Source of the DNA: Halorubrum vacuolatum
Lineage (GTDB): Archaea; Halobacteriota; Halobacteria; Halobacteriales; Haloferacaceae
DNA length: 61,039 bases
Assembly: GCF_900188065.1 (NCBI RefSeq)
Contig: NZ_FZNQ01000017.1
Coordinates: forward strand, 1-61,039
Direction: 5' to 3'
In this document: one piece after another, positions 1 through 61,039 of the stretch
Numbering within the stretch: the stretch's first letter is position 1
How the letters are laid out: each line of letters begins with the position of its first letter
Made by a program: the position numbers and the translations under genes
Notes under the pieces: model-generated
Told to the model about the DNA's origin: nothing
Seen by the model: only the letters and a program-made list of their open reading frames with translations
Database searches by the model: none

Positions 1-75
1 AGACGCTCAGAAGATCCACAAGCAACGACCAATCTTACAAGAGACGCTCGCTACCGCTACACAACCGAGGTGTGA
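1..75 (+). CDS. 3' end of an unidentified gene (partial)
   Basis: The first frame is open from base 1 to a TGA at 73-75 and reads 24 residues ending ARYRYTTEV. It looks like the C-terminus of a gene entering from the left. The piece is too short to name, and the reading rests only on an open frame with plausible residue content. Confidence 0.35.
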   Translation, partial: RRSEDPQATTNLTRDARYRYTTEV

Positions 76-233
76 GGCTTAACTAAAGACGGATGGTGGA
101 GGGGTGAGGGTACTATCGTTCACGTAACAGACATTGTGGACTGATGAATAATAAGCTTCTGCCTGAATAACGTGTGTAGCAATTCGATGCCTTATATATT
201 AGGTGGTGCTGGTATTGCCAGCCTCGGACGCAC

Positions 234-728
234 TCAACTCAACTGAGCCCCGCAATGTGAGCAGTCTATGGTTGGCACCTCGCTGGGGGAGATCTCGGCG
301 TGAGGGCGGAGTTCTGCATCACAACTTGGACAGTGAGAAAGACAGACTCGAAGGTGGGCGAGCAGCTCTCGTTGTTCGGTGCTTCGAAGGTTGTCCCAGC
401 CCGGGACGTGTCGCTGGAGGGCAATAAAAAGCCCCACATCGGCATCAACTGCGGCGACTGACGGCCATTCGCCAGCGATCCAGGTACCGTCCATGACGAT
501 GACTGGCTCGCCGGTCTCGATAGTGATGTTTGTTTTCTGCGTCTCAAGCATTCTGGCAAGGTATGCAACCCGAGAGGGACCACGGACCTGAGCGATCAGC
601 CGTTGCCACTCAGCATAAAACGGTGGTGTCAGTCGGTGTTCGGCATCAACAACGTCGGCAGCGCGCAGCGACTCCCAAAGCTGGCGACCGCCGAGGCCAG
701 CACCATCGCCGTTGCGGCTCGTGTCCAT
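234..728 (-). CDS. Hypothetical protein with C-terminal zinc ribbon
   Basis: A 164-residue soluble acidic protein of no named function. The C-terminus carries two CxxC pairs (CPSC and CSHC) about 20 residues apart, the layout of a small zinc ribbon. The start was set at the ATG at 728 because it lies 2 nt after the stop of the small membrane gene 731-805, a typical translationally coupled pair; the frame runs further upstream only because no stop happens to occur. The central part (LTPPFYAEWQRLIAQV) looks like ordinary haloarchaeal coding sequence. Pairing with a single-span membrane peptide suggests a membrane-associated complex, which is inference. Confidence 0.6.
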   Translation of the reverse strand: MDTSRNGDGAGLGGRQLWESLRAADVVDAEHRLTPPFYAEWQRLIAQVRGPSRVAYLARMLETQKTNITIETGEPVIVMDGTWIAGEWPSVAAVDADVGLFIALQRHVPGWDNLRSTEQRELLAHLRVCLSHCPSCDAELRPHAEISPSEVPTIDCSHCGAQLS

Positions 729-730
729 GC

Positions 731-805
731 TTAGCCAACGAGGACCGTACTGAAGACTGCGACACCGATGATGGTGATGAGTGATAAAAAGACATATCGC
801 AGCAT
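731..805 (-). CDS. Small single-span membrane protein
   Basis: A 24-residue reading beginning MLRYVF and consisting almost wholly of one hydrophobic segment (LSLITIIGVAVFSTVLV). Its stop at 731-733 is 2 nt before the ATG of the zinc-ribbon gene, so the two are probably co-translated. The start could lie further upstream in the same open frame, but the upstream residues do not look coding. Very short membrane proteins of this kind are common beside haloarchaeal regulatory proteins. No function is recognised. Confidence 0.4.
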   Translation of the reverse strand: MLRYVFLSLITIIGVAVFSTVLVG

Positions 806-1070
806 GCCGGGTACACCCGCGATGGTGTCCCGATAAAATTTTTGGGAGGAGCCCTCTCGTCTCAGTAACGGTGCAAGAAGGCGTCCACGAGGTAATCGGG
901 CCACCAGCGTACACGCTTGGCGGGTATCCGATCGAATATGCGGTCGGTCCATACCTAAGGTAGGTACCATCAGTATATATTGTTTTCCCAACAACACGGG
1001 TGGACGGTCTCGAAGGCAAGCCTCGTGCAGCACTATTTTGATACAGCAAGAGCGTGTCATAGAATCAATA

Positions 1071-1196
1071 TCATAGCTTCTCACAGCCCGGTTTGTTCCC
1101 TCGCTCGGAGTGTGTGATTGCCACAACCAGTCGAAGACACAGTGCAAGGAACACTTCTGTTCGAGCGTGGACGCGGCCTCGGGCGCGGAAAGTCCC
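1071..1196 (-). pseudogene. Transposase C-terminal relic, copy 1
   Basis: The minus strand reads RARGRVHARTEVFLALCLR, then LVVAITHSERGNKPG and a stop at 1071-1073. This is the same C-terminus as the longer relic at 2210-2524 (RARGRVHARAQVFLSLCLR, then LVIAITNYERGDNPG). Only about 41 residues remain. Both relics lie in the same orientation either side of the DUF1102-type gene, which suggests that the gene arrived with, or was bracketed by, copies of one IS. Confidence 0.65.
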
Positions 1197-1379
1197 CGAA
1201 ATATCGTGTGTTAGGCCATCCTACCCGGTATCTCCCACGTCGTTAGCCTATCCAAACGGTTCGGTAGGTCGGGCTTACAAAGTAGGCAGGGTATGTAGTG
1301 GGTAGTGAGCGCCGACGTCTTCCGGAGCAGTTCGGGAGCGATTCAGGGGCGCACCAACAAACGACAACCGAATCTACCA

Positions 1380-2033
1380 ATGATCCCACAAGGAAAACTC
1401 CTCGCACTCGCGCTCGTCTTCGCGGCCGTCATCGGCCTCGCGGGCACGGGTGCGTTCACGACTGTTGAAGCGGACCGCACAGCTGATGTCGAAGTCGCCG
1501 GCGACGCCGAAGCGTTGCTCGGACTTCAGGCGACGGACGACTCTCCATTCGCCGATATGGACGATGAACAGCTCATTCTGACGCTGGATGAGGACGATGC
1601 AGAAGATGGCGAAGGATTGAATGTAAGAGCAACAACGTACGGTGCGGATGCATTCACTGTGACCAACCAAGGGAGTGAAGACGGTATCGAAATCGGGTTT
1701 GATTTCGAAGAGGGAGATGCTGCTGACAACATCTACTTCGTTGTGGACGATGGTGATGAGGAAGATTCGGGTGACGAACTCGGATTTGAGGAAGGTTTCG
1801 ATCTTGAGCGTGATTCGGTGGTACCCAAGGGTGATCTTGAGGTAGTTGGTGCTGCTGACGATAGTGAGGACACCGCCACGATTGAACTCGACCCCGGTGA
1901 ATCGGTCGACATTGGAATCATCTACGAGATCGATGATCCCGATGACGACGATTTCGATGATTTCGATGATTTCGAGGAAGAAGAGGTGTTTGATGACGAC
2001 TTGGTGACCATCACCGCTGACGGGACTGAATAG
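1380..2033 (+). CDS. Secreted DUF1102-type acidic protein
   Basis: A 217-residue protein. The ATG at 1380 starts a signal peptide (lysine at 5, then a hydrophobic stretch LLALALVFAAVIGLAGTGAF), followed by the VEADRTADVEVAGDAEALLG pattern typical of haloarchaeal DUF1102 proteins as I recall them. The mature part is extremely acidic and probably all-beta, ending in a run of DDDFDDFDDFEEEE. The longer reading from 1305 was rejected because it would put 25 polar residues before the signal peptide. Family members occur singly or near signal-peptidase and TasA-like surface genes; the function is unknown. The gene stands alone between two transposase relics and is followed by a hairpin at 2079-2102. 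Confidence 0.8.
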   Translation: MIPQGKLLALALVFAAVIGLAGTGAFTTVEADRTADVEVAGDAEALLGLQATDDSPFADMDDEQLILTLDEDDAEDGEGLNVRATTYGADAFTVTNQGSEDGIEIGFDFEEGDAADNIYFVVDDGDEEDSGDELGFEEGFDLERDSVVPKGDLEVVGAADDSEDTATIELDPGESVDIGIIYEIDDPDDDDFDDFDDFEEEEVFDDDLVTITADGTE

Positions 2034-2209
2034 AACGGCGACGACTAACGCAACCACGACGGCGCAGGTAACACACCCCCGCCGTGGGGGCTTCCCTGTG
2101 TGATTACAGTATGGCTATCGATTACTGATTTCAAATCAGCAGGTAAGATGCCTTCTTCTTCAATGTCGAATAGCACATAGGTAGTATCGAGGGTGTCATA
2201 GAACTCTTG

Positions 2210-2524
2210 TCACACCGTGATGATCGTGCTTCCTGGATTGTCCCCTCGTTCGTAGTTAGTGATCGCAATGACGAGACGTAGACACAAAGACAGGAACACT
2301 TGTGCTCGTGCATGGACGCGGCCTCGGGCGCGAACGTGCCCGAGGCCGCAGTCCTTGACTGCATCGTTAGTTCGTTCGACGCCTGTCCGGCGATTGTACG
2401 TCTCATCTAACGTCGATTGCTTCAGCTTCACGTTCTTGCTGTGTTCTTTGATACGGTCTTCGACTCTGTACTCAATGTCGAGTGGGTCGTCGGTGTTTCG
2501 TGCGTTGTACGGGGCGATTGGCAC
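2210..2524 (-). pseudogene. Transposase C-terminal relic, copy 2
   Basis: The last 104 residues of a DDE transposase. It reads YRVEDRIKEHSKNVKLKQ and TYNRRTGVERTNDAVKDCG, the E-containing last third of an IS4/IS5-type enzyme. The N-terminal two thirds are missing: the frame begins inside a 19-bp stem fold-back (2515-2558) that borders the neighbouring IS. It shares its last 40 residues with the relic at 1071-1196. Confidence 0.7.
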
Positions 2525-2558
2525 GACTACCTGCTGGCGGCAGGAGTCGTGCCAATCG
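2515..2558. repeat. Near-perfect fold-back hairpin
   Basis: CGATTGGCACGACT (2515-2528) pairs exactly with AGTCGTGCCAATCG (2545-2558), and CCTGC (2530-2534) pairs with GCAGG (2540-2544), leaving one bulged A and a 5-nt loop. It sits exactly where the transposase relic loses its N-terminal part. A fold-back rearrangement during IS movement is the simplest reading. Confidence 0.75.
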
Positions 2559-2568
2559 AGTGTGTCTT

Positions 2569-2588
2569 GACATCCTCCCCGCCCTAAA
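2569..2588. repeat. Half of an IS200/IS605-type end hairpin (left)
   Basis: GACATCCTCCCCG followed by CCCTAAA is the first arm of the hairpin seen at haloarchaeal tnpB-element ends (compare 9055-9087 in this window). The second arm is replaced by the IS4-like element starting at 2589. Confidence 0.5.
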
Positions 2589-3946
2589 CAGTAGTTGCCG
2601 AACCTAACTGAGGTTCATTTTGGTTCGCTCTTGAGTTCGCGTATGGTCGAGACAGCTGAGGCAAAACAAGTCTGTCGTGCCGCTTCGATGGTGCTGTTCC
2701 CAAAGCTGGAGTTCGGGGTCAAACAGTGCGGGAAGTACACGAGAGAGGATTTTCTCGAAATCCTCTCTCGTATTGCCTTTGATCAGGAGTTTGCAAACAC
2801 GGGTGGGAAGACGCTCCAACTGGATCGGAAAGAGCAGGTCGACATCACATCCACTGCTCGCAATTCCCTCGCCAAATCGCTGCTGCACCACTTGCGAAAC
2901 CTCTCGACGGACGCCATCGACGACCAGTTCGATGGCGTCCGGGATCGACTATTCGAAGTTCTTCGCGCACAGCGGCGACTTCCTGCGTTCGTCGATGTCG
3001 CAATCGATCTCCATGAATGGCGGTTCTACGGCTCAGCCGACACTGACCACGTGGTAACGAGCTATCCTGATCTGGGAACAAACAGAGCGTTTTGCTTCGC
3101 AACGCTCTGTATCGTTGCTCCACGCGCTCGATTTACGCTTGATGTGCTTCCGATGGACGCGAACGGCTTTCGCGCGAAGCGCGATGCCGTTCGCTCTCTC
3201 ATCGAAACGGCTCGTGAATACGTCTCGATTCGGCATGTCTACCTCGACCGTGGGTTCTATCAAGTTCATGTCGTTTCAGAGCTGGAACAGCTGGGCGTTG
3301 ATTACATCGTTCGTGCACGCCCGAGTAGTGGGATGAAAAGCCGTCTCAGCGCCGGCGCTGAGACGGTCGCCGATGAGTACACGATGCAGCGAAAGCGTCC
3401 GCCGACAGCGACGGTCGATGTGACGGTTTTCGCGGTTCCGCACCGTTCGACCGATGATGAACACGTGTGGTTTGTCACGAGTTTGGATGTAGATTCTTCA
3501 ACAGCGCAAGCGTACGCGGCGGCGTTCCGCCGCCGCTGGGGAATCGAAACATCCTATCGGCAGATCGGTGACTTCCTCCCGAGAATGTCGTCGCCGACGT
3601 TCTCAGTTCGGTTATTCTACTTTCTGTTCGCTGTCGCGCTGTACAATCTGTGGGTGCTCGCAAACATCCTTATTGCTGGGAAGATCCACCCGGAGAAACC
3701 GCCAATTTCGACGCGGATCTTTCGGCGACTCATCCTGACAGACTACGGCTAAGCTTGCCTTTCACTCCGACCGGGAAACCGGTAGGTGAGCGTTTTCTCG
3801 AGAGGTGTTGCTCGGGAACACCGCTTCAACGGCGTTCCCTCGCATCCTTCGTTTATCCAGCACTGGGAAAAAAGTCACACTCGCTGCGATCTCGGAACTA
3901 ACTCTGTCGTGGGTGCCTCAACGAGAACTTGGTTCGGCAACTACTG
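2589..3946 (+). mobile_element. IS4-like insertion sequence
   Basis: The element is bounded by a perfect 16-bp terminal inverted repeat: CAGTAGTTGCCGAACC at 2589-2604 and its complement GGTTCGGCAACTACTG at 3931-3946. Total length is 1358 bp with one transposase gene. No direct target duplication is visible. Instead the two flanks are inverted copies of GACATCCTCCCCG (2569-2581 and 3954-3966), both looking like broken IS605-type hairpins. The last 190 bp (3753-3946) hold no gene. Confidence 0.8.
2643..3752 (+). CDS. IS4-type DDE transposase
   Basis: A 369-residue transposase, apparently intact. The catalytic triad is visible as D in FVDVAIDLHEW, D in HVYLDRGFY and E in RRRWGIETSYRQ, which is the DDE set of the IS4 superfamily. 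A hydrophobic C-terminus (LFYFLFAVALYNLWVLANI) is also typical. An alternative TTG start at 2595 lies inside the terminal inverted repeat, so the ATG at 2643 was preferred. The enzyme cuts and rejoins its own element. The ISfinder group cannot be assigned by eye. Confidence 0.85.
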   Translation: MVETAEAKQVCRAASMVLFPKLEFGVKQCGKYTREDFLEILSRIAFDQEFANTGGKTLQLDRKEQVDITSTARNSLAKSLLHHLRNLSTDAIDDQFDGVRDRLFEVLRAQRRLPAFVDVAIDLHEWRFYGSADTDHVVTSYPDLGTNRAFCFATLCIVAPRARFTLDVLPMDANGFRAKRDAVRSLIETAREYVSIRHVYLDRGFYQVHVVSELEQLGVDYIVRARPSSGMKSRLSAGAETVADEYTMQRKRPPTATVDVTVFAVPHRSTDDEHVWFVTSLDVDSSTAQAYAAAFRRRWGIETSYRQIGDFLPRMSSPTFSVRLFYFLFAVALYNLWVLANILIAGKIHPEKPPISTRIFRRLILTDYG

Positions 3947-3966
3947 TTCACGTCGGGGAGGATGTC
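3947..3966. repeat. Half of an IS200/IS605-type end hairpin (right)
   Basis: TTCACGT followed by CGGGGAGGATGTC is, on the minus strand, the same arm as at 2569-2588 (13 bp identical and inverted). The IS4-like element therefore sits between two hairpin halves of opposite orientation. The following 110 bases hold a small stem (CTAGCGGCG/CGCCGCTAG) but no gene. Confidence 0.5.
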
Positions 3967-4075
3967 ATGTCCAAAAAAGCCGGCTACTAGCGGCGCAGGC
4001 GAATCGCCGCTAGGAGAGCGAGCAGCATCGCAAACGACGGGGGTGTCTCCTTGGACAAAAAAGAAGCTAAGAGCC

Positions 4076-4699
4076 TCAGTTCTCACCTTGAGAGTGAGAA
4101 GAATTATCGCAGTCACAGCCGCCTTCACGAAGGAGAGTCCCGACAGTAGAATCAGAGCCACATGCAGGACAGATGACGCGGACATCAATGAGGACATCAT
4201 AATCGCTATGATCAAGACTACCGGTGGAGGCTGACGAAGAGATAGCAGAGTCGATCACAACAGCAAGACGGCCTTGGAGTTTTTTGATAGCCTCCACCTT
4301 TTTTTCGACCGTGTCCGTCGTATGTTCCGGGAGACTTGCCTCACGGTATTCCGTGAGATAGGTGTATATCGCCTGGTGTGTCACAAAATCTCGCAGGAGG
4401 TCATCGACACACACGCCTTCACGTTCCAGTCGACGTTTTGCACGCGTCTGTTCGGCTCCGGAGTCGGCGAGAGCAGTATAGATCCCACTGAGTTCGAACT
4501 GGGCCGGCGAAACGTTGGCAGCTCTGAGAGCGGCTTCAAGAATGGCATAATTGAACTCATCAGCAAGATCCCGGAGGCTGGTCCGCTCACCAGAAACTCC
4601 CGTCCAATCGGCTTCAAGTTGCGCGCCCATCCCGTCAAGATCGTATTTGTCAATAAGACGGGCTACTTTTGTACGTTTGTTATTTGTATTGCCTTTCAT
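4076..4699 (-). CDS. rdfA: RdfA-type protein, copy 1
   Basis: A 207-residue soluble protein resembling the haloarchaeal rod-determining factor RdfA, a cell-shape regulator described in Haloferax. Key features are VARLIDKYDLDGMG near the N-terminus, the conserved middle FVTHQAIYTYLTEYREA, and a C-terminal zinc site (CPAC, then CDC). The ATG at 4699 (MKGNTNNKR) was chosen because the 19 residues upstream look non-coding. It lies 75 nt downstream of, and codirectional with, the SMC-related gene; this neighbourhood is the usual one as I recall it. A diverged copy (51106-51750) sits beside a second SMC-related gene in the same window. Binding to the SMC-like partner is inference. Confidence 0.82.
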   Translation of the reverse strand: MKGNTNNKRTKVARLIDKYDLDGMGAQLEADWTGVSGERTSLRDLADEFNYAILEAALRAANVSPAQFELSGIYTALADSGAEQTRAKRRLEREGVCVDDLLRDFVTHQAIYTYLTEYREASLPEHTTDTVEKKVEAIKKLQGRLAVVIDSAISSSASTGSLDHSDYDVLIDVRVICPACGSDSTVGTLLREGGCDCDNSSHSQGEN

Positions 4700-4774
4700 A
4701 CGAACTATAACTAGAGGATCGTTACAAAATTGACGGTGTAAGCACACCCATGTCAATTCTACTTTGTAGGACTG

Positions 4775-6721
4775 CTACTCGAGGCCCTCGATCAGCGTGT
4801 GATCTGCAGAGAGAGGGTCAGCGTCAGCAGGCAGTAACGCTGCGATCAAGTAGTCGGTATACTCCTCAAAGTATTCAATCACGCGGGCAATACGATCAGA
4901 ATCAATCGCTTCGAGTGAATCGAGAAGAATGAATGGAACCTCCTTGTGGACTTCATGGGCAAGGTAGCCAGCAAGTGCAAAAACGAGTCCTGTCACTTCC
5001 CGTTCGCTCTCAGACAGGTGATCGCTGGTATCCTGATAGGCCGTTCCGTCTGCTGTCTGGCGAACAATATGAAGTTCGAATACCGTTTGAGTGACTTTCC
5101 GCCGTCCATCACGGACTTGTTTGTCACGACGTTCAATCCAGATTCGTTCAAGATTCTCATATTCAAGCAGAGCAAGTACAGTCTCCATGTGGTCATTAAA
5201 CGATTCAACCGCAGTCGCCTCAATTTGATCGACACGCGTTCGAAGTTCGACCAAGCGGTCAGAAAGCTCATCATGCTTTGCCATGAGTGATTCTCGCTCG
5301 GTGAGTGCCGTTTCACGCTCGCTGATTTCTGTGTCAAGTGACGAAAGAGTCTCTGTAATTCTGTCAATCCGGAGGTCAAGGGAATTAGCCTCCCGGTGGA
5401 GCTCAAGTGCCTCATCGTGATCCGCCGTATCAATCGATTCGGCTGTTTGCTCAAGCGCAGCGACCTCGGATTCTTTCTCAGTGATTTGTGAAGCGAGGTT
5501 ATCAATTCGGTCTTGAGTACTCTCTATTTCGGATTTAACCGTGGAGAGTCGGCGCTGCATCTGTTCGCGTTCGCGAAGGGTAGCCTGAATTTGCGACTGT
5601 CGACTGGTGAGATCGTCGATCTCTGCCTGAATGTCGTTTCTGTCAGCAAGTTTGTCCGCCCGGAGATCACGGAGTTGCTCAAGCGTGGATTCAATTTGTG
5701 TCGACTGGACGTCGGAACCACAAGTCCAACAAGTAATTGCATCCTCGGCAACGAGCGCCGCTGTTGGATCATCTGTATCTGTAACATCACTTCCGACGCT
5801 ATCAATCGTGACGCCAGCTCCCTCGGTCATTTCTTTGTTGAACTCAATGATGCTTCCGAGTTGACTGATCGTCTCATCTAACGACTCCTTGCGTTGACGG
5901 AGATGATCAATCTGCTGGGCAAGTTCGTCCGGGCTCCCATCTGGTGTGTCGGTATCTGCAAGCGCTTCTGAAAGCTCATCACGCTCATTTTTCAATTGTG
6001 CAAGTGTCGATTGTTCAGTTTCAAGATCGAATTCAAACTGCTCTAGTTCTGCGCGAGCGTCCCGTACATCCTGGAATGCTTCTTCTAATTCCTGCTTGCG
6101 CGTTCGGCTTTCTTCAGCACCAGTATCAAGCTCCGCAAGTTGGGCCCGAACCGTTTTCAACTGCTCTTTTGCCGAAGCGAGCTCATCACGCTTATTCTTT
6201 CGTTTCGCTTCCAAGTCTGGAAGTTCCTGCTCAAGCGTCTCCAACCGCTCAATTTTGGATTCGAGATCATCACGCTCCCGGCGGCACGCTGCAATATCGG
6301 CTTCTATGCGATCTGTATCGATAGGGCGCATGATGACATCACGGAGGTTCTCACCGCGAGCCACGGCGCGGCGTGCCTCATTGTTTTCGAGGAGGAAAGC
6401 AAAGAGATCAGCAACCGCTGGGTCCTCAAGATAAGGATCGCCACTAAATGTAACACGTCCATTTTCTCGGGAAAGTGTCCGCGTGTACGTGTCCCCGTTG
6501 AACTCAATGGTTACTGATCCCTCATCTGCATCCGCTTTGAGAGAACTCCGAGTGCTTCCAAGACCAGTCATCAATGCCTGAAGGAAAGATGTCCGGTTTG
6601 TCGCGTTTCGGCCTGTCAAAATCGAAATACCGGGTGACAACGTAACGTCTGTTTCATCGATTCCACCAATATTTCGGACATGTACATGAGCTCGTGGTTT
6701 GGATACTTGTGTATTTGTCAT
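4775..6721 (-). CDS. Archaea-specific SMC-related protein, copy 1
   Basis: A 648-residue Rad50/SMC-like protein. The N-terminal ATPase half carries GRNATNRTS (residues 37-45) in the Walker A position, with Arg where ABC ATPases have Lys. Two long coiled-coil arms flank a hook motif CWTCG near residue 330, which should bind zinc with a second subunit. The C-terminal half has the signature LSESEREVTG and a Walker B-like LLDSLEAID, with Ser in place of the catalytic Glu. It probably dimerises on DNA but may hydrolyse ATP poorly or not at all. RdfA follows on the same strand. The copy at 49142-51079 has the same unusual motifs, so they are family traits and not damage. Confidence 0.88.
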   Translation of the reverse strand: MTNTQVSKPRAHVHVRNIGGIDETDVTLSPGISILTGRNATNRTSFLQALMTGLGSTRSSLKADADEGSVTIEFNGDTYTRTLSRENGRVTFSGDPYLEDPAVADLFAFLLENNEARRAVARGENLRDVIMRPIDTDRIEADIAACRRERDDLESKIERLETLEQELPDLEAKRKNKRDELASAKEQLKTVRAQLAELDTGAEESRTRKQELEEAFQDVRDARAELEQFEFDLETEQSTLAQLKNERDELSEALADTDTPDGSPDELAQQIDHLRQRKESLDETISQLGSIIEFNKEMTEGAGVTIDSVGSDVTDTDDPTAALVAEDAITCWTCGSDVQSTQIESTLEQLRDLRADKLADRNDIQAEIDDLTSRQSQIQATLREREQMQRRLSTVKSEIESTQDRIDNLASQITEKESEVAALEQTAESIDTADHDEALELHREANSLDLRIDRITETLSSLDTEISERETALTERESLMAKHDELSDRLVELRTRVDQIEATAVESFNDHMETVLALLEYENLERIWIERRDKQVRDGRRKVTQTVFELHIVRQTADGTAYQDTSDHLSESEREVTGLVFALAGYLAHEVHKEVPFILLDSLEAIDSDRIARVIEYFEEYTDYLIAALLPADADPLSADHTLIEGLE

Positions 6722-7327
6722 AGCCGCATTTAGTTAGTAGTGCGGTTAAAGATACCCCTCGGTGATGGCTTCTATGTGGCTTCAATATGCTAGAGGCGGC
6801 GTTTTGCAAATATTAGCCAGGAGAGCAAGTATCGCTGATACACACATACATCACAGCAAAAGTATATGTTATAACCATATATTGATAGTATATAAAATAA
6901 TAAACATTATTCGATTTTCCCCGTCCGAGGGGCCGGGTTAACATCCTCCACGCGCTGGAGCGCAAGGCTTTCTGCTCGATCCTCGGTAAAATCGTGGGCT
7001 TCGGGCCTCCCAATCAATATGAAGACACAGAGGTGGGAAACGACCCCCTGTGATTGGTGCGCCGGCGACACGATGAATCTGGCAGATCAGTACGCCGGCA
7101 AGCAGATGTTTGTTTGCTGAACATAAAATAAGTGCCGATTTAACTGAAATAGGTGCTAAATCCCCTTCCTCAAGGAACCGTCGACGGGTCACGCGAAAGC
7201 GTACTTGAACCCCGAGGAAACGCGCAGCCTGAATCTCTACTTCGTGGAATCCTCGTCGCCAGACGAAGTCTGGCGGGCAGCCAGAACGCAAGGCGTTCTG
7301 GGGACGCCTTTTAAAATAGGGAGGCGG
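6722..7327. other. Intergenic region with decayed IS605-type sequence
   Basis: 6722-6920 is AT-rich and probably holds the promoter of the SMC-related gene. 6930-7310 resembles tnpB-element ends: arms such as CCAGACGAAGTCTGG and CCAGAACGCAAGGCGTTCTGG recur in related form at 9241-9300. No intact gene is seen; short minus-strand frames here look like translated hairpins. Confidence 0.45.
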
Positions 7328-7552
7328 TCAATTATTTGTAGAATCTTGACGGACATACAGACCTTTATGTACCCGATCAAGATAATCAAGTTTTGCGAGC
7401 AAAGCTAACCGTGCATTAACGTATGCTCGATCTGCATCAATCAACTCAGCAAGCAGCCCGGCGGTATACCGCCGCCCATCGGACATGACGTCGAGGATCG
7501 CCTCGTCTGTCTTGTTGAGGGGGCCAGTCTGTTCCTCATTATCTATTGTCAT
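7328..7552 (-). CDS. Small winged helix-turn-helix protein
   Basis: A 74-residue protein with the pattern LNKTDEAILDVMSDGRRYTA, then LLAELIDADRAYVNARLALL, and a final LDRVHKGLYV wing. This is a complete wHTH domain and little else. Such stand-alone domains are common in haloarchaea and are presumed DNA-binding regulators; the target is unknown. The start is supported by GAGGTGA six bases upstream of the ATG at 7552. It lies next to the tnpB element but shows no other linkage. Confidence 0.8.
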   Translation of the reverse strand: MTIDNEEQTGPLNKTDEAILDVMSDGRRYTAGLLAELIDADRAYVNARLALLAKLDYLDRVHKGLYVRQDSTNN

Positions 7553-7644
7553 AGGTAATCACCTCTGCTTGCGTCAGTCCACGCTTGTCACATGGTTATT
7601 GTAGACTCAGCGTAATATACTCTCGTACTTGGAGAGGGAGAGTC

Positions 7645-7830
7645 ACCAACCCACGACTAAAGTCGTGGGCTTGTCGGTGGACTCCCGTTCTGGCCAACCC
7701 TACTGGGTGGCAGGCGAGTAGCCGCCATTCACGTTCAGCGTCCCCGACTTCAGGGCGAGGTGACGTGTCGCCCCTCCGTGCGGAGACTTTTGCCCCGCAC
7801 GGAGGCGTCGAAAGCCGATGTTCTTCGCCG
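7645..7830 (-). ncRNA. Predicted omega (re) RNA of TnpB
   Basis: TnpB proteins use a guide RNA formed from the element's right end, overlapping the tnpB 3' end. Here the corresponding stretch runs from the last codons of tnpB to the hairpin at 7650-7669, with the guide expected just beyond the hairpin. This is inferred from position and family knowledge, not from a covariance search. Confidence 0.4.
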
Positions 7831-8914
7831 CGTTGTAGTCTGCGTGGACTTCGTAACCGCACTTCCGGCAACAGAACTTCGCTTGTGACCGGCGGTTCTC
7901 GTCCAGCGTCGTCCCGCATTTTGAACACCGCTTGGACGTGTACGCCGGGTCGACCTGCGTGGCCTCGATCCCTTCCGCTTCGGCTTTGTATGCCACGTAG
8001 TCGTACAGGCGTCGGAACGCCCACGCGTGGAACTTCTTTGCGCCGGGCATCCGCTCGCGGATGTCCGTTAACTCCTCGAAGGCGATCTCGTCGCACTCGT
8101 GCGCGATGGCTTCGTGGACGATGGCCTTCGAGATGCGGTGGAGGTACTCGTTGACCCACCGTCTCTCGCGGTCGCCCATCCGTTCGATAGTGCGATGGGC
8201 CGATTCTGTTCCTGTCCGTTGGAGGTCGCCACGAACGCGCTCGTACTCCCGGCGACGGTGGGTGAGGTAGTCGCCGCTCCAGAACATCCCGGTTGACGTG
8301 ACGGCGATCTGCTCGATACCGAGGTCGACACCGAGGACTGTGCTGTGCTCGGCGTCGCCTTCGTCCGGTAGCTCGGACTCCACGTCGGCCTTCGTTCCGA
8401 TGTGGAGGTAAAACGTGTCCGTCGCGTCGCGGTACTGAAGCGTCGCGCCCGTCACTTCGTAGGTGTCGTCGCGGAGGTATTCGGTCTGCGGGTTGTCGCC
8501 CTCCGGTGGGAGAACGTACTCGGCTTGGATACGTCCGTTCACCGTGGAGAGGGAGACGTGGTCGTCGTGGAACGTCGCACTCCGTTTGTCGTAGCGCACC
8601 GAGGGCGTCGTAAAGTGTGGTTGCGACGCCTTCTTACCGTTCTGCCACCGAGCGACGACGCCCTTGATGGCTTCGGCGGCTCGGTTGCGTGCTGATTGAA
8701 CGAGATTCGCTTGTAGGCGTGTCTGTTCGCGCACGTCGGAGTACGTCCGGTCGTGGAGTTCCGTCTTGGATGTGGGCTTGTAGTCGTCCTGCCATGCGTC
8801 TTGGACGACGTAGTTGCACGCCCACAGATACTCCTCGACCGTTTCGTGGAGGAGGGTCGCATCGCTGTCGTCTACGTCGAGTTTGACGACGACCGTGCGA
8901 CGCACCTCCGCCAT
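7700..8914 (-). CDS. tnpB: RNA-guided endonuclease TnpB
   Basis: A 404-residue TnpB of normal length and apparently intact. The RuvC-like residues are present: D in GVDLGIEQIAV, E in IAFEELTDI and D in HADYNAAKNIG. Between the second and third lies a four-cysteine zinc finger (CSKCG and CCRKCG). The N-terminal half is the WED/REC-type DNA- and RNA-binding part. The protein cuts DNA next to a short target motif, guided by RNA from the element's end. An AT-rich TATA-like stretch (TTTATGAA on the minus strand) lies about 28 nt before the ATG, which fits a leaderless transcript. The C-terminus ends NVNGGYSPATQ, the usual tail of halophile copies. Confidence 0.92.
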   Translation of the reverse strand: MAEVRRTVVVKLDVDDSDATLLHETVEEYLWACNYVVQDAWQDDYKPTSKTELHDRTYSDVREQTRLQANLVQSARNRAAEAIKGVVARWQNGKKASQPHFTTPSVRYDKRSATFHDDHVSLSTVNGRIQAEYVLPPEGDNPQTEYLRDDTYEVTGATLQYRDATDTFYLHIGTKADVESELPDEGDAEHSTVLGVDLGIEQIAVTSTGMFWSGDYLTHRRREYERVRGDLQRTGTESAHRTIERMGDRERRWVNEYLHRISKAIVHEAIAHECDEIAFEELTDIRERMPGAKKFHAWAFRRLYDYVAYKAEAEGIEATQVDPAYTSKRCSKCGTTLDENRRSQAKFCCRKCGYEVHADYNAAKNIGFRRLRAGQKSPHGGATRHLALKSGTLNVNGGYSPATQ

Positions 8915-9053
8915 ACTTCATATGTAGAAGTATAGATTCATAAATGAAACGGTAACATGGGGGAGTCAGACTGCCGTTTTTCGGTGGTTTTTTGCTCTCA
9001 TGTCGGCTTCCTCCCACGGCTAAAGCCGTGGGTTTCCGCCTTGAAATTGCTAT

Positions 9054-9510
9054 GACATCCTCCCCGCCGTTCACGGTGGGGTTTCCTCGCGCTGGGGATA
9101 TCGCTTACCGGCCCACGGAGGCAACTTGCGGGTTCGCATGCTCCTCGTTGGAACAAGAGCGTGATGACTCTGACCACTCGTGGTCGTTCCATTTGAGGCA
9201 GACAGGCCGTGCCATCGACCGTGTTACCGCTGTCTGCCGTTGACGAGACGCTCTGCGTCTCGTTCGCCAACCAGAACTCGAAGCGTTCTGGTGACGCCGA
9301 AGGAAGGTCTCTGACGCCACGAGGCCGGCGTGCCCCTCGAAGCCACACGGACACGTCAACGTATCACGGTGTCGCGTCGTATCCTCTGTCGAACCGCAGT
9401 TCGGACACTCCTGACTCGTCCACGCCTCAGACCGTACTTCCACCGAGATGCCGTATTCCTCAGCGGTACACATCAGTCGATTCACGAACGCTCTGAGAAA
9501 CCGCCCTGGG
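9054..9510 (-). pseudogene. Decayed tnpB C-terminus (minus strand)
   Basis: The frame reads [40 protein letters not shown] and a final [12 protein letters not shown], which is the zinc-finger and tail end of a second TnpB type, distinct from 7700-8914. Its right-end hairpin (CTCCCCGCCGTTCACGGTGGGG) is at 9059-9080. The N-terminal two thirds are missing. The upstream part joins a second, oppositely oriented tnpB relic near 9510. Confidence 0.7.
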
Positions 9511-9514
9511 TACG

Positions 9515-9805
9515 TGAACACTCGTATCCGTCTTGTGGATTTGAAGCGGACAGGGATGCGAACGCGGCGTGGAACATCCTTTCTCGCGGCCTCGAAGACG
9601 TAGGAGTGGGTCACTCCGAATCAACGTCCCCAGAAATCAGAGATTTCTGGTGTGCAGACGAATCGCTGTGCGATTCGTGAACGCCTGTGGAGACTGCGCT
9701 CCCTGTGGATACGTCCGTATCTCCAAAGCGCGTCGTGAAAACAGGAAGCCCCACTCTCAAGGAGCGAGCGGCGAAAGTCGTGAGCGAGTAGGGTGGGGTA
9801 GTTCA
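9515..9805 (+). pseudogene. Decayed tnpB C-terminus (plus strand)
   Basis: The plus strand reads [20 protein letters not shown] (zinc finger and RuvC III region) and then, after frame changes, a tail like TGSPTLKERAAKVVSE in another frame near 9740-9791. At least one frameshift has occurred. It points away from the minus-strand relic, so the two tnpB 3' ends are joined head to head. This suggests an inversion or two abutting insertions. Confidence 0.65.
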
Positions 9806-9845
9806 CCTGCAAAGCACCCTTACCTCAGCGGGCGCCGATTTTCAA

Positions 9846-10121
9846 TTAAAGCTCAATATATTGTGATTCCCACGCAACCCGATCCTCAAGTTCGCGTTCT
9901 CCACGTTGAGTGAGTACATAATAGTTCGTCCGCTCGTCTTTTTTTCCTTTCTTAATGAGACCCTTGTGGACGAGTGAATCCAGATTTGGGTACAACTGAC
10001 CAGAGTTGATCTCCTTATGATAGTAGTCCTCAACTTCATTTTTGATAGCCAATCCATGCGGTTCATCAAGACCAGCAACAGTGAAGATTAAATCACGCTG
10101 AAATCCCGTCAGGTCGTGCAT
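9846..10121 (-). CDS. PadR-family transcriptional regulator
   Basis: A 91-residue PadR regulator. It begins MHDLTGFQRDLIFTVAGLD, continues EPHGLAIKNEVEDYY and SGQLYPNLDSLVHKGLI (recognition helix and wing), and ends in LTQRGERELEDR. This is the full N-terminal PadR wHTH with a very short C-terminal helix. The ATG at 10121 was chosen because a TATA-like sequence lies 26 nt upstream, giving a leaderless transcript. Haloarchaeal PadR proteins are usually local repressors. The target may be itself or the adjacent PAS/GAF gene; this is inference. Confidence 0.88.
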   Translation of the reverse strand: MHDLTGFQRDLIFTVAGLDEPHGLAIKNEVEDYYHKEINSGQLYPNLDSLVHKGLIKKGKKDERTNYYVLTQRGERELEDRVAWESQYIEL

Positions 10122-10142
10122 GCAGCCATATATACTAATAGT

Positions 10143-10151
10143 AGATAAAAG
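10143..10151 (-). promoter_or_regulatory. TATA box of the PadR gene
   Basis: CTTTTATCT on the minus strand is centred about 26 nt before the ATG at 10121. This is the spacing of haloarchaeal leaderless promoters and supports that start. Confidence 0.55.
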
Positions 10152-10211
10152 CATAGTGAATTACCGCGGTCAACCTAACGCTCGAGATATCTCACGCTTC
10201 ATTGTGAAATG

Positions 10212-13200
10212 TCAACGATTAAGGAATTGGTCAATAACCTTTGCCTCTGCTGCTCGGAGATGTTGGTGTAGCGTCGACGAAGAGATGTCGAATCGGTCAG
10301 CAAGCTGAGCACCGTCGATCTTGCGTGGGTCTTCGTAGTATCCCTCACGGAACGCAGTCTCCATGATCGCCTGCTGTCTGGCTGTCAACCCAGCATCATT
10401 TTCTGGTGAGCCCTGACCACCTGAGGACTCAGAGGGATGGTATTTTGCCACGAGCGTGCACGAACCATGTTCTTCGGTGAGTCGCTCACGTACTATGCCA
10501 ATCATGTCCGAATTAGTCGTCAAAAATCGGATCACGCCACCAGATGGCTGAGCGCGGAGGCCGGTGATGCGCGTGTTTGTCACTGTGGTAATTTCCTGCA
10601 GAGTTCCGAGTGCATTCGATTCGTGGTCGGTTATCGAGAGCTCGATCCCATGTTGTTCTTCGGAGAGACGCTCAACTGAGTCGATAACAATACCCGGTGT
10701 CTCGATAAGGTACTCACGGAGTTCCGTATCCTCGTACCCGTCGGCAGTTCCTGCAACGTGTACTGCGTCTGAACCGGTCATCGCCACGTAATTGATACTA
10801 ATCGTTCCTCCCTTGGGGAGTTCCGGAAACAGCGGCGCAGGATCGTGACACTCGATAGAAAACACGACGGGTGACCCATCAGTGGGGGGCATCTCAAGAG
10901 CTGAGATACATTTTCCAGCTACATCCGCGACGGCACGGATCGCCCGCCGCTCAGGGCCCCCGAAGCGGTCAACAGTCGTACTCACAAGTTCGACGACGGC
11001 ATAGACGGTTCCGCTGTGACTCACCGGTGCCGCCAACGACTCGCGATAGCCGAAGTACAACAGCTGGCTTCGCCACTCATCGTACGCCTCGTCCGCTGGC
11101 TGCGTGTCACTAACGTGTTCGACCGTGTTTCGCTTGCCGGCGATCACGGCAGGGAACTCTTCATCACGTTCGTACAGCTTCGCCGGACCGCCGACCTCTG
11201 AGGCGGTGACGACGTCGAGCAACTCATTGACCGGGTCGTACGTGCTGAGGTGTGCATAGTCTCCGAGATGCTCGCCAAACGCCTGAACCGCATTGAAAAC
11301 CTCCGACTGCGTCCGTGCACTGACCACCGCCTCGATGGCGTTTATGACCCCCTCCCAGAGGGTTTGGTAGCGGTCAGCAATTTGTTGAGTATTTTCAACG
11401 TCACCTGAGAGTTCCTGGAGGGATGACGCCTGCTGAAGCTGTGTTAACGCGGCCGCAATTTGATTGGTGACAGCTTGGAAAAATGCTTCAATTGTTTCAT
11501 TACGTTCCTCTACCACAGCAATCAACACACTCGTCTTGTCTAATGAGGTGACGAATACAGAACTGGTCGGCACAGCTGTTCCTCCACTTGGCCCAGAGTC
11601 GTCGGCCGGCTCCGTCTCCCTCCCCCCTCGGGTTTCGCCGTTCGACCGCGAGTCAATTACCGATGCAGCATCGAGCCACTGGAGTTCGCTCGCGCCGAGC
11701 GCCTGCCAAACCGCCGTCTCGCCGGCGGCGACCCGCTCAGGGAGATGGTACGCGTCAGCGTCTCCGGCAACGGCTCGCCGGACCAGAGCACCGTCTTCGG
11801 GATCCTGCACATAGATGGCCACCTCATCCGTGGTGACGGCCCCCGCGACGGCGTTGACACAGGCGTTATATGCATCCGTCACGGTTTCAGCCTGAAACAC
11901 GCTGTTGCTCACGGCATAGAGGTTTTTCAACTTCCGCTGGCGCCGTAGTTCCTCATTGGCGCCGGTCAGATCGGTGATATCGTTGGCAACACCGAGGACT
12001 GCCCGTTCCTCGGTATCGACCGGGTCGAACGGGATCTTCCACGTTTCGAGTATCCGCTCGTTGCCGTCGGCATCGGTGAGCGTCTCCTCCGACCGATGTA
12101 ACCGTGTTCCCGTCTCGAGCACGTGTCGATCATCCTCCGTGAACGCATCGACTTCCTCGGGGTCGGCCGAATAATCCGCATCGGTCGATCCGATCAGGTC
12201 CGACACTGTCGTCCCGTACGCATCGGCGACAGCCTCGTTTGCGAGAATGAACTCGCCCTTCGCGTTCTTTGCGAAGATCAGCTGTGGCACCGTGTCGATG
12301 ATCTGTTTCAGTTGGTTCCGCTCGGATTCTGCCCGCTCTCGTGCGTCTTCCAGCCGCCGCTTCCGGTCGACTAACGCGATCGCAACCTCAAGATATCGGG
12401 CGATGATGCCGATGATCTCACGTTCTTCGGTCCTGAGATCGTCTCTCATAGGCGAGCCAACGATCAACACGCCGTCACGCTCCACCGGCACGATGATCTC
12501 CGATCCCAACCGCGTGTCCGGGTTGTGCGCGTCCGACCGATCGCCGAGGTTCGGGTAGTAGCGCATTTCGCCCGCATCGAACGCCTCCCATGCAAGGGAT
12601 TCCCCCGGTGCAAACCGGGGGGGTTCATCGACGATTACGTCGCTGTCGGACGAGACCTTCAGTGGCACCAACCTGTTCTCGTCCTCGGTGAAGCTCCAGT
12701 AGCCGATAAGCGATCGGTTGAGGAGATCAGTAATCGCTTCGATTGCCACCTCGATGGCTGCCTCACGGTCCGAAGCCGCCATGAGCGCCCCAACGAGCTT
12801 GCGCGTTTCTGCGAGCCGCTCGCGCATACGTTCACGGTCGCTGAGGTCGACGTTCACACAGGCAAGCCCCCCGTCGGGAAGCCGGGCGAGCTCGACACGA
12901 TGAGTGACAGCTGAACCATCCTTGCGGCGCCCGACCAGTTCCCCCTCCCAGGAACCGACCTCCATGACTACAGGGAGAATATCGGTGCGGATCCGCTCCA
13001 CTACCTCGTCGTCGTAAAACTGCGTCCAGCTGCCGCCGATCAGCTCATCGGTCCGGTCGTAGCCGAACAAGGAGGCGTGTGCGTCGTTGAGATACGAATA
13101 GGTTTCGTCGGCATCAAGCAGTCCGATGCCGGCCGGGGAGATATCTATCGCCGTTGACTGGCGTTCGAGCTGTTCTATGCGCGCCAACCGATCTCGTGCG

Positions 13201-13658
13201 TCCTGAAACACACCCAGTACATATGTGGTTCCGTTGTGGGTGACCGTCGTTGAGCGGACGTCGACCGGAATCGTAGTTCCGTCGCGCCGGAGAATCGAAA
13301 CTGAAGGATCCTCATCGGCGTATGTCAGTGTTTCATCACCCTGCTTTACCGATTCGAATCCCTCGCGGTGTTGCTGCTCAGTGTCGGTCGGATGGAGCTC
13401 GGTCTGATGAACACCGATAAGCGAGGACCGGCTGCGGCCGAATAACTCGGTCGCGGCCTCGTTGACCGCAACGACAGTCCCCGTCTCCGCTTCCGCTGCG
13501 ATAATCGCTGTCGGAGCTCGAAGCATGAGCTCGGCATAAAAAGCCTCAGCCCCAGAGCGCCAGTTGGCTGGATGATCATTCACAATTGGTGACTGGTTGA
13601 GCCCGCAGGCGTTTTGTTGTATCGAAGGCGGCCACTTGTGGACTATCACATTAGTCAA
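10212..13658 (-). CDS. Bat-like PAS/GAF multidomain regulator
   Basis: A protein of about 1148 residues. In order: two PAS domains (about 38-150 and 165-275), a GAF (about 290-440), a third PAS (about 450-560, with LIFAKNAKGEFILANEAVAD), two further GAF domains (about 575-920), a bacterio-opsin-activator-associated region (about 930-1080) and a C-terminal HTH_10 (from GLTARQQAIMETAF; helix FDISSSTLHQHLRAAE). Proteins of this build sense redox, light or small molecules and activate transcription directly. The frame starts at TTG (13658) and GTG codons follow. The first ATG (13523) would cut into PAS1, so a non-ATG start is likely. The gene is alone, 91 bp after the divergently controlled PadR gene. 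Confidence 0.88.
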   Translation of the reverse strand: MTNVIVHKWPPSIQQNACGLNQSPIVNDHPANWRSGAEAFYAELMLRAPTAIIAAEAETGTVVAVNEAATELFGRSRSSLIGVHQTELHPTDTEQQHREGFESVKQGDETLTYADEDPSVSILRRDGTTIPVDVRSTTVTHNGTTYVLGVFQDARDRLARIEQLERQSTAIDISPAGIGLLDADETYSYLNDAHASLFGYDRTDELIGGSWTQFYDDEVVERIRTDILPVVMEVGSWEGELVGRRKDGSAVTHRVELARLPDGGLACVNVDLSDRERMRERLAETRKLVGALMAASDREAAIEVAIEAITDLLNRSLIGYWSFTEDENRLVPLKVSSDSDVIVDEPPRFAPGESLAWEAFDAGEMRYYPNLGDRSDAHNPDTRLGSEIIVPVERDGVLIVGSPMRDDLRTEEREIIGIIARYLEVAIALVDRKRRLEDARERAESERNQLKQIIDTVPQLIFAKNAKGEFILANEAVADAYGTTVSDLIGSTDADYSADPEEVDAFTEDDRHVLETGTRLHRSEETLTDADGNERILETWKIPFDPVDTEERAVLGVANDITDLTGANEELRRQRKLKNLYAVSNSVFQAETVTDAYNACVNAVAGAVTTDEVAIYVQDPEDGALVRRAVAGDADAYHLPERVAAGETAVWQALGASELQWLDAASVIDSRSNGETRGGRETEPADDSGPSGGTAVPTSSVFVTSLDKTSVLIAVVEERNETIEAFFQAVTNQIAAALTQLQQASSLQELSGDVENTQQIADRYQTLWEGVINAIEAVVSARTQSEVFNAVQAFGEHLGDYAHLSTYDPVNELLDVVTASEVGGPAKLYERDEEFPAVIAGKRNTVEHVSDTQPADEAYDEWRSQLLYFGYRESLAAPVSHSGTVYAVVELVSTTVDRFGGPERRAIRAVADVAGKCISALEMPPTDGSPVVFSIECHDPAPLFPELPKGGTISINYVAMTGSDAVHVAGTADGYEDTELREYLIETPGIVIDSVERLSEEQHGIELSITDHESNALGTLQEITTVTNTRITGLRAQPSGGVIRFLTTNSDMIGIVRERLTEEHGSCTLVAKYHPSESSGGQGSPENDAGLTARQQAIMETAFREGYYEDPRKIDGAQLADRFDISSSTLHQHLRAAEAKVIDQFLNR

Positions 13659-14860
13659 CTACCTCGGGATCAAGCTCCGAGGTATCCACCTTGTATCTTG
13701 ACGATGACGGCACTGCATCCCCTCCCTGCACGCGCCCCCCGTTCGGTCGACGCTCGCTGAGGAAGGGGGCTTAGCGCCTACTTTCAGCTAATGTGATCAC
13801 TGATCACGAGTCGAGTGACCTACGGTCTGACATCCCCTGCCAATAAGGGCGTATGAGAATGTCACTTCGGTCACTCTGACCGTAGGCTCCAATATCGGGT
13901 AGTCGTCGAAACGTGGGAGTCGAGATCGTCGTCGCTCGCTCGGAATCGAAGATGGTGCGCTTCGTGGTGGAGTCGGTGCGTCGATCCCCTCGGGATATTC
14001 TCGATCAGCTCGGAACGTGGGCGTTTCTGGGGCAACCCCACTACGACTTAGTTGTCACAGGCTCTAACGCGAATAGAACACACTCCGGATCACGTCGAAA
14101 GTGAGGGTACGGTGGAGCGAAGCGATACGGGAGAGTGGGCTTGTGTCGATCCTTCTGTTGCACAGCGAGCGTAGTCGATCCGCGTCGAACTATCGGGCGT
14201 GTCGTCGTACACTCGGAGTCGGCGATCGCGACGGCGACGTGGCACACACGGCGTCGAGCGGTGGCGAGCGCGGTCGCGAGCTGCGAGCGCGACGTGCGAT
14301 AGCACGGTCGCGAGAGCGGCGGAAGCGAAACGCGCATCGAGCGCGAGTCTCGGTCTGCGCGACGAGCGCGACGGCGTGGGATATTGCGTAGAGCGCGTCG
14401 TGCGCTCGTTCAGCGTCTGTCAGCGCGACGTGGCGCTGTGTGTCGAGCGTGAGCTCGGCGTCTCTACGACGCGAAGAGTAGTGCGTGACGCGGCACTCCG
14501 CGTTCGGTCATCGAGGATGAAATCCTCGGTCGCGGTGTCGGCGCGATCTCGACTCCATCTCTCGAAGAGAGTCCTGTGCGTGATACGCTACGTTTCGATC
14601 GACGTCTCGATCCACGGGCTGTTCTACGCTCATTTTCTTTCCGCGATCGCGACGTCTCACTCTCGGCGTGTCGGCGTTCTTCTCACACTCCTGATACAGC
14701 GTTCGCATTGCGATGTTCACTCGGCGTCTGTCTCTCTCAGCGGTGCTCGGTCTGCGTTCGATCGTGTGTGATCTGCTTCGTCTTCGCGACTCCGACTCCG
14801 GGGTGCTGTCTCTATTCTGGGCGTGGGGTGCCCCTGATCTCGGAACCCCATCTATGACGC
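13659..14860. other. CG-rich stretch without a credible gene
   Basis: About 1.2 kb. The part 14100-14850 is packed with CGCG, TCGCGA and GAGCG words and gives only Ser/Arg-rich basic translations, the opposite of the acidic proteins seen elsewhere. 13700-13900 holds a few short stems. It precedes the iteron-like repeats and may be part of a replication or transfer region, or a decayed gene. No function can be read from it. Confidence 0.5.
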
Positions 14861-14904
14861 AGATTAGTCATGGGGTGGTAATCGAGTAATAGATGCGGTC
14901 AATC

Positions 14905-15099
14905 GGTGGGGTGGGGTAAATTAGGGGTCATATATGGATGGGTATTGGTTACCACTTGGTAATTTATGGGGGTATATGTAGAGGTATAATCGGCGTAATC
15001 TCTGTTGGGCGTCTAAGTTATGGGGCAATATTATAGATGGGTAACTGCTGTTTTTCTTGTTGGGTGGGTAAGTTAGGGAGTCATATTATGTATGGGTAA
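14905..15099 (+). repeat. Three iteron-like repeats of about 41 bp
   Basis: Degenerate direct copies occur at 14905-14946, 15004-15045 and 15059-15099. The shared core is GGGtGGGTAAgTTAgGGG, then tCATATtAT, then ATGGGTAA. Copies two and three are 55 bp apart. A weaker fourth may lie at 15114-15140. The repeats end just upstream of a DNA-binding-type gene, the usual position for iterons or operator arrays. Confidence 0.55.
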
Positions 15100-15167
15100 A
15101 GCTCGATTCTATCTGGGGGGCGTAACGGTTATAGGGTGGGGGTGTGAAGGAGAATTTAGTCCCGAGT

Positions 15168-15914
15168 ATGAGCGTGATAACTGACTACAAGCTAAGAGAT
15201 CCAGACATTCAATTTCTGCTGGCGGTGAAGGAAATATCAGAAAATCCAAATGAATATGAGTTCACTGATCAGGGGAAAACTCCGGCTAATGCTGCGGCCC
15301 TCCGACGCGAAACAGGGCTGTCGAAAACGCAGATCGACTACCGGGTGAAACGGGGTGAACGTGGGTTCGCTGAGGACGGGATGAAACTCCTCCGCACCCA
15401 TGCTCCGATGATCAATGACGAGGGTGGTTACGATCCGCGATCGGTGGAGTTGACGGACAAGGGGGAGCGGGTCGTCGCTGAGATTCGGGATGTTTTGTCG
15501 GGCTCATCGGGCGGTGGTGATGGGGGCGGATTGGGGGAGGATGCCGAGGCTATTCGGGAGGAAATTGAGGCGCTCAAGAACGAGGTTTCTGAACTCCGTT
15601 CTGAACTTGAAAAGAAATCTGAAGCTCTTGACCAGATTGAGGCGTCAGAAACGGGGGCGCTCTCGTCTGAGTATGTTGATCGGTTGGAAGCGGTGTTGGG
15701 TGCGGTCCCGTTCCAACAGATCGCGCTGAAGCACGTCTTGGGTGTAGACATAGATCATCTTGAGGCGGCTGACAAGGACGACCGTGAGATCGAGCGGCTT
15801 CGGAAAGAGGTGCTTGCCACCCTCAATGATCAGGGTGGGGACGCTCCAAACGACCCCGACGATCATGCTTCTGATGGGGACTCGATCACTCAGACGATCG
15901 ACCTCGATCCGTAA
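15168..15914 (+). CDS. wHTH and coiled-coil protein, possible plasmid DNA-binding factor
   Basis: A 248-residue protein. The N-terminal 100 residues look like a winged helix (ALRRETGLSKTQIDYRVKRG, then VELTDKGERVVAEIRDVL). A Gly/Ser linker (GSSGGGDGGGLGED) leads to a long coiled coil (EEIEALKNEVSELRSELEKK), then a short domain (YVDRLEAVLGAVPFQQIALK) and an acidic tail. This architecture suits a DNA-binding dimer for control, partition or transfer. The ATG at 15168 was chosen; a GTG at 15144 is possible. The iteron-like repeats lie immediately upstream. The next gene is convergent, and the 303 bp between them hold nothing I recognise. No named family was recognised. Confidence 0.75.
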   Translation: MSVITDYKLRDPDIQFLLAVKEISENPNEYEFTDQGKTPANAAALRRETGLSKTQIDYRVKRGERGFAEDGMKLLRTHAPMINDEGGYDPRSVELTDKGERVVAEIRDVLSGSSGGGDGGGLGEDAEAIREEIEALKNEVSELRSELEKKSEALDQIEASETGALSSEYVDRLEAVLGAVPFQQIALKHVLGVDIDHLEAADKDDREIERLRKEVLATLNDQGGDAPNDPDDHASDGDSITQTIDLDP

Positions 15915-16217
15915 TTCTCTGCTCCCGTCTCACGCTCTTTCTATTCGGCTCTGCGGGCTGTGTTTGTAACTCTGTAGCTGTGTTGAAAGTAAGTCCGGGT
16001 GTGACCGACTCTGCGAGGGTTGTTTTCGTCGATCCAATCGCGGATCTGGTGTCTCTTTTGGCCGGGATATTCTCCCTTTGTAGACGCCATCAGTAGGGGC
16101 GTTTTGTGTGCCTGTACCCGCGTCTGATCAGTCGCTCATATCTCCCTCGACGTCCGGGTCGTGATCGAAGTGGAAGCCGGTGTTGGCACCTCTCGGTTCG
16201 GCAGCGTTCGCGGTGAT

Positions 16218-19200
16218 TCAGCTTCCCGTGAGCAACACTTCGTCGGTGGGGTCTTGGTCCATCGTCAGCGGTGCCTCTCCATCTTTGGTGTAGTCTTTGA
16301 GGGCGGCCCGTAGGAGCGCCTGTTGTTTCTTACTGATCTCGATGTTCCCTCTCGCGGCGGCCTCGATCTGCACCGGAGGGAGCGTGACCTTCGGATGGGC
16401 GGCAAGGTTATCGGGCGTCGGGGGTGTCGCGTAGATCGTCTCGTCGGACGTGAGCTCGTGGTCTTCGGGTGGCTGTTCGACGTGAGCGGCGGCCTCCTCC
16501 GGTGTCATACCCCCTCCGGTGTCCTCGGTGTCTCCTCCCTGCTCGTCGGTGCTGGTGTCTTCAACCTCCTCCACGACGATCTCCTCGGCGGGAACGGCGC
16601 TGGTCGGGAGTGACTGATCGCCTTCTATCAGGTCGTTGAGCGCGGCCCGGATACGGTCGAGTTCCTCCTCGCTCGGAGTGAACACCCCATCTGCGAGCGC
16701 GTGGATGGTATCTTCTGACAGCTCCACTCGGGGGTCGTCAGCGAGACGTGCGGGTGTGGGCGGTTCGCGGTATTCGACGGTCGGCTCTGCAAGCTCGGGG
16801 GCGTCGTCTCGACCGCTGCCTTCGCTCCCTTCATGTTCCTGTTCGACGTCGGCTTCGCGCTCAGGCTCGTACTCTCCCGTAGACTGGCCTCCATCGGCTT
16901 CTGCGCCCTGTTGGACATCTACATCTGCGACTGCTCTCTCGTCTTCCTCGCCGCTCTCAACGGCGTCTGTCTGGGCGCTCTGTTCGTCGGTGTCGCCCTC
17001 GACAGGTTCCTCGGGGATGACGATCTGCTCGGAGAGGTCCTCGACGTCTTCGATGGCATCGCCCGCGACCGGCGAGAGGTCCGTGATCGCTTTCATCAGC
17101 GCGATGACCGTGTTGGTCCCCGGCTCTTTCTCGCCGGTCGCGATGGCCGTGATCTCCTCAGCGGTGAGGTCGACCCGGCTGTCTTCTGCGATACGGGCAG
17201 GCGTCGGTATCTGGTCGGCCTCTACCGGCTCCTCCTCGTGGGCGTCGGCTGGCGTGTCGTTGTGTTCCGCGCTCTCGTCGTTCGCTGGCGGCGTCTCGTC
17301 GTGTTCGGTGTCGTCTGCGTCGTCTTGTACCTCTTTGCTGGTGTCGTCTGTATCGGCCTCCTCGTCGCTCTCAGCGGCTTCTGTCTGGACGCCCCCTTCG
17401 GGAATGACGATCTCTTCGCGAAGGCGCTCTATTGGGTAGTCGTCGGTGAAACCGGTATTGCTGAGAATGACGTTCCTAATCTTCTGCTCACGCGGCCACG
17501 GTAGGCTGAGGTCGCCGGTCACGTAGTCGGCGATCTGTTGGGCCGTCAGTTCAACGCGCTCGTCAGCGGCGATCCGCGACGGCGTGAGCGCGTCGTCGTC
17601 AACGGGCGGGCCTTCCATCGGTTCGTCGCCCGACTCGTCGCTGTCGTCGCTCTCGTCGGCGTCCTCCTCTCCTGTACCTTCGTCGCCGTCGTCTTCTGAC
17701 GCCTCCTCTTCTTCTTCTTCTGTGTCTTCGTCGTCGGTTGTCGCTTCCACGTCGCCGTCTGTGTCGCCGATCTCCCCGACCGAGAGGTTCGACGCGCTGA
17801 CGCCGAGCTCATCAAAGAGTGGTCGGCACTCGCCACGGTGGTATATCTGCGGCTGGTTGTACTCCTCGTTGTCGCTGTCGGGGAAGATGATGATCTCGAA
17901 ATTGTCCGTGGTCGGCCACTCATCGAAGCGGGCTTCGGGAATGAACGGCCCACGGAACGGCACCCAGTTTTGGAGGATCCCCTCTTTGTCCGGGTAGTAT
18001 TTCTTCTCGCCGTCGACGTGGAGGACGTATTCTTCTTCGGATTTGTCGTACTCGTAGTAGGCCGGAACCGCGTACTTGTTGCCCTCGTGTGCTTCTTCGG
18101 GCGTGTCAAAGCGGGCAAACTCGATATTCTCCTCTCCGTGTGGTGTCTCGACGGCGGCAACGACGTCTCCGGTGTCTTTCTCTCGATACCAGATGGTCGA
18201 CCGATTCGTCTCACCGTCGCCATCGAGTTTAGGCCGGAGGGCAATCTGATCTTCACCTACGCGGTAGTCGCCTCCACCGTCGTTGTAATACCGGGGGTGG
18301 CCGTCCTCAGTCGGTGACTTCCGGAACGTAACCTCGTCACTAACTACCTCTGCACTTCTGGTGCCACCCTCCGTCTCGTAGATGACCTTCTCGGCGCGTT
18401 CCGCCCAGTAGGTGAACCCCCCATGCTTGGCCGACCCGTCTTTCACGGCGAAGACACACTTATCGCCGTTCTCCATCGCTTTCCGGAGGTTATTGAACGT
18501 CTGGAACGGGTACTTGATCGTCGACGTCTCCGCTTCGATCGCTACGTCGTCGGGCCCCGCAAAGTTCCACACGCCGGGGTACTTCTCGCGAAGCTCGTCC
18601 TGCCGCTCGTTGATCGCATCAAGCGTCTTACTTCGGGAGAGGTTGTCGTCCACGTCGGTCGGGTCGATTGGCACTTCTGCAACCCCGTCCGGCGCTTCTT
18701 CTCCTTCCTGTTCGGGAAGCCACGTCTTGTAGCCGATTTGTGTGAACGCGACGTAGGCTTCACCGAGGATCCAGCGGTGGTCGTCGCCCCCGCCGGAGCC
18801 GGCGCTTCCCGTATCTTGCTGAAGGACGATCCCCCGGCCTTGCGAGGTGAGCCGGATTGAGGTATCCCCGTCTGAACGCTGTGTCTCGGCATACGCTTCG
18901 TTGACCTGCTCGTAGATATTCGACAGCTCTGAGAGGCTATCTACGGCGGCGTCGGGGAGTCTGACCAGTAGCTCTTGTTTCGCGTCTTCAAGCGAAACGT
19001 ACTCGTTGGGGTCTTTTCCGGCCCTGAGTCGTGCGGCGAAGATGCTCTCAAGGACGGCATCGAGATGGCGTTCCACGACCTCTTTCGCGCTGGTGGGCTG
19101 GCTTGCCTGCTGTCGACCGGGGGCGTTGGCGGGGGCATTGCCGGGCTCGGTCGACGGGAGTAGCCCGCCGGGTGAGGTGTCGCGGTCTTCCGCGCCTTTG

Positions 19201-21185
19201 ATGTTCGGATCGTCAGGTGTCGGTGTCTGGTCGACAAGCTGTTGAAGATACATCTGCCTCTCATCTCCATCTGCCATCGCAGCGTATCTGCCGATGCCGG
19301 TTTCCCACCGGCCTTGTCCTTCGTTGAACAGAAGGTTTTGGTAGACCTCTTCGTCGCTTCGCCGTCTCCGGCCTAACTTCTTGAGGCTGGCGTCGATCGC
19401 CGCTTGGGCCTCGTCTGTCGTTCGGAGAGGCGGGAATGGCGGATAGATATACACGCGGAACGCATCGGAGCGTTCCATGTTCTCGCTGATCGTCGTTCGC
19501 ATCCACACATGGTAGTTCACCTCCTCGGTGAGATCCTGCGGATCAAGCCCCAACTGCGTGTTGTAGGTTCTCGCGGATTTCTGATCCCCGGGGTTGAACG
19601 ACATGATCGTATCACAGTTGGTCGTGATCGCTTCCACGACGTTACTCGGGAGTTGGGCGGGGTACTGGTTGGCGAGTGTCATGGACAGCCGGTATGACCG
19701 GCTCTCGGAGATCATCGCGGGGATCGTTTCGTCCCCGAGTGCGAGGTTGTCAAACTCGTCACAGAACAGGTAGAAAGGTTCGCGCTCATACTGTGACTTC
19801 ATCGACCGGGCACGGATATGTGACCAGATACGCCGAATGACGGCCATGCCGAGCATCTGTTTGAGCTCGCGTGGCTGTGAGCCCATCCGGACGATGATGA
19901 TCTTATTGTTGTCGATCGCCTCGGGGATGTTGATCCCACCGGAACGGAAACCGATCATGCGCCGGGCGACCGGGTTTTGTATCCACGGGAGGAACCGACC
20001 GAGCAGCGGCTCAAGGTCGTCTTCGCTCATTTTCGAGATGGTATCGAGATGGGGAGCGACGAACCGGAGGTCTGCCTTGTGTGCCCGGGCGGCGAACTCG
20101 TAGCGTGACGCCTCGGATTTAAGCACATAATACATATCGACAAGGTTCATCTCCGGGGCATCATCGGGCGTCTTTGCGTTATACAGGTTCATCGCGGTGA
20201 TGAGCGAGCCCGCAACGCGGTCCATGCGTGGCCCCCAGTAGTCGTCGCTGGCGGCGAGCATCTTTTTCAAATCATCCACCAGCGAAGCGAGCGCGGCGTC
20301 GTATTCGTCGTCGTCGGGATCGAGATTGAGGGTGATGAAATTGAACCCGGAGAGGTAGTCACCGCTGGCTCCGGGCTCGATCCATACCACGTCGTCAAGC
20401 CGGTGTTCTGGGATCGTCTGCATCAACCGGAAAGAGTCGTCACCCTTCGGGTCGATGAAGCACAACCCGGCTCCCGATTCAATGAGTTGTCGGGCGTCGT
20501 TAGTCAAGAGCGTGGACTTCCCGTAGCCGGTGACGCCGAAGACGGCGCGGTGTCGGAAGAGGTGGTTTTTGTCTATCGAGGCATCTCGACCGTTCCGAGT
20601 ACCCTTCCCGACGAACAGCGGGGCGTCTGGATGGTCGCGTGGTATGTCTCGGAGGGCTTCTTCGGCCTCGCCGGTCGCATACACTTCGACCCCATCTTGC
20701 CCGGGTGGTAACTCATTGGGGTCGATCTCCTCGGGGATACCGAATGATTGGAGTTCTGCGCCGTACCGTTTTTTCCGCTTGACCTCGGTGTAGGCGTACT
20801 CAAACTCCTCCATCTCATACACCATGTCGATGACGCCGACGAATTCCCCGTGGATCTGGTGAATATCGTCACGGTCGCCACCGGAGATGTTGTCAATATC
20901 GAGTACCTCTTTCCCGCTTTGTAGGCCACTAACCAGTTCTTCGGGTCTGGGGTTCATGTCCGGTGGGACACACACGGGGGTTTTGCTATCTACCGTGATC
21001 TGGTCGACATGAAGGAGTACGGACCCTATGTGTTCGCACAGCCGTTTCCGATCTTCAAGGCTGAGATTTTTGCTCCTGATCGCTTCTATCGCCTCATCAA
21101 TTCGCTGGCGTGTATGCCGGACGTCGATTTTTCGGATGGGCTCACCATCGGGCTCATCGTCGTCTCCGCCGAATATATCGAACAT
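16218..21185 (-). CDS. Coupling-protein-type (VirD4/TraD-like) conjugation ATPase with C-terminal repeats
   Basis: A very long protein of 1655 residues. Residues about 180-600 form a HerA/VirD4-type ATPase: Walker A GVTGYGKST (217-225), the following ARQLIESGAGLCFIDPKGDD, and Walker B FYLFCDEFDNLA (471-482). There is a coupling-protein-like middle section, then a unique region (about 700-1150) and a highly acidic linker. The last 450 residues contain four spaced copies of a roughly 40-residue module (TPSRIAADERVELTAQQI, TPARIAEDSRVDLTAEEI, TPARLADDPRVELSEDTI and TPDNLAAHPKVTLPPVQI). It probably feeds DNA to a type IV secretion-like channel; no membrane segment is obvious. The upstream gene 21201-22919 is 15 bp away and codirectional. 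Confidence 0.85.
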   Translation of the reverse strand: MFDIFGGDDDEPDGEPIRKIDVRHTRQRIDEAIEAIRSKNLSLEDRKRLCEHIGSVLLHVDQITVDSKTPVCVPPDMNPRPEELVSGLQSGKEVLDIDNISGGDRDDIHQIHGEFVGVIDMVYEMEEFEYAYTEVKRKKRYGAELQSFGIPEEIDPNELPPGQDGVEVYATGEAEEALRDIPRDHPDAPLFVGKGTRNGRDASIDKNHLFRHRAVFGVTGYGKSTLLTNDARQLIESGAGLCFIDPKGDDSFRLMQTIPEHRLDDVVWIEPGASGDYLSGFNFITLNLDPDDDEYDAALASLVDDLKKMLAASDDYWGPRMDRVAGSLITAMNLYNAKTPDDAPEMNLVDMYYVLKSEASRYEFAARAHKADLRFVAPHLDTISKMSEDDLEPLLGRFLPWIQNPVARRMIGFRSGGINIPEAIDNNKIIIVRMGSQPRELKQMLGMAVIRRIWSHIRARSMKSQYEREPFYLFCDEFDNLALGDETIPAMISESRSYRLSMTLANQYPAQLPSNVVEAITTNCDTIMSFNPGDQKSARTYNTQLGLDPQDLTEEVNYHVWMRTTISENMERSDAFRVYIYPPFPPLRTTDEAQAAIDASLKKLGRRRRSDEEVYQNLLFNEGQGRWETGIGRYAAMADGDERQMYLQQLVDQTPTPDDPNIKGAEDRDTSPGGLLPSTEPGNAPANAPGRQQASQPTSAKEVVERHLDAVLESIFAARLRAGKDPNEYVSLEDAKQELLVRLPDAAVDSLSELSNIYEQVNEAYAETQRSDGDTSIRLTSQGRGIVLQQDTGSAGSGGGDDHRWILGEAYVAFTQIGYKTWLPEQEGEEAPDGVAEVPIDPTDVDDNLSRSKTLDAINERQDELREKYPGVWNFAGPDDVAIEAETSTIKYPFQTFNNLRKAMENGDKCVFAVKDGSAKHGGFTYWAERAEKVIYETEGGTRSAEVVSDEVTFRKSPTEDGHPRYYNDGGGDYRVGEDQIALRPKLDGDGETNRSTIWYREKDTGDVVAAVETPHGEENIEFARFDTPEEAHEGNKYAVPAYYEYDKSEEEYVLHVDGEKKYYPDKEGILQNWVPFRGPFIPEARFDEWPTTDNFEIIIFPDSDNEEYNQPQIYHRGECRPLFDELGVSASNLSVGEIGDTDGDVEATTDDEDTEEEEEEASEDDGDEGTGEEDADESDDSDESGDEPMEGPPVDDDALTPSRIAADERVELTAQQIADYVTGDLSLPWPREQKIRNVILSNTGFTDDYPIERLREEIVIPEGGVQTEAAESDEEADTDDTSKEVQDDADDTEHDETPPANDESAEHNDTPADAHEEEPVEADQIPTPARIAEDSRVDLTAEEITAIATGEKEPGTNTVIALMKAITDLSPVAGDAIEDVEDLSEQIVIPEEPVEGDTDEQSAQTDAVESGEEDERAVADVDVQQGAEADGGQSTGEYEPEREADVEQEHEGSEGSGRDDAPELAEPTVEYREPPTPARLADDPRVELSEDTIHALADGVFTPSEEELDRIRAALNDLIEGDQSLPTSAVPAEEIVVEEVEDTSTDEQGGDTEDTGGGMTPEEAAAHVEQPPEDHELTSDETIYATPPTPDNLAAHPKVTLPPVQIEAAARGNIEISKKQQALLRAALKDYTKDGEAPLTMDQDPTDEVLLTGS

Positions 21186-21200
21186 AGGTCGTCGTTAGAG

Positions 21201-22919
21201 TTACCGGCTGTTTTCGGAGTTCTTCTGCTGGTCGACGTGATCTACCCCATCGTCTGCGGCCCCCCATGACGTCTCGGGCTCATTATCGCCGCTCTCACTA
21301 CCTGTGCCGCGTCTGGTTATACCGAAGACGTCGATTGTCCCGTCCGAATCGTCCTGTGAGCCCGCTGGCTCGGGCTCCGTTGGGAATGGGCCTTCCTGAT
21401 AGATACTCTCGACAGGCTCATCGGGCGGTGCACCCGGTTGCGCTTCCGAGCCTTTAACCAACGGATCGGAATCGTCAGCCCCATTCTGTTGATTAAATTG
21501 CTCTGCGTCAGTTTCGAGGGCATCGTCTCCTTCGCCTACTGCATCGGCCCCTGACGCAGTTGCACCTTGCTCGGGGCTTTGCCCGTTTTGATTCGCGGTC
21601 GGGTCTGACTGCCCGTTCTCTTGTGTACGCAGTGGGTGGCTCCGGGGACTCGTCCTATGTCTGCTGTGGTGTGTTTCATTGCTCGCCTGAGTCGCCCATT
21701 GGTTGACTCCCGGGTGCCGGTCGCCGTTGCGTGTTTCCTCACGCTTTTCCTCGTCTCTCCGCCCGGCCTCGGCGGGCACACCGGGGCCAGTCTGCTGTTT
21801 CGCCCAATCCACGACCGGCGTGTTGATCTCCTCATTCGGTATGTGGGCGATACTTCCGAGTGCTGAGACGGGTTGGAGAACGGTGGGCGCTCCCGGGCCG
21901 AACTTAACGCGACTCAGCCAGCTAATGTCGTGGGTTCGCCCGGCGACTTGCTTGAGGTGATACGGTATATCCTCGGGATCAATCGAGTACGGCTCAAGCC
22001 CCTGCTCGGTGAATGAGTTGTAGTATTTCTCAAAGTCGCTCGCGACCGTGTTGCAGCGCCGCTCGGCGATCTCCTGATACGGCGAGATCGCGACGACGCG
22101 GATAGTCATGTAGTAGCCTTTCGCGCCGTGGAGTTTGTCGACAATTTTGGCGCTACGCTTCCGTTTCGATCCGGGGTCGCGAAGCTCCCACCCTTGGATG
22201 TGGTTGCCGGTGAGCTCGCCTTCTTTGATCTGGGCGGCGGCCTCGGTGACGTTCCGCCCGTAGGGGAGCTTCTTGGTCCAGACGTCGCGTGCGGGCTCGA
22301 AGATGGTCTGGACCATGACTCGACAGTCTTCGGCGGTGACGCGGATGCCGTCTGAGGTTTGGTCTTCTTCGACCACCATATCGGAGGTAATGTCGCCGTA
22401 GGGGTCGACCTCGAACTCCTCCTCTGAGATTTTGCACTTGATCGGGTAGAAGAACGGCTTTTTTAGCCGCATCCCGGCCATTGCGACGTAATCCCCTTTC
22501 TCAAATTTGGGGAACATGTCGTCGGCTTCGGCGATCTGGGAGTTGGGGTAGTTTTTGCGTATCTGCCGCTCGAATTGGTTGGCGTCGACGCGGGTATCGG
22601 GTTTGAGGTAGAATTGTAATTTCCCACCGTCATAGACCATTTCGTAGGAGTGTTGGTGGGAGTCGGTCTGGATGAATTTGAATCGGCCAAAGCCAATCTT
22701 TCTCTCGCGGGGGTCGTGGACGGTTTCGTATAGGTTGATGCTGGCGTCCATGCCCTCGTTTTCTCGGGGTGGTCGCACGCGGAGGCGTGGCCCGGAGGTT
22801 TGTTCGGCAAGTTCGATGCCCTCTTTGTAGGTTTCGTACAGTTCGTCGTCAACTTGGATCGCCGGATAGACGCTCGTCTCTTCAACGAGGGCGTCGGCGA
22901 TCTTGTTCAGGATTTCCAT
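21201..22919 (-). CDS. Partner of the coupling ATPase (conjugation module)
   Basis: A 572-residue protein with no ATPase motif. Residues about 1-370 are folded: GFGRFKFIQTDSHQHSYEM, YGRNVTEAAAQIKEGELTGN and IPNEEINTPVVDWAKQQ can be seen. The rest is a Gln/Asn/Asp/Glu-rich disordered tail. The 'IAHIPNEEINTPVVDW' pattern resembles the N-terminal domain that, in some bacterial coupling proteins, lies on the same chain just before the ATPase. Here the two would be separate genes, 15 bp apart. The start was placed at the ATG at 22919 because GGTGAG lies 8 bases before it; 22934 is the alternative. The split-protein reading is inference. Confidence 0.7.
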   Translation of the reverse strand: MEILNKIADALVEETSVYPAIQVDDELYETYKEGIELAEQTSGPRLRVRPPRENEGMDASINLYETVHDPRERKIGFGRFKFIQTDSHQHSYEMVYDGGKLQFYLKPDTRVDANQFERQIRKNYPNSQIAEADDMFPKFEKGDYVAMAGMRLKKPFFYPIKCKISEEEFEVDPYGDITSDMVVEEDQTSDGIRVTAEDCRVMVQTIFEPARDVWTKKLPYGRNVTEAAAQIKEGELTGNHIQGWELRDPGSKRKRSAKIVDKLHGAKGYYMTIRVVAISPYQEIAERRCNTVASDFEKYYNSFTEQGLEPYSIDPEDIPYHLKQVAGRTHDISWLSRVKFGPGAPTVLQPVSALGSIAHIPNEEINTPVVDWAKQQTGPGVPAEAGRRDEEKREETRNGDRHPGVNQWATQASNETHHSRHRTSPRSHPLRTQENGQSDPTANQNGQSPEQGATASGADAVGEGDDALETDAEQFNQQNGADDSDPLVKGSEAQPGAPPDEPVESIYQEGPFPTEPEPAGSQDDSDGTIDVFGITRRGTGSESGDNEPETSWGAADDGVDHVDQQKNSENSR

Positions 22920-23282
22920 GTTTATTCTCACCATTTTCCAGGAGTTGATGCTCTATTGGACTCAACACCGACGCTAACAGAAGTCCTAAAATCTGGCGTT
23001 CTGTTAATTCAAAATATCTAGGTGTACCGGGTCGTTTATACTGTTTCACTGGTTTCATCATATGAATCACAACTCCTTTTCATACGTTTTCAACCAATGT
23101 TTTACAGAAAGAGATACTTAGAACATTTTCCCCGATTATCACAGTTGATTTTTTTCTGAGCGTTAAAGAAACAGAGGTGGCCCTAGGCCTTTTTCTTTAT
23201 GTATATATGAGAGAAAATTAGACAGTGACTCAGGGATTAGAAATTAATTAAATCCTCAAAAGGTAGAGAATTCTGTCAGCTA
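22920..23282. other. AT-rich spacer with promoter-like sequence
   Basis: No gene is seen. TTTATGTATATATGAG at 23194-23209 and AT-rich runs on both sides suggest promoters for the conjugation genes. The region separates them from the wHTH gene at 23283. Confidence 0.4.
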
Positions 23283-23726
23283 TTACCGGGAGGATAATAC
23301 CCACATATTCTCAATTTTAACATTCTCATACGGAATATAGATCTTCGTGTTTTTGTCTTTCTCTCGATAAAAAATAATCTTATACTTCTCTAACAACTGA
23401 ATATCGTCTTTCGTTTCCTCGACGGCTTGTCCGAGATTCTTTGCAAGTTCAGGGATATCCACATTAGAGTTGTTTAGCAGATGACGAATGATATCTATAC
23501 GATGTGGGGAAAAGATCTGTTTGAGATGGTTGGGATCCTCAAAGCTGATGACGTGAGGTACCGCATCATCCTGTTCCCAACGCTGGATCCGGTCAAGCAT
23601 ATCTCCCCTATGCTCTTCAGTGGATGAAGACACAATGTGGAGCGTTGGGGGGGAAAGTACCTCCTCTGGACCCGTTTCTCTTTCCAATAAACCCAACCAA
23701 TCTTCGCATGGTTCTTCGTCTGTCAA
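23283..23726 (-). CDS. HVO_A0114-type DNA-binding protein
   Basis: A 147-residue protein. The wHTH is IFSPHRIDIIRHLLNNSNVD, then IPELAKNLGQAVEETKDDIQ and the wing IIFYREKDKNTKIYIPYENV, matching the haloarchaeal HVO_A0114 group of putative DNA-binding proteins. It starts with TTG (23724-23726), unusual but supported by GGTGAT five bases upstream. Members often act as antitoxin or repressor beside a small partner. No toxin is adjacent here, so it may control the conjugation operon; this is inference. A relative with a partner lies at 43713-44108. Confidence 0.75.
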   Translation of the reverse strand: MTDEEPCEDWLGLLERETGPEEVLSPPTLHIVSSSTEEHRGDMLDRIQRWEQDDAVPHVISFEDPNHLKQIFSPHRIDIIRHLLNNSNVDIPELAKNLGQAVEETKDDIQLLEKYKIIFYREKDKNTKIYIPYENVKIENMWVLSSR

Positions 23727-23768
23727 TTAAATCACCTATATTAGCTGTGCGTTTTTATTTTCTAAGTG

Positions 23769-24035
23769 TTACCTTTCCTTACGACAAATATTTAGGTGGA
23801 ATGAGGCGCTTAGCGCCCTTCCACAGTGAACGTCGAAGACACGAGAGCGCAGATGCCTCTGGTCGGCGAGATTCTGAAGCTCCTCGTTGATCGTGCTCCA
23901 GGTGGAGTCGGCCTGCTCGCTGATCCACTTGACCGACCGCGGTTCGCGAAGGGTCCCGGCGGCCGCCCGAATCCGGTTGCGGGCACTCATCGACTCAGTC
24001 CACGACTGGACGCTATCTCGCGAGGATCCGGACAT
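23769..24035 (-). pseudogene. DUF7342-type wHTH protein, truncated
   Basis: The first about 55 residues (SWTESMSARNRIRAAAGTL, VKWISEQADSTWSTINEELQ) match the N-terminal helix-turn-helix of the DUF7342 group as I recall it. The frame then leaves the family sequence (SRVFDVHCGRALSASF) and stops, losing the C-terminal helical half. The VapC-like gene is 11 bp upstream on the same strand. Confidence 0.65.
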
Positions 24036-24046
24036 ACGTGGCACCG

Positions 24047-24544
24047 CTAGTCCTGATTCCGATACGGGAGCGTTGTCACGTCGAACGCATCGTAGTGCCG
24101 GTCGTATTTGAGGATGTGATCCACCTCTAAGGCTTCCATATGCGCTGCAACAGTGAAATCGGTGAGCGACGCATCCAGATCCGTCCACTCAACGAACGTT
24201 GCTTTGGCGTCAGCAAAAACTTCCGCAGAGACGGATTCGAATTGATAGAGCGTGCTTTCGTCAAGCGTCGTCAGGAATAACGCGGCGTTCCGCATCGACG
24301 CTTGCTTTTTCAGCCGGGTAGCGGCCTCGTCGACGATGTGGTCGTTGACGATGAGACGACGATACGGGAGGTCGCCGTCGAGAACGAACGTCATGAACGC
24401 CCGCGAAACTGCGTGCATCTGATCCTGGGGGTTGAAGAGCGCGTACAGGAACTTGGGGCCGATGACGACCTGATGACGGACGTGACCTGGGCGAAAGTGC
24501 TCTGGCGTGACCGTCCCGATCGGGGTGTCAACTGATTTAGCCAT
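24047..24544 (-). CDS. PIN-domain ribonuclease (VapC-like toxin)
   Basis: A 165-residue PIN-fold protein. Acidic positions expected for the metal site occur in PKFLYALFNPQDQMH, IVNDHIVDEAATRL, LDASLTDFTVAAHME and VDHILKYDRHYDAFD. VapC toxins cleave RNA and are held in check by the partner VapB. The antitoxin gene at 24551-24862 ends 6 bp before this start, the normal order for VapBC operons. The canonical first Asp is less clear than usual, so activity is uncertain. Confidence 0.75.
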   Translation of the reverse strand: MAKSVDTPIGTVTPEHFRPGHVRHQVVIGPKFLYALFNPQDQMHAVSRAFMTFVLDGDLPYRRLIVNDHIVDEAATRLKKQASMRNAALFLTTLDESTLYQFESVSAEVFADAKATFVEWTDLDASLTDFTVAAHMEALEVDHILKYDRHYDAFDVTTLPYRNQD

Positions 24545-24550
24545 CCGAAC

Positions 24551-24862
24551 TCAGGATTGCGCAGACGGGTCGTCGGCGAGCGTGAACGGTTCGTCGCTAC
24601 CTTGCCACTCGTCGACGAGATCGTCTTCCTCGCGAGCGTCAGTAGCCGCCGACGATGGGAGCGATTCGTCCTCGAGGTCGTCGAGGACGGTGAACGCCGG
24701 GTCGTTGGGATCGGCTTGCTGCTGGCGTTCGATCCACTCTATCAGCGCCTCGTGCCCGGCTTCTTTGAGCGAGAGCCCGTGTTCGCTCGCGAACTCGCGG
24801 AAGCGTTCGTATTCGTTCTCGTTCAGTTCCGTTTGAACGTGCTTGGTGTCGTTACTGCTCAT
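24551..24862 (-). CDS. VapB-like antitoxin
   Basis: A 103-residue protein. The N-terminus KHVQTELNENEYERFREFAS, then EHGLSLKEAGHEALIEWIE, is a ribbon-helix-helix (CopG/Arc) DNA-binding domain. The acidic C-terminal tail (LDDLEDESLPSS, WQGSDEPFTLADD) is suited to wrapping the toxin. It precedes the PIN gene by 6 bp. The ATG at 24862 was preferred over the longer reading from 24886, which would place non-family residues first. The pair presumably represses its own promoter. Confidence 0.78.
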   Translation of the reverse strand: MSSNDTKHVQTELNENEYERFREFASEHGLSLKEAGHEALIEWIERQQQADPNDPAFTVLDDLEDESLPSSAATDAREEDDLVDEWQGSDEPFTLADDPSAQS

Positions 24863-24926
24863 GGGGACCCCAGTTGCTACTTCCATCTATTTGCTCATGA
24901 AGTATAAGATGTTCGCATGACGTATT

Positions 24927-25166
24927 TCATGTATCGTACTCAAACGGGAGACGGAGCGGACCCTGGCCCTGACAGTGAATTTCGTACTCAGTCGCCAGCT
25001 TCTGAAACTCGTCCCACTCCGGGAGCTGCTCATCATCAACCTCACCGTGCGTCTTGAGGTAGCGGAGCAAGGCGTCGACCTCGCCTTCGAGTCCATACTT
25101 CGCCGCCTGCTCTCGGAGGGCCGCCTCGTCGACGTCGACGTCTCGTCCGAGGGGCAGATGGACCAT
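24927..25166 (-). pseudogene. Truncated C-terminus of an HTH regulator
   Basis: The frame reads VDVDEAALREQAAKYGLEGE, HGEVDDEQLPEWDEFQKLA, the same C-terminal domain as the intact regulator at 35703-36626 and nearly identical to it at DNA level. The N-terminal wHTH domains are missing, and the end has drifted into unrelated sequence. On the opposite strand 25187-25236 reads RQMIEELEANLKA and a stop, the tail of another lost gene. Confidence 0.7.
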
Positions 25167-25237
25167 AACGACTTCACGATTCGGCGAAGACATTCGCCAG
25201 ATGATCGAAGAGCTTGAAGCGAACCTGAAAGCCTGAT

Positions 25238-25750
25238 TCACGCGCCCATACCGATCAGGTCGGCGACAGCAGTTCCGAGGGCGAGCGCAACGATCGCGAC
25301 GCCGATACCGAGACCGAAGAGTGCGTAGTTCGCGATCGGATTCGACGCCTTTGCGATATCGAAAGTGTACCTCCGATCACGCCACGGCGCCAGTGGGCGG
25401 ATGCCTGCCGGCGTGAGCGCGTCCGCCACGAGGTGACCGATGACAGTCGAAACGCCGACAACGAAGCCGAACCCGCCAAGGACCAACGCGACGCCGGTCC
25501 CAGAACTGGCCCCGAGTACGCCCGCCACGATGCCGAAAACGACGCCGACGAGCAGCGCGAACCACACTGTGTGGGTGGGTCCGCGGTGGGTAATGAACGG
25601 GACGCGAAGATCCCAGTCCGGAACCATCGCGGCGGCGACCGCGGCCACGGCACCGGCGACGGCCAACTCCACAGCACCAATGGCAACCGTAAGGAACCCG
25701 ATCGGGGAATAGGCGATCAGGGACGCGCCGTAGTGACCGGGACGATGCAT
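25238..25750 (-). CDS. YdjM-type membrane metal-dependent hydrolase
   Basis: A 170-residue integral membrane protein with about four hydrophobic segments. The conserved polar motifs are MHRPGHYGASL at the start, AMVPDWDLRVPFITHRGPTH and HLVADALTPAGIRPLAPW; the His/Asp residues of DWD, HRGxTH and HxxxD are those of the YdjM/LexA-regulated family. The biochemical role is unproven. The ATG at 25750 begins the conserved MHRPGH; the longer frame upstream is not family-like. It stands alone among gene fragments. Confidence 0.85.
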   Translation of the reverse strand: MHRPGHYGASLIAYSPIGFLTVAIGAVELAVAGAVAAVAAAMVPDWDLRVPFITHRGPTHTVWFALLVGVVFGIVAGVLGASSGTGVALVLGGFGFVVGVSTVIGHLVADALTPAGIRPLAPWRDRRYTFDIAKASNPIANYALFGLGIGVAIVALALGTAVADLIGMGA

Positions 25751-25892
25751 CGTGTGCCATTCGAGTCGCGGGAGTGAAAAGACCTCTTGCGATGTGTATA
25801 TCGGCCGGATCACGCCGGACGATCTACCACGGTGATCCGACGGGAGAGAATCAGCACCTGCGTTTTTCCCTCTTCGCGGGATACAAGGAAGC

Positions 25893-26051
25893 ATGAGCCA
25901 AGAACCCCCGATCGAGAACGCGCTTTCGCTTGAGGAGTTGAGCGACGTCCTCGCCGAGGCGACGGGGACAACCCGCGAGGAGATCGAACGTGGGGCCGAG
26001 GAGTTGGAGATCGCCCCACCGAGTGAGGCGACTGTCGTCGACCGGGACTGA
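25893..26051 (+). CDS. Small acidic hypothetical protein
   Basis: A 52-residue protein starting MSQEPPIENALSLEELSDVL and ending EATVVDRD. The composition is strongly acidic with helix-forming content, unlike a shadow reading, and AAGGA lies about 7 bases upstream of the ATG. It is divergent from the membrane hydrolase at 25750. No family was recognised; it could be an antitoxin-like or regulatory peptide. Confidence 0.5.
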   Translation: MSQEPPIENALSLEELSDVLAEATGTTREEIERGAEELEIAPPSEATVVDRD

Positions 26052-26114
26052 GAGTCGCTCTTCTCGTGATCACCGAACCACCGTTCATACGAGCGGTATG
26101 TATCACCTAACAGC

Positions 26115-26285
26115 GCCCACACCAAGCAGGCTGAGTGTCTGTTTTCGCTAGTCAACCGTAGCTCCGAAGGTTCCTGGATCTGTCCAAGCAGGGCTTGGAA
26201 CAGGCCGCTCATACATGTGGCACCGTGAGATCGCTGAACCTCTCCGGTGCATCCGTCAATATCACCATCGACTGCTTGTTATAGG
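26115..26285 (+). pseudogene. IS1595 (ISH4-like) transposase relic
   Basis: The plus strand reads SAHTKQAECLFSLVN and then, after a frame change, LRRFLDLSKQGLEQAAHTCG and TVRSLNLSGASVNITIDCLL. This matches the C-terminal end of the halophile IS1595-type transposase (usual form ...AECLFSLLQPWLRKFRG..., from memory). Only the last 55 residues remain, with one frameshift. Confidence 0.55.
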
Positions 26286-26318
26286 GCCTCCCACAGTGCT
26301 CGATGAGAGTTCGATGTA

Positions 26319-26359
26319 TTAACCAACAGTTCAGCTTTTCCGGCGACACTGTTGGTTAA
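26319..26359. promoter_or_regulatory. 41-bp inverted-repeat operator (orphan copy)
   Basis: TTAACCAACAGT (26319-26330) and ACTGTTGGTTAA (26348-26359) form a perfect 12-bp inverted repeat. The 41-bp span equals that of 36710-36750 upstream of a DUF6788 gene. No DUF6788 gene follows here, so it may be a stranded operator. Confidence 0.6.
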
Positions 26360-26434
26360 TCTCGGAGATATAGTGCAGTTCTCAATAGACAAGTACCCGC
26401 CGCTCGAGTCGAGATCGCGACGCTCAGATTACTC

Positions 26435-26605
26435 TTACTCAGGTTGAGATACGGGATCGACGATGTCGTGACATCCTGGACATTCCGCCCAGACGCCCTG
26501 CTCCCCGGATGCCTTTTCATAGTGAATGAGCACATGTCTATCCGCGACTGTCTCACCACAGAACGGGCAAGTGCCAAGGGCTGCTTCGGGATTGGGGGTC
26601 ACCAT
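26435..26605 (-). CDS. DUF7837-type small zinc-binding protein
   Basis: A 56-residue protein with two CxxC pairs (TCPFCGETV and ECPGCHDIV) about 30 residues apart, and VLIHYEKASGEQGVWAECP between them. This is the pattern of the DUF7837 zinc-ribbon group as I recall it. The start was placed at the ATG at 26605, since the family begins shortly before the first cysteine pair; an upstream ATG at 26647 adds a Pro/Thr-rich stretch with another CxxC. The function is unknown. Confidence 0.75.
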   Translation of the reverse strand: MVTPNPEAALGTCPFCGETVADRHVLIHYEKASGEQGVWAECPGCHDIVDPVSQPE

Positions 26606-26843
26606 ACGTGGCCTCGCTGTTGTGGGGGAGGGACACGTGTGACACATTGTTGATGCCGGCTCTCCACACCTCAGAGCCTATTTTAGGTCCCTCAGGCTTG
26701 TCAATGAAGCCCAGTATAATATAATTCAGGTGACCAGAGTGGAAGTAATGGAGCCGTGGTAGCTACTCTGGGTGATCTGTCGCTTCAAGCGTTGAAGCGT
26801 CGATATCTCCCGTTCAGTCTTCCGTTGACGTCGTCACGTCGTC

Positions 26844-27077
26844 GCACTCATCGCCGCTGGAGTTCTCTTCGGCTCGCTGTTCGCGCTGATCGGGGCAATC
26901 ATGGAGTTCGTGCTGATCGAGTCGCTTCGGACTGGCGAGGTGTCGCTCCGGCAAGAGTGGAGCCAACGCTGGCGGCAGGGTCTTCGCCTGTTCGGGTTCC
27001 GGATCGTCATCGGGCTTCCGATGATCGTATTGTTCGTCGGTTGGGTTGCGTTCCCATCTGGCTGGTTAGGTGCGTGA
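26844..27077 (+). pseudogene. Fragment of a DUF7544-type membrane protein
   Basis: The frame ALIAAGVLFGSLFALIGAIM, EFVLIESLRTGEVSLRQEW, QRWRQGLRLFGFRIVIGLP, ending at TGA 27075-27077, matches the N-terminal half of a haloarchaeal multi-span membrane protein. No start codon lies in frame upstream and the C-terminal half is missing. 26660-26840 holds no gene. Confidence 0.6.
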
Positions 27078-27097
27078 TTTCCTCTTCCGTTTAGATA

Positions 27098-28147
27098 TCA
27101 ATGGCCAGCAGCGGGATGTGTGTCGTCATCTTGATCGTCCTCAATAGGTTCGTAGTCGGCGTTTCTACCCACCGGGGTGAATCCAGGGACGTAGCTGAAG
27201 CGTTTCCCTGGTTCTCCAGAAAACATCCATGGAAACGAGCCCCGAAAATCGCGAGCCCGATATTCTGGACGCCACTCCTGAAGTTCCAGTGTTGGTTTCG
27301 CCACTTGTGGGGCGGGCAATTCCGCGCGCTCAAGATCTTTGAGCGTGAGAACCCGCACTTCGAGTTCGCGTGCCAGTTTCTCTGTCCGAGGCGTTAGTTC
27401 CGTCGTGTGACAGAGAATAGGCATCGCCCGGCAGGCAAATGCGACTGTACACAGTCGGAACAGCGTCGATGGGGTGATCAGGTTGCTCGTCCAGTCTTTG
27501 CACTCCCCGACGACCCAGTCGCTGGGTGTCTGTTGCTTTTCACTTCGCCTTGCGACCACATCAATCTCCAGACTGAAGAGATGTTGGCGTGTATCCGCAT
27601 GGTACCCCCAGCGTGTAAGTGCTCGTTGGAGTTGGTACTCAAGCCACCGACCCTTATTCTCGCCACGGCCCCCGATATGTGGGTCGACATTGTTGAGACT
27701 CACGTCTTCCAGGTCAGCGAGTACTGGACTCTCTGTCGGTACTGCGGGTATGATGTCGCGTATCGCCGTGGCGTACTCAAGAGCTGTTGTGAACTTCTCA
27801 TCGGGGGCGTCATCGGAGTGGTTCGCCGCCGGTTGCTCAGTCTGGAGTGAGTGAATCAACCAGCACAACTGCCGTTCGATGTGAGTGAGCATCTCCGCGT
27901 AGTCGTCCTCCGGATCCGAACTTTGACTCTCCTGTGAGTCAGCGTCGTGGGTTGGTTCAGGAAGAATCTGCTCAGCCTCGTTAATAGGCTTATTAGTGTG
28001 AAACAGAAGCCGACGAGCGAACATCCGTTGGTCGGTGGTAAGCGTGTGGTCGGTTTCGAGTGTTTCACGAAACGACTCGATTGTTCCCGTGAGCGAGAAG
28101 AAATGGTCGGCGTACCCGTCCGGGAGTGAAGGTGCATTCGATGTCAT
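27098..28147 (-). CDS. PD-(D/E)XK nuclease-like protein
   Basis: A 349-residue protein. The C-terminal half contains the restriction-endonuclease-like fold: E in GRWLEYQLQRALTRWGYH, D in LEIDVVARR, E and K in VVGECKDW, followed by the Gln/Ser-poor helix LITPSTLFRLCTVAFACRA. The N-terminal half (about 1-150) is helical and acidic with no named domain. Mrr and Holliday-junction-like enzymes share this core and cut DNA. Its ATG overlaps the stop of 28144-28836 by 4 bases, so it is the last gene of a coupled operon. Restriction, repair or defence are all possible. Confidence 0.8.
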   Translation of the reverse strand: MTSNAPSLPDGYADHFFSLTGTIESFRETLETDHTLTTDQRMFARRLLFHTNKPINEAEQILPEPTHDADSQESQSSDPEDDYAEMLTHIERQLCWLIHSLQTEQPAANHSDDAPDEKFTTALEYATAIRDIIPAVPTESPVLADLEDVSLNNVDPHIGGRGENKGRWLEYQLQRALTRWGYHADTRQHLFSLEIDVVARRSEKQQTPSDWVVGECKDWTSNLITPSTLFRLCTVAFACRAMPILCHTTELTPRTEKLARELEVRVLTLKDLERAELPAPQVAKPTLELQEWRPEYRARDFRGSFPWMFSGEPGKRFSYVPGFTPVGRNADYEPIEDDQDDDTHPAAGH

Positions 28148-28836
28148 TCTGTGAGTGGACTCGGCGTAAAGTGCTGCGGTGTCAGGGACGTTTCTGAAAG
28201 CGACTGGACAGCTGGCTGTCCCTGTTGCTTGATGTGATGGTAGAGATCCGTTTCATCGATGATACGACACCAGTGGTCGCTGTCGGCCTCTCTGTACCGC
28301 AGTTCGCCGTCGACAGCCACAAGGACACCCTGCTCGGTTTTCGCCGTCGCATCGAAAACGAGTGCCGGTGGATCAGGATTGTGCCAGCTGTCACGAATCC
28401 ACTCAAGCAGCGTATCAATCGTCGGTGGATCAACAGGATTTGGATATCGTGGCTCTGCTGGAGCTCGAATCGCGACAGCGTTGACGCTGTCGCTCCCACA
28501 GACTCGCCAGCTCTCACCTGTCCACTCGAGTTCACGGCGGGTCCAGCTGTTGCCGCCACTATTGGGGTCGAAAACGAGTCGCCGTGGTGGGGTAGTAGGC
28601 GGATCCCACTGGAGAACACACGAGCCACCGTCAGGGAGTGTTCCGTCAGTTGTTCGGCGGTGGTGCTCGAACAGCACAGCATCGATCTGCGCCCGTGTGC
28701 GCCGTAATGTGGCGATAGGGTCTGTAGTCGGCGTGGTTGTTATCTCGTCAGCGTCAGCGACCGCCTCAAGCAGTCGGTGGAAGCGGGAATCGATGTCTCG
28801 TAACACTTCGAGCGCGCGCTGGTGACTCGCTGTCAT
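28144..28836 (-). CDS. Hypothetical operon protein
   Basis: A 230-residue soluble protein with no recognised domain. The N-terminal 65 residues are helical (RALEVLRDIDSRFHRLLEAV, ATLRRTRAQIDAVLFEHH). The rest looks beta-rich with Trp-containing motifs (CVLQWDPPTTPPRRLVFD, WTRRELEWTGESWRVCGSD). It overlaps both neighbours by 4 bases (ATGA), which indicates tight translational coupling between a DUF7344-type wHTH protein and the nuclease-like protein. It may be a specificity or partner subunit for the nuclease; this is inference from position only. Confidence 0.7.
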   Translation of the reverse strand: MTASHQRALEVLRDIDSRFHRLLEAVADADEITTTPTTDPIATLRRTRAQIDAVLFEHHRRTTDGTLPDGGSCVLQWDPPTTPPRRLVFDPNSGGNSWTRRELEWTGESWRVCGSDSVNAVAIRAPAEPRYPNPVDPPTIDTLLEWIRDSWHNPDPPALVFDATAKTEQGVLVAVDGELRYREADSDHWCRIIDETDLYHHIKQQGQPAVQSLSETSLTPQHFTPSPLTE

Positions 28837-29216
28837 GTGGTTGCCTCAGTGTCCGGCTTGTAGCAGGCTGTCTGCAACCTGCGGATGTATTCTGCGAGTG
28901 GTTCGGTTGCGTCAGTTGAGGCGACTGTTTTCGAGCGAGTGTCGTAGTCGACAGCACCGACGTTATCGAGCTTCTTGAGATGTCTCTGTGTGAGCGAAAC
29001 ATAGACTGTTGTACGCTGGTCACTGCTGATCCTACTGGGATCGGTCCCGTTTTCGATCGCGGCGATCTCGACGGCAAGATCGCCTGCAGTAATTGTGTCA
29101 CTGGTTCGTGATAATGAAAGAAGCACGCGACGCCGACGGCTGTTCGAGAGTGCCTCGAACGCCCTGTCAGGATCCATTGGGATCGCGAGCGATGCCGTCG
29201 AGTCTTCATCAATCAT
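28833..29216 (-). CDS. DUF7344-type winged-helix protein
   Basis: A 127-residue protein. DRAFEALSNSRRRRVLLSLS, then SDTITAGDLAVEIAAIE and YVSLTQRHLKKLDNVGAVDY, then the wing DTRSKTVASTD, is the complete haloarchaeal DUF7344 HTH pattern. It is predicted to bind DNA and probably controls its own operon. The ATG at 29216 was chosen (MIDEDST); the upstream gene's stop at 29209-29211 overlaps it by 8 bases. Sequence beyond DUF7344 is short. Confidence 0.82.
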   Translation of the reverse strand: MIDEDSTASLAIPMDPDRAFEALSNSRRRRVLLSLSRTSDTITAGDLAVEIAAIENGTDPSRISSDQRTTVYVSLTQRHLKKLDNVGAVDYDTRSKTVASTDATEPLAEYIRRLQTACYKPDTEATT

Positions 29217-29523
29217 ACTGTCCTCCCAAGGAGAGTTTCTCGTGCGTGACCGGGAGTCCGCTCCTAGTCCAGTCTGTCTGGTGCACCCGCTCTGTTTTGC
29301 TCGGAATAAACCACTCAACGGAATCGACGAATTCCTCAAACACCAATCCGTCTGCGACGCTGTCCAGTCTGAGCATGCCGCCGCGTGATTGGGTTGTGTA
29401 CTGTCCGGTCTGGTCTGTTAGCGGGTCGTGTTCTGAAGCGGTTTCCCCGGTCTCGATGACCGTCAGATGCCGTCCAGAGGTAGAGTTATCACTCCTGACC
29501 CTGTCGTTTTGTCCTGCTGTCAT
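29209..29523 (-). CDS. Hypothetical first gene of the operon
   Basis: A 104-residue protein starting MTAGQNDRVRSDNSTSGRHL, with a C-terminal half LDSVADGLVFEEFVDSVEWF. It overlaps the DUF7344-type start by 8 bases and reads as normal acidic haloarchaeal sequence. The start at 29523 is a guess; the frame extends to 29592. No family was recognised. It is presumably co-transcribed with the three downstream genes. Confidence 0.5.
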   Translation of the reverse strand: MTAGQNDRVRSDNSTSGRHLTVIETGETASEHDPLTDQTGQYTTQSRGGMLRLDSVADGLVFEEFVDSVEWFIPSKTERVHQTDWTRSGLPVTHEKLSLGGQYD

Positions 29524-29792
29524 TGGTCGGCAGCACGGGGCTTCCGGTGCCCATACACCGGAGGTCGCTTCTGAGGCCGTGCTAAGTCTCACTACTGTTG
29601 GAGCTATCTTCTATATGGGTAGCCCAAACTGTGAGTGATGAATTCGGTAGTTAGAGTAGCTGTTCTGCTTGATAATACTCTCCGAGTAACTCAGTCGTTA
29701 AGATCACCTCACTCACCCCTGGTGAGCAAAAATAAATCACAGCAGCAAGCTCACACCAGTCCATTATCTCTGCTCTCTACTCAGCCTTGTCT

Positions 29793-31190
29793 CAGTACCT
29801 CACAAAGCCGGTTAGTTAGAACGTCTGCTTGCAGAAGGTGTGTTCAAAACCCAGCAAGCAGACAGTAAAATCCACGAGGACCAGCTTCTTAACTTCCTCG
29901 TCAACCGGCTTGACGAGGAAGTTGCACTCAACCTCGCCAACAACGCTGAAATCGATGCTGAAGACATCTATGAGGTCCTCGTCGGCGCTACCGCCGACGG
30001 GACCTCGATCTCGACGCTGTGCAACTCCAGTGAAGACTCCCCATCTGCAAACACGATCCTCTACCATCTGCGGACGAAGTTCGAGCCGGAACGGCTCGAA
30101 CGAGTCGCAAACACGCTCCTCCGGCGAGATATCGTCGAATTGCTCCCCGAGCAGGTGGAGGTCTGCGCAGACCTCCACCTGCGACCCTACTACGGTGACG
30201 AAGACGACACAGACAGCCTCTACCACTCGGTGGCGAAGCGTGGAACCACCGCCTTCCACGCCTACGCCACACTCTACGCGCGTGTGAAGAACAAACGTTA
30301 CACGCTGGCGGTGCGCCGTCTCGAAGACGGCGATACCGCCAGCAGCGTCCTCGCTGAGTTCCTTGGTGTGCTTGACGGCCTTGACACCGAGGTCAAGGCC
30401 GTCTACCTTGATCGCGGATTCTACGACAGCAAGTGTCTCACGCTGCTTCAGGCGCATAACTACGCGTACGTGATACCGATCATCCGATGGGGTGAGACGA
30501 TTCAGCAAGAGCTCTCGGAGGGGTGGAGCCGTGTCATTCAGCATGATCTGACAGGGAAACTCGACGGTCATAGCTGGACCGTCGAGTTTCCCGTCTACAT
30601 CGATTGTACGTACCTGAACGGGAAGTATGACGAGAACGGCGTGGCGCGTCACGGCTACGCCGCTGACGCACCGTTCATCAACTCACCACGCGACGCCCGA
30701 TACCACTACTCGAAACGGTTTGGTATCGAATCGAGCTATCGATTATCCGAGCAAGCGATAGCGACAACAACAACACGAGATCCAACAGTACGGCTGCTGT
30801 ACGTCGTGGTGAGTCTGCTGTTACAGAACGTCTGGCGGTACCTTCACTACGAATATGTGGCGACGCCCCGCCGAGGCGGGCGTCGCCTCTGGTGGTGGCC
30901 GTACAAGGAGTTCGTCAATATGATTCGACGTGCCGCGTGGACGGCCCTCGCGGTTCGTCGGGCCGTCCCCGCGAACCGGCCACCTGACGACCGGTTCCAC
31001 CGGTAGTCACTGACCGGGGACGCCGCCTTGTGAGTGGCGACGCTGTCGCGTCGGCGGCTAACCGCCGCCGACAACGACATCTCTCCGCCTCTCCGTCTGT
31101 AATTCCCCCGTCGAAACCGGCAGTACAACTGCTTCGACACAGAACTCAAGCCGCAGAAACAGCCAGCCGAGGATGCTTTGTGAGGTACTG
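29793..31190 (+). mobile_element. ISH3-type insertion sequence, copy 1
   Basis: Perfect 15-bp terminal inverted repeats are present: CAGTACCTCACAAAG (29793-29807) and CTTTGTGAGGTACTG (31176-31190). Length is 1398 bp with one transposase gene, as in copy 2 (52574-53950, 1377 bp). No clear target duplication is seen. A second internal inverted pair (GTCTGCTTGC/GCAAGCAGAC) lies at the start of the gene. The 170-bp tail after the gene is shared between the copies. Confidence 0.85.
29840..31006 (+). CDS. ISH3-family transposase, copy 1
   Basis: A 388-residue DDE transposase of full family length. Recognisable family blocks are QADSKIHEDQLLNFLVNRLD, VEVCADLHLRPYYGDEDDTD (first Asp), VKAVYLDRGFYDS (second Asp) and KRFGIESSYRLSEQ (Glu). 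The C-terminus ends VPANRPPDDRFHR. It is expected to be active. Compared with copy 2 it differs throughout, so the two are different members of the group and not a recent duplication. Confidence 0.92.
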   Translation: MFKTQQADSKIHEDQLLNFLVNRLDEEVALNLANNAEIDAEDIYEVLVGATADGTSISTLCNSSEDSPSANTILYHLRTKFEPERLERVANTLLRRDIVELLPEQVEVCADLHLRPYYGDEDDTDSLYHSVAKRGTTAFHAYATLYARVKNKRYTLAVRRLEDGDTASSVLAEFLGVLDGLDTEVKAVYLDRGFYDSKCLTLLQAHNYAYVIPIIRWGETIQQELSEGWSRVIQHDLTGKLDGHSWTVEFPVYIDCTYLNGKYDENGVARHGYAADAPFINSPRDARYHYSKRFGIESSYRLSEQAIATTTTRDPTVRLLYVVVSLLLQNVWRYLHYEYVATPRRGGRRLWWWPYKEFVNMIRRAAWTALAVRRAVPANRPPDDRFHR

Positions 31191-31490
31191 CGGCTGGCTT
31201 CCCAATCGCAGAGCGCGAAGACAGGGTACCAATATCTATCAGCTCGCTGGTAGTCCACTCTCGTCGATCCCCTGCGGAGCCCCTGTTTGGTGTCGATCCC
31301 TCGGCTCCGCCCTGAAACCCCCGCTACGCGGCCGACTACCTCTACGTTCAAACTACCGTACCCTAATTGTGTGAATTCGAGTTGAACGTAGAACGGCCTC
31401 AGATTCCGTTATAGGGTCTCTAAGTGGTCTTAGCTCCGATAGCTGAACGTAGAAGCAAAATATATTTGACTTGTCTCTATATGAACATAG
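31191..31490. other. Spacer between the ISH3 element and the repeat array
   Basis: No gene is seen. The stretch has short inverted words (CTGCGGCTGG/CCAGCCGC across the element end) and becomes AT-rich after 31380. Confidence 0.4.
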
Positions 31491-31493
31491 CCA

Positions 31494-32003
31494 AAATCCG
31501 CTGCCGTCTTGCTATATGAAAACTTATTGGCCGCCATACATAATATATATGATAACGTCCAAAATCCGCCGCCGTCTTGCTATATTACCGTCTCAAAACA
31601 GTATTTTGGGGAAATATATGGGGGTTTTAAAGAAGTTGCTGCCGTCCTGCTATATGAGAAAATATATGGGGGTTTTAAAGAAGTCGCCGCCGTCTTGCTA
31701 TATGACGAATTTCAAAAAGTGGCGTTTCGAACCGATCGGGTCCCGAGATGCTCCTCAAGAAAATATATGGGGTTTTTAAAGAAGTCGCTGCCGTCTTGCT
31801 ATATGAGAAAATATATGGGGTTTTTAAAGAAGTCACCGCCGTCTTGCTATATGACGAATTTCAAAAAGTGGCGTTTCAAACCGATCGGGTCCCGAGACGG
31901 TCCTCTCGAAAATATATGGGGTTTTTAAAGAAGTCACCGCCGTCTTGCTATATGAGAAAATATATGGGGTTTTTAAAGAAGTCACTGCCGTCTTGCTATA
32001 TGA
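31494..32003 (+). repeat. 48-bp tandem array with 53-bp inserts (higher-order 149 bp)
   Basis: Six 48-bp units occupy 31610-31657, 31658-31705, 31759-31806, 31807-31854, 31908-31955 and 31956-32003. Each starts GAAAATATATGGGG and ends GCCGTCTTGCTATATGA. After every second unit stands a 53-bp block (31706-31758 and 31855-31907) starting CGAATTTCAAAAAGTGGCG. The true period is therefore 149 bp, repeated two and two-thirds times. Two more partial copies of the unit end occur at 31494-31519 and 31561-31587. The units abut directly, so this is not a CRISPR array. It may be a centromere-like, origin-like or promoter array. Confidence 0.85.
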
Positions 32004-32150
32004 GTGGTTTTCTCCCTGACTAACACTCGCTATTGTGATAGGTATGTGCTGATAGCTGGAGTGAACGGGTGTTGAGAGGTACGATCTCCCACCTATTTCT
32101 ATCCTTCACGGTATTTAAATGGGTCGCGAGAATTCTTCTTCAGTTTCGTT

Positions 32151-32258
32151 TTGCGTAGGAACTGCGAAGGCTCTCTCTAGGATTTTCTCTGGCTTGCGTA
32201 GGAACTGCGAAGGCGCTCTCTAGAATTTTCTTTGGCTCGAATAGGAACTGTGAGAAAT
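32151..32258 (+). repeat. 43-bp tandem repeat, two and a half copies
   Basis: TTGCGTAGGAACTGCGAAGG starts units at 32151 and 32194 (43 bp each), with a diverged third copy from 32237 (GAATAGGAACTGTGAG). It lies 150 bp after the 48-bp array in a stretch without genes (32004-32426), which suggests one non-coding locus. Confidence 0.75.
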
Positions 32259-32426
32259 TCTTGAAGGATCTAGAACCATCTCTGTTGGGTTCTTTGTGTT
32301 AACGCTTGGATGAAAAACCGCACGAAATGAACTGCTGCGACAGACCCAGTTTCTACGTTTTCACGACTTGATGCCTACAGGTAGCTCGTCTATCGACTGG
32401 TGTTTGTCGCTATTGCTCGATTGGTT

Positions 32427-32774
32427 TTAGCTCGATGGGAACTCTGGTTCTTGGTCGAGGTCGATCCTGAGACCGCCATCCACGTTGTCTCCGCCGAGAC
32501 TTTCGTCCCACTCGGGCCGGTACCGTATCGTCTGTTCCGGCATCATGCCTCGATCTTTGAAGAATCCGCTCGCGGCTATCACGGCGGAGTTGTCTTCGTT
32601 GTCGATCTTCGTAACGAAGTCTCGGTCAAAGTACTGGTCGAGTGGGATCAGCGCGATCTCATTGTCGTCTTCGTCGTAGGTGAAGAGGACTGCCTCTTTG
32701 CCATCGAAGTATTTCCGTCTGAAGAGTGGCGTGAGTCGGTCGACGACGAGCTTGGGGCCTGACGCGAACGGCAT
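32427..32774 (-). CDS. Hypothetical acidic protein
   Basis: A 115-residue protein of normal haloarchaeal composition. PKLVVDRLTPLFRRKYFDGK, LFTYDEDDNEIALIPLDQYF and FVTKIDNEDNSAVIAASGFF suggest two short beta-rich repeats, somewhat like a bacterial-type AbrB or replication-accessory fold, but no family was recognised. It starts 1 bp from a divergent broken vapC relic and follows the repeat array, so it might act on that array; this is speculation. Confidence 0.55.
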   Translation of the reverse strand: MPFASGPKLVVDRLTPLFRRKYFDGKEAVLFTYDEDDNEIALIPLDQYFDRDFVTKIDNEDNSAVIAASGFFKDRGMMPEQTIRYRPEWDESLGGDNVDGGLRIDLDQEPEFPSS

Positions 32775-33097
32775 GATCCTCGGTTCGATCTTCCTCCATG
32801 ATCTTCGTCGCGACGATCCTGACGCCGTCGAGCGCCTCTACGAGCTGATCGGACGCCCGCAAGCCGGTCGCACTCTCTGCACTGACTGTTATCGAGGTCG
32901 GCGTCGGACTCCGCGGTGAGGCCGACCCATCCCGGACGCAGTGTGCCGACGTCATCGACCTCCTCGAGGTCGTCCCACTTGGCGTCGATGTGGCTGGGGC
33001 AGCCCTTGAGATTCAGCGCGCTCTCTACCGTCTCGCTCTTATGGAGAACTGCGGAAACTCCCTACCAAGGGAAAGAACGGAACACATCCACGAATGA
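32773..33097 (+). pseudogene. Frameshifted VapC-like PIN toxin
   Basis: The first frame reads MILGSIFLHDLRRDDPDAVE, as in the start of a VapC. After 32880 another frame reads SALTVIEVGVGLRGEAD, VIDLLEVVPLGVDVAGAALE, which is the rest of the PIN core (Glu in the second motif). At least one frameshift separates them, and no antitoxin gene is present. The toxin is not functional as read. Confidence 0.6.
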
Positions 33098-33102
33098 CGA
33101 AG

Positions 33103-33738
33103 TTACGTGCCCTCGATGAGTCGCTTCAGCTGTTCCGGCGGAACTGCACCCCGAGCGGCGTAGCCCTCATAGACAAACGTCGGAACGCCCGTTACACCGT
33201 CCTGCTGTGCTTCAGAAAATTGGTCGCGGAGACGATCGCGAAGCTGCCCGTCTGCGATCGCCGTGCGAATTTCGTCTCCGTCTAATCCGGATACATCCGC
33301 AATATCGGCTAAGACATCGACATCGCTGATGTCTCGTCCATCGATCCACAGCGCCTCGAAAATCGCTTCATCGAAGGCGAGCCATTGCTCAGGATACTCT
33401 TCGTGTACGTAGAACGAAGCACCTTGTGCCGCGAAGGAATCCACGTCCTCCGGAAGGTCCTCGAGGTCAAGCATCTCAGTAGCGTCGTACTCCTATTTCA
33501 ATCGGGCGACGTTCTGTCGTACTTGATCGAAGTACGCTTCGTTCTTTCCATCGTCGACCGAGTGATCGATCTCGCCGTCGGGGCCGCGCTTTTGACTCCG
33601 AAGATCGAACGGCTGCCAGTCGATTTTGAGGGCACTGTCGCGTGTTTCCTGATACTTCTCTAATGACCGACGACCAAGGTAACAAAATGGACACACGTAA
33701 TCGGAATATACTGTGATATGACCGCTGTTCTCAACCAT
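33103..33738 (-). pseudogene. DsbA/FrnE-like oxidoreductase interrupted by a TAG codon
   Basis: One continuous frame of 211 sense codons carries a single in-frame TAG at 33493-33495. Before it: VYSDYVCPFCYLGRRSLEKY, with the CPFC thioredoxin-fold active site of DsbA-type proteins. After it: EYDATEMLDLEDLPEDVDSF, EALWIDGRDISDVDVLADIA and GVTGVPTFVYEGYAARGAVP (cis-Pro loop). Both halves fit one protein that would reduce, oxidise or isomerise substrates in the cytosol. The stop is a single base change from CAG, GAG or AAG. It is either a recent pseudogene or is read through. Confidence 0.8.
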
Positions 33739-33918
33739 CGTGTGTCATATAAGAGTGACCACGGGATAAGAATTCCAGTAAGCAGGAGGTTACGGAGAAT
33801 AGCCAGGGCGTCATTGAAGACCACAACTCCTCGCAGCAGAGGAGACTCTCCAGCAGATCTACTACACTAGCTCTGACAAAACCGAAAATTCCTCGACCCG
33901 TGACGAGCCGTCCTTAGG

Positions 33919-33960
33919 TTAACCAATAAAATTCACTTGTGTACGCGCTCTGCTAGTTAA
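33919..33960. promoter_or_regulatory. Inverted-repeat operator of DUF6788 gene 1
   Basis: TTAACCAATA (33919-33928) and TGCTAGTTAA (33951-33960) form an imperfect version of the 41-bp inverted repeat at 36710-36750. It ends 15 bp before the ATG at 33976, the same placement as in the other copy. 33739-33918 holds nothing recognised. Confidence 0.5.
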
Positions 33961-33975
33961 AGCGAGTGACTGCTG

Positions 33976-34299
33976 ATGTCCAAGGAGCCACCAACGCCGC
34001 CAGCGGAACTCCCGGCAGCGATCGTTACCGCACTCAACGGCTACTCGCCCACCCAGCTCCGGCACGTCGCCAGATACGCGGAGGCACTAGCAGAGTACAA
34101 AGCTCGCGAGGCCCGCTTCGAGGAGGAATTAGATGAGAACGATGTCGACGAGGTGCCTGATGACCTCCCAGACGACGTCCCGGCGAAGGCGACGATCACG
34201 ATCAAGGAGATCAACGACAACCGCTACTACTATTGGCAGTGGCGGGAGGGAGACAAAATCAAATCCAAATATAAAGCGCCAGTGAGTCCCGACAAATAG
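33976..34299 (+). CDS. DUF6788-type protein, copy 1
   Basis: A 107-residue acidic protein. The N-terminal half is helical (LPAAIVTALNGYSPTQLRHV, RYAEALAEYKAREARFEEEL). The C-terminal half carries KATITIKEINDNRYYYWQWR, then EGDKIKSKYKAP, a conserved Tyr/Trp-rich block of DUF6788 proteins as I recall them. The function is unknown; the block may bind nucleic acid or a sugar. A close paralogue lies at 36765-37088, and both genes have the same operator. The copies flank the MNT-type nucleotidyltransferase pair, which suggests a duplication around that module. Confidence 0.82.
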   Translation: MSKEPPTPPAELPAAIVTALNGYSPTQLRHVARYAEALAEYKAREARFEEELDENDVDEVPDDLPDDVPAKATITIKEINDNRYYYWQWREGDKIKSKYKAPVSPDK

Positions 34300-34422
34300 T
34301 GGGGGTGTCTGTGGCTATATACGCAAAACTACACCCCGTGTGCAAAGTGAATTTTTCACCCAGAGAACTCGGATGAGTTGCGACTATTGAGCTGAATATG
34401 TATCGGATTCATCTCGAAGCGA

Positions 34423-34890
34423 TACGAGTACGCGCACGCTCTGGTCCACTTCGACGTCGACGACGACACCGAGCGGGCAAAACGCGAAGTCGAGGCCGAA
34501 GCCGTCGCGTACGTCGTTAGGCGGTACTGCGGGCTCGACACGAGCGGATCGGCGTTCCACCTCGCTGCGTGGAAATCGGACGATTCCGAGGTCGTTCGCG
34601 AGCGGCTGGTCGTCGACGAGAACGCAGAGTCACAGGACGTTCTCGAGCCCCGAACGAAGCGTGCCGTCGCCGAAGCGATGGACGTCTCGCTCCTCTCGAA
34701 AGGTGGCCGCTACGAGGTGCAGTCCGCGTCCGGGAACCGGTACGAAGTCGACTTCATCGACGAATCGTGTACCTGTCCCGACTGACAGCAACGTTCATCC
34801 GAAGGCGGCTGCAAGCACCTGCGCCGCGTCGATCACGAGATCAAACGGGGCCGCGTTCCCCGACCAGACGGCCGCCTTCCCTCCCCGTAG
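34423..34890 (+). pseudogene. ArdC-like/SWIM-finger relic with in-frame TGA
   Basis: An open frame without a start codon reads YEYAHALVHFDVDDDTERAK and VVRRYCGLDTSGSAFHLAAW, the metallopeptidase end of an ArdC-type antirestriction protein. It then runs directly into a SWIM zinc-finger protein: GGRYEVQSASGNRYEVDFID, then ESCTCPD. A TGA at 34783-34785 stands where SWIM proteins have Trp (CTCPDW), and the frame continues QQRSSEGGCKHLRRVDHEIK to 34890. Two gene pieces have been fused, and the product is broken by one G-to-A change. Confidence 0.65.
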
Positions 34891-34902
34891 GTAGTGAGTG
34901 AG

Positions 34903-35706
34903 CTACTCCACGGGACGGATTGTCTCGCCATCCCGACGAATCCGGTCGAACGTTGAGAGATACGCGATCCGGTCGTGAACCTCCTCGTCATCCAGCTCCA
35001 GTTCCGCGGCCAGTTCGTCGACGGTCATCGGTTCACCGATTGCCTGGAGGACTTCGAGTCCCCGGTAGTACCTATTCGTGAGCTCTTGGACGCGGCCCTC
35101 GATCGGCGTGGTCACTCCGTACCGCTCCTCGAGTTCGACCAGGGCCTCGTTCGCGAACGTGGCAAACTGATCGTCCCCCAGGCGTTCGATCTGGGCTTCG
35201 AGTTCAGCCCGGAAGACGTCGTAATCGAGGCCGGCCTGCACGAGCATATTCATGTCCTCGATATCATCATCGCGGCCTGCGATTGCCTTGAACAGGAAGA
35301 TATCCTCGTTGCTGACCAGCCGAACCGTCAGTCGATCCGTGTCGAGGAACGGCTCGCTGCGCTCTTGCATCCCGTCGGTGAGCACGAGCTTGTTCGCGAC
35401 CTGCTGGTTGAAGATGTCGAGGCGACACCCGTCGTCGTTCTCGACGCAACTCGTCGCCCCCAGCGCCCGGTAATCTGAATCCAGCGATTGAACCTCCGCA
35501 TACCCGAGGTCCATCAGGACGGCCCACAGCTGGCCGTACGCGTCGCCATCCGGGACGACCAGGTCGATATCTTTCGTCGCCCCTTTGAGGTCGCGCAGCG
35601 ACATCGCGCCACCACCGATCAGGTAGACTGTGAGCGGTTCAGATAGCCCGTCCCCGATTCGCTGGAATTCGTTCTCGATGTACTCACGTCCGAATGTTGG
35701 TCTCAT
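34903..35706 (-). CDS. MNT-type nucleotidyltransferase (DUF6036-like)
   Basis: A 267-residue protein. YLIGGGAMSLRDLKGATKDI, then DLVVPDG, gives the GG...DxD nucleotidyltransferase motif, followed by CRLDIFNQQVANKLVL with a third acidic residue. The C-terminal part (about 180-267) is helical and ends in a small wHTH-like section (MTVDELAAELELDDEEVHDR). Enzymes of this group transfer nucleotides to a partner and often act as toxin or antitoxin. Its start overlaps the stop of the HTH regulator by 4 bases (35703-35706), the standard two-gene arrangement in haloarchaea. Confidence 0.85.
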   Translation of the reverse strand: MRPTFGREYIENEFQRIGDGLSEPLTVYLIGGGAMSLRDLKGATKDIDLVVPDGDAYGQLWAVLMDLGYAEVQSLDSDYRALGATSCVENDDGCRLDIFNQQVANKLVLTDGMQERSEPFLDTDRLTVRLVSNEDIFLFKAIAGRDDDIEDMNMLVQAGLDYDVFRAELEAQIERLGDDQFATFANEALVELEERYGVTTPIEGRVQELTNRYYRGLEVLQAIGEPMTVDELAAELELDDEEVHDRIAYLSTFDRIRRDGETIRPVE

Positions 35707-36626
35707 GGTAGTGGCACCTCGTAGTCAGCCGCCAGCTCCTGGAACTCGTCCCACTCCGGGAGCTGCTCGTCATCAACCTCGCCGTGCGTCTCGAGGTAGC
35801 GGACCAAGGCGTCGATTTCGTCTTCGAGGCCATACTTCGCCGCCTGCTCTCGGAGGTCCGCCGCGTCGACGTCGACGTGGCTGAGCAGGAGGAGACAGTA
35901 CGAGCGGTGGCGGCTGCCGTCGTCAATCAGCAGCGTGTGACAACACAGCTCCGCCGGCGTGACTGCGTCGAGCTCCTCGGAGTAGAAGTAGTAGCGATGG
36001 CCGGTAAGCAGGAACTGGAGGTCGAAGGCTGCGAACCGAGCAAGGCCGGTTTCGTGGAACGCCTCCGCGTCGATCTCCGTCTCGGCCTGGGCGAGGAATT
36101 CGTCATAGTCCTCCCAGAGAATCGTGCCCTTCGGGGCGACGGCTTCGAGGCGTTGACGATGCAGATGGTGTGCGAGTTCACGGGCGAACTCGTGGAGGCG
36201 GTCGAAGTCGGCGTTGAACTCGTAGCGGCCGTCAGCCGTCCCCACGAGCCCACGGTCGCGAAACCGCTTGAGGACCCGGTTGACCGTGTTGCGGTAGTTG
36301 TCGCTCCGGTCGGCGATCTCCGAGACGGTTCGCGGCTGGTCGAGGTAGTACAGCACCTCGAGTGCCTTGCCGGTCAGCAGTTCGGGAAAGTCGATATGGG
36401 AATGCTGGCGAACGAGATCCTGGTAGAGTTCGACGGCACGAGCATCCGATGGGACGACTCGTTTTCGGCGGCCGTCGCGTTCCGTGTAGACGAGCCCCTT
36501 CTCGACGAGGTCGCCGACGGCACGAGAGAGGTAACTCTCGCTGTGATCGAGCTTCGTCGCGAGTTCGGAGATCGTGTCGCCGCGGTCGACCGTGGCGAGG
36601 ACCTCGAGTTCGATGCGCCGGTGCAC
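35703..36626 (-). CDS. HTH regulator paired with the nucleotidyltransferase
   Basis: A 307-residue protein with two winged-helix domains: DTISELATKLDHSESYLSRA, and RTVSEIADRSDNYRNTVNRV. These are followed by a helical module, and the C-terminus has REQAAKYGLEDEIDALVRYL, also seen as a fragment at 24927-25166. The GTG at 36626 was chosen as start because a TATA box (36649-36658) lies 27 bases upstream, giving a leaderless transcript; earlier ATGs lie upstream of that promoter. It probably represses its own operon, with the nucleotidyltransferase as effector. The pairing resembles MNT/HEPN-type toxin-antitoxins, but no HEPN motif was seen. Confidence 0.8.
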   Translation of the reverse strand: MHRRIELEVLATVDRGDTISELATKLDHSESYLSRAVGDLVEKGLVYTERDGRRKRVVPSDARAVELYQDLVRQHSHIDFPELLTGKALEVLYYLDQPRTVSEIADRSDNYRNTVNRVLKRFRDRGLVGTADGRYEFNADFDRLHEFARELAHHLHRQRLEAVAPKGTILWEDYDEFLAQAETEIDAEAFHETGLARFAAFDLQFLLTGHRYYFYSEELDAVTPAELCCHTLLIDDGSRHRSYCLLLLSHVDVDAADLREQAAKYGLEDEIDALVRYLETHGEVDDEQLPEWDEFQELAADYEVPLP

Positions 36627-36648
36627 GGTGTAACATAGTACGAAACTT

Positions 36649-36658
36649 GTATATAAAG
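36649..36658 (-). promoter_or_regulatory. TATA box of the HTH/nucleotidyltransferase operon
   Basis: CTTTATATAC on the minus strand is centred 27 nt before the GTG at 36626, as expected for a leaderless haloarchaeal promoter. Confidence 0.65.
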
Positions 36659-36709
36659 AAGTTTCGAGTAGTGTTACAGCCAGCAATCGCGAGAACCGTC
36701 TCCATCGTC

Positions 36710-36750
36710 TTAACCAACAAAACTATGGGTTCGTGGGCCGTGTTGGTTAA
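36710..36750. promoter_or_regulatory. Inverted-repeat operator of DUF6788 gene 2
   Basis: TTAACCAACA (36710-36719), 21 bases, then TGTTGGTTAA (36741-36750), is a perfect 10-bp inverted repeat. The same 41-bp span is seen at 26319-26359, and a 42-bp version at 33919-33960. It ends 14 bp before the ATG at 36765, so a bound protein would block transcription. Confidence 0.7.
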
Positions 36751-36764
36751 CGCGAGAATAGCCG

Positions 36765-37088
36765 ATGTCCTACAAACCCCCGACCCCACCAACGAACCTC
36801 CCGGCGGAGATCGTCAACACGCTCAACGAGTCGGACCCGGAACAGCTCCGAGACGTTGCGACGTACGCTGAAGCGCTCGCCGAGCACAGGGAACGAGAGG
36901 CCCGTCTCGAGGAATCGGCAGATCAAGAAGAGGTCGAGGAGCGGCCAGACGATCTCCCGGACGACGTCCCTGCCAAAGCGACAATCACGATCAAGGAGAT
37001 CAACGATAATCGCTACTACTACTGGCAGTGGCGGGAGGGTGATTCAGTGAAGTCGAAGTACAAGGGTCCGGTCAACCCGAACGAGTAA
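36765..37088 (+). CDS. DUF6788-type protein, copy 2
   Basis: A 107-residue paralogue of 33976-34299, identical in its central block (KATITIKEINDNRYYYWQWR). The N-terminal helices differ (LPAEIVNTLNESDPEQLRDV). The ATG is 14 bp after the operator half-site. It is transcribed toward the replication origin and is divergent from the MNT operon. Confidence 0.82.
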   Translation: MSYKPPTPPTNLPAEIVNTLNESDPEQLRDVATYAEALAEHREREARLEESADQEEVEERPDDLPDDVPAKATITIKEINDNRYYYWQWREGDSVKSKYKGPVNPNE

Positions 37089-37110
37089 AACTCGATGATG
37101 GAGGACACCC

Positions 37111-37669
37111 ACCCCACGTTTCCGTCGTAACTGGATGTCGGTGGAGGGGGTGACGCTGATTTCGAAGAGACCACACCCCCCGCGTTTCCGTCGTTTCTCC
37201 ACGACGGCGTAGGGAGAGGCTACGATAGTGCTATGCAGCCACTAATTCTGTTGACTTGGAACAATCTAGAGATGAACTAACTTCTGCAACACATAGATTA
37301 AAGTAGTATAGCTGAGAAGCGCTCATTAAGTGTACTTCGACCAAGGAGGGGGCGAAGTACTTCGCCCCCTCAGATGAAACGATCCTTTCCAGCTGCTTCT
37401 GTAGGCGGCCAGTATTGGACGGCTAGGCCGCTCTCGTCTTTGGTATCTCGTCGTCGATGTCTTCTTCGAGTCCCCTCCCCACCTGTTCAGTGATTACGAC
37501 GGAAACGTAGGGTGTGTGGGTTCAGGATTCGACATCGAGGCGACGCTTCCGTCTGCGGGTTTCCTCTCTAACGTCGGAAACGCGGCTATATTGTCAGCAA
37601 TCCAATTCCGCCGAATTACGGCATTTTTCGGCTGATACCGGACAAGGAACGTCGGAAACGTGGGGTGGC
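37111..37669. other. Replication origin with inverted ORB-like repeats
   Basis: Five copies of ACGACGGAAACGTGGGG-like boxes are present. Two point left (37111-37128 and 37173-37194, seen as ACCCCACGTTTCCGTCGT), and three point right (37497-37520, 37571-37585, 37648-37669). Between the inverted sets lies an AT-rich, gene-free stretch (37230-37330) suited to unwinding. This is the layout of haloarchaeal origins beside orc1/cdc6 genes, where each box is an origin recognition box with a G-run. Four more boxes lie just after the gene. Confidence 0.82.
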
Positions 37670-37717
37670 GTTCTCCACTAGATTTATACTCCCCCCGCTC
37701 ACACCGTGTGATATTCA

Positions 37718-38950
37718 ATGACGCCCGACTCTTCACCCAGTTCTGTCGACGATCCACTCTTTGAATCCGGGCATCGCATCTTCGCGAACAAGGATCTCCT
37801 GAAAATTGGCCACGTGCCGGAGGCTGACCGGATCGTCGGTCGCGACGAGGAAATCTCGAAGCTCGCGAAACGTCTCAACGGTGCTGTCCACGGGTACTCC
37901 CCGGAGAACGTGATGATCTACGGGAAAACGGGGACCGGCAAATCTCTCGTTTCAAAACACGTCTGTCAACGAGCTCAAAATGCCGCTCAGGATGGCGTCG
38001 AGATTGGGACAGCGTATATCGACTGTGCTGAAGACAACACGGAGACTCAGGCGATCTCCTCACTGGCCGCGAAGCTGAACGATGAATCTTCGACTGGAAT
38101 CTCCGTCCCACATACCGGCCTCAGTACGTCGAAATACTACAAACTCCTCTGGAAGACGCTCGACGCTCAATTTGATTCTGTGATCATCATCCTCGACGAG
38201 ATCGATCTGATGAACGACGACAGCGTGTTGATGAAGCTCTCGCGCGCTGAGGAGGCGGGGAAAATCGACTGTAGCGTCGGCGTCATCGCGATCAGCAACA
38301 AGATCCAGTACGTCGACAACGTGAACGAGCGCGTGAAAAGCAGCTTCCAGCACAAGGAGTTGTTCTTCAAGCCATACGACGCCAACCAGCTCCGGGAGAT
38401 CATGTTCAACCGCGAGGACGCCTTCCAGGACGACGTCCTTTCCGAGGACGTGATTCCGCTCTCGGCGGCTTTCGCCGCGCAGGAACACGGCGATGCTCGG
38501 AAGGCGATCGACATTCTTCGCCACGCCGGGGAGGTCGCCTACGAGGCCGGGGCAGAGCAAGTGACGGAGGAACACGTCCGCCAGGCACAGCAGCACGCCG
38601 AAAAGGACCGGTTCAGAGAACTCGTGAACGGCGCACCCACGCAGGCGAAGGCGGCGTTGCTGGCGCTCACGGAGCTGAGTGTCAACAGCAACGATGATGC
38701 GTTCCTCACGAGCCGGGTGTACGACCAGTACGAACGCATCTGCAATCATCTCGATATAGATATCCTCTCCGTCCGCCGGTTCCGCGACATCCTGAAAGAG
38801 CAAGCCTTCCTCGGGGTTGTCGAAATCGAGAAGATCAACAAGGGAAGTGCGGGCGGCATCCACCTCCAAAACCGACTCATCGAAGATCCCCAGGTCGTCC
38901 GCGAAACGATCCTCGAGGACAGCCGGATTCAGGACTGGACTCGCAAGTAG
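37718..38950 (+). CDS. orc: Orc1/Cdc6 replication initiator 1
   Basis: A 410-residue AAA+ initiator. Walker A is IYGKTGTGKSLV, Walker B is IIILDEIDLM, and sensor 1 falls in IAISNKIQYVDNV. The lid is KAIDILRHAGEVAYEAGAEQ, and a C-terminal winged helix (AKAALLALTELSVNSNDDAF, VRRFRDILKEQAFLGVVEIE) contacts the origin boxes. ORB-like repeats flank the gene on both sides. A TATA box (TTTATACT, 37683-37690) directly follows the nearest box (37648-37669), so the protein may repress itself. This is probably the main initiator of the replicon. Confidence 0.92.
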   Translation: MTPDSSPSSVDDPLFESGHRIFANKDLLKIGHVPEADRIVGRDEEISKLAKRLNGAVHGYSPENVMIYGKTGTGKSLVSKHVCQRAQNAAQDGVEIGTAYIDCAEDNTETQAISSLAAKLNDESSTGISVPHTGLSTSKYYKLLWKTLDAQFDSVIIILDEIDLMNDDSVLMKLSRAEEAGKIDCSVGVIAISNKIQYVDNVNERVKSSFQHKELFFKPYDANQLREIMFNREDAFQDDVLSEDVIPLSAAFAAQEHGDARKAIDILRHAGEVAYEAGAEQVTEEHVRQAQQHAEKDRFRELVNGAPTQAKAALLALTELSVNSNDDAFLTSRVYDQYERICNHLDIDILSVRRFRDILKEQAFLGVVEIEKINKGSAGGIHLQNRLIEDPQVVRETILEDSRIQDWTRK

Positions 38951-38977
38951 TGACCCCCTACTACTGAGTGGGTGCGG

Positions 38978-39085
38978 ACGACGGAAATCCGGGGTGGGGC
39001 GTGAGGAAACGACGGAAACGAGGGGGGTCGAAAATCACGTCGGAAACGTAGGGTTCGATCGAAACGACGGAAACCAGGGGTGGGG
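38978..39085 (+). repeat. Four more ORB-like repeats after orc1/cdc6
   Basis: Direct copies are found at 38978-38999, 39009-39027, 39037-39057 and 39064-39085 (ACGACGGAAACcaGGGGtGG type). All share the orientation of the right-hand origin set. They lie in the short space between the convergent orc1/cdc6 and polB genes. Confidence 0.78.
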
Positions 39086-39089
39086 TCCA

Positions 39090-41258
39090 CTACGACAGTT
39101 CGTTGGTGGCTCCGAACGAGTTCAAAACGGCGTCCCTCTCACCGGAGAGCTCTCGACGAATGTCGGATCGGTCCCATCCGAGCGGTGAAAGCACGCTCTC
39201 GATTGCTCTGACCAGCTGTGTCTCGTAGTACGAGGCGTCGTAGGACTCGATCGCTTCGTGGGCGAGGGCGACCCGATCTCGCGAGGATTTCTCGTCGTCG
39301 ACGACCACGTACTCAATATCCTGGCCCGGGTGGACTGCCAGGTCCTGCTCGCGGGCTCGCTTTAAGGCGGCCACGTTCTGGGTATTCTGTGAGTAGCCTT
39401 CCAGCGGTTTGGAGACACGGTTCCGCTCGACGAGCCGCTCTACTGTTATGTTTCCCGTCTGCAGTTCGTCGATTGCTCGTTCGAGCCGTCCGAGCACCGC
39501 GTCCGGTGATCGCGTGGCATCGAGCCGGTCGAGACAGTCCCGCTGGACGTCCTCGATGAACGGCGGGGTCGAGCGTTGCCGGGCTTCGATGCCTCTGATC
39601 TTGAAGTCGTTGTCGCCAGCGACCTTCCCGAAGTACTTCGTCAACGCCCCGGCGTCGCTCTCGCACTGAGGCACGAACGCCACCCAGTCGTAGTGGGCTT
39701 CGTGTTCGAGCCGAATCTCGACGCAGTCGGTGATCTCCGTTGCGAGCGTCTCGAGATCCTCACGGTTTTCGTCGTCGACGTCTGGATCTGGAGTCACCCA
39801 GATCGAGTCGACGATCCCATGGACGACGTGCCAGCCGCCAGCTTCCAGCCGATGCTTTGCTTCCAACAAAATTTCGCGAGCGAACGCGTTAATCGCCTCG
39901 TGGCATTCGATCCGCCCGAATTTGGCGTTGCTGAACCCCTGATACCCGAAACAGGCGACTAGAATCCACTTCAGGGCCCCTGACCGACCTTCGAGTTCGT
40001 CGAGCCGGTCTTGGTCGGGCTTATCGCCCTGCTGTTCTCGACGAATGTCGGCTTTGATTTCGTCGCGCGCCTCGATGATCGGTTCGAGAACGTCGACGAG
40101 GTAGCCGCGCTTGTCACAGATCGAGTAGTCGAGTTCGGGAACATCGCTACGGTCGCGATGGCACTCACACCGGATGACGTCCGGTGAGACGTTCCGCGTA
40201 CAGATGATGTTCGGGTATAACGAGGAGAAGTCGAGTTCGTGGACGTTCTCGTGGATGCCGACCTCGGGGGCGAAGATGAACCCACCGCGGTCGGCGTCGT
40301 GGAGCGTTCCCATCGGTTTGTAGAACTCGTGGCGCCAGGAGTTCCACGGGACGAGTACGCCGCGGTCGTGGGCCTCGCAGATCTGAATCGCAGTAAGGAC
40401 GTTCCCGATCGATGCCCAGGCCAGTTCTTGGACGGGTTTCTTCGAGCGTGAGACGAGATTGAGGACGCCGTCGAGGTTCGTCTCTCCGTAAAAGAACGTA
40501 TTCGACTCGTCGATGATCGCCCGGCCAGGGACGTTGTACCGTGCCGGCGAATGGCCGACACGTCCGTAACTCGAGTACGTCGACCGACCGGCGAGCTGCT
40601 GGTAGTCGACATCGGGCCAGCGACTCAGCGTGAAATCCTCAACGCTGGTGGCCGCGGCCATCTCATAGAGTGTCGGGATAATCTCGCTCGTCGAGCACGC
40701 GAGGATATCAGGGTTGGTGTCCTCGAGTGCTGCCTGGACGGTCGTCAGGATCTTTTCCGCCGATCCGGTGACGGTGTCGCCATCGACAGAGAACTCTGTG
40801 TACGCGTCGCGACTCGTTTCGGCCACTGGAACACTCAGGCGAAGCGTCGACAACTCAGTAGCCGGTATGGGATCGATCCCGTTCTCGAGGCAGTAGCGGA
40901 ATTCACGAGAGAGGTCGATGTTAAAACAGGCGAGGTCACCGACCGGATACTCCGATAGCTGGCGGATCTGCCGAGCGAGCGGGACAATTCGGCCGACGTG
41001 GTTGACGTCGACTGCCAGAACTGGCTCCTCGGTACGTCGGAACCCGGGCTTCCGGTTGAGACGGTCGACTCCGACCACGTCTGGATGCTGTTCGTAGACC
41101 TCACGAAGTGTTGAAAGGTCTGCTGGAGCATCTGGTGACTGATATCCAACGTAGAAGCGCGGGGTGTAGTTCTCGACGACCGTGGCCTCGCTGCCACTGG
41201 CTGCTGGTTCCCACTCGAGCACACGTCCATCCTCGAGGAAATCAATTTTGTATGGCAT
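39090..41258 (-). CDS. Family B DNA polymerase (accessory type)
   Basis: A 722-residue enzyme. Motif A is ELDFSSLYPN (341-350), motif B is KWILVACFGYQGFSNAKFG (430-448) and motif C is HGIVDSIWV (480-488). Motif C keeps the second Asp, but the first Asp of the usual DTD is Ile. The N-terminal exonuclease region (VLAVDVNHV, LACFNIDLS) lacks the normal acidic set, so proofreading is unlikely. It is shorter than the replicative PolB1. A separate exonuclease gene sits 14 bp upstream on the same strand. The polymerase may copy the replicon or damaged DNA. Confidence 0.9.
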   Translation of the reverse strand: MPYKIDFLEDGRVLEWEPAASGSEATVVENYTPRFYVGYQSPDAPADLSTLREVYEQHPDVVGVDRLNRKPGFRRTEEPVLAVDVNHVGRIVPLARQIRQLSEYPVGDLACFNIDLSREFRYCLENGIDPIPATELSTLRLSVPVAETSRDAYTEFSVDGDTVTGSAEKILTTVQAALEDTNPDILACSTSEIIPTLYEMAAATSVEDFTLSRWPDVDYQQLAGRSTYSSYGRVGHSPARYNVPGRAIIDESNTFFYGETNLDGVLNLVSRSKKPVQELAWASIGNVLTAIQICEAHDRGVLVPWNSWRHEFYKPMGTLHDADRGGFIFAPEVGIHENVHELDFSSLYPNIICTRNVSPDVIRCECHRDRSDVPELDYSICDKRGYLVDVLEPIIEARDEIKADIRREQQGDKPDQDRLDELEGRSGALKWILVACFGYQGFSNAKFGRIECHEAINAFAREILLEAKHRLEAGGWHVVHGIVDSIWVTPDPDVDDENREDLETLATEITDCVEIRLEHEAHYDWVAFVPQCESDAGALTKYFGKVAGDNDFKIRGIEARQRSTPPFIEDVQRDCLDRLDATRSPDAVLGRLERAIDELQTGNITVERLVERNRVSKPLEGYSQNTQNVAALKRAREQDLAVHPGQDIEYVVVDDEKSSRDRVALAHEAIESYDASYYETQLVRAIESVLSPLGWDRSDIRRELSGERDAVLNSFGATNELS

Positions 41259-41272
41259 TGGTCTCGGAGAGT

Positions 41273-41920
41273 TCAGACGACTGGATCGAGCGACTTCATC
41301 GAGAAGTCCGATTTCGAGCAGTACCGTTCGGCCAGGTTCATCAGTGCCCGAGTACGCCTGATGTCGGCGAGGTTGTGCAGCACGAGCGGTTCGAACGTGC
41401 CGTCGTTTCAGGCCTCGACCGCTTCGGCACTGTCAGTGAACGGATCGAGTTCGTTCAGCCCACTGCCGATGAGTTCCTCGTAGACGCCGGTCAGTGTATC
41501 TTCAGTCGTATTGAACCGCTTCTGGAAGACGTCCATTGCATCGACGTATGGGAGAGTTGCGAACGGCCAGTCAACTCCGTGATGACACAGCCGGGTCCGA
41601 AGGAACGGCAGGTCAAACCCGCCACGCCAGCGCTCTCCATTGTACGCAGCGATCTTGATATCCCGGGGAGTTAGCTTCGATGTCGAGAACGTCTTGACGG
41701 CCTCGAGAAGCTCGAGTTCGCTTTCGTGCGTCGTAAGGGTCACGAGCGTCTCTGTCCTCTCTTCGAGACGGTCTTGGAGGTCGGCTGGACACGGTTTCCC
41801 GTCCGTATTGAGTAAGATTCGAGATCCGATGTCCGAATTGAACCCAGCCACTGTCAGCTGGTCATCTGTTTCGAAGCCGGTCGTTTCGATGTCGAAGGCA
41901 ACGGTCGCGAGTTCTGTCAT
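41273..41920 (-). pseudogene. DEDD 3'-5' exonuclease interrupted by TGA
   Basis: The frame begins MTELATVAFDIETTGFETDD (Exo I, DIE) and has IAAYNGERWRGGFDLPFLR (Exo II). A TGA at 41408-41410 follows EAVEA. The same frame then continues NDGTFEPLVLHNLADIRRTR (Exo III, HNLxD) to a stop at 41273-41275. A single G-to-A change of a Trp codon explains the break. The intact protein of about 215 residues would be a DnaQ-like proofreader. It lies directly before polB, whose own exonuclease domain looks inactive, so the two probably formed a functional pair. Truncation removes the third catalytic motif. Confidence 0.82.
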
Positions 41921-42237
41921 TGTGATCCCCTCGTCTGGTCGTTCTCGTGTGGTTGGTCAGGCTGATCGCCGAGTGCCCGAACTGCTTCTTCGAGCTCCTC
42001 GAGACGATCTTCGTGATCGTCCAGCCGAGCTTCCTGCTCGAGGTCGATACTAAACAGCGCTGGCAGCAGTGAATTCTGGTGATTCAACAGCCCGCTTGCG
42101 TCGGCGTGCTCGCGTGCGTAGGCAAACAGCCGGTCGAAGTGTGGCTGGTCACGACGGCGAAGTGCCCGGCGAAAGTCCGTCCATCGTTCTTCGATAGCCC
42201 GGAGCGCATCCCGATACGTCGGGTTTGTTCGCCCCAT
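41917..42237 (-). CDS. DUF8156-type small protein
   Basis: A 106-residue protein. MGRTNPTYRDALRAIEERW, DFRRALRRRDQPHFDRLFAY and LLNHQNSLLPALFSIDLEQE form the conserved core, then an acidic coiled coil (EARLDDHEDRLEELEEAVRA). It is known to me only as a haloarchaeal conserved protein that travels with polB genes. The ATG at 42237 was chosen, as upstream residues are not conserved. Its stop overlaps the exonuclease start by 4 bases. It may link the exonuclease to other factors; this is inference. Confidence 0.75.
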   Translation of the reverse strand: MGRTNPTYRDALRAIEERWTDFRRALRRRDQPHFDRLFAYAREHADASGLLNHQNSLLPALFSIDLEQEARLDDHEDRLEELEEAVRALGDQPDQPHENDQTRGSQ

Positions 42238-42239
42238 CG

Positions 42240-43181
42240 TTATCGACCTCCGGCGTTGGCCGCAACCCACGCGTCGAGCATGGGGTCAGCAGCAACCGGG
42301 ACCGTCTTCCCCTCGATGGTGACACCTGTGCCGATGCCCTCTTGGTTCGGTGTCGATGGCGAGGGCGTTGCCGGTTCCATACCGGTCTGTGTGGCACGGG
42401 CCTCGAGCAGCTGGCGCCAGTAAGCAAACGTCGTCTGGTAGTACGCACCACCGTCGACGGGATAGAGACGCGTCTCGAAGTCGTCGCCGAGTATCCGTGG
42501 GCCCAGTCGGGTTTGCTTGCACTCCAGGTGGTGGTCAGCAGCCGTCGCGACTGAGGTCGAAAATGTATCGCGCTCGCTTCGGGTGACGAGGACTGGAACG
42601 TCGTAGCCGTCTGCGTAGCTCGTTAACCGAGCGAGCGTTCGTGCCTGCAGTGTCTTTGCATGAGCCTCGCCCAGGGTGTCGTCGGCACGGTACTGGGCGT
42701 CGACGGCCGGAGCCACGATGAGAGAGGGAGTATGCGAAGGCGAATCCGTACGCTTTGGTGGACGTCCATTCCGCAGTCTATCATCGGTTGTTGAATCCTG
42801 AATGGACTGGTTCACTGCCCCCGGAAGATCACACACGGCGCCGTAGTGCTGGTAGGCAGTGAATCCGCGTGCAACGTGGATTCTGTCGAGCAGCCGCTGA
42901 CTAGGGGCGATACGGGAGAGTGTGGTCGTTGTTGCATGCCCGTTTGCATCGACCCAGAAGGCGGGACCATCGTGCAACAGGAGATGATCAAGCACGAGCG
43001 ACTGCAAGAGCGGGACGCCGCGGCCACCTTCCACGTCGAGCAGCGTGATGCCGTCATCGAGTGAGGGAAGCAGCATCTCTTCGGTAACCGGGTCGGACTG
43101 ATCGGCGAGGGAACGATTCCGATCAGCGTCCCGTTTCGGTTTATCCACCGCCATGTGCTTCGGCGCTGGGATATTGGTCAT
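42240..43181 (-). CDS. RecA-fold protein lacking a P-loop
   Basis: A 313-residue protein. ITLLDVEGGRGVPLLQSLV occupies the place of a RecA/RadA Walker A but lacks the GKT/S, and is followed by the RecA-like strand AFWVDANGHATTTTLSRIAP. The middle has SLIVAPAVDAQYR and YDVPVLVTRSERD. The architecture matches RecA-superfamily paralogues without ATPase activity, such as ImuA/SulA-like proteins beside error-prone polymerases; that comparison is inference. The stop is 3 bp from the DUF8156-type start. The order RecA-like, DUF8156, exonuclease, polB suggests one operon for specialised synthesis. Confidence 0.75.
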   Translation of the reverse strand: MTNIPAPKHMAVDKPKRDADRNRSLADQSDPVTEEMLLPSLDDGITLLDVEGGRGVPLLQSLVLDHLLLHDGPAFWVDANGHATTTTLSRIAPSQRLLDRIHVARGFTAYQHYGAVCDLPGAVNQSIQDSTTDDRLRNGRPPKRTDSPSHTPSLIVAPAVDAQYRADDTLGEAHAKTLQARTLARLTSYADGYDVPVLVTRSERDTFSTSVATAADHHLECKQTRLGPRILGDDFETRLYPVDGGAYYQTTFAYWRQLLEARATQTGMEPATPSPSTPNQEGIGTGVTIEGKTVPVAADPMLDAWVAANAGGR

Positions 43182-43297
43182 ACTCGATTAGATGGGCGCG
43201 TTCACGATAAGCCGCGGCGTGGCGTTTCCGAGTTTCAGGGAACGAGTGGATCTGACGGAAAGCCCGCCTCAGATTCTAGGTTTTGTTGGAACTCGAC

Positions 43298-43326
43298 TGT
43301 TTCCGGGATTGTTTCCGGAATGGGGG
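43298..43326. repeat. Repeat site shared with the second orc locus
   Basis: TGTTTCCGGGATTGTTTCCGGAATGGGGG, preceded by GGAACTCGA, resembles the site at 45355-45396 upstream of orc2 (GGAACTCGAgcacTTCCGG...TTCCGG). It is a possible initiator-binding site, distinct from the ACGACGGAAACG boxes. Confidence 0.5.
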
Positions 43327-43338
43327 CAGAGTTAAGAC

Positions 43339-43357
43339 GTTGGCTCCTGAACCAACG
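43339..43357. promoter_or_regulatory. Palindromic operator of the TumE pair
   Basis: CGTTGG (43339-43344) and CCAACG (43352-43357) form an inverted repeat ending 8 bp before the TumE start, the place expected for autoregulation by the antitoxin. Confidence 0.5.
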
Positions 43358-43365
43358 ATTAGAGG

Positions 43366-43707
43366 ATGGGTTCAGATGCAGACGAGCTTGATGGATACGA
43401 GCGGGCCAATGTGTACGAGGACGGGACAGTCGTCCGCATCTCCGTCCGACGAACATCGGATGCAGCGTACCCGTCTGGCTGGCGATACACCTTCCACTAC
43501 GGCTCGCTTTCACCCAGCGAAGAGACACTGGAGGATGGAACGATCTGTCGATACGACAATGCTCACGAAGATACGAAAAGGCACGAATTCCACGTCGCCC
43601 TGGACCCTGACCCGGAAATCATTGACTTTCCAGGCATCGAAGCGCTGTACGACCGCTTCTGGAACACCATTCCCAAACCAAAATTCGGCCCTCCAACAGA
43701 GGACTGA
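43366..43707 (+). CDS. TumE-type toxin
   Basis: A 113-residue protein. YEDGTVVRISVRRTSDAAYP, YTFHYGSLSPSEETLEDG, ICRYDNAHEDTKRHEFHV and IEALYDRFWNTI match the TumE (DUF6516-type) toxin-antitoxin group: a beta-rich N-half with His/Asp (DNAHEDxxRHEFH) as likely active-site residues. The usual antitoxin partner, an HVO_A0114-type wHTH, starts 6 bp downstream. The ATG has AGAGG just before it. The pair sits between the polymerase operon and the second initiator, which suggests replicon stabilisation. Confidence 0.82.
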   Translation: MGSDADELDGYERANVYEDGTVVRISVRRTSDAAYPSGWRYTFHYGSLSPSEETLEDGTICRYDNAHEDTKRHEFHVALDPDPEIIDFPGIEALYDRFWNTIPKPKFGPPTED

Positions 43708-43712
43708 TACCC

Positions 43713-44108
43713 ATGACCGCAACTAACGTACTGCTGGTGACGATCGACGGTGGCACAGATGTCTATGAAGAGGGATTGGAGGCCATCCAGTCCCTGAACG
43801 AGGGCGAGGCTGTCAATAAGCCCGCTCAGCTGACCTTGCCCAATGAGGAAGTCTTGGGAGAAATATTCAATGAGCGGACGTATGCGCTCCTCCGGGTGAT
43901 TCGCGAGGAGGAACCGGCAAGTATTCGTGAGACTGCTCGACTCGTTGGCCGAGACAAAAAGAATGTTCACGAGGAACTGACTCGACTGGAAGCACTTGGT
44001 GTGATCCGATTCGAAGATGATGGACACGCGAAACGGCCTTACTTTCCCTACGATAATCTCTTTATTACGCCGTTTCGGGGCGACTCTTCGACATCTGCAG
44101 TTGCATGA
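43713..44108 (+). CDS. HVO_A0114-type antitoxin/DNA-binding protein
   Basis: A 131-residue protein. NERTYALLRVIREEEPASIR, ETARLVGRDKKNVHEELTRL and the wing FEDDGHAKRPYFPYDNLFIT form a complete HVO_A0114 wHTH. The first 50 residues are a separate acidic part. Location just after TumE marks it as the antitoxin and probable repressor at the palindrome 43339-43357. Compare the lone relative at 23283-23726. Confidence 0.85.
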   Translation: MTATNVLLVTIDGGTDVYEEGLEAIQSLNEGEAVNKPAQLTLPNEEVLGEIFNERTYALLRVIREEEPASIRETARLVGRDKKNVHEELTRLEALGVIRFEDDGHAKRPYFPYDNLFITPFRGDSSTSAVA

Positions 44109-44212
44109 GACGGTCCGCACGGTTCGCCATTGCTCCGGGGGAGCTGTGGTATTGTCTTTTGATTTTGCTGGTCGTCAGCCGTTGGGAGTAGCTGTTTGAC
44201 CCTTCGCCTTCG

Positions 44213-45238
44213 CTACATCGGCGACGCAGCCGCCGAATCAACGAGTGAATATTCACGATCTCGACTTGTGCCCTCCGCCTCGAGGAGGTTGTACTGGGTC
44301 ATCTTCGAGAGGTACGTCCGAACGGTTCGGAGCGTTCGCGGCTCGTCGACTTCCTCGAGATAGCGCTCGTGGATCTCGCTTGGTCCGAGTGGGCCGTGGT
44401 CGCGCACAAGATCATAGACGACTCGCTGATGTGGAGTGAGTGAATCGAGACTCTTCTGCTTGATCTGGGCTCGAGCGTCCTCGGCAGCGTCTATGAGGAT
44501 ATCGTCGGTGATTCGGTCGCAGTTCTTTCGATCGGCCTTGCTGGCCGCTGCCCGCAGGATGCCGATTGCGAGTCGGGCGTCGCCGGCAGCTGCATCGGCG
44601 ATGCGGTAGAGTTGGTCGTCGCTGGTGACGCCTTTTTCGAGCCCCCACTTCGAACGGGCCCGTAGAATGTCGTAGAGTTGGTTGTCGTGGTACTTGCCCA
44701 TGCGGATATGCTCGCTGGAGCGCAGGCGGCTTACGAGCCGGTCGTCGACGCGGCTGAAGAGCTCCTCTTCCTTGTTCGCGATACAGACAATCGCGAACTG
44801 CGGGAGGTCATGCAGGTCGTAGATGACGCTGGGATCTTCGAGTTGGTCGGCCTCGTCGAGGATGACGACGGTTCGAGGGCCGTCGTGCTGTTGGAGTCGA
44901 TCGATGAGTTCGTCGTGCGGTGTCGACTGCCGGTGGATGTCGATGGTTGCCCCGAGATCGTCGAGTATCTGGTAGAGTGTCCGGAACCGGGTGTAGTTTC
45001 GCCAGCAGTTGACGTAGGTGGTTTCGACGTCGAGGACCTCTTCGCGGAGCTTCTCGGTGACGAATTTCGAAATACAGGTTTTGCCCGCCCCGCTTGGTCC
45101 AGTAACGATAGCGGTTTCTGCCGGTTCACCGTTCGTGATCGGCTCGAGGACGCTCGAGAGGTGATTGACCTCGGCGTCGCGATGCTCAACTTCTCGAGGA
45201 ACGAAGCCGGCACGAAGGACACGAGCATCGCGGATCAT
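44213..45238 (-). CDS. orc: Orc1/Cdc6 replication initiator 2
   Basis: A 341-residue AAA+ initiator, shorter than copy 1. Walker A is VTGPSGAGKTCISK, Walker B is VVILDEADQL, and sensor regions include FAIVCIANKEEELFSRVDD. The lid is GDARLAIGILRAAASKADRK, and the C-terminal winged helix is SLDSLTPHQRVVYDLVRDHG to MTQYNLLEAEG. The N-terminal extension is short, so the origin-contacting region may differ. Upstream (45290-45396) lie TTCCGGAAAC repeats, unlike the ORB boxes of copy 1. It might serve a second origin or act as regulator. Confidence 0.88.
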   Translation of the reverse strand: MIRDARVLRAGFVPREVEHRDAEVNHLSSVLEPITNGEPAETAIVTGPSGAGKTCISKFVTEKLREEVLDVETTYVNCWRNYTRFRTLYQILDDLGATIDIHRQSTPHDELIDRLQQHDGPRTVVILDEADQLEDPSVIYDLHDLPQFAIVCIANKEEELFSRVDDRLVSRLRSSEHIRMGKYHDNQLYDILRARSKWGLEKGVTSDDQLYRIADAAAGDARLAIGILRAAASKADRKNCDRITDDILIDAAEDARAQIKQKSLDSLTPHQRVVYDLVRDHGPLGPSEIHERYLEEVDEPRTLRTVRTYLSKMTQYNLLEAEGTSRDREYSLVDSAAASPM

Positions 45239-45289
45239 CAGTTACTGACAGAGTGGTTTTCCGTCAATTCACAAAAGCGTGACTGGGCC

Positions 45290-45396
45290 AGTTCCGGAAA
45301 GTCCAATTTTTCTCCTCTGTATTTCGTTAGGTCCTCCCCGTGATGCGATTTACTCCTGGAACTCGAGCACTTCCGGAAACTTCCGGAAACGGTTCC
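45290..45396. repeat. TTCCGGAAA repeats upstream of orc2
   Basis: GTTCCGGAAAG at 45290-45300 and the tandem ACTTCCGGAAACTTCCGGAAAC at 45369-45390 lie upstream of the initiator start (45238). GGAACTCGA at 45358-45366 repeats a word also found before 43298. They are candidate binding sites for initiator 2. Confidence 0.55.
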
Positions 45397-45503
45397 ATTC
45401 GTACAACCGTTGGGGAAGTATCGATGGTGGGATTCCTCCGCGTTCACGCGGAAGAGGAGGCCAATCGGAAAGCTGTAGGACACCCGCCTCTACGTTCGAA
45501 GCA

Positions 45504-45803
45504 ATGGCTGGTGGCACTCACTCACGCCCGTCCCTCCCCGACTGGATCCTCGAGTGTTACGACTGTTTGCGCCAGCAACTGTGCGAGCAGTTTGAGGATG
45601 CTGCTTCCAGGCCGGTGGGAATCGAACGACCAGCAGCAATCGAGCTTCTACTGACAACCACTGATGTTACTCTCGAGCCAGATGACGCAGAGTACGCGAT
45701 TGACCGTCTGCTCAACCGTGGATATCTCTACGAAGTCGAGAGCGAATTACGGCTTACCGAGCCCGATGAACAGTGTGCTTGTGAAACGTCGTCACCAGGA
45801 TGA
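45504..45803 (+). CDS. Hypothetical replicon-associated protein
   Basis: A 99-residue acidic protein. LPDWILECYDCLRQQLCEQF, then GIERPAAIELLLTTTDVTLE, PDDAEYAIDRLLNRGYLYEV and ESELRLTEP read like a wHTH domain made of helices and one wing. The ATG at 45504 was chosen since upstream residues are unlike haloarchaeal protein. It overlaps the 3' end of the convergent 45792-46778 by 12 bp. It may be a regulator of the orc2 locus. Confidence 0.65.
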   Translation: MAGGTHSRPSLPDWILECYDCLRQQLCEQFEDAASRPVGIERPAAIELLLTTTDVTLEPDDAEYAIDRLLNRGYLYEVESELRLTEPDEQCACETSSPG

Positions 45804-46778
45804 TGTCGAAACATCACTGCCAGCTTTGAAACTCGTGAGTTCGTCAATTCGATCCTCGAGCGCTTCGATCTCTTGACGAAGTTCGTCGGCCTCACTCCCT
45901 TCAGTTGCGGCCAACTGGTCTTTCAGTCCTTGCAGGCGTGAATCCTTGACTTCCTCGTCGACCTCTGCCTTGCGGACGTACTCGCGTTCGTCGATCTCGT
46001 AGACATCCGACTCGGCGAGTTCGGTTACCTCGAGAGCGTCATCGACTTTCTGGCGGTCGACACCGAGGACACGCTCACGATCAATGCCCGCCGCTTCGAG
46101 CGTCTCGAGGACCTCGTCTTCGTCTTTGAGCGAGCGATTGCGACGCGTCGTGCGCGGGACGGAGCCGTAGGGGCCGTTGACAGGCCGGTCGTGGTGGAGC
46201 CGTCCCAAGAGGACGTCGGAAACGTCCTGTCGAAGGTCGTTGGCATTGCGCTGGACGTCCGACAACAGGGTATAGAGGTTGACGAGTGTCCCTGTTTCTA
46301 CCTCTTCGAGTCTGGTGACATCGTGACGCTCGAGTGCGTCGACGAGCAAGAGTGCATCAGCGTAGACGTCCAGATCAGGCTCGGATCGCTCGTCTGGTTC
46401 GGCCTCGACGTCGTCTTCGAGGAGTTGGTTCGAAGCCGGGCTGTCGGTCTCGGCGATCACACCGGCGTCTTCATCAACCTCGAATTGGGGATGGAGGCTC
46501 AACACGGCCGGAAACGGGTCACCATCCGGTGGGAGCCGCTCGAGGTTGAACCGGCCGTTGCTGTCCCAGATGCGCTGGAACAGGGTTTCGAACTGCTCAC
46601 GTTGAAGTGGGCGTTTCTCACCGTTCTCGTCGAACTCGATGATAACACGATGTTCCTGCACATCGGTGACGCGGAACTGCCTATGCGAGAGTGGGGTGAC
46701 GAGCGTTGCACTCTCTGGAAGTTTCTCGAGGGACTCGAGAAGGTTTTCCAGTTGACGGTGAATGTAATAATTTTCCAT
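45792..46778 (-). CDS. Hypothetical plasmid-type protein with coiled coil
   Basis: A 328-residue acidic protein. The N-terminal 70 residues (LENLLESLEKLPESATLVTP, HRVIIEFDENGEKRPLQREQ) form a small domain. A middle part (DVYADALLLVDALERHDVTR) is helical, followed by TLEAAGIDRERVLGVDRQKV. The C-terminus is a coiled coil (GLKDQLAATEGSEADELRQE). It may be a replication or maintenance factor, as the gene is adjacent to orc2, but no family was recognised. Confidence 0.65.
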   Translation of the reverse strand: MENYYIHRQLENLLESLEKLPESATLVTPLSHRQFRVTDVQEHRVIIEFDENGEKRPLQREQFETLFQRIWDSNGRFNLERLPPDGDPFPAVLSLHPQFEVDEDAGVIAETDSPASNQLLEDDVEAEPDERSEPDLDVYADALLLVDALERHDVTRLEEVETGTLVNLYTLLSDVQRNANDLRQDVSDVLLGRLHHDRPVNGPYGSVPRTTRRNRSLKDEDEVLETLEAAGIDRERVLGVDRQKVDDALEVTELAESDVYEIDEREYVRKAEVDEEVKDSRLQGLKDQLAATEGSEADELRQEIEALEDRIDELTSFKAGSDVSTSSW

Positions 46779-46844
46779 TTAATGAAAAATAAAACAGTAA
46801 AGCGAACCGGACTCTAGACGAGATTGGGACAGGACCAAATAATT

Positions 46845-47823
46845 GAGCCTGTTTAGACGTTCGAGATCTCTACAGAGGAACCTTCACTAGTAAGTTATAG
46901 GGTTCTATCAAGAGTCGCTACTTGTCGAACGTACTAGGGAATGAAGCGAGAAGGCGAATTTGTGTCCAGCAAACTCGCCAGCTTCACCAGACAAGTTGTC
47001 TCGCTCGCTCAAAAAAGCCGTCGTTGGAGAGCCGGATCCAGCGTTTCAACCCGGCGAAGGAGGCTACGCTGACTGGCTGATCGTCGCATTGCACGGTCTT
47101 CGGGAGTATCTCGATCATCCGTATCGGCGGTTGATGGATGTCCTCTACGAGATGCCACAAATCGTCGGAATTCTTGATATAGAACCGTCTAAGTTGCTCG
47201 ACTTTTCCACCGTCTGCGCCCGGTATCAGTGACTCAAAATGCCGATCTGGCGCGTCTTACTATGTTTGTCGGCGGAGCTGCACGACACCGGTGAGATCCG
47301 AGCGATCGACGCAACCGGCATGGATCGAATCTCGGCCAGCCAGCACTACGCCAAACGAACGAATTACACGTTTCGTGCGATCAAGACGACCGTCTTGGTC
47401 GACTGTGTGACTGGTGTAATTCTCGACATAATCTGTTCGATGAAACAACCGCACGACTCCCAGATCGGCTGGCAACTGCTTAAACGAAATCTCGACAAGG
47501 TGCATGTTCTCACCGCCGACAAAGGATGCGACTGGTGGCTATTACGCCAGAAATTCCTTTCAGAGGGCGTAAGGCCGGTTATCAAACATCGTGAGTTCGG
47601 CTGGAACAGCGTTGCAGGCAATATATTGATTGATGATACAACGTATCATCAACGCTCGAACGTCGAATCGACGTTCTTCGCGCTTTGGCGCAAATACGGC
47701 GAGACCGTCCGCTCTCGAACCTGGTTTGGACGGTTCCGAGAACTCGTCCTCAAATGTGCTGTCAGAAACATCGAACTCGCGCTTGACGCCTCAAACGCAT
47801 GAACCCAGGCATCTAAACAAGGG
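46845..47823 (+). mobile_element. IS5-family element, copy 1
   Basis: The 979-bp element is flanked by 9-bp direct repeats CAAATAATT (46836-46844 and 47824-47832). The terminal inverted repeat includes GTTTAGA (46851-46857) and TCTAAAC (47812-47818). It inserted at the 3' end of an IS630-type element, whose minus-strand frame reads across once the IS5 copy is removed. Confidence 0.8.
46960..47802 (+). pseudogene. IS5 transposase interrupted by TGA
   Basis: A continuous frame of 280 sense codons with one in-frame TGA at 47230-47232. Before it: KKAVVGEPDPAFQPGEGGYA and EYLDHPYRRLMDVLYEMPQI. After it: LKMPIWRVLLCLSAELHDTG, then IRAIDATGMDRISASQHYAK (first Asp), LTADKGCDWW (second Asp) and YHQRSNVESTFFALWRKYGE (Glu). 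Catalytic residues are intact, so a single base change disables it. It ends LALDASNA. Confidence 0.82.
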
Positions 47824-47832
47824 CAAATAATT

Positions 47833-48781
47833 ACTTATTTCTGGTATAGAGAGCTGGTCAAGTGCTATACCAATCGCCCTTGTGAGATCGTCGATTGGCT
47901 CGAAGAAGCAGTTGCTGAGAGCAGCTTGGAGTTGTCTCCAGCACTCCTCGGCAGGATTTAGCTCCGGCGAGTGTGCAGGTAGCGTGACGGTCGACACCTG
48001 GAAATACGACGCTCCATCCGATACAATGAGCAACTCATATACAAAATCTTTTTATAATGCAAGAATGAAATGTTTGGCGTGTACAGCGGTGACGTACTCT
48101 TCGGCCCGGGCGAAAAAGCAATTACCGTCTTCGGTGATCGCGCCCAAGAGACACGTTCAGTCACATTGGCCGCATAATTCGACGGACAGTCGCGTGCTGC
48201 GGGGAAACCACGTGGCACGCGGCTCAACTTGCACGGATTCCTTGGTTTGATCGATACAGACTACTGTGGCGTCCATCTTCCGCCATTTTTTGATTCTTCG
48301 CTGAATATTTCTTGCTCGTCAGCATCAGATTCGGCGGTTGTAGGGTGTAGTTTTTGAAAGCTCAATCCGCTTCTTCGAGTAATCGCCGGCAGCTCGGGAT
48401 TGAGTATTCGACATTGTAGGTTTCCTCAAGATACTGCTGGACGAGCGCCGGCGTCCACGCCGGCGCCTCAAGCCCCACTTCCTCAGGCGATTCGTGGACA
48501 GTTTCTTCAAGCTGCTCTTACTCTTTTTCCGAGAGCTTTCGATTCCTATCAGATCTGTGAATACCAGTCTCGGAATGTTCAAGCGACTCATCAGTATCGA
48601 GTCGTGTGAGCCAGCTATAGATCGTCCGTCGCTCCATGCCGTACCACTCGGCTGGTTCAATCTGCGTGACGCCGTGTTTGTACGCTATTGCGGCTAAGAG
48701 TCGTTGTGTCGCCTTCTTACCATCCACGCTGTCGAGAGCATCTTGCAACTCTTCGACAGAGATCTTGTGGAGGTGATCCAC
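47833..48781 (-). pseudogene. IS630-type transposase relic
   Basis: The N-terminal part (48518-48781) has the helix-turn-helix GKKATQRLLAAIAYKHGVTQ and EPAEWYGMERRTIYSWLTRL. The middle is broken by frameshifts. The C-terminal part (47833-48033) has TLPAHSPELNPAEECWRQLQ, with the last acidic residue of the DDE set. Several frameshifts mean it is inactive, and IS5 copy 1 sits in its 3' end. Confidence 0.72.
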
Positions 48782-49141
48782 TGTCTGTTACAACACTCAA
48801 CGAGCAAATAATTCTAACGGATACTATATTGTTCACTTCACCGTGACGATACTCACGGTCGGCAACGCCCACTATTATGCCCTGGGAGCGTTATCGGGGT
48901 GTGAGGTCTCTTACCTGGTCGGCGATACTGTCCACAAACTCGCTGATTGCACTCCCATCTCATACCGTTTGACAGGGTTTTCGACGATCGGGGTTCAATA
49001 CACTGACATGAAATTAGCGCTTTGCACGAGAATTCAGTTAAAATAAAACCTTTCAAAACAATATTTAACTCAATGAAGTTCTCTACCTAAAGAGAAAATC
49101 AATTGGACAATTATATACTGCTTCGGCTATGTAGGTTCTTC
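48782..49141. other. AT-rich spacer before the second SMC-related gene
   Basis: No gene is seen. A sharp drop in GC content begins near 48780 and continues to about 51780, covering the SMC-related/RdfA pair. Confidence 0.5.
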
Positions 49142-51079
49142 ATGGTCGAAGAACAACTTGCACGAATAGAGGCAAACAACATTGGTGGAATCTCAAACAC
49201 TGAAGTCGAAATCCCACCTGGGACAACTATTCTTTCGGGAAGAAATGCAACAAACAGAACATCTTTCCTACATGCGATAATGGCTGCAATGGGAAGCTCG
49301 AAAGTATCAGTAAAAGGTGACTCCGAAACAGGGTATGTTGAACTTACCATCGGGGACGAAACTCACACGAGAAAACTTAAACGTTTGAATGGCACCATAC
49401 AGATGAACGGAGATCCCTACCTCCAGGATTCAACTGTAGCAGATCTTTTTTCATTCTTGTTAGAGACTAACGAAGCCCGAAGAGCGGTTGTTCGTAGTGA
49501 TAATTTGAGAGACCTAATTATGAAACCGATTGATACTGATCAAATAGAACACAAAGTTAAAACTTTAGAAGGGAAACGAGACGAGATAGAAGAGGAACTT
49601 GATAAACTTGAGAATTTAAAAAGTGATCTACCCGGATTAGAGGGGCAACGGAACAGCCTCAAAGATCAAATAGAAAATAAGCGTGAGGAACTCGTCGAGA
49701 AAGAGTCAGAAATTGAATTGATTGATGCTGATATCCAAAGTTCCCGCAATCAAAAAGAAGAATTAGAAGAACTACTTGGCGACCTCCAAAATCTCAGATC
49801 CGAATTGGAAACTGTTCGATCTAATATCGAAATCGAGCAGGAAAGCATTGAATCTCTCAAGAAAGAAAAATCTCACCTGTCGGAAGAATTTGATAAATTA
49901 TCGGATTCGCCAATGGGTGAATATGAAGAATTAGATGAGAGAATTAGTAAATTAAGGGAAAGAAAACAAAATATTGAAGGAAAAATCAGTAATACCCAGG
50001 ATGTGGTTGATTTTAACAAAAGAATGTTGGAGGAAGAAAGCCGTGCCTCAATCAAATCATCTAATTCATTCGGTGACGAAACTGAAGCTGTAACCAATCA
50101 ACTAATCGAGGATGAGCGTGTTAACTGTTGGACTTGTAGAACGGATGTTGCAAAAGAAAAAATTAACGAAACAATCGACGAAATGCAGTCAGTCGTCCAG
50201 GACCGCGTAAATAAAGTTTATGAAATTGAGGGATCACTGTCGGACCTTCGCGAAAAACAAAATACTCTCAAACAGCAACAGCAACGCCGAAATGATATAG
50301 AACAAAAGTTGGAAAATATTTCCGAAGAAATAGAAGATCGGGAAAATAAAATCGATGAACTACGTGAAAACCGAGAGCAACTCAGTCAGGATGTTGAGAC
50401 AACAGAGGAAAAAGTGGAAAAATTGGAGTCGGAAGAATTTTCGGAAATCCTTGATCTCCATAAGGAAGCTAATCAACTAGAATTTGAGCTGGGTCAGCTT
50501 GAATCAGAACTTGATAATGTAGTTGAGCGTATCTCCGACATTGAAGAACGTCTTGATGAAGAAACAGAGCTCCGGAACCAATTAGACGAGATTAGGGAAG
50601 AACTCGAGGAACAGCGAACGCGTATTGAACGTATTGAGCAGGAAGCAGTAGGGGAATTCAACGATCATATGGAGGATGTCCTATCGTTACTCGCGTACGA
50701 GAATCTAGAACGGATCTGGCTTGAACGAATTCGAAAAACCGCTCGAGAAGGTCGTCAAACAGTTGAGAAAACAGTTTTTGATTTACATGTTGTTAGAAGG
50801 ACTGAGTCAGGAACGACTTACGAAGATACTATTGACCACCTTTCTGAGAGTGAGCGTGAGGTGACAGGACTAATATTCGCATTAGCAGGTTACTTAGTCC
50901 ACAACGTTTATGAAAAGGTACCTTTCATGTTATTAGATTCGTTAGAAGCAATTGATTCGGAACGGCTGGCTGATCTTATAGACTATTTCTCCGATTATCC
51001 ACAATATTTAGTTGTTGCACTACTACCAGAAGACGCCCAGGCACTGTCAAATCCGGATACCTTTATTTCAGACATATAA
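49142..51079 (+). CDS. Archaea-specific SMC-related protein, copy 2
   Basis: A 645-residue homologue of 4775-6721. The Walker A position is GRNATNRTS, the hook is CWTCRTD, the signature is LSESEREVTG and the Walker B is LLDSLEAID, all as in copy 1. The coiled coils are full of Glu/Lys/Asn (ENKREELVEKESEIELI), and the gene is AT-rich, unlike copy 1, so it has a different recent history. The ATG at 49142 was chosen: an earlier TTG at 49103 adds 13 hydrophobic residues not in copy 1. The RdfA-type gene is convergent here, not downstream in the same direction. Confidence 0.88.
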   Translation: MVEEQLARIEANNIGGISNTEVEIPPGTTILSGRNATNRTSFLHAIMAAMGSSKVSVKGDSETGYVELTIGDETHTRKLKRLNGTIQMNGDPYLQDSTVADLFSFLLETNEARRAVVRSDNLRDLIMKPIDTDQIEHKVKTLEGKRDEIEEELDKLENLKSDLPGLEGQRNSLKDQIENKREELVEKESEIELIDADIQSSRNQKEELEELLGDLQNLRSELETVRSNIEIEQESIESLKKEKSHLSEEFDKLSDSPMGEYEELDERISKLRERKQNIEGKISNTQDVVDFNKRMLEEESRASIKSSNSFGDETEAVTNQLIEDERVNCWTCRTDVAKEKINETIDEMQSVVQDRVNKVYEIEGSLSDLREKQNTLKQQQQRRNDIEQKLENISEEIEDRENKIDELRENREQLSQDVETTEEKVEKLESEEFSEILDLHKEANQLEFELGQLESELDNVVERISDIEERLDEETELRNQLDEIREELEEQRTRIERIEQEAVGEFNDHMEDVLSLLAYENLERIWLERIRKTAREGRQTVEKTVFDLHVVRRTESGTTYEDTIDHLSESEREVTGLIFALAGYLVHNVYEKVPFMLLDSLEAIDSERLADLIDYFSDYPQYLVVALLPEDAQALSNPDTFISDI

Positions 51080-51105
51080 TAATGCTTGGGTGAAGCCCAA
51101 TTCAA

Positions 51106-51750
51106 TCACTTTATCTTGCACTCACAATTTTTTTTCTTTAGCAATTCTACAGCTCCATACTGGGTTCCACAGCTTTGACAATATACGTTAATGTCAATAA
51201 TAACTCGAAACTCTCCGATTGATATTGATCCGTTTTCATTCAATTGTGTAAATGTTGTTTCCACGACTGAAGTAGTTCGAGATTTCAATCGCTGTATTGT
51301 CTCAACTGATTTCTCAACACGATTTTCATCTGTCTTCTCGTAAGTTGCATTCCGATACTCCTTCAAATATGATCGTATCGCTTGATATGTGACAAAATCG
51401 TTTTCAAGTTGTTCAACATTAATTCCTTCTCGTTCGAGGCGGTTTCGAACTTCCGTCCGCTTTCCACTGCTTACATCTTCGTCAGTTAATAGCCGGTACA
51501 CATTTGACATCTCCCCATCTAAAACGGGCATTCCTGCTTCATTTACGGATTCTTCCAGGAGACGTTTGTTGAAACGATCTTCCAGTGAGCGTAAACTTTC
51601 ACGATTTTCATGATTTGCTGTCCATAGTTCTACTAACTTGTCTCCGAAACTCTTTTCAATCTCATATTCGAGCAGTAATTTGGCTACTTTGTTTTTTGGT
51701 TTATCTTCTTTTATAGAGTTCGAATTTTGATTTCCATTTTCACGTTTCAT
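51106..51750 (-). CDS. rdfA: RdfA-type protein, copy 2
   Basis: A 214-residue protein. KNKVAKLLLEYEIEKSFGDK, NDFVTYQAIRSYLKEYRNAT and the zinc site CQSCG plus CEC match copy 1 at 4076-4699. The composition is more Lys/Asn-rich, and GC is low. Its stop is 26 bp from the stop of the SMC-related gene, so the two are convergent and cannot be co-transcribed. Both pairs may still act together in chromosome or shape control. Confidence 0.78.
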   Translation of the reverse strand: MKRENGNQNSNSIKEDKPKNKVAKLLLEYEIEKSFGDKLVELWTANHENRESLRSLEDRFNKRLLEESVNEAGMPVLDGEMSNVYRLLTDEDVSSGKRTEVRNRLEREGINVEQLENDFVTYQAIRSYLKEYRNATYEKTDENRVEKSVETIQRLKSRTTSVVETTFTQLNENGSISIGEFRVIIDINVYCQSCGTQYGAVELLKKKNCECKIK

Positions 51751-51958
51751 AATCTCTGCCCCATACTTGGTCGCATCCCAACTTAAGTATTGGGCTCAAG
51801 TGGTCCGGATAACAAATCTAGAATTGTTATTTTAGATATCGGGCTTACAGACTACTTTTATATTGGTATCAGATGTTAGACTTTTTTGCTCTGTAGGATC
51901 GCTAGGCTGCGGCGCTACGACTCTGTTATCTCCGTAGAAAGCGAAGAGACGGAGTGTT

Positions 51959-52573
51959 GTGACTTCGGAATTCTGTCTCTTCACCCGTAATTCGGTGGCG
52001 AAAGCTAAAGCAGTTGTCGCTGATCCCGACGAACCCGCCGACCTCGAAGGGGGTGGCGGGTTCGCCGAGTGGGCAATGCTGACACTTCAGGCACTGCGGA
52101 TCGAACTTGGAAAATCCTACCGCCGGACGATCGATCTCCTCAGCGAAATGCCCAGCATTCTCGAAGAAATCGGGCTCACGCGACTCCCACATTTCACGGT
52201 GCTTCGTGACTGGTTCGAGACAATCTTGATGGAGACCTACCGTGCGTTTCTCGGCGAATCAGCCGAGAAACGCACTGGCCACGCGGCGATCGATTCGACT
52301 GGCTTCGACCGTGATCAGCCGTCTCGTCACTACGCACAGCGAGCGCACTATCGCGTTCGGTCGCTCAAAGTCACTGCACTCGTGGACGTGAAATCGCTGT
52401 ACGTCTTCGACGTTCACTGCACCACATCGAAGAAACACGACGCGAAGATTGGCTCGCAGGTCGCGCGGCGCAACGCCGCGGACCTGCGGTCACTGGCTGC
52501 TGATCGTGGTTACGACGGAAAGCCGTTCCGCGACGAGCTTCGTGCCGACGGAATTCGCCCGTTGATCAAGCAT
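51959..52573 (+). pseudogene. IS5 transposase, 5' part (split by ISH3)
   Basis: The N-terminal 205 residues. FAEWAMLTLQALRIELGKSY, HAAIDSTGFDRDQPSRHYAQ (first Asp) and RSLAADRGYDGKPFRDELRA (second Asp) are present. The frame runs into ISH3 at 52574. The start is GTG at 51959. The 3' part resumes at about 53965. Confidence 0.8.
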
Positions 52574-53950
52574 CAGTCGATCACATCGAGAACCTCACAA
52601 TCTCCTCCAGTAGGTATTGAATCTGTGTCTGCGGTGGCTGGTTGGCATTCAGCAAGGCAGTGACCGTGAGTTCCATCGATAACCAGTCGCTGTCGGTGGC
52701 GATCAGCCGCCGACGCGACAGTGTTGCCACTCACCAACGTTGCCCTGATCCAAGGACAACTACCGGAAGAACCGGCTGTTGAGTGGTTGGTTCGCTGGAA
52801 CGGCTCGGCGAACTCCGAGTGCTGTCCAGACAGCGCGGAGAACCATCCGGCAAAACTCTACGAACGACCACTCCAAGAGGCGGCGCCCCCCGCGGCGGGG
52901 CGCCGCCACGTACATCCAGTGCAGATAACGCCAGACGTTCTGTAACAACAGGCTCACAACAAACAGCAACAGCCGAAATCCGGCGTCACGGGAGCTCGTA
53001 AGTGCGAGACTCTGCTTGGCTAATCGGTAGGACGATTCGATGCCGAACCGCTTGCGGTAGTGTTCTCGGGCATCGCGTGGAGTTTCGACAAACGGCGCGT
53101 CAGCGGCGTAGCCGTGACGCGCCACCCCATGTTCGTCGTATCTGCCTTGCTGGTAGACACAATCGATGTACACAGGGAACGTCACCTTCCCAGCTAGCTC
53201 GTGTTCGATCACACGGCTCCAACCGCTGCTGAGTTCGTCTTGGATTGTCTCACCCCACCTGACAACCGGCATGACGTAGGCGTAATTATAGGCGTACAGC
53301 AGTCCTAAACAGGTGCTATTGTAGAATCCTCGATCAAGGTAGACGGCCTTGACGCGCAGGTCAAGGCCGTCAAGCAGTTCGAGGAACTCGTTGAGGAGTT
53401 TACCTGAGGTTTCGCCAGCGACCAGCTGGCGAACCGCTAGCGTGTAGCGTTTGTTGCGCACACGTGCGTACAGTGTCGCATATGCGTGAAATGAAGTTGT
53501 CCCACGCTTAGCCAGTGAAGAGTATAGCGCATCTGTCTCGTCTTCATCACCGTAGTAGGGATCGAGGTGGAGGTCGGCGACGACCTCCACCGGTCGATCA
53601 GGGAGCGTCTCGACGGTATCCTGTTGGAGCAGCGTGTCTCCAACCTGTTCGATGGTATCGAGGTCGAACTGATCGGTAAGGTATCCGCGGACGGTATTGG
53701 CGTGTGGAGAGTCTTCGGTCGTTTCGCAGATGTGATTGACCGAGGTCCCGCTGGCGCTGGCGCCAGCGAGGACCTCATAGAGCTTCTCTGATGAGACCTT
53801 TACACCGTCTGCGAGTTCTATCGGAAGTTCCTCGTCGAGAGTGTTGACGACAAAATTAAGCAGATGCTCTTCTTCGATCTGATTGTCTGTTTGGGTTTGT
53901 TTCACACTACGTCCAAACAGACACTTCCTCTAACCCGATGTGATCGACTG
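52574..53950 (-). mobile_element. ISH3-type insertion sequence, copy 2
   Basis: The ends are CAGTCGATCACATCG (52574-52588) and CGATGTGATCGACTG (53936-53950), a perfect 15-bp inverted repeat. The element is 1377 bp and sits inside the IS5 transposase gene. Its transposase points left, opposite to the host IS5. Confidence 0.88.
52760..53905 (-). CDS. ISH3-family transposase, copy 2
   Basis: A 381-residue DDE transposase. QTDNQIEEEHLLNFVVNTLD, VADLHLDPYYGDEDETDALY (first Asp), VKAVYLDRGFYNS (second Asp) and KRFGIESSYRLAKQ (Glu) are present, and the C-terminus is VPANQPLNSRFFR. It appears intact. It differs from copy 1 throughout (for example VFAVCA-type positions and the end), so the copies are separate arrivals. 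Confidence 0.92.
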   Translation of the reverse strand: MKQTQTDNQIEEEHLLNFVVNTLDEELPIELADGVKVSSEKLYEVLAGASASGTSVNHICETTEDSPHANTVRGYLTDQFDLDTIEQVGDTLLQQDTVETLPDRPVEVVADLHLDPYYGDEDETDALYSSLAKRGTTSFHAYATLYARVRNKRYTLAVRQLVAGETSGKLLNEFLELLDGLDLRVKAVYLDRGFYNSTCLGLLYAYNYAYVMPVVRWGETIQDELSSGWSRVIEHELAGKVTFPVYIDCVYQQGRYDEHGVARHGYAADAPFVETPRDAREHYRKRFGIESSYRLAKQSLALTSSRDAGFRLLLFVVSLLLQNVWRYLHWMYVAAPRRGGRRLLEWSFVEFCRMVLRAVWTALGVRRAVPANQPLNSRFFR

Positions 53951-53964
53951 AGGATCGGATCTCC

Positions 53965-54162
53965 TCCTCGCTCGACCGAGCGCATAACGCCCGAATGAGC
54001 AACCGTTGGTACAACCGTCGCTGGATGGTTGAGACTATCTTCTCGTCAATCAAGCGCACGCTCGGCTCCGCCGTGCGTGCGCGAAGCTGGCAGCTCGAAT
54101 TCCGGGAGATGGTGCTGAAGTGTGCCGTCTATAATCTTCGTCGAACGGTCAGATATCCGTAG
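53965..54162 (+). pseudogene. IS5 transposase, 3' part (split by ISH3)
   Basis: The frame reads SLDRAHNARMSNRWYNRRWM, VETIFSSIKRTLGSAVRARS (catalytic Glu in VETIF) and WQLEFREMVLKCAVYNLRRT, ending at TAG 54160-54162. Together with 51959-52573 it rebuilds a normal transposase of about 270 residues. Confidence 0.75.
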
Positions 54163-54329
54163 AACCGGCCGCTGTGTATCGGTTTCCACCGGATGGCTGA
54201 GTAAGTGGAAACGCCGAAATCAAGCGTCGTCTAGCGATCCTACGAAGCAGACTTTTTCTTAATACCGTCACTGTCTAGTTGAGTCAGTTTGAGAAGTGAG
54301 CAGGTCGTTGAGTTAATTGGACTAGAACG

Positions 54330-55054
54330 CTCGCAGACCTGCTCAGCGAGTCCTACGACACGGATTTAGAAGAAGCTTGGGAGAACGAGCGGACGGCGAC
54401 GCCCGTTAGGGTGTTCGCCGTCCGCCTTCATTCGACCGGTTGTTCACTCCGAGAGACACAAGCGGTTCTTTGCTTGATCGGCGTCGAACGCTCTCACCAA
54501 GCAATCTGGCACTGGGTGCATCGGCTAGCTGACAGCGTGCCAGACCCGCCGACGTCCATGAGAACAGAGCTCTCGTGCGGCCCATCAGAACGCTGCGCGT
54601 TCTGAGGACGGCACAGCCGTCGCGGGTCGCGGTTGATGAGACCGCTATCAAGATTAACGGCGACTGGTCTTGGGTATACGCTGCAATTAACCTAGACTCA
54701 CGGCTCATTCTTGATGCCGCAGTATTCAAACGACGAGGCACCGATCCAGATGCTGTGTTCCTGCATCGTTTGACCGAGAAACACGATCTCGATGACACAG
54801 TGTTTCTCGTCGATGGCTAGGCTATCTGACGCCCTCGCACGATTAGGATTGAGCGATCAGCTCGACTATGTCGAGAGAAACCTGATCGAAAAGTGGTTTC
54901 ACACATTGAAGATGCGAGTTGACCGCTTCCACAACTCGTGGGTGGACAGTCGGGCGAGCGTCAGAGAGTGGCTTGAACAATTCGTACACTACTGTAATAC
55001 ACAACGACCGCACCAGTCATTCAACGGACAGACGCCAGCGGAGGTGCTAAACTA
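54330..55054 (+). pseudogene. Frameshifted IS6-family transposase
   Basis: Three pieces in different frames. The first is ESYDTDLEEAWENERTATPV, RLHSTGCSLRETQAVLCLIG. The second is VDETAIKINGDWSWVYAAIN (first Asp), then LDLDDTVFLVDG-like sequence. The third is YVERNLIEKWFHTLKMRVDR, FVHYCNTQRPHQSFNGQTPA (Glu in IEKWF). At least two frameshifts are present. The original stop (CTAAACTAG) has been cut by the IS701 insertion. Confidence 0.78.
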
Positions 55055-56294
55055 CTTGACTTCGCACGTTAGACGAACATGCCTTCGATCTGGTGCATTA
55101 GCTCGTCGGTACTACGGCTTTGGCTATTGAGTGCCCAGGACAGGAGTTTTTCAACACTTTCGCGGAAGGATCGCTTGATATCGTTACGCAGCGAAATTGC
55201 TCGTTCGAGGACCGTTCCAAGGGCGCTGTGTGCAGTACCGAGCTTGAGGAGGCTGTAGGCCAGCATCAGCAGGTGCCAGTGGCGACTGGCACCTGCGGCA
55301 TGCCGGAGCTCGCAATCTCCAAAACCAAGATCCTGCTTGGTGTCCCTGAAGAACGTCTCCACGCGCCATCGCATCGCGTACAACGCGATGAAATGGCTCG
55401 CTGGCGCATCGATTTTGTTCGACACGACGTACTTCACGCTCAGTTCGTCATCCTCGTCGCTAGCTTCTTTCGTCGTGATCAGGAGTTTCACCTCACCAAG
55501 ACGGCTCACCTCGCGTTTTTGCGTCCAGATGTGGTAGGTTTCGCCGTCGATCGTACGTGGAACGGTGTCGATGCGCTCGACCAGTGCATCGACTCGGATC
55601 CGGTCACCACCGTAGAAGACGCGTGCGTCGCTTTTGACGGCTGAAACCCACTCTTTGCCGTAGGTTTCGAGGTGAGTGACGAACTCCTGGGAACAGTAAC
55701 TCATGTTGAAGAGATAGGTGTCCGCCGGGACACCTATCTCGATGAGTTCATCGACGAGCTCAATAGCCAACTCAACCCGCCGCTGCGCGTCTTTTTCATA
55801 GAGACGAAAGCCGAGTGGGTAGGTGGTTTTTTCGTCGGCATAGAGTGCGTAAACCAGATTCTGGCCCCAGATATAGCCGCGAATCGTGTGGTCGTAGAAT
55901 TTTCCGGCGTTCGGGATGTTCTCGCCGGTTTTGTTCATAAAGGTGTCGTCAATGATGACGACACCGTCACTGCTCCACTTCGTGTCGTTCGTCTGTTGGA
56001 GAAGCGCGAGACGTTCTTTGTTGAGCTGGTCTTCGTCCCAGTTGTACTCGGTGAGGAACTTGTTCAGGGCACGCTCACTTTTGGCCGGTAGAACGTGGTT
56101 CGAAATCTCTTGGACGGTCTTGTTGCTGGCCGCAACAAGACCTCTGACGTAGGTCTTGGCGTGGTGTTTCTGCCTCGTCGAGAAACACTCCAACTAGTCG
56201 ATTGGCTCAGTACATGACAGAAACGACGTAACGGGGAACATCAGCTTTCAACGCCGTCTCTACGCGCTCTACCAGCATAAGGTGCGAAGTCAAG
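55055..56294 (-). mobile_element. IS701-family element
   Basis: The ends are CTTGACTTCGCAC (55055-55067) and GTGCGAAGTCAAG (56282-56294), a perfect 13-bp inverted repeat, flanked by AAACTA direct repeats (55049-55054 and 56295-56300). It inserted at the stop codon (CTAG) of the IS6 transposase, a CTAG-like target as known for this family. Confidence 0.85.
55069..56193 (-). CDS. IS701-family transposase
   Basis: A 374-residue protein. GVVIIDDTFMNKTGENIPNA (first Asp), FYDHTIRGYIWGQNLVYALY, FNMSYCSQEFVTHLETYGKE and AMRWRVETFFRDTKQDLGFG (Glu) fit IS701 transposases. The reading here starts at a TTG. The frame is open upstream to an ATG at 56241 (MFPVTSFLSCTEPID), but a TAG at 56194-56196 separates them, apparently from a CAG codon. 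It could be functional from the TTG, or damaged by one stop codon. Confidence 0.82.
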   Translation of the reverse strand: MECFSTRQKHHAKTYVRGLVAASNKTVQEISNHVLPAKSERALNKFLTEYNWDEDQLNKERLALLQQTNDTKWSSDGVVIIDDTFMNKTGENIPNAGKFYDHTIRGYIWGQNLVYALYADEKTTYPLGFRLYEKDAQRRVELAIELVDELIEIGVPADTYLFNMSYCSQEFVTHLETYGKEWVSAVKSDARVFYGGDRIRVDALVERIDTVPRTIDGETYHIWTQKREVSRLGEVKLLITTKEASDEDDELSVKYVVSNKIDAPASHFIALYAMRWRVETFFRDTKQDLGFGDCELRHAAGASRHWHLLMLAYSLLKLGTAHSALGTVLERAISLRNDIKRSFRESVEKLLSWALNSQSRSTDELMHQIEGMFV

Positions 56295-56394
56295 AAACTA
56301 GACAGTGCCTTGTGCCTGATTCCACAATTCTCCTTATATCACATACGCTGAGCAAACCGCAAAGATTGTTATCGATCAAATCTATCTCATTACC

Positions 56395-57162
56395 ATGGAA
56401 CACGACAATGTATTAAAATCGGTCGAAACAGCTCTCCAGTTAATAAAATATCTACACCAGGGGGGTGCTAAAACAGTGACTGAACTGTCGAATGAGCTGG
56501 AGATGCCTAAAAGTACAGTTCAAGTTTATCTCAATACACTATGTAACGAGAATTTCATTGTGAAAAAAGATGGTAAATACCAAACCGGGTTGAAACATTT
56601 GGAATTCGGATTTTCTGCATTATGGGACGAACCAGTCTTCCCAGAAGTTAAATTAGGAGTAGAAGAGTTAGCGAATTCAACTGGTGAATTAGCAGCTTGC
56701 TTTGTTGAAGAACAGGGTGAAGGTGTTTATATTTATGGAGCAGAAGGTGATCGTTCCATTCGAACTGATTTATCCATTGGAGATCGATCGGATCTTCATT
56801 GTACTGCGAGTGGAAAAGCTATACTAGCGCACGTGCCGAAGGATAAGGCTTCTAATATAGTTCGAGAGAGGGGGTTAGATAAGAAAACAGAAAATACAAT
56901 CACGGATTTGAATCAACTAGAAGATGAGCTTGAGCGAATACGCGAGAGAGGTTACGCATTTTCTGATCAAGAATCTGTAATAGGTATGCGTGCAGTTGCA
57001 GCACCAATTCTGTTACACGAGAAAGTTGTCGGGTCCATTAGTTTAGCTGGTCCTGCGAACAGATTCGTTGGAGACACATTTGAAGAAGAAATTCCTGCAA
57101 AAGTAACTGGGACTGCCAACGAATTAGAGTTAAAACTTACATATTCCGAAAGTGGGATTTGA
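56395..57162 (+). CDS. IclR-family transcriptional regulator
   Basis: A 255-residue regulator. The wHTH (ETALQLIKYLHQGGAKTVTE, LSNELEMPKSTVQVYLNTL) is followed by the effector domain with GDRSDLHCTASGKAILAHVP and DQESVIGMRAVAAPILLHEK. IclR proteins control catabolic operons and bind small acids. The gene is AT-rich, like its downstream spacer, and precedes the LigM-like gene by 800 bp. An IR at 57198-57223 could be its operator. It is likely the controller of the cassette to the right. Confidence 0.92.
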   Translation: MEHDNVLKSVETALQLIKYLHQGGAKTVTELSNELEMPKSTVQVYLNTLCNENFIVKKDGKYQTGLKHLEFGFSALWDEPVFPEVKLGVEELANSTGELAACFVEEQGEGVYIYGAEGDRSIRTDLSIGDRSDLHCTASGKAILAHVPKDKASNIVRERGLDKKTENTITDLNQLEDELERIRERGYAFSDQESVIGMRAVAAPILLHEKVVGSISLAGPANRFVGDTFEEEIPAKVTGTANELELKLTYSESGI

Positions 57163-57197
57163 GTCTATTGATCGAGGTGGGCGTGCTGCTGGTGAAT

Positions 57198-57223
57198 AAA
57201 TAACAAAACTAGTGTTGTTATTT
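57198..57223. promoter_or_regulatory. Inverted repeat after the IclR gene
   Basis: AAATAACA (57198-57205) and TGTTATTT (57216-57223) with a 10-base centre. It lies 35 bp after the IclR stop and could be a terminator or an IclR operator. Confidence 0.45.
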
Positions 57224-57932
57224 CGATTACCGGGGAACTGTACTGGCCGCGGATTGGTTGACTGTTCCACAGACATCCTAAACTTGTATCTGAAATATGT
57301 TGCGTGGTTTCAGGCTTGTGAGTTAGAACTACTTCGTTCGACTTTTAATTCAGGAATTCTCTGATTTGGCAGTTCAAGCATATTGAACAAATGGCTGGCG
57401 GCAAAAATATTAAAATTCTATATACTATGATTCGTAAATTTGACTTTTGGACTCTGTACCCCTTATCTTTATTTTGAACTTCTACCTCGTTCTACTGTGG
57501 ACTCTGTGTGATTCCATAGTCCTGTTATTACAAACCATTATAATGGCGGATAAATTTACACGAAACAATTTTAGAAACCAATTTTCATTTATAATGTGGG
57601 TTAATAAATACCTTTGATTGAAAACATCAACTCCTTATTCTGTACTGAACTCGCCTAACGATGTTGAACACCAGGTCCTATATAGGGTAAAATTTGGGAG
57701 GTTTGTGTGTTGTGAACTAGCACTAAATACACACTTTTGACAGACGGTGTTGGGATACCAAAGGAACCAGAATAAGTATGGTCACTAATTTGTTCAAGAT
57801 CCTTGAACACACACCTTCATTTGCTGGGGTTTAATGATTGCGGCACCGTCGCTCGGTCGTTTCCAGTGTCTAAATCGTACTGCGAGGTGTCCAAGTGGGG
57901 TCGGTCACCATCTTGCAGTCTCTCACGCAAAG

Positions 57933-57940
57933 ATTTATAT
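57933..57940 (+). promoter_or_regulatory. TATA box of the LigM-like gene
   Basis: ATTTATAT is centred 27 nt before the ATG at 57964, the spacing expected of a leaderless haloarchaeal transcript. This supports the start of the LigM-like gene. Confidence 0.65.
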
Positions 57941-57963
57941 CGGCTCGGGAGTTTCTTGCTTCC

Positions 57964-59307
57964 ATGGCAAGCCTACAGGAAAAGCTAGATGCGACTACTA
58001 GTCCAGTTGAGATGCTGCGTCAGGCCGGTGGTAGATGGGTCTGGCCCAAAGAGGTTGCTCGAGAATACACTCACTGGATCGATGAACTCAGGGCAGTTAG
58101 AGAAACGTGCGTGCTTGCCGACCTTTCTCATCATCAAATGGACCAAGTCATCGAAGGTCCAGACGCTTTCGAACTGCTAAAGAGATTATGCACAAATAGT
58201 TTCGAAGGTTTTGACGTCGGAAAATCCAAGCAGGCCGTCATGTGCAATCCGGATGGTGAGTTCATTGGTGACGATGTTCTCCAGCGAATTGGGGATGAGA
58301 AATTCGTAATGAGCGGAAAAGTGCCAGCTGCTAACTGGCTTGCGTATAATTTGGAGCAGGGAGAGTATGATGCGACTCAGACCATTTATCCGAAATCTTC
58401 AAAAAGCCCTGACGATCCACACTTCTTCACATACCAAGTGCAGGGTCCAAATGCGCTCGACGTAATGGAAGAGGTTATCGAGGGACCGATCCCCGATGTA
58501 CCGTTTTTCAATTTCGATTGGGTGACCATCGCCGGTCACGAAGTCCGAGCGCTTCGACATGGGATGGCTGGTGAAGTAGGATTCGAACTCCAGGCCCCAT
58601 TTAAATTCGGAGAAGAAGTCAAGGATGTGATTCTTGAAGCAGGACAGGAGTACGGGATCAAGAAACTTGGAACGCGCGCGTACGAACCACTCAGTGTCGA
58701 GCTGGGATGGGTTACGACGAACGTTCCAGCGGTCTATACGAACGACGAAATGAAGGAGTACCGCGAATGGCTCGACGGCGATGGGTACGAGGGTACCTAT
58801 TCTGTTGCCGGGAGTTTTACCTCTGACAATATTGAAGACTATTATGTTAGCCCAGTTGAGTTGGGTTACACTCATCTGATCTCTTTTGATCACGACTTTA
58901 TTGGACGAGAAGCTCTCGAGGAAAAGATGGCGAATCAGCAGCGAACGCGGGTTACACTCGTATGGGACAAGAAAGACACCGTGGATCTCTTCGCATCCCT
59001 CTTTGAGGACGAACTCCCCTACAAGACCTTCGACCTTCCCCGAGATCGCTGGGGTGGACATCATGATATGGTTCTCAAAGACGACGAAATGGTGGGCATT
59101 TCGAAGAGCTTCGCATATTCGTACAAGAATAGAGACATGATTTCCCTGTGTTCGATCGATGACGAATACAGTGAACCCGGGACAGAAGTTACATTAGTAT
59201 GGGGTGAGGAAAACGGCGAGTCATCGAATCCGCTTGTTGAACCCCACAGACAAACAGAAATCACGGCAACTGTCGCACCGAGCCCCTATCTGCCAGATTC
59301 ACGATAA
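57964..59307 (+). CDS. LigM/GcvT-like folate-dependent demethylase
   Basis: A 447-residue protein with the aminomethyltransferase fold. VIEGPDAFELLKRLCTNSFE, KQAVMCNPDGEFIGDDVLQR and FVMSGKVPAANWLAYNLEQG are the folate-domain blocks shared with LigM, the vanillate O-demethylase of about the same length. RALRHGMAGEVGFELQAPFK and YEPLSVELGWVTTN follow. It would move a methyl group from a substrate to tetrahydrofolate. Substrate identity is not readable from sequence, and GcvT (glycine cleavage) is shorter. The ATG at 57964 fits the leaderless TATA spacing. Confidence 0.83.
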   Translation: MASLQEKLDATTSPVEMLRQAGGRWVWPKEVAREYTHWIDELRAVRETCVLADLSHHQMDQVIEGPDAFELLKRLCTNSFEGFDVGKSKQAVMCNPDGEFIGDDVLQRIGDEKFVMSGKVPAANWLAYNLEQGEYDATQTIYPKSSKSPDDPHFFTYQVQGPNALDVMEEVIEGPIPDVPFFNFDWVTIAGHEVRALRHGMAGEVGFELQAPFKFGEEVKDVILEAGQEYGIKKLGTRAYEPLSVELGWVTTNVPAVYTNDEMKEYREWLDGDGYEGTYSVAGSFTSDNIEDYYVSPVELGYTHLISFDHDFIGREALEEKMANQQRTRVTLVWDKKDTVDLFASLFEDELPYKTFDLPRDRWGGHHDMVLKDDEMVGISKSFAYSYKNRDMISLCSIDDEYSEPGTEVTLVWGEENGESSNPLVEPHRQTEITATVAPSPYLPDSR

Positions 59308-59633
59308 TATACAACGAAGTCGATCTTAAACAAGAGATTGATATTAATATTATTTGTCAGGCGCTGTCAAGATCTCGAGTGCAATTAATTTTCTCTTGAT
59401 ATTGCGTGCTGTTCGATCGGATCAATGGAAATCGGTTTTCGACTATTGCGTCGTGGTTTGAAAGTAGGACATTTTGAACATTGGGTTTGAATAGATATGA
59501 AAACAAATATACAAATTATAAATTCAAATAATTTTAAACTCGGATTTTAAAGCACTAGATAGAATATCTAATAGATTCGACTTCTTGCAAAATATAGGTA
59601 GCCTCCAAGTAAGCGTAAAAAAGCAGTCTATGC
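59308..59633. other. Intergenic spacer between convergent genes
   Basis: 326 bp, AT-rich, with no gene seen. Oppositely transcribed genes end on each side, so terminators may lie here. Confidence 0.5.
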
Positions 59634-60416
59634 TTAGTTTCCTTCTCGAATGGACTCTAATCGGGTCCCAAGAGTCGAGACAATCGAGTTCAGATCTCCA
59701 CCTATCCTAAGGATTTGATATCCGTTGCGTTCAGCCTCTGAGATCTCGTCGACGCTGTTTCGAATTCCACCAAGTGGTACACCCGCATCGACACACGCCT
59801 CCTCAATCTCTACTATCTGGTCGGTGACTGTTGAATGTGTTTTATCCGTGGGGTGCCCCATCTGCACTGAGAGATCCGATGGGCCAATAAACACGAATCC
59901 CAATTCTGGTACAGAGAGGATTTCCTGCAGCTCTTCGACGGCAGTAGTCTTCTCGATCATTACGCCGAGGCAGACCTCTTTGTCCTCGGTTTCAACATAT
60001 GCGTCTGCGTGGCCCCAGTTACTTGACCGTCCACTAGCCTTTCCCCGTTCTCCAGGTTGTCCGTTGTAAATAAACCGAGTGGCCTCAACTGCTTCCTGCA
60101 CCTCTGCAGCAGAGTCGACACGTGGTATCAGCAGATTCCGAACTCCTGCATCCAACACTTTTCTAATCAACGGCGGATCGCCCGATGGTAATCGAACGAA
60201 TAGCTCGGTCCCTCCAGCTTCCGCGGCTCTGGTGAGATCTTCGAACACACGGCTATCATAGGGACTTGGTCCCATGTGCTCAAAATCGAGCCATACAAAG
60301 TCTACGCCCAAATCACCGAATACTTCTATGACTGTCGGTGAGAAGGTCGAAGAACGTGCTCCGTAGACTACACCGTCATTTTCTATCGTCTTCCGTAGGG
60401 TATTACTTTGGTCCAT
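59634..60416 (-). CDS. HpcH/HpaI-type aldolase
   Basis: A 260-residue TIM-barrel enzyme. FGDLGVDFVWLDFEHMGPSP, ELFVRLPSGDPPLIRKVLDA, VLDAGVRNLLIPRVDSAAEV and VCLGVMIEKTTAVEELQEIL (Glu/Asp metal ligands) and FVFIGPSDLSVQMGHPTDK match the 2-dehydro-3-deoxyglucarate/HpaI class II aldolase family. These enzymes split 2-oxo acids to pyruvate or a semialdehyde. With the LigM-like gene it may degrade a ring-cleavage product; this is inference. It is divergent from neither neighbour: 59307 converges, and 60509 is codirectional upstream. Confidence 0.88.
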   Translation of the reverse strand: MDQSNTLRKTIENDGVVYGARSSTFSPTVIEVFGDLGVDFVWLDFEHMGPSPYDSRVFEDLTRAAEAGGTELFVRLPSGDPPLIRKVLDAGVRNLLIPRVDSAAEVQEAVEATRFIYNGQPGERGKASGRSSNWGHADAYVETEDKEVCLGVMIEKTTAVEELQEILSVPELGFVFIGPSDLSVQMGHPTDKTHSTVTDQIVEIEEACVDAGVPLGGIRNSVDEISEAERNGYQILRIGGDLNSIVSTLGTRLESIREGN

Positions 60417-60508
60417 GGATTGAATGTTGATTGATTGCCACGATCGTTTTTGCGAAGGGTGATGAAGTAATGAAGGTTGATCCGCTTCGGTGCCGCTGGG
60501 TGGTGTAG

Positions 60509-60901
60509 TTACTCGTCGTCTGAAACGATTTGGAACCGGTGACCATCCGGATCACGGAAATTCGTGATCGTTCGGCCAGTTTTTTCTACATGATAAGGGC
60601 CAACCAGCGAATCAACACCTTCTTCTTCCAGTTCTTCGGTGATCTCCTCGATATTATCGACAGAGAACGCGATGTGGTTGATGCCAGGTGTTTCCTCACC
60701 TGAGACGGTGTGGATCTCGAAGAGTGGACCGTTACCATCACTTGGCACGTATTCGTACGAAGTACCGTGATGGTCGGTCTCACGGAGGCGCTCGTATCCT
60801 ATCTTCTCGAGGAACTCAGCCGTTTCGTCTGCATCGCTTACCTCGAGTTCTATGTGGTCTATTTCTCCAATCACAAAACTATCTGATCCTTCCAAACACA
60901 T
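60509..60901 (-). CDS. VOC-family protein
   Basis: A 130-residue protein. IGEIDHIELEVSDADETAEF, GNGPLFEIHTVSGEETPGIN, HIAFSVDNIEEITEELEEEG and TNFRDPDGHRFQIV make up a single vicinal-oxygen-chelate (glyoxalase-like) domain with the His/Glu metal set. It is likely in the catabolic cassette, 92 bp upstream of the aldolase and codirectional. A start at 60916 is also possible. The reaction (isomerase, dioxygenase or binding protein) cannot be read. Confidence 0.83.
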   Translation of the reverse strand: MCLEGSDSFVIGEIDHIELEVSDADETAEFLEKIGYERLRETDHHGTSYEYVPSDGNGPLFEIHTVSGEETPGINHIAFSVDNIEEITEELEEEGVDSLVGPYHVEKTGRTITNFRDPDGHRFQIVSDDE

Positions 60902-60973
60902 AAAGCTACCGCACATGATTGATTCGCACAGGAGTTGAATGTCGTGCTTTGTTGAATAGATGCTGAGCCATGG

Positions 60974-61039
60974 TTAGAGCGGCTCACACAGTGATTCTAT
61001 GTTTGTGATGGCGAACATCAAGACGATTTCACGGAACTG
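60974..61039 (-). CDS. IS5-type transposase C-terminus (partial, runs off window)
   Basis: The minus strand reads QFREIVLMFAITNIESLCEP and a TAA at 60974-60976, the C-terminal end of a halophile IS5-type transposase. The rest lies beyond the window. CTTTGTTGAATAG near 60948-60960 resembles the end of such an element. The catabolic cassette is thus bounded by IS elements on both sides. Confidence 0.6.
   Translation of the reverse strand, partial: QFREIVLMFAITNIESLCEPL

Follow-up and report, generated by a model that had tools for sequence, protein, structure and literature searches.

A giant haloarchaeal coupling-type ATPase with a candidate nuclease block and four related C-terminal modules that may act as docking sites

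The 61,039-nucleotide stretch of Halorubrum vacuolatum DNA analysed here (the window) encodes a giant ATPase of the TraG/VirD4 type whose C-terminal tail carries four related, folded modules. We propose that it belongs to a haloarchaeal conjugation (type IV secretion) system as a soluble ATPase of the coupling type and that its tail modules are protein-docking sites, a reading that we hold to be about evenly balanced between right and wrong. The open reading frame had been recognised in a sequence-only reading of the window, and its extent was confirmed as a protein of 1655 residues encoded on the minus strand (Table 1).

Table 1. Features of the ATPase locus, with positions in the window and residues of the ATPase.
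Feature	Residues	Position	Strand	Basis
Gene in convergent orientation, 256 aa; HTH-like N-terminus and coiled coil predicted		15144..15914	(+)	locus comparison
Giant TraG/VirD4-type ATPase, 1655 aa		16218..21185	(-)	open reading frame
Module 4, at the very C-terminus	1585-1655	16221..16433	(-)	pairwise alignment, grouping
Acidic linker between modules 3 and 4		16434..16565	(-)	composition
Module 3, the one modelled	1472-1540	16566..16772	(-)	alignment, profile, AlphaFold
Acidic linker between modules 2 and 3		16773..17000	(-)	composition
Module 2	1323-1395	17001..17219	(-)	pairwise alignment and profile
Acidic linker between modules 1 and 2		17220..17387	(-)	composition
Module 1	1196-1266	17388..17600	(-)	pairwise alignment and profile
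Acidic linker ahead of module 1, net charge -32	1128-1195	17601..17804	(-)	composition
Conserved beta-rich region	931-1127	17805..18395	(-)	alignment and model
Candidate PD-(D/E)XK nuclease domain	796-930	18396..18800	(-)	alignment and model
Winged helix domain	701-795	18801..19085	(-)	AlphaFold, pLDDT 88
HerA/FtsK-type motor domain	186-620	19326..20630	(-)	Pfam matches and Walker motifs
Partner gene, 577 aa, directly upstream of the ATPase		21201..22934	(-)	locus comparison

The motor domain contains a Walker A motif (GVTGYGKS, at residue 217) and a Walker B motif (FYLFCDEF, at 471), and it matches the Pfam families TraG-D_C (PF12696; 32.5 bits, cut-off 22) and DUF87/HerA (26.9, cut-off 23.2). 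It shares the motifs and the TraG-D_C match with the TraG/TraD/VirD4 coupling proteins, as its relatives share VirB4- and TrbL/VirB6-like neighbours with them. Classical VirD4 differs in having an N-terminal transmembrane anchor, whereas no transmembrane segment was found in the window ATPase, nor in its 577-residue partner (no 19-residue window exceeded a Kyte-Doolittle value of 1.6). Such an anchor is not universal: for TraJ of pIP501, it is proposed that another protein, TraI, provides the anchoring (PMC12857230). To the plan of the TraG/TraD/VirD4 proteins the window ATPase adds a block composed of a winged helix and a candidate nuclease, as well as the tail of repeated modules. The best PDB sequence match of the whole protein was DotL, a weak one (E 0.03) confined to the motor. 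A viral origin of the ATPase was considered and set aside, with a single distant viral contig to its credit.

The link to type IV secretion comes from the gene neighbourhood. In two relatives, L050 and L051, the genes run in the order TrbL/VirB6-like, a gene of ~370-400 aa, VirB4-like, the homologue of the 577-residue partner and the ATPase, and the VirB4 of L050 matches 4ag5 (E 1e-9). VirB4-like genes also lie upstream of the partner in L053 and L054, and an upstream gene in L014 matches NCBIfam VirB4-type profiles below their cut-offs. An origin in type IV secretion is supported by these TrbL/VirB6- and VirB4-like genes ahead of the ATPase gene in two relatives. The initial description of the protein as a coupling-type ATPase thus stands on the Pfam matches and on the neighbours in L050 and L051, but it is weakened by the window's own genome, in which the search for a VirB4 of this type yielded nothing clear (one marginal match, E 0.004). 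The ATPase locus is without an adjacent VirB4 in the window, G216, L049 and L052; no VirB4 of this type was found in the genomes G216 and G286, and G395 and G396 have VirB4s away from the ATPase locus that are 38 % identical. Since a clear VirB4 is missing from the window's genome, G216 and G286, the pump may lack a channel of its own there or be a relic. Another contig of the window's genome (L018, on G000:C34, 10.3 kb) carries a second, distant VirD4-like open reading frame (28 % identity) and a 682-residue one with a marginal VirB4 match.

The same observations bear on a different interpretation, namely that the protein is not a coupling protein and is instead a HerA-type ATPase acting with its nuclease in defence or DNA repair, the modules being regulators. 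PADLOC gave weak matches of the ATPase to mad8 (E 6e-11) and to HerA, a candidate nuclease domain lies in the same chain, and three of the five module-bearing genomes tested have no clear VirB4 of this type. However, the TraG-D_C match exceeds its cut-off, and TrbL/VirB6- and VirB4-like genes stand directly upstream in two relatives, with VirB4-like genes in two more; we regard a role in defence or repair as unlikely.

The genes on either side of the ATPase are themselves conserved. The partner gene is kept beside it in the compared relatives whose contig extends that far, and in G015 homologues of the two occupy one reading frame (L016, positions 6857-11158), suggesting that their products act in concert. 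The convergent 256-residue gene is kept in all compared module-bearing loci and in L051. Elsewhere in the window, two Cdc6/Orc1-like genes together with genes for a family B DNA polymerase and for RdfA (37718-38950, 39090-41258, 44213-45238 and 51106-51750) suggest that this DNA is a plasmid or an integrated element. Among the closest known systems are haloarchaeal integrated elements bearing the fusexin Fsx1, which carry XerC/D, HerA, VirB4 and TraG/TraD/VirD4 genes (PMC9259645). They differ in that no fusexin was identified near the ATPase loci, where ten scanned genes of L050 and L051 gave no Pfam match to a fusion-protein family, and in that tail repeats are not described in the portion of that article covered here.

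Between the motor and the tail lies a region, conserved in 20 haloarchaeal relatives, that includes the winged helix, the best structural matches of which were MukBEF winged-helix chains (Z 9.7), followed by Cdc6/ORC and MarR folds. Residues 796-930 show the PD-(D/E)XK order of elements (alpha-beta-beta-beta-alpha-beta; region model pLDDT 88) and the pattern of an Asp followed by Glu-x-Glu/Lys that marks the core strands of that fold, and D833, E884 and E886 are invariant across 20 haloarchaeal relatives. In the databases searched, this candidate nuclease block had no direct structural or profile match to a nuclease; the matches returned for the whole region were filled by winged-helix structures. 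The Pfam family Replic_Relax (PF13814) was tried and not adopted as an identity for the winged helix and nuclease block: the window's genome gave no hit to it at E 0.01, and nothing in 145 genomes reached its cut-off.

This block, placed between ATPase and modules, may bear on the missing archaeal relaxase. Archaeal conjugative plasmids are described as encoding no recognisable relaxase (PMC9905601), and it has been proposed that archaea possess relaxases of an as yet unknown kind (PMC3158045). Because archaeal conjugative elements are without recognisable relaxases, the candidate nuclease as a stand-in is a worthwhile hypothesis, no more. A bolder version, in which the ATPase's own winged helix and PD-(D/E)XK nuclease cut the transferred DNA in place of a relaxase and the HTH-like modules gather interchangeable partners round the pump, strikes us as improbable.

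The presence of four related C-terminal modules was borne out by local alignment of each pair (BLOSUM62), with 2000 shuffled sequences as the reference in every case. The real scores of M1-M2, M2-M3 and M3-M4 were reached by 0/2000 shuffles each, those of the remaining pairs by 1/2000 (M1-M3), 3/2000 (M2-M4) and 11/2000 (M1-M4); copies are also kept in relatives. The length of 40 residues originally given to the module did not hold: the unit is ~70 aa long, with a 45-residue helical core (consensus PTPxRIAxDxRVxLxxxxIxAxAxGxxxPxxxxxxxLxxAxxxL) and a subsequent acidic segment ending in xEIVIPE. The T of TPxRIA, at the start of each module, falls at residues 1201, 1328, 1477 and 1590. The motif first noticed, TPxRIAxDxRVELTxxxI, is present across the modules, being loosest in module 4 (TPDNLAAHPKVTLPPVQI). 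That the linkers are acidic was likewise correct (32-47 % Asp/Glu and 0-4 % Lys/Arg).

AlphaFold, run on 17 modules, predicts a compact fold with three main helices (pLDDT 87.5), for which the assignment to the lambda-repressor-like helix-turn-helix (HTH) class is consistent but weak. Foldseek returned 37 PDB matches to the module model, nearly all of them lambda-repressor, LacI, XRE or HigA HTH domains with E of 2-10; a second structural aligner gave Z of 2.5-4.6, under the tool's middling range; and the top PDB profile match was 8tac, a designed DNA-binding HTH (E 0.16). Lambda-repressor-like (XRE/LacI) domains superpose with the modules over roughly 40-55 residues at these weak scores. Unlike them, the modules are without the first helix, and the equivalents of the recognition helix are acidic or neutral, with a net charge of 0 to -4 and almost no Lys or Arg in the 17 modules. 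As to whether the module is a known common domain, there is thus a weak HTH resemblance, but no Pfam family scored over its cut-off, HTH families included; the best Pfam candidates, Med4 and Epsilon_antitox, were at chance level and discarded. The large adhesin 6xi3 (E 1.8e-8 with the four-row profile) vanished with the 17-row profile and was set aside as chance.

The modules could accordingly be read as degenerate or active DNA-binding HTH domains that grip DNA for the motor. The structural matches and the 8tac match speak for such a role, as does a similar insert in RNA polymerase (below) that approaches the Pfam family HTH_3 (E 0.011, under the cut-off). The absent first helix and the lack of any module that passes the Pfam HTH families speak against it, and because of the charge of the recognition-helix equivalents a reading of DNA by the modules is unlikely, an argument weakened by the fact that haloarchaeal proteins are acidic anyway. 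On balance we place little credence in DNA-gripping modules. The earlier suggestion that the modules bind protein or DNA is thereby narrowed: binding of protein is plausible and preferred, by analogy with DotL and TrwB, and binding of DNA is disfavoured by the charge.

When the 3.48-Mb genome of the window was searched with a profile built from the four modules, only the ATPase matched strongly. A 17-row profile, which includes the L051 module, added one moderate match, to a 977-aa open reading frame taken as RNA polymerase A' (E 2.3e-4). A ~977-aa frame was matched in most of 52 genomes of the genus, matches that are not independent, because they all concern one ortholog. Caution is in order because the L051 module is itself part of the 17-row profile, but the four-row profile from the window had already matched the polymerase insert in G077 (E 1.8e-4). 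Profile-profile comparison of module and insert gave a probability of 96 % (P 1.5e-9, 41 columns), and a profile of the insert found the single L051 module (E 3.7e-7). The module-like insert of haloarchaeal A' spans ~65 aa after a CPxCG zinc motif (G000:C54:166153-166317 (-); also L122 and L044), a segment absent from solved archaeal RNA polymerases. By sequence, this insert in A' (Rpo1N) appears to resemble the core of the ATPase modules; it differs in being a single copy within a housekeeping enzyme, the ATPase having four.

The modules were sought in 391 genomes of the class and in a scan of the collection. Among the 391, a full-length homologue bearing three modules occurs in G216, and G286 contains a module-bearing fragment with broken frames. 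Close to a contig end, that fragment (L043, G286:C84) is spread over more than one frame and adjoins a homologue of the 256-residue gene; it has the appearance of a copy in decay or of a fault in assembly. Three modules each are present in L048 (a Natrialbaceae MAG), L049 (Halorubrum laminariae), L050 (Halorubrum sp. Atlit-26R) and L052 (H. amylolyticum), which are 72-92 % identical to the window ATPase over residues 186-1130, and in L042 as well. L051 (Halobacterium sp. TGN-42-S1; 49 % identity) has one divergent copy, and no modules were found in the more distant homologues inspected (L014, L015, L053, L054 and L066; 32-38 % identity). The possibility that the repeats disappear in homologues therefore materialises in those inspected at ~34 % identity and not in those of 72-92 %. 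The repeats are real, because close relatives keep three of them, and they are a trait of one branch and not of the family.

Homologues at ~34 % identity have an acidic tail without modules, and acidic tails occur in many haloarchaeal proteins; both facts would fit a tail that serves solubility or spacing, with acidic linkers and with repeats produced by duplication and under only weak selection. Set against this are the confident, compact module model and the retention of folded modules in five relatives, mostly with better conservation than the adjoining linkers, and we consider a mere solubility or spacing element rather doubtful. Between the window and L048, dN/dS was 0.06 in the motor, 0.03 in the candidate nuclease, 0.27-0.43 in modules 1-3 and 0.37-0.85 in the linkers; the modules are 72-77 % identical and the linkers after them 16-70 %. 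Across orthologous pairs the motor value was 0.06-0.10, and in most cases a module was more strongly conserved than the linker behind it, as between L049 and L052 (dN/dS 0.22 for the first module, 0.62 for the linker after it). The first linker made exceptions, being 83 % identical between the window and L048, above the modules, and having a dN/dS of 0.09 between L042 and L050, below them. On these sequence comparisons, the modules appear to evolve faster than the motor yet under selection, a pattern that a surface specific to its partners would be expected to show.

The last module differs in kind between relatives. Module 4 of the window groups with module 3 of G216 (support 0.98), not with module 3 of its closest relative, L048, and the last module of L049, L050 and L052 is of another type. 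From such differences between relatives, we infer that the last module was exchanged or lost more than once. In the Halorubrum relatives L049, L050, L052 and L042, the chain continues beyond the last module with a short peptide that has a conserved Trp (DDEAWDSLIDAEL, MNDGVWGAIIDSEL, DRQMWNNVLDAES); the C-terminus of the window ATPase is without it.

Docking of proteins is the reading of the modules that we prefer, by analogy with coupling ATPases whose tails hold partners. In Legionella, the C-terminal extension of the Dot/Icm protein DotL (IcmO) serves as a binding site for the adaptors IcmSW, LvgA and DotN (PMC7251119), and the tail of TrwB contacts the relaxosome protein TrwA (PMC12857230). 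The likeness to DotL would be one of role: its extension is not known to consist of repeated modules, and no similarity in sequence was seen between its tail and that of the window ATPase. By this analogy, the modules would hold partners (DNA-processing proteins, protein cargo or products of neighbouring genes) near the motor, from which DNA or protein could be handed to the pump. Multiple copies might raise avidity or accommodate different partners, and a change of the last copy might tune specificity. Were the motor to form a hexamer, as other coupling proteins do, up to 24 modules would be displayed. No account of the present arrangement came to light in the abstracts, titles and selected passages searched on haloarchaeal TraG proteins bearing nuclease domains and on coupling proteins whose tails have repeated domains, a literature that lay largely outside subscription journals.

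Coupling proteins decide the cargo of type IV secretion, and repeated, changeable docking modules would set the choice of cargo in a new way. The fused winged helix and candidate nuclease provide a testable lead on the missing archaeal relaxase.

What the first reader, a model, noticed from the sequence alone, without database searches (positions are those of the whole stretch)
31494..32258. Higher-order tandem array (48+48+53 bp) next to a 43-bp repeat
Six 48-bp units in three pairs, separated by two near-identical 53-bp blocks, make a 149-bp period; a second, unrelated 43-bp tandem repeat follows 150 bp later. Units carry TATA-like and GCCGTCTTGC words. No CRISPR features, no protein frame (53 is not a multiple of 3). 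It could be a centromere-like partition site, a second origin, or a promoter array. It is not explained by any neighbour.
Basis: seen in the sequence. Interest (0 to 1): 0.7.

Follow-up and report, generated by a model that had tools for sequence, protein, structure and literature searches.

The report
Phased eight-site array on haloarchaeal plasmids
The repeats are one copy of an apparently undescribed DNA address found on plasmids of salt-loving archaea: eight binding sites held at strictly fixed, helix-turn spacings, with a label that differs from plasmid to plasmid, often lying beside genes for a DNA-binding protein and a DNA-pumping motor, so it is probably where the plasmid is gripped to be moved between cells or shared out among them.

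Summary
The tandem array is real (31478-32003), but it has eight sites, not six: the first two share only a 21-bp core. The window's repeat sequence is unique, yet the architecture is not. I found about 30 arrays on plasmids and some chromosomes of several haloarchaeal families, with start-to-start spacings 68, 68-70, 47-48, X, 47-48, X, 47-48. X is 68, 79/80, 89, 101 (window) or 109/110: 68 plus whole helical turns (free fit 10.5 bp). Each site is a constant core flanked by the same plasmid-specific hexamer (TATATG here). A second conserved noncoding block lies to the left. In complete loci the array sits between a ribbon-helix-helix (RHH) gene (8 of 8 hits in 38 genomes lie beside arrays) and a small array-linked protein (32427-32774 here) followed by a VirD4/FtsK-like ATPase. 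Hexamer and RHH strand residues co-vary, including one swap. In this window ISH3 sits where the RHH gene should be, and RHH and ATPase were not found in the genome. Best reading: a plasmid-specific docking site for an RHH adaptor and a DNA motor, most likely a transfer origin; a centromere is the main rival. No description was found in the papers searched.

The parts
31478..32003 (+). Eight-site array: cores at 31499, 31567, 31637, 31685, 31786, 31834, 31935 and 31983 (start-to-start 68, 70, 48, 101, 48, 101, 48); sites 3-8 form three 48-bp pairs separated by 53-bp blocks
   Evidence: same architecture in about 29 other loci
31651..31668 (+). Example of facing plasmid-specific hexamers: TATATG at 31651 (end of site 3) and TATATG at 31663 (start of site 4), 12 bp apart. 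All TATATG: 31478, 31513, 31546, 31615, 31651, 31663, 31699, 31764, 31800, 31812, 31848, 31913, 31949, 31961, 31997
31223..31378 (.). Conserved left block: AGGGTAC (31223-31229) / GTACCCT (31358-31364) inverted repeat, hairpin CTATCAG-CTCG-CTGGTAG (31236-31253), CTCGGCTCCGCC (31300-31311), AT-rich box ACCCTAATTGTGTGAATTC (31360-31378)
   Evidence: compensatory change of the outer stem in the window (AGGGTAC/GTACCCT against AGGGTTC/GAACCCT elsewhere)
31340..31353 (-). Short repeat in inverted orientation (CTCTACGTTCAAAC)
   Evidence: similar layout seen in L139 and L141
31381..31454 (+). Two direct short repeats GTTGAACGTAGAA (31381-31393) and GCTGAACGTAGAA (31442-31454), 61 bp apart, around an imperfect palindrome TTATAG-GGT-CTCTAA (31409-31423)
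   Evidence: about 62 bp apart in relatives, with a plasmid-specific 3' part
32151..32250 (+). 43-bp repeat, 2.3 copies; occupies the place where several relatives have repeats with a period that is a multiple of 11 bp
32427..32774 (-). A1-family protein (115 aa here; N-terminal part of the family not recognisable); array-linked family without a Pfam or NCBIfam match
29793..31190 (+). ISH3 element (transposase 29840-31006; 16-bp terminal repeats 29793-29808 / 31175-31190; no target duplication seen) in the place where relatives carry the RHH gene
27098..29339 (-). Left operon shared by several array loci: PD-(D/E)XK-like protein (27098-28147), 230-aa protein (28144-28836), DUF7344-type winged-helix protein (in 28833-29339)

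Best explanation
It is a plasmid-specific DNA docking site. SHOWN by comparison: eight sites with a constant core and like plasmid-specific hexamers at both ends, at spacings fixed to whole helical turns, so that the hexamer ending one site and the hexamer beginning the next always face the same side of the helix (spacing minus 36 bp = 1, 3, 4, 5, 6 or 7 turns); a second conserved block to the left; and genes found beside such arrays: an RHH protein on the left, the A1 protein on the right, then a large P-loop ATPase. INFERRED: RHH dimers read the hexamers and hold neighbouring sites together, folding the array into one ordered complex; A1 or another partner sits on the constant core; the complex recruits the ATPase, whose sequence motifs resemble VirD4/TraG/FtsK-type DNA pumps. 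MOST LIKELY USE (inferred): the cis-acting site for plasmid transfer or mobilisation, an oriT- or clt-like site. Arrays without the genes would be mobilised in trans by a co-resident plasmid with the same hexamer. The window's array is such an orphan: RHH and ATPase genes are missing and an ISH3 element stands in the RHH position.
For: Architecture conserved in about 30 loci of several haloarchaeal families, including loci found only through the left block and then all shown to have the array. Spacings occur only at 46-48, 67-70, 79-80, 89-90, 101 and 109-110; free fit of the period 10.51 bp, p = 0.005 against random spacings. The two hexamers of a site match within a plasmid beyond permutation (p about 2e-5 on 14 representatives). 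RHH family: 8 hits in 38 genomes, all beside arrays, none in the control genomes without a detected array (array positions). RHH strand against hexamer: M at strand position 6 with TATTTA (L061, L095, L134), ISSY with TAATTA (L063), ISSS with TGATTA (L096), ITSR with GTATAC (L100), ISGY with TCATTA (L151); L136 has an RHH body like the TATTTA group but an ISSY strand and a TAATTA hexamer, a swap. ATPase beside 9 arrays, one of them a remnant; two arrays were discovered by starting from the ATPase alone. ATPase affinity: TraD family E = 1.2e-4, Walker A plus DPKG motif aligned with the window's own TraG-like protein, P = 6e-4, same PHROG as that protein. Orphan or partial arrays share the hexamer with a gene-bearing array in the same genome (G015: L133 and L152; G006: L137 and L095; G164: two arrays of L096). 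RHH accessory factors with subtype-specific oriT sites, and oriT mimics on other plasmids, are established in staphylococci (PMC8136818).
Against: No relaxase was recognised among the neighbours tested and no nick site is known; PLSDB types the array plasmids as non-mobilizable. The ATPase has no Pfam match and only weak profile matches; it is missing from most loci. Many orphan arrays lack every partner gene. RHH proteins also serve partition systems, and the RHH fold itself is assigned from sequence pattern and one weak Pfam hit. The hexamer reader is inferred from covariation in few independent classes. In this window's genome no RHH or ATPase relative was found, so function here may be lost.
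Confidence: 0.5

Rival explanations
1. Plasmid centromere: the RHH protein is the centromere-binding protein, the array is the centromere, and plasmid-specific hexamers are incompatibility determinants; the motor is a ParA (encoded elsewhere on the plasmid) or, in two loci, a CetZ tubulin.
For: RHH centromere-binding proteins and repeat arrays are typical of partition systems (general knowledge). Carriers are large, presumably low-copy plasmids. A ParA gene lies near the array in L064, and ParA is encoded on both small array plasmids. A CetZ gene lies next to the RHH gene in L151/L152.
Against: ParA is far from the array in other plasmids and has its own partner gene next to it; CetZ occurs in only 2 near-identical loci. 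Plasmids and contigs of one cell can carry same-hexamer arrays (L062 and L065; L133 and L152; L137 and L095), and one megaplasmid carries two arrays, unexpected for partition incompatibility.
Confidence: 0.3
2. Replication origin or copy-control iterons: the short repeats around the AT-rich box plus the eight long sites bind an initiator.
For: Layout inverted site - AT-rich box - direct sites resembles an origin with an unwinding element; Orc1/Cdc6 lies within 9 kb in six loci.
Against: The Orc1/Cdc6 genes are 4-7 kb away and not consistently linked; the window's orc4 region is homologous to many plasmids in which the array was not found; arrays are present twice on one replicon and inside a 4.48-Mb contig.
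Confidence: 0.1
3. Regulatory hub: an operator array for the left operon (DUF7344, 230 aa, PD-(D/E)XK) or the RHH gene, with RHH as repressor.
For: RHH proteins are often autorepressors (general knowledge); left genes are transcribed away from the array.
Against: Eight phased sites over about 440 bp are far more than an operator needs; the array persists where RHH and left operon are absent.
Confidence: 0.08
4. Non-functional tandem duplication: units 3-8 are a slippage product.
For: Sites 3-8 of the window are nearly identical (149-bp period, 94%), so the last expansion or gene conversion is recent.
Against: Eight sites with the same spacing in diverged sequence across families; spacer lengths quantised by helical turns; divergent flanks with conserved cores.
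Confidence: 0.02

Closest known systems
pWBG749-family oriT with the RHH factor SmpO (Staphylococcus; PMC8136818)
   Same: RHH protein encoded beside the site; subtype-specific hexamer-like sites at fixed spacing; specificity set by the N-terminal strand; the same site occurs alone on other plasmids
   Different: Two RHH sites per oriT there, about sixteen hexamers in eight phased units here; a relaxase and an oriT function are known there, none shown here; sequences unrelated
F/pED208 oriT with TraM and TraY and the coupling protein TraD (PMC12117103)
   Same: RHH proteins on repeated sites at the transfer origin, associated with a VirD4-type ATPase
   Different: IHF, relaxase TraI and far fewer sites there; homology not detectable
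clt loci of actinobacterial plasmids with the FtsK-like TraB (double-strand transfer without relaxase)
   Same: Plasmid-specific direct repeats near a DNA-pumping ATPase gene, no relaxase (recalled from general knowledge, not tested)
   Different: 8-bp repeats read by TraB itself there; a separate RHH reader and rigid 10.5-bp phasing are proposed here
Archaeal partition system AspA-ParB-ParA of pNOB8 (PMC5120986)
   Same: Archaeal plasmid, site-specific small protein acting on a cis site
   Different: AspA is a winged-helix protein on one 23-bp palindrome and spreads; no such array; ParA-based motor in the same operon

Membership tests
RHH-dependent transfer origin (oriT) | RHH accessory protein gene beside the site | tested here: met
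   8 of 8 RHH hits lie beside arrays. RHH fold assigned from sequence pattern plus a weak Pfam RHH_1 hit (E = 0.043); not in the window itself, where the gene is missing
RHH-dependent transfer origin (oriT) | Coupling-protein-type ATPase linked | tested here: inconclusive
   ATPase beside 9 arrays; weak TraD match, weak profile match, no PDB match
RHH-dependent transfer origin (oriT) | Relaxase gene and nic site | tested here: not met
   No relaxase among the neighbours annotated or scanned; nic site not testable by sequence
RHH-dependent transfer origin (oriT) | Promotes DNA transfer in cis | not testable with these tools
   needs mating experiments
Plasmid centromere (RHH type) | RHH centromere-binding protein and repeat array | tested here: met
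   (array plus linked RHH gene; binding not tested)
Plasmid centromere (RHH type) | ParA/ParM/TubZ-type motor encoded in the same cluster | tested here: inconclusive
   ParA near in L064 only; CetZ in L151/L152 only; elsewhere ParA distant
Orc/iteron replication origin | Initiator gene adjacent to the repeats | tested here: not met
   Orc1/Cdc6 4-7 kb away in 6 loci, not found within 9 kb in the others
CRISPR array | Identical repeats with unique spacers of near-constant length | tested here: not met
   Spacers repeat and take several fixed lengths; no neighbour matched a Cas operon in the scans made
Structured RNA family (Rfam) | Covariance-model match | tested here: not met
   no match at gathering thresholds; weak covariation in the left block only

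The most novel reading that the evidence does not exclude
The first recognised cis-acting transfer site of haloarchaeal plasmids: a helically phased eight-unit array that a plasmid-specific RHH adaptor folds into one complex and hands to a VirD4/FtsK-like DNA pump without a relaxase, giving haloarchaea a compatibility code for plasmid mobilisation.
Probability: 0.35. Interest if true: 0.9.

Novelty: new variant of a known kind. Interest (0 to 1): 0.76.

Why it matters
How plasmids move between haloarchaeal cells, and how they are sorted at division, is poorly known. This element names a concrete DNA site, its likely reader and a candidate motor, and predicts from a six-letter label which plasmids should share machinery. 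The spacing rule (whole helical turns with otherwise free choice of length) is an unusually clean natural demonstration that a protein complex needs its DNA sites on fixed faces of the helix.

Tried and rejected
Exact scans for the unit or left box in genome and viral contigs gave only unrelated bacterial or phage chance hits. The unit as coding sequence: rejected. Backbone comparison with orc4/polB plasmids did not lead to the array. Rfam: nothing. Structure of the A1 protein from the single window sequence: pLDDT 46, unusable, so no fold search was made. A1, RHH and ATPase against PDB sequences: no credible relatives. Short repeat as a binding site near orc4: only chance-level matches. Literature: searches for haloarchaeal oriT, iterons, conserved noncoding repeats and plasmid partition found no description; the library holds open-access papers only. 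CetZ as the general partner: only two near-identical loci, so kept as a lead.

Full report
1. The observation. The window holds a tandem array at 31478-32003. TRF reports a 149-bp period (31612-32003, 94% matches, score 693) and a separate 43-bp repeat at 32151-32250. Searching the conserved word with up to three mismatches gives eight, not six, cores, all on the + strand, with 0.02 expected by chance. The two extra copies (31499, 31567) share only the core with the others. Core starts are 68, 70, 48, 101, 48, 101 and 48 bp apart. No frame is open through the array and the differences between copies show no codon pattern. The sequence is single-copy in its genome, and no relative was found in the other close genomes by BLAST, in 391 other genomes of the order by exact pattern, in the genus with three mismatches beyond scattered single hits, or in plasmid records by BLAST.

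2. Breaking through sequence divergence. The flanks are conserved even though the array is not. The left flank (31302-31451) and the gene at 32427-32774 both matched a Halobacterium noricense plasmid in the same order. Reading the stretch between them in that plasmid and in plasmids of Halorubrum ezzemoulense, Haloarcula sinaiiensis and Halobacterium hubeiense showed arrays of eight cores with nearly the same spacing. A profile of the right-hand protein (A1) found further loci, again with eight cores as a rule. A model of the left block only, which knows nothing of the array, found more stretches in the order. Each of the ten read carries the array: eight sites as a rule, ten in L139, fewer where the contig ends. 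Two more came from starting with the neighbouring ATPase alone and two from a class-wide search, giving about 30 arrays in several families, on plasmids and in at least one 4.48-Mb contig. Some of these are near-identical to each other, so the number of independent cases is smaller.

3. The rule of the spacing. Across the measured arrays spacings fall only at 46-48, 67-70, 79-80, 89-90, 101 and 109-110 bp. Sites 1-2 and 2-3 are 67-70 apart (79 in L065/L133), partners in a pair 46-48, and the gaps between pairs take one value per array as a rule. A free fit of the six spacing classes gives 10.51 bp per turn, p = 0.005 against random values. The window's unusual 101 is thus the common 79/80 plus two turns.

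4. The anatomy of a site. Each site is: hexamer - C-rich stretch - AATCC - GCCGTCTnG - hexamer. The two hexamers are alike within a plasmid and differ between plasmids: TATATG (window), GTATAC, TCATTA/TCATGA, TATTTA/TATATA, TAATTA/TAATGA, TGAATA. A permutation test supports the match of the two ends (p about 2e-5 on 14 representatives), although the TGATTA/TAAACA plasmids (L060, L064, L072) and L140 do not fit it. In a pair the facing hexamers are 12 bp apart; over longer gaps they are 3, 4, 5, 6 or 7 whole turns apart.

5. The left block. About 230 bp of noncoding DNA left of the array is conserved: AGGGTTC ... GAACCCTAATTGTGTGAATTC, where the outer inverted repeat is kept in the window by a compensatory change (AGGGTAC/GTACCCT), a small hairpin, and two short direct repeats (GGCTGAAC plus a variable tail) about 62 bp apart (61 in the window) around a TTATAG-N3-CTCTAA palindrome. 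The tails again are plasmid-specific but vary independently of the hexamers, which suggests a second reader. Further left, the strand is strongly pyrimidine-rich in most loci.

6. The neighbours. In array orientation: on the right A1 (most loci, some broken), then an ATPase of 1000-1250 aa (9 loci, one a remnant); on the left an RHH protein (about a dozen loci, some remnants), then a DUF7344 / 230-aa / PD-(D/E)XK-like operon. The RHH profile hit 8 times in 38 genomes and all 8 lie beside arrays; the control genomes without a detected array have none. RHH strand residues follow the hexamer, and the broken RHH gene of L136 has the body of the TATTTA group but the strand (ISSY) and hexamer (TAATTA) of the L063 type. 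The ATPase has Walker A and DPKG motifs, a weak match to TraD (E = 1.2e-4) and shares a PHROG with the window's own TraG-like protein at 16218-21185. Two loci (L151, L152) have a CetZ gene next to the RHH gene.

7. The window's copy. ISH3 (29793-31190, no target duplication seen) lies where the RHH gene should be, the ATPase is missing, and A1 has lost its family N-terminus. No RHH or ATPase relative was found in the rest of the genome. The array itself has been homogenised recently. It is an orphan, as are several others; in G015, G006 and G164 orphan or partial arrays share the hexamer with a gene-bearing array of the same genome.

8. Interpretation. That this is a protein-docking site specific to each plasmid I regard as well supported (about 0.85). 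That RHH reads the hexamers is likely (about 0.7). What the complex is for is open: transfer (about 0.5) fits the ATPase, the orphans with matching labels and the precedent of SmpO/oriT (PMC8136818); partition (about 0.3) fits RHH and repeats; replication and regulation are less likely. No relaxase was found, so a transfer site would have to be of the relaxase-free kind or use an unrecognised nickase.

9. Novelty. RHH-read repeat sites are a known kind; an eight-unit array with helical-turn quantised spacing, paired plasmid-specific labels and archaeal partners is, in the open literature searched, undescribed.

Noticed in passing
L151:4110-5282 and L152:4149-5426: CetZ (tubulin/FtsZ family) gene between the RHH gene and the DUF7344 operon, next to an array; possible tubulin-based partition module.
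   Followed up: partly
window 4076-6721 and 49103-51750: Two gene pairs of an archaea-specific SMC-related protein and an RdfA-type protein on one contig; the second lies in an AT-rich stretch (about 38-41% GC).
   Followed up: no
window 16218-22934: TraG/HerA-like 1655-aa protein plus a 577-aa partner, both matching the same PHROG: a separate transfer-like module on the contig.
   Followed up: partly
window 33976-34299 and 36765-37088: Two paralogous 107-aa genes upstream of orc4; related genes occur near ten of the array loci.
   Followed up: partly
window 33103-33738: DsbA-type gene broken into two frames.
   Followed up: no
L060, L061, L063, L138 left flanks: About 1 kb of noncoding, strongly pyrimidine-rich strand left of the array in most loci, except where an IS element sits.
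   Followed up: partly
window 31223-31364: Covarying outer stem and hairpin with G-U type changes on the + strand hint at an RNA or single-strand structure in the left block.
   Followed up: partly
window 7700-8914: TnpB-family RNA-guided nuclease gene; homologues lie near two array loci (L098, L100).
   Followed up: no
L138, L139, L140, L141: Most divergent arrays, including one with ten sites and spacers of 89 bp; useful for tracing how arrays grow by pairs.
   Followed up: partly
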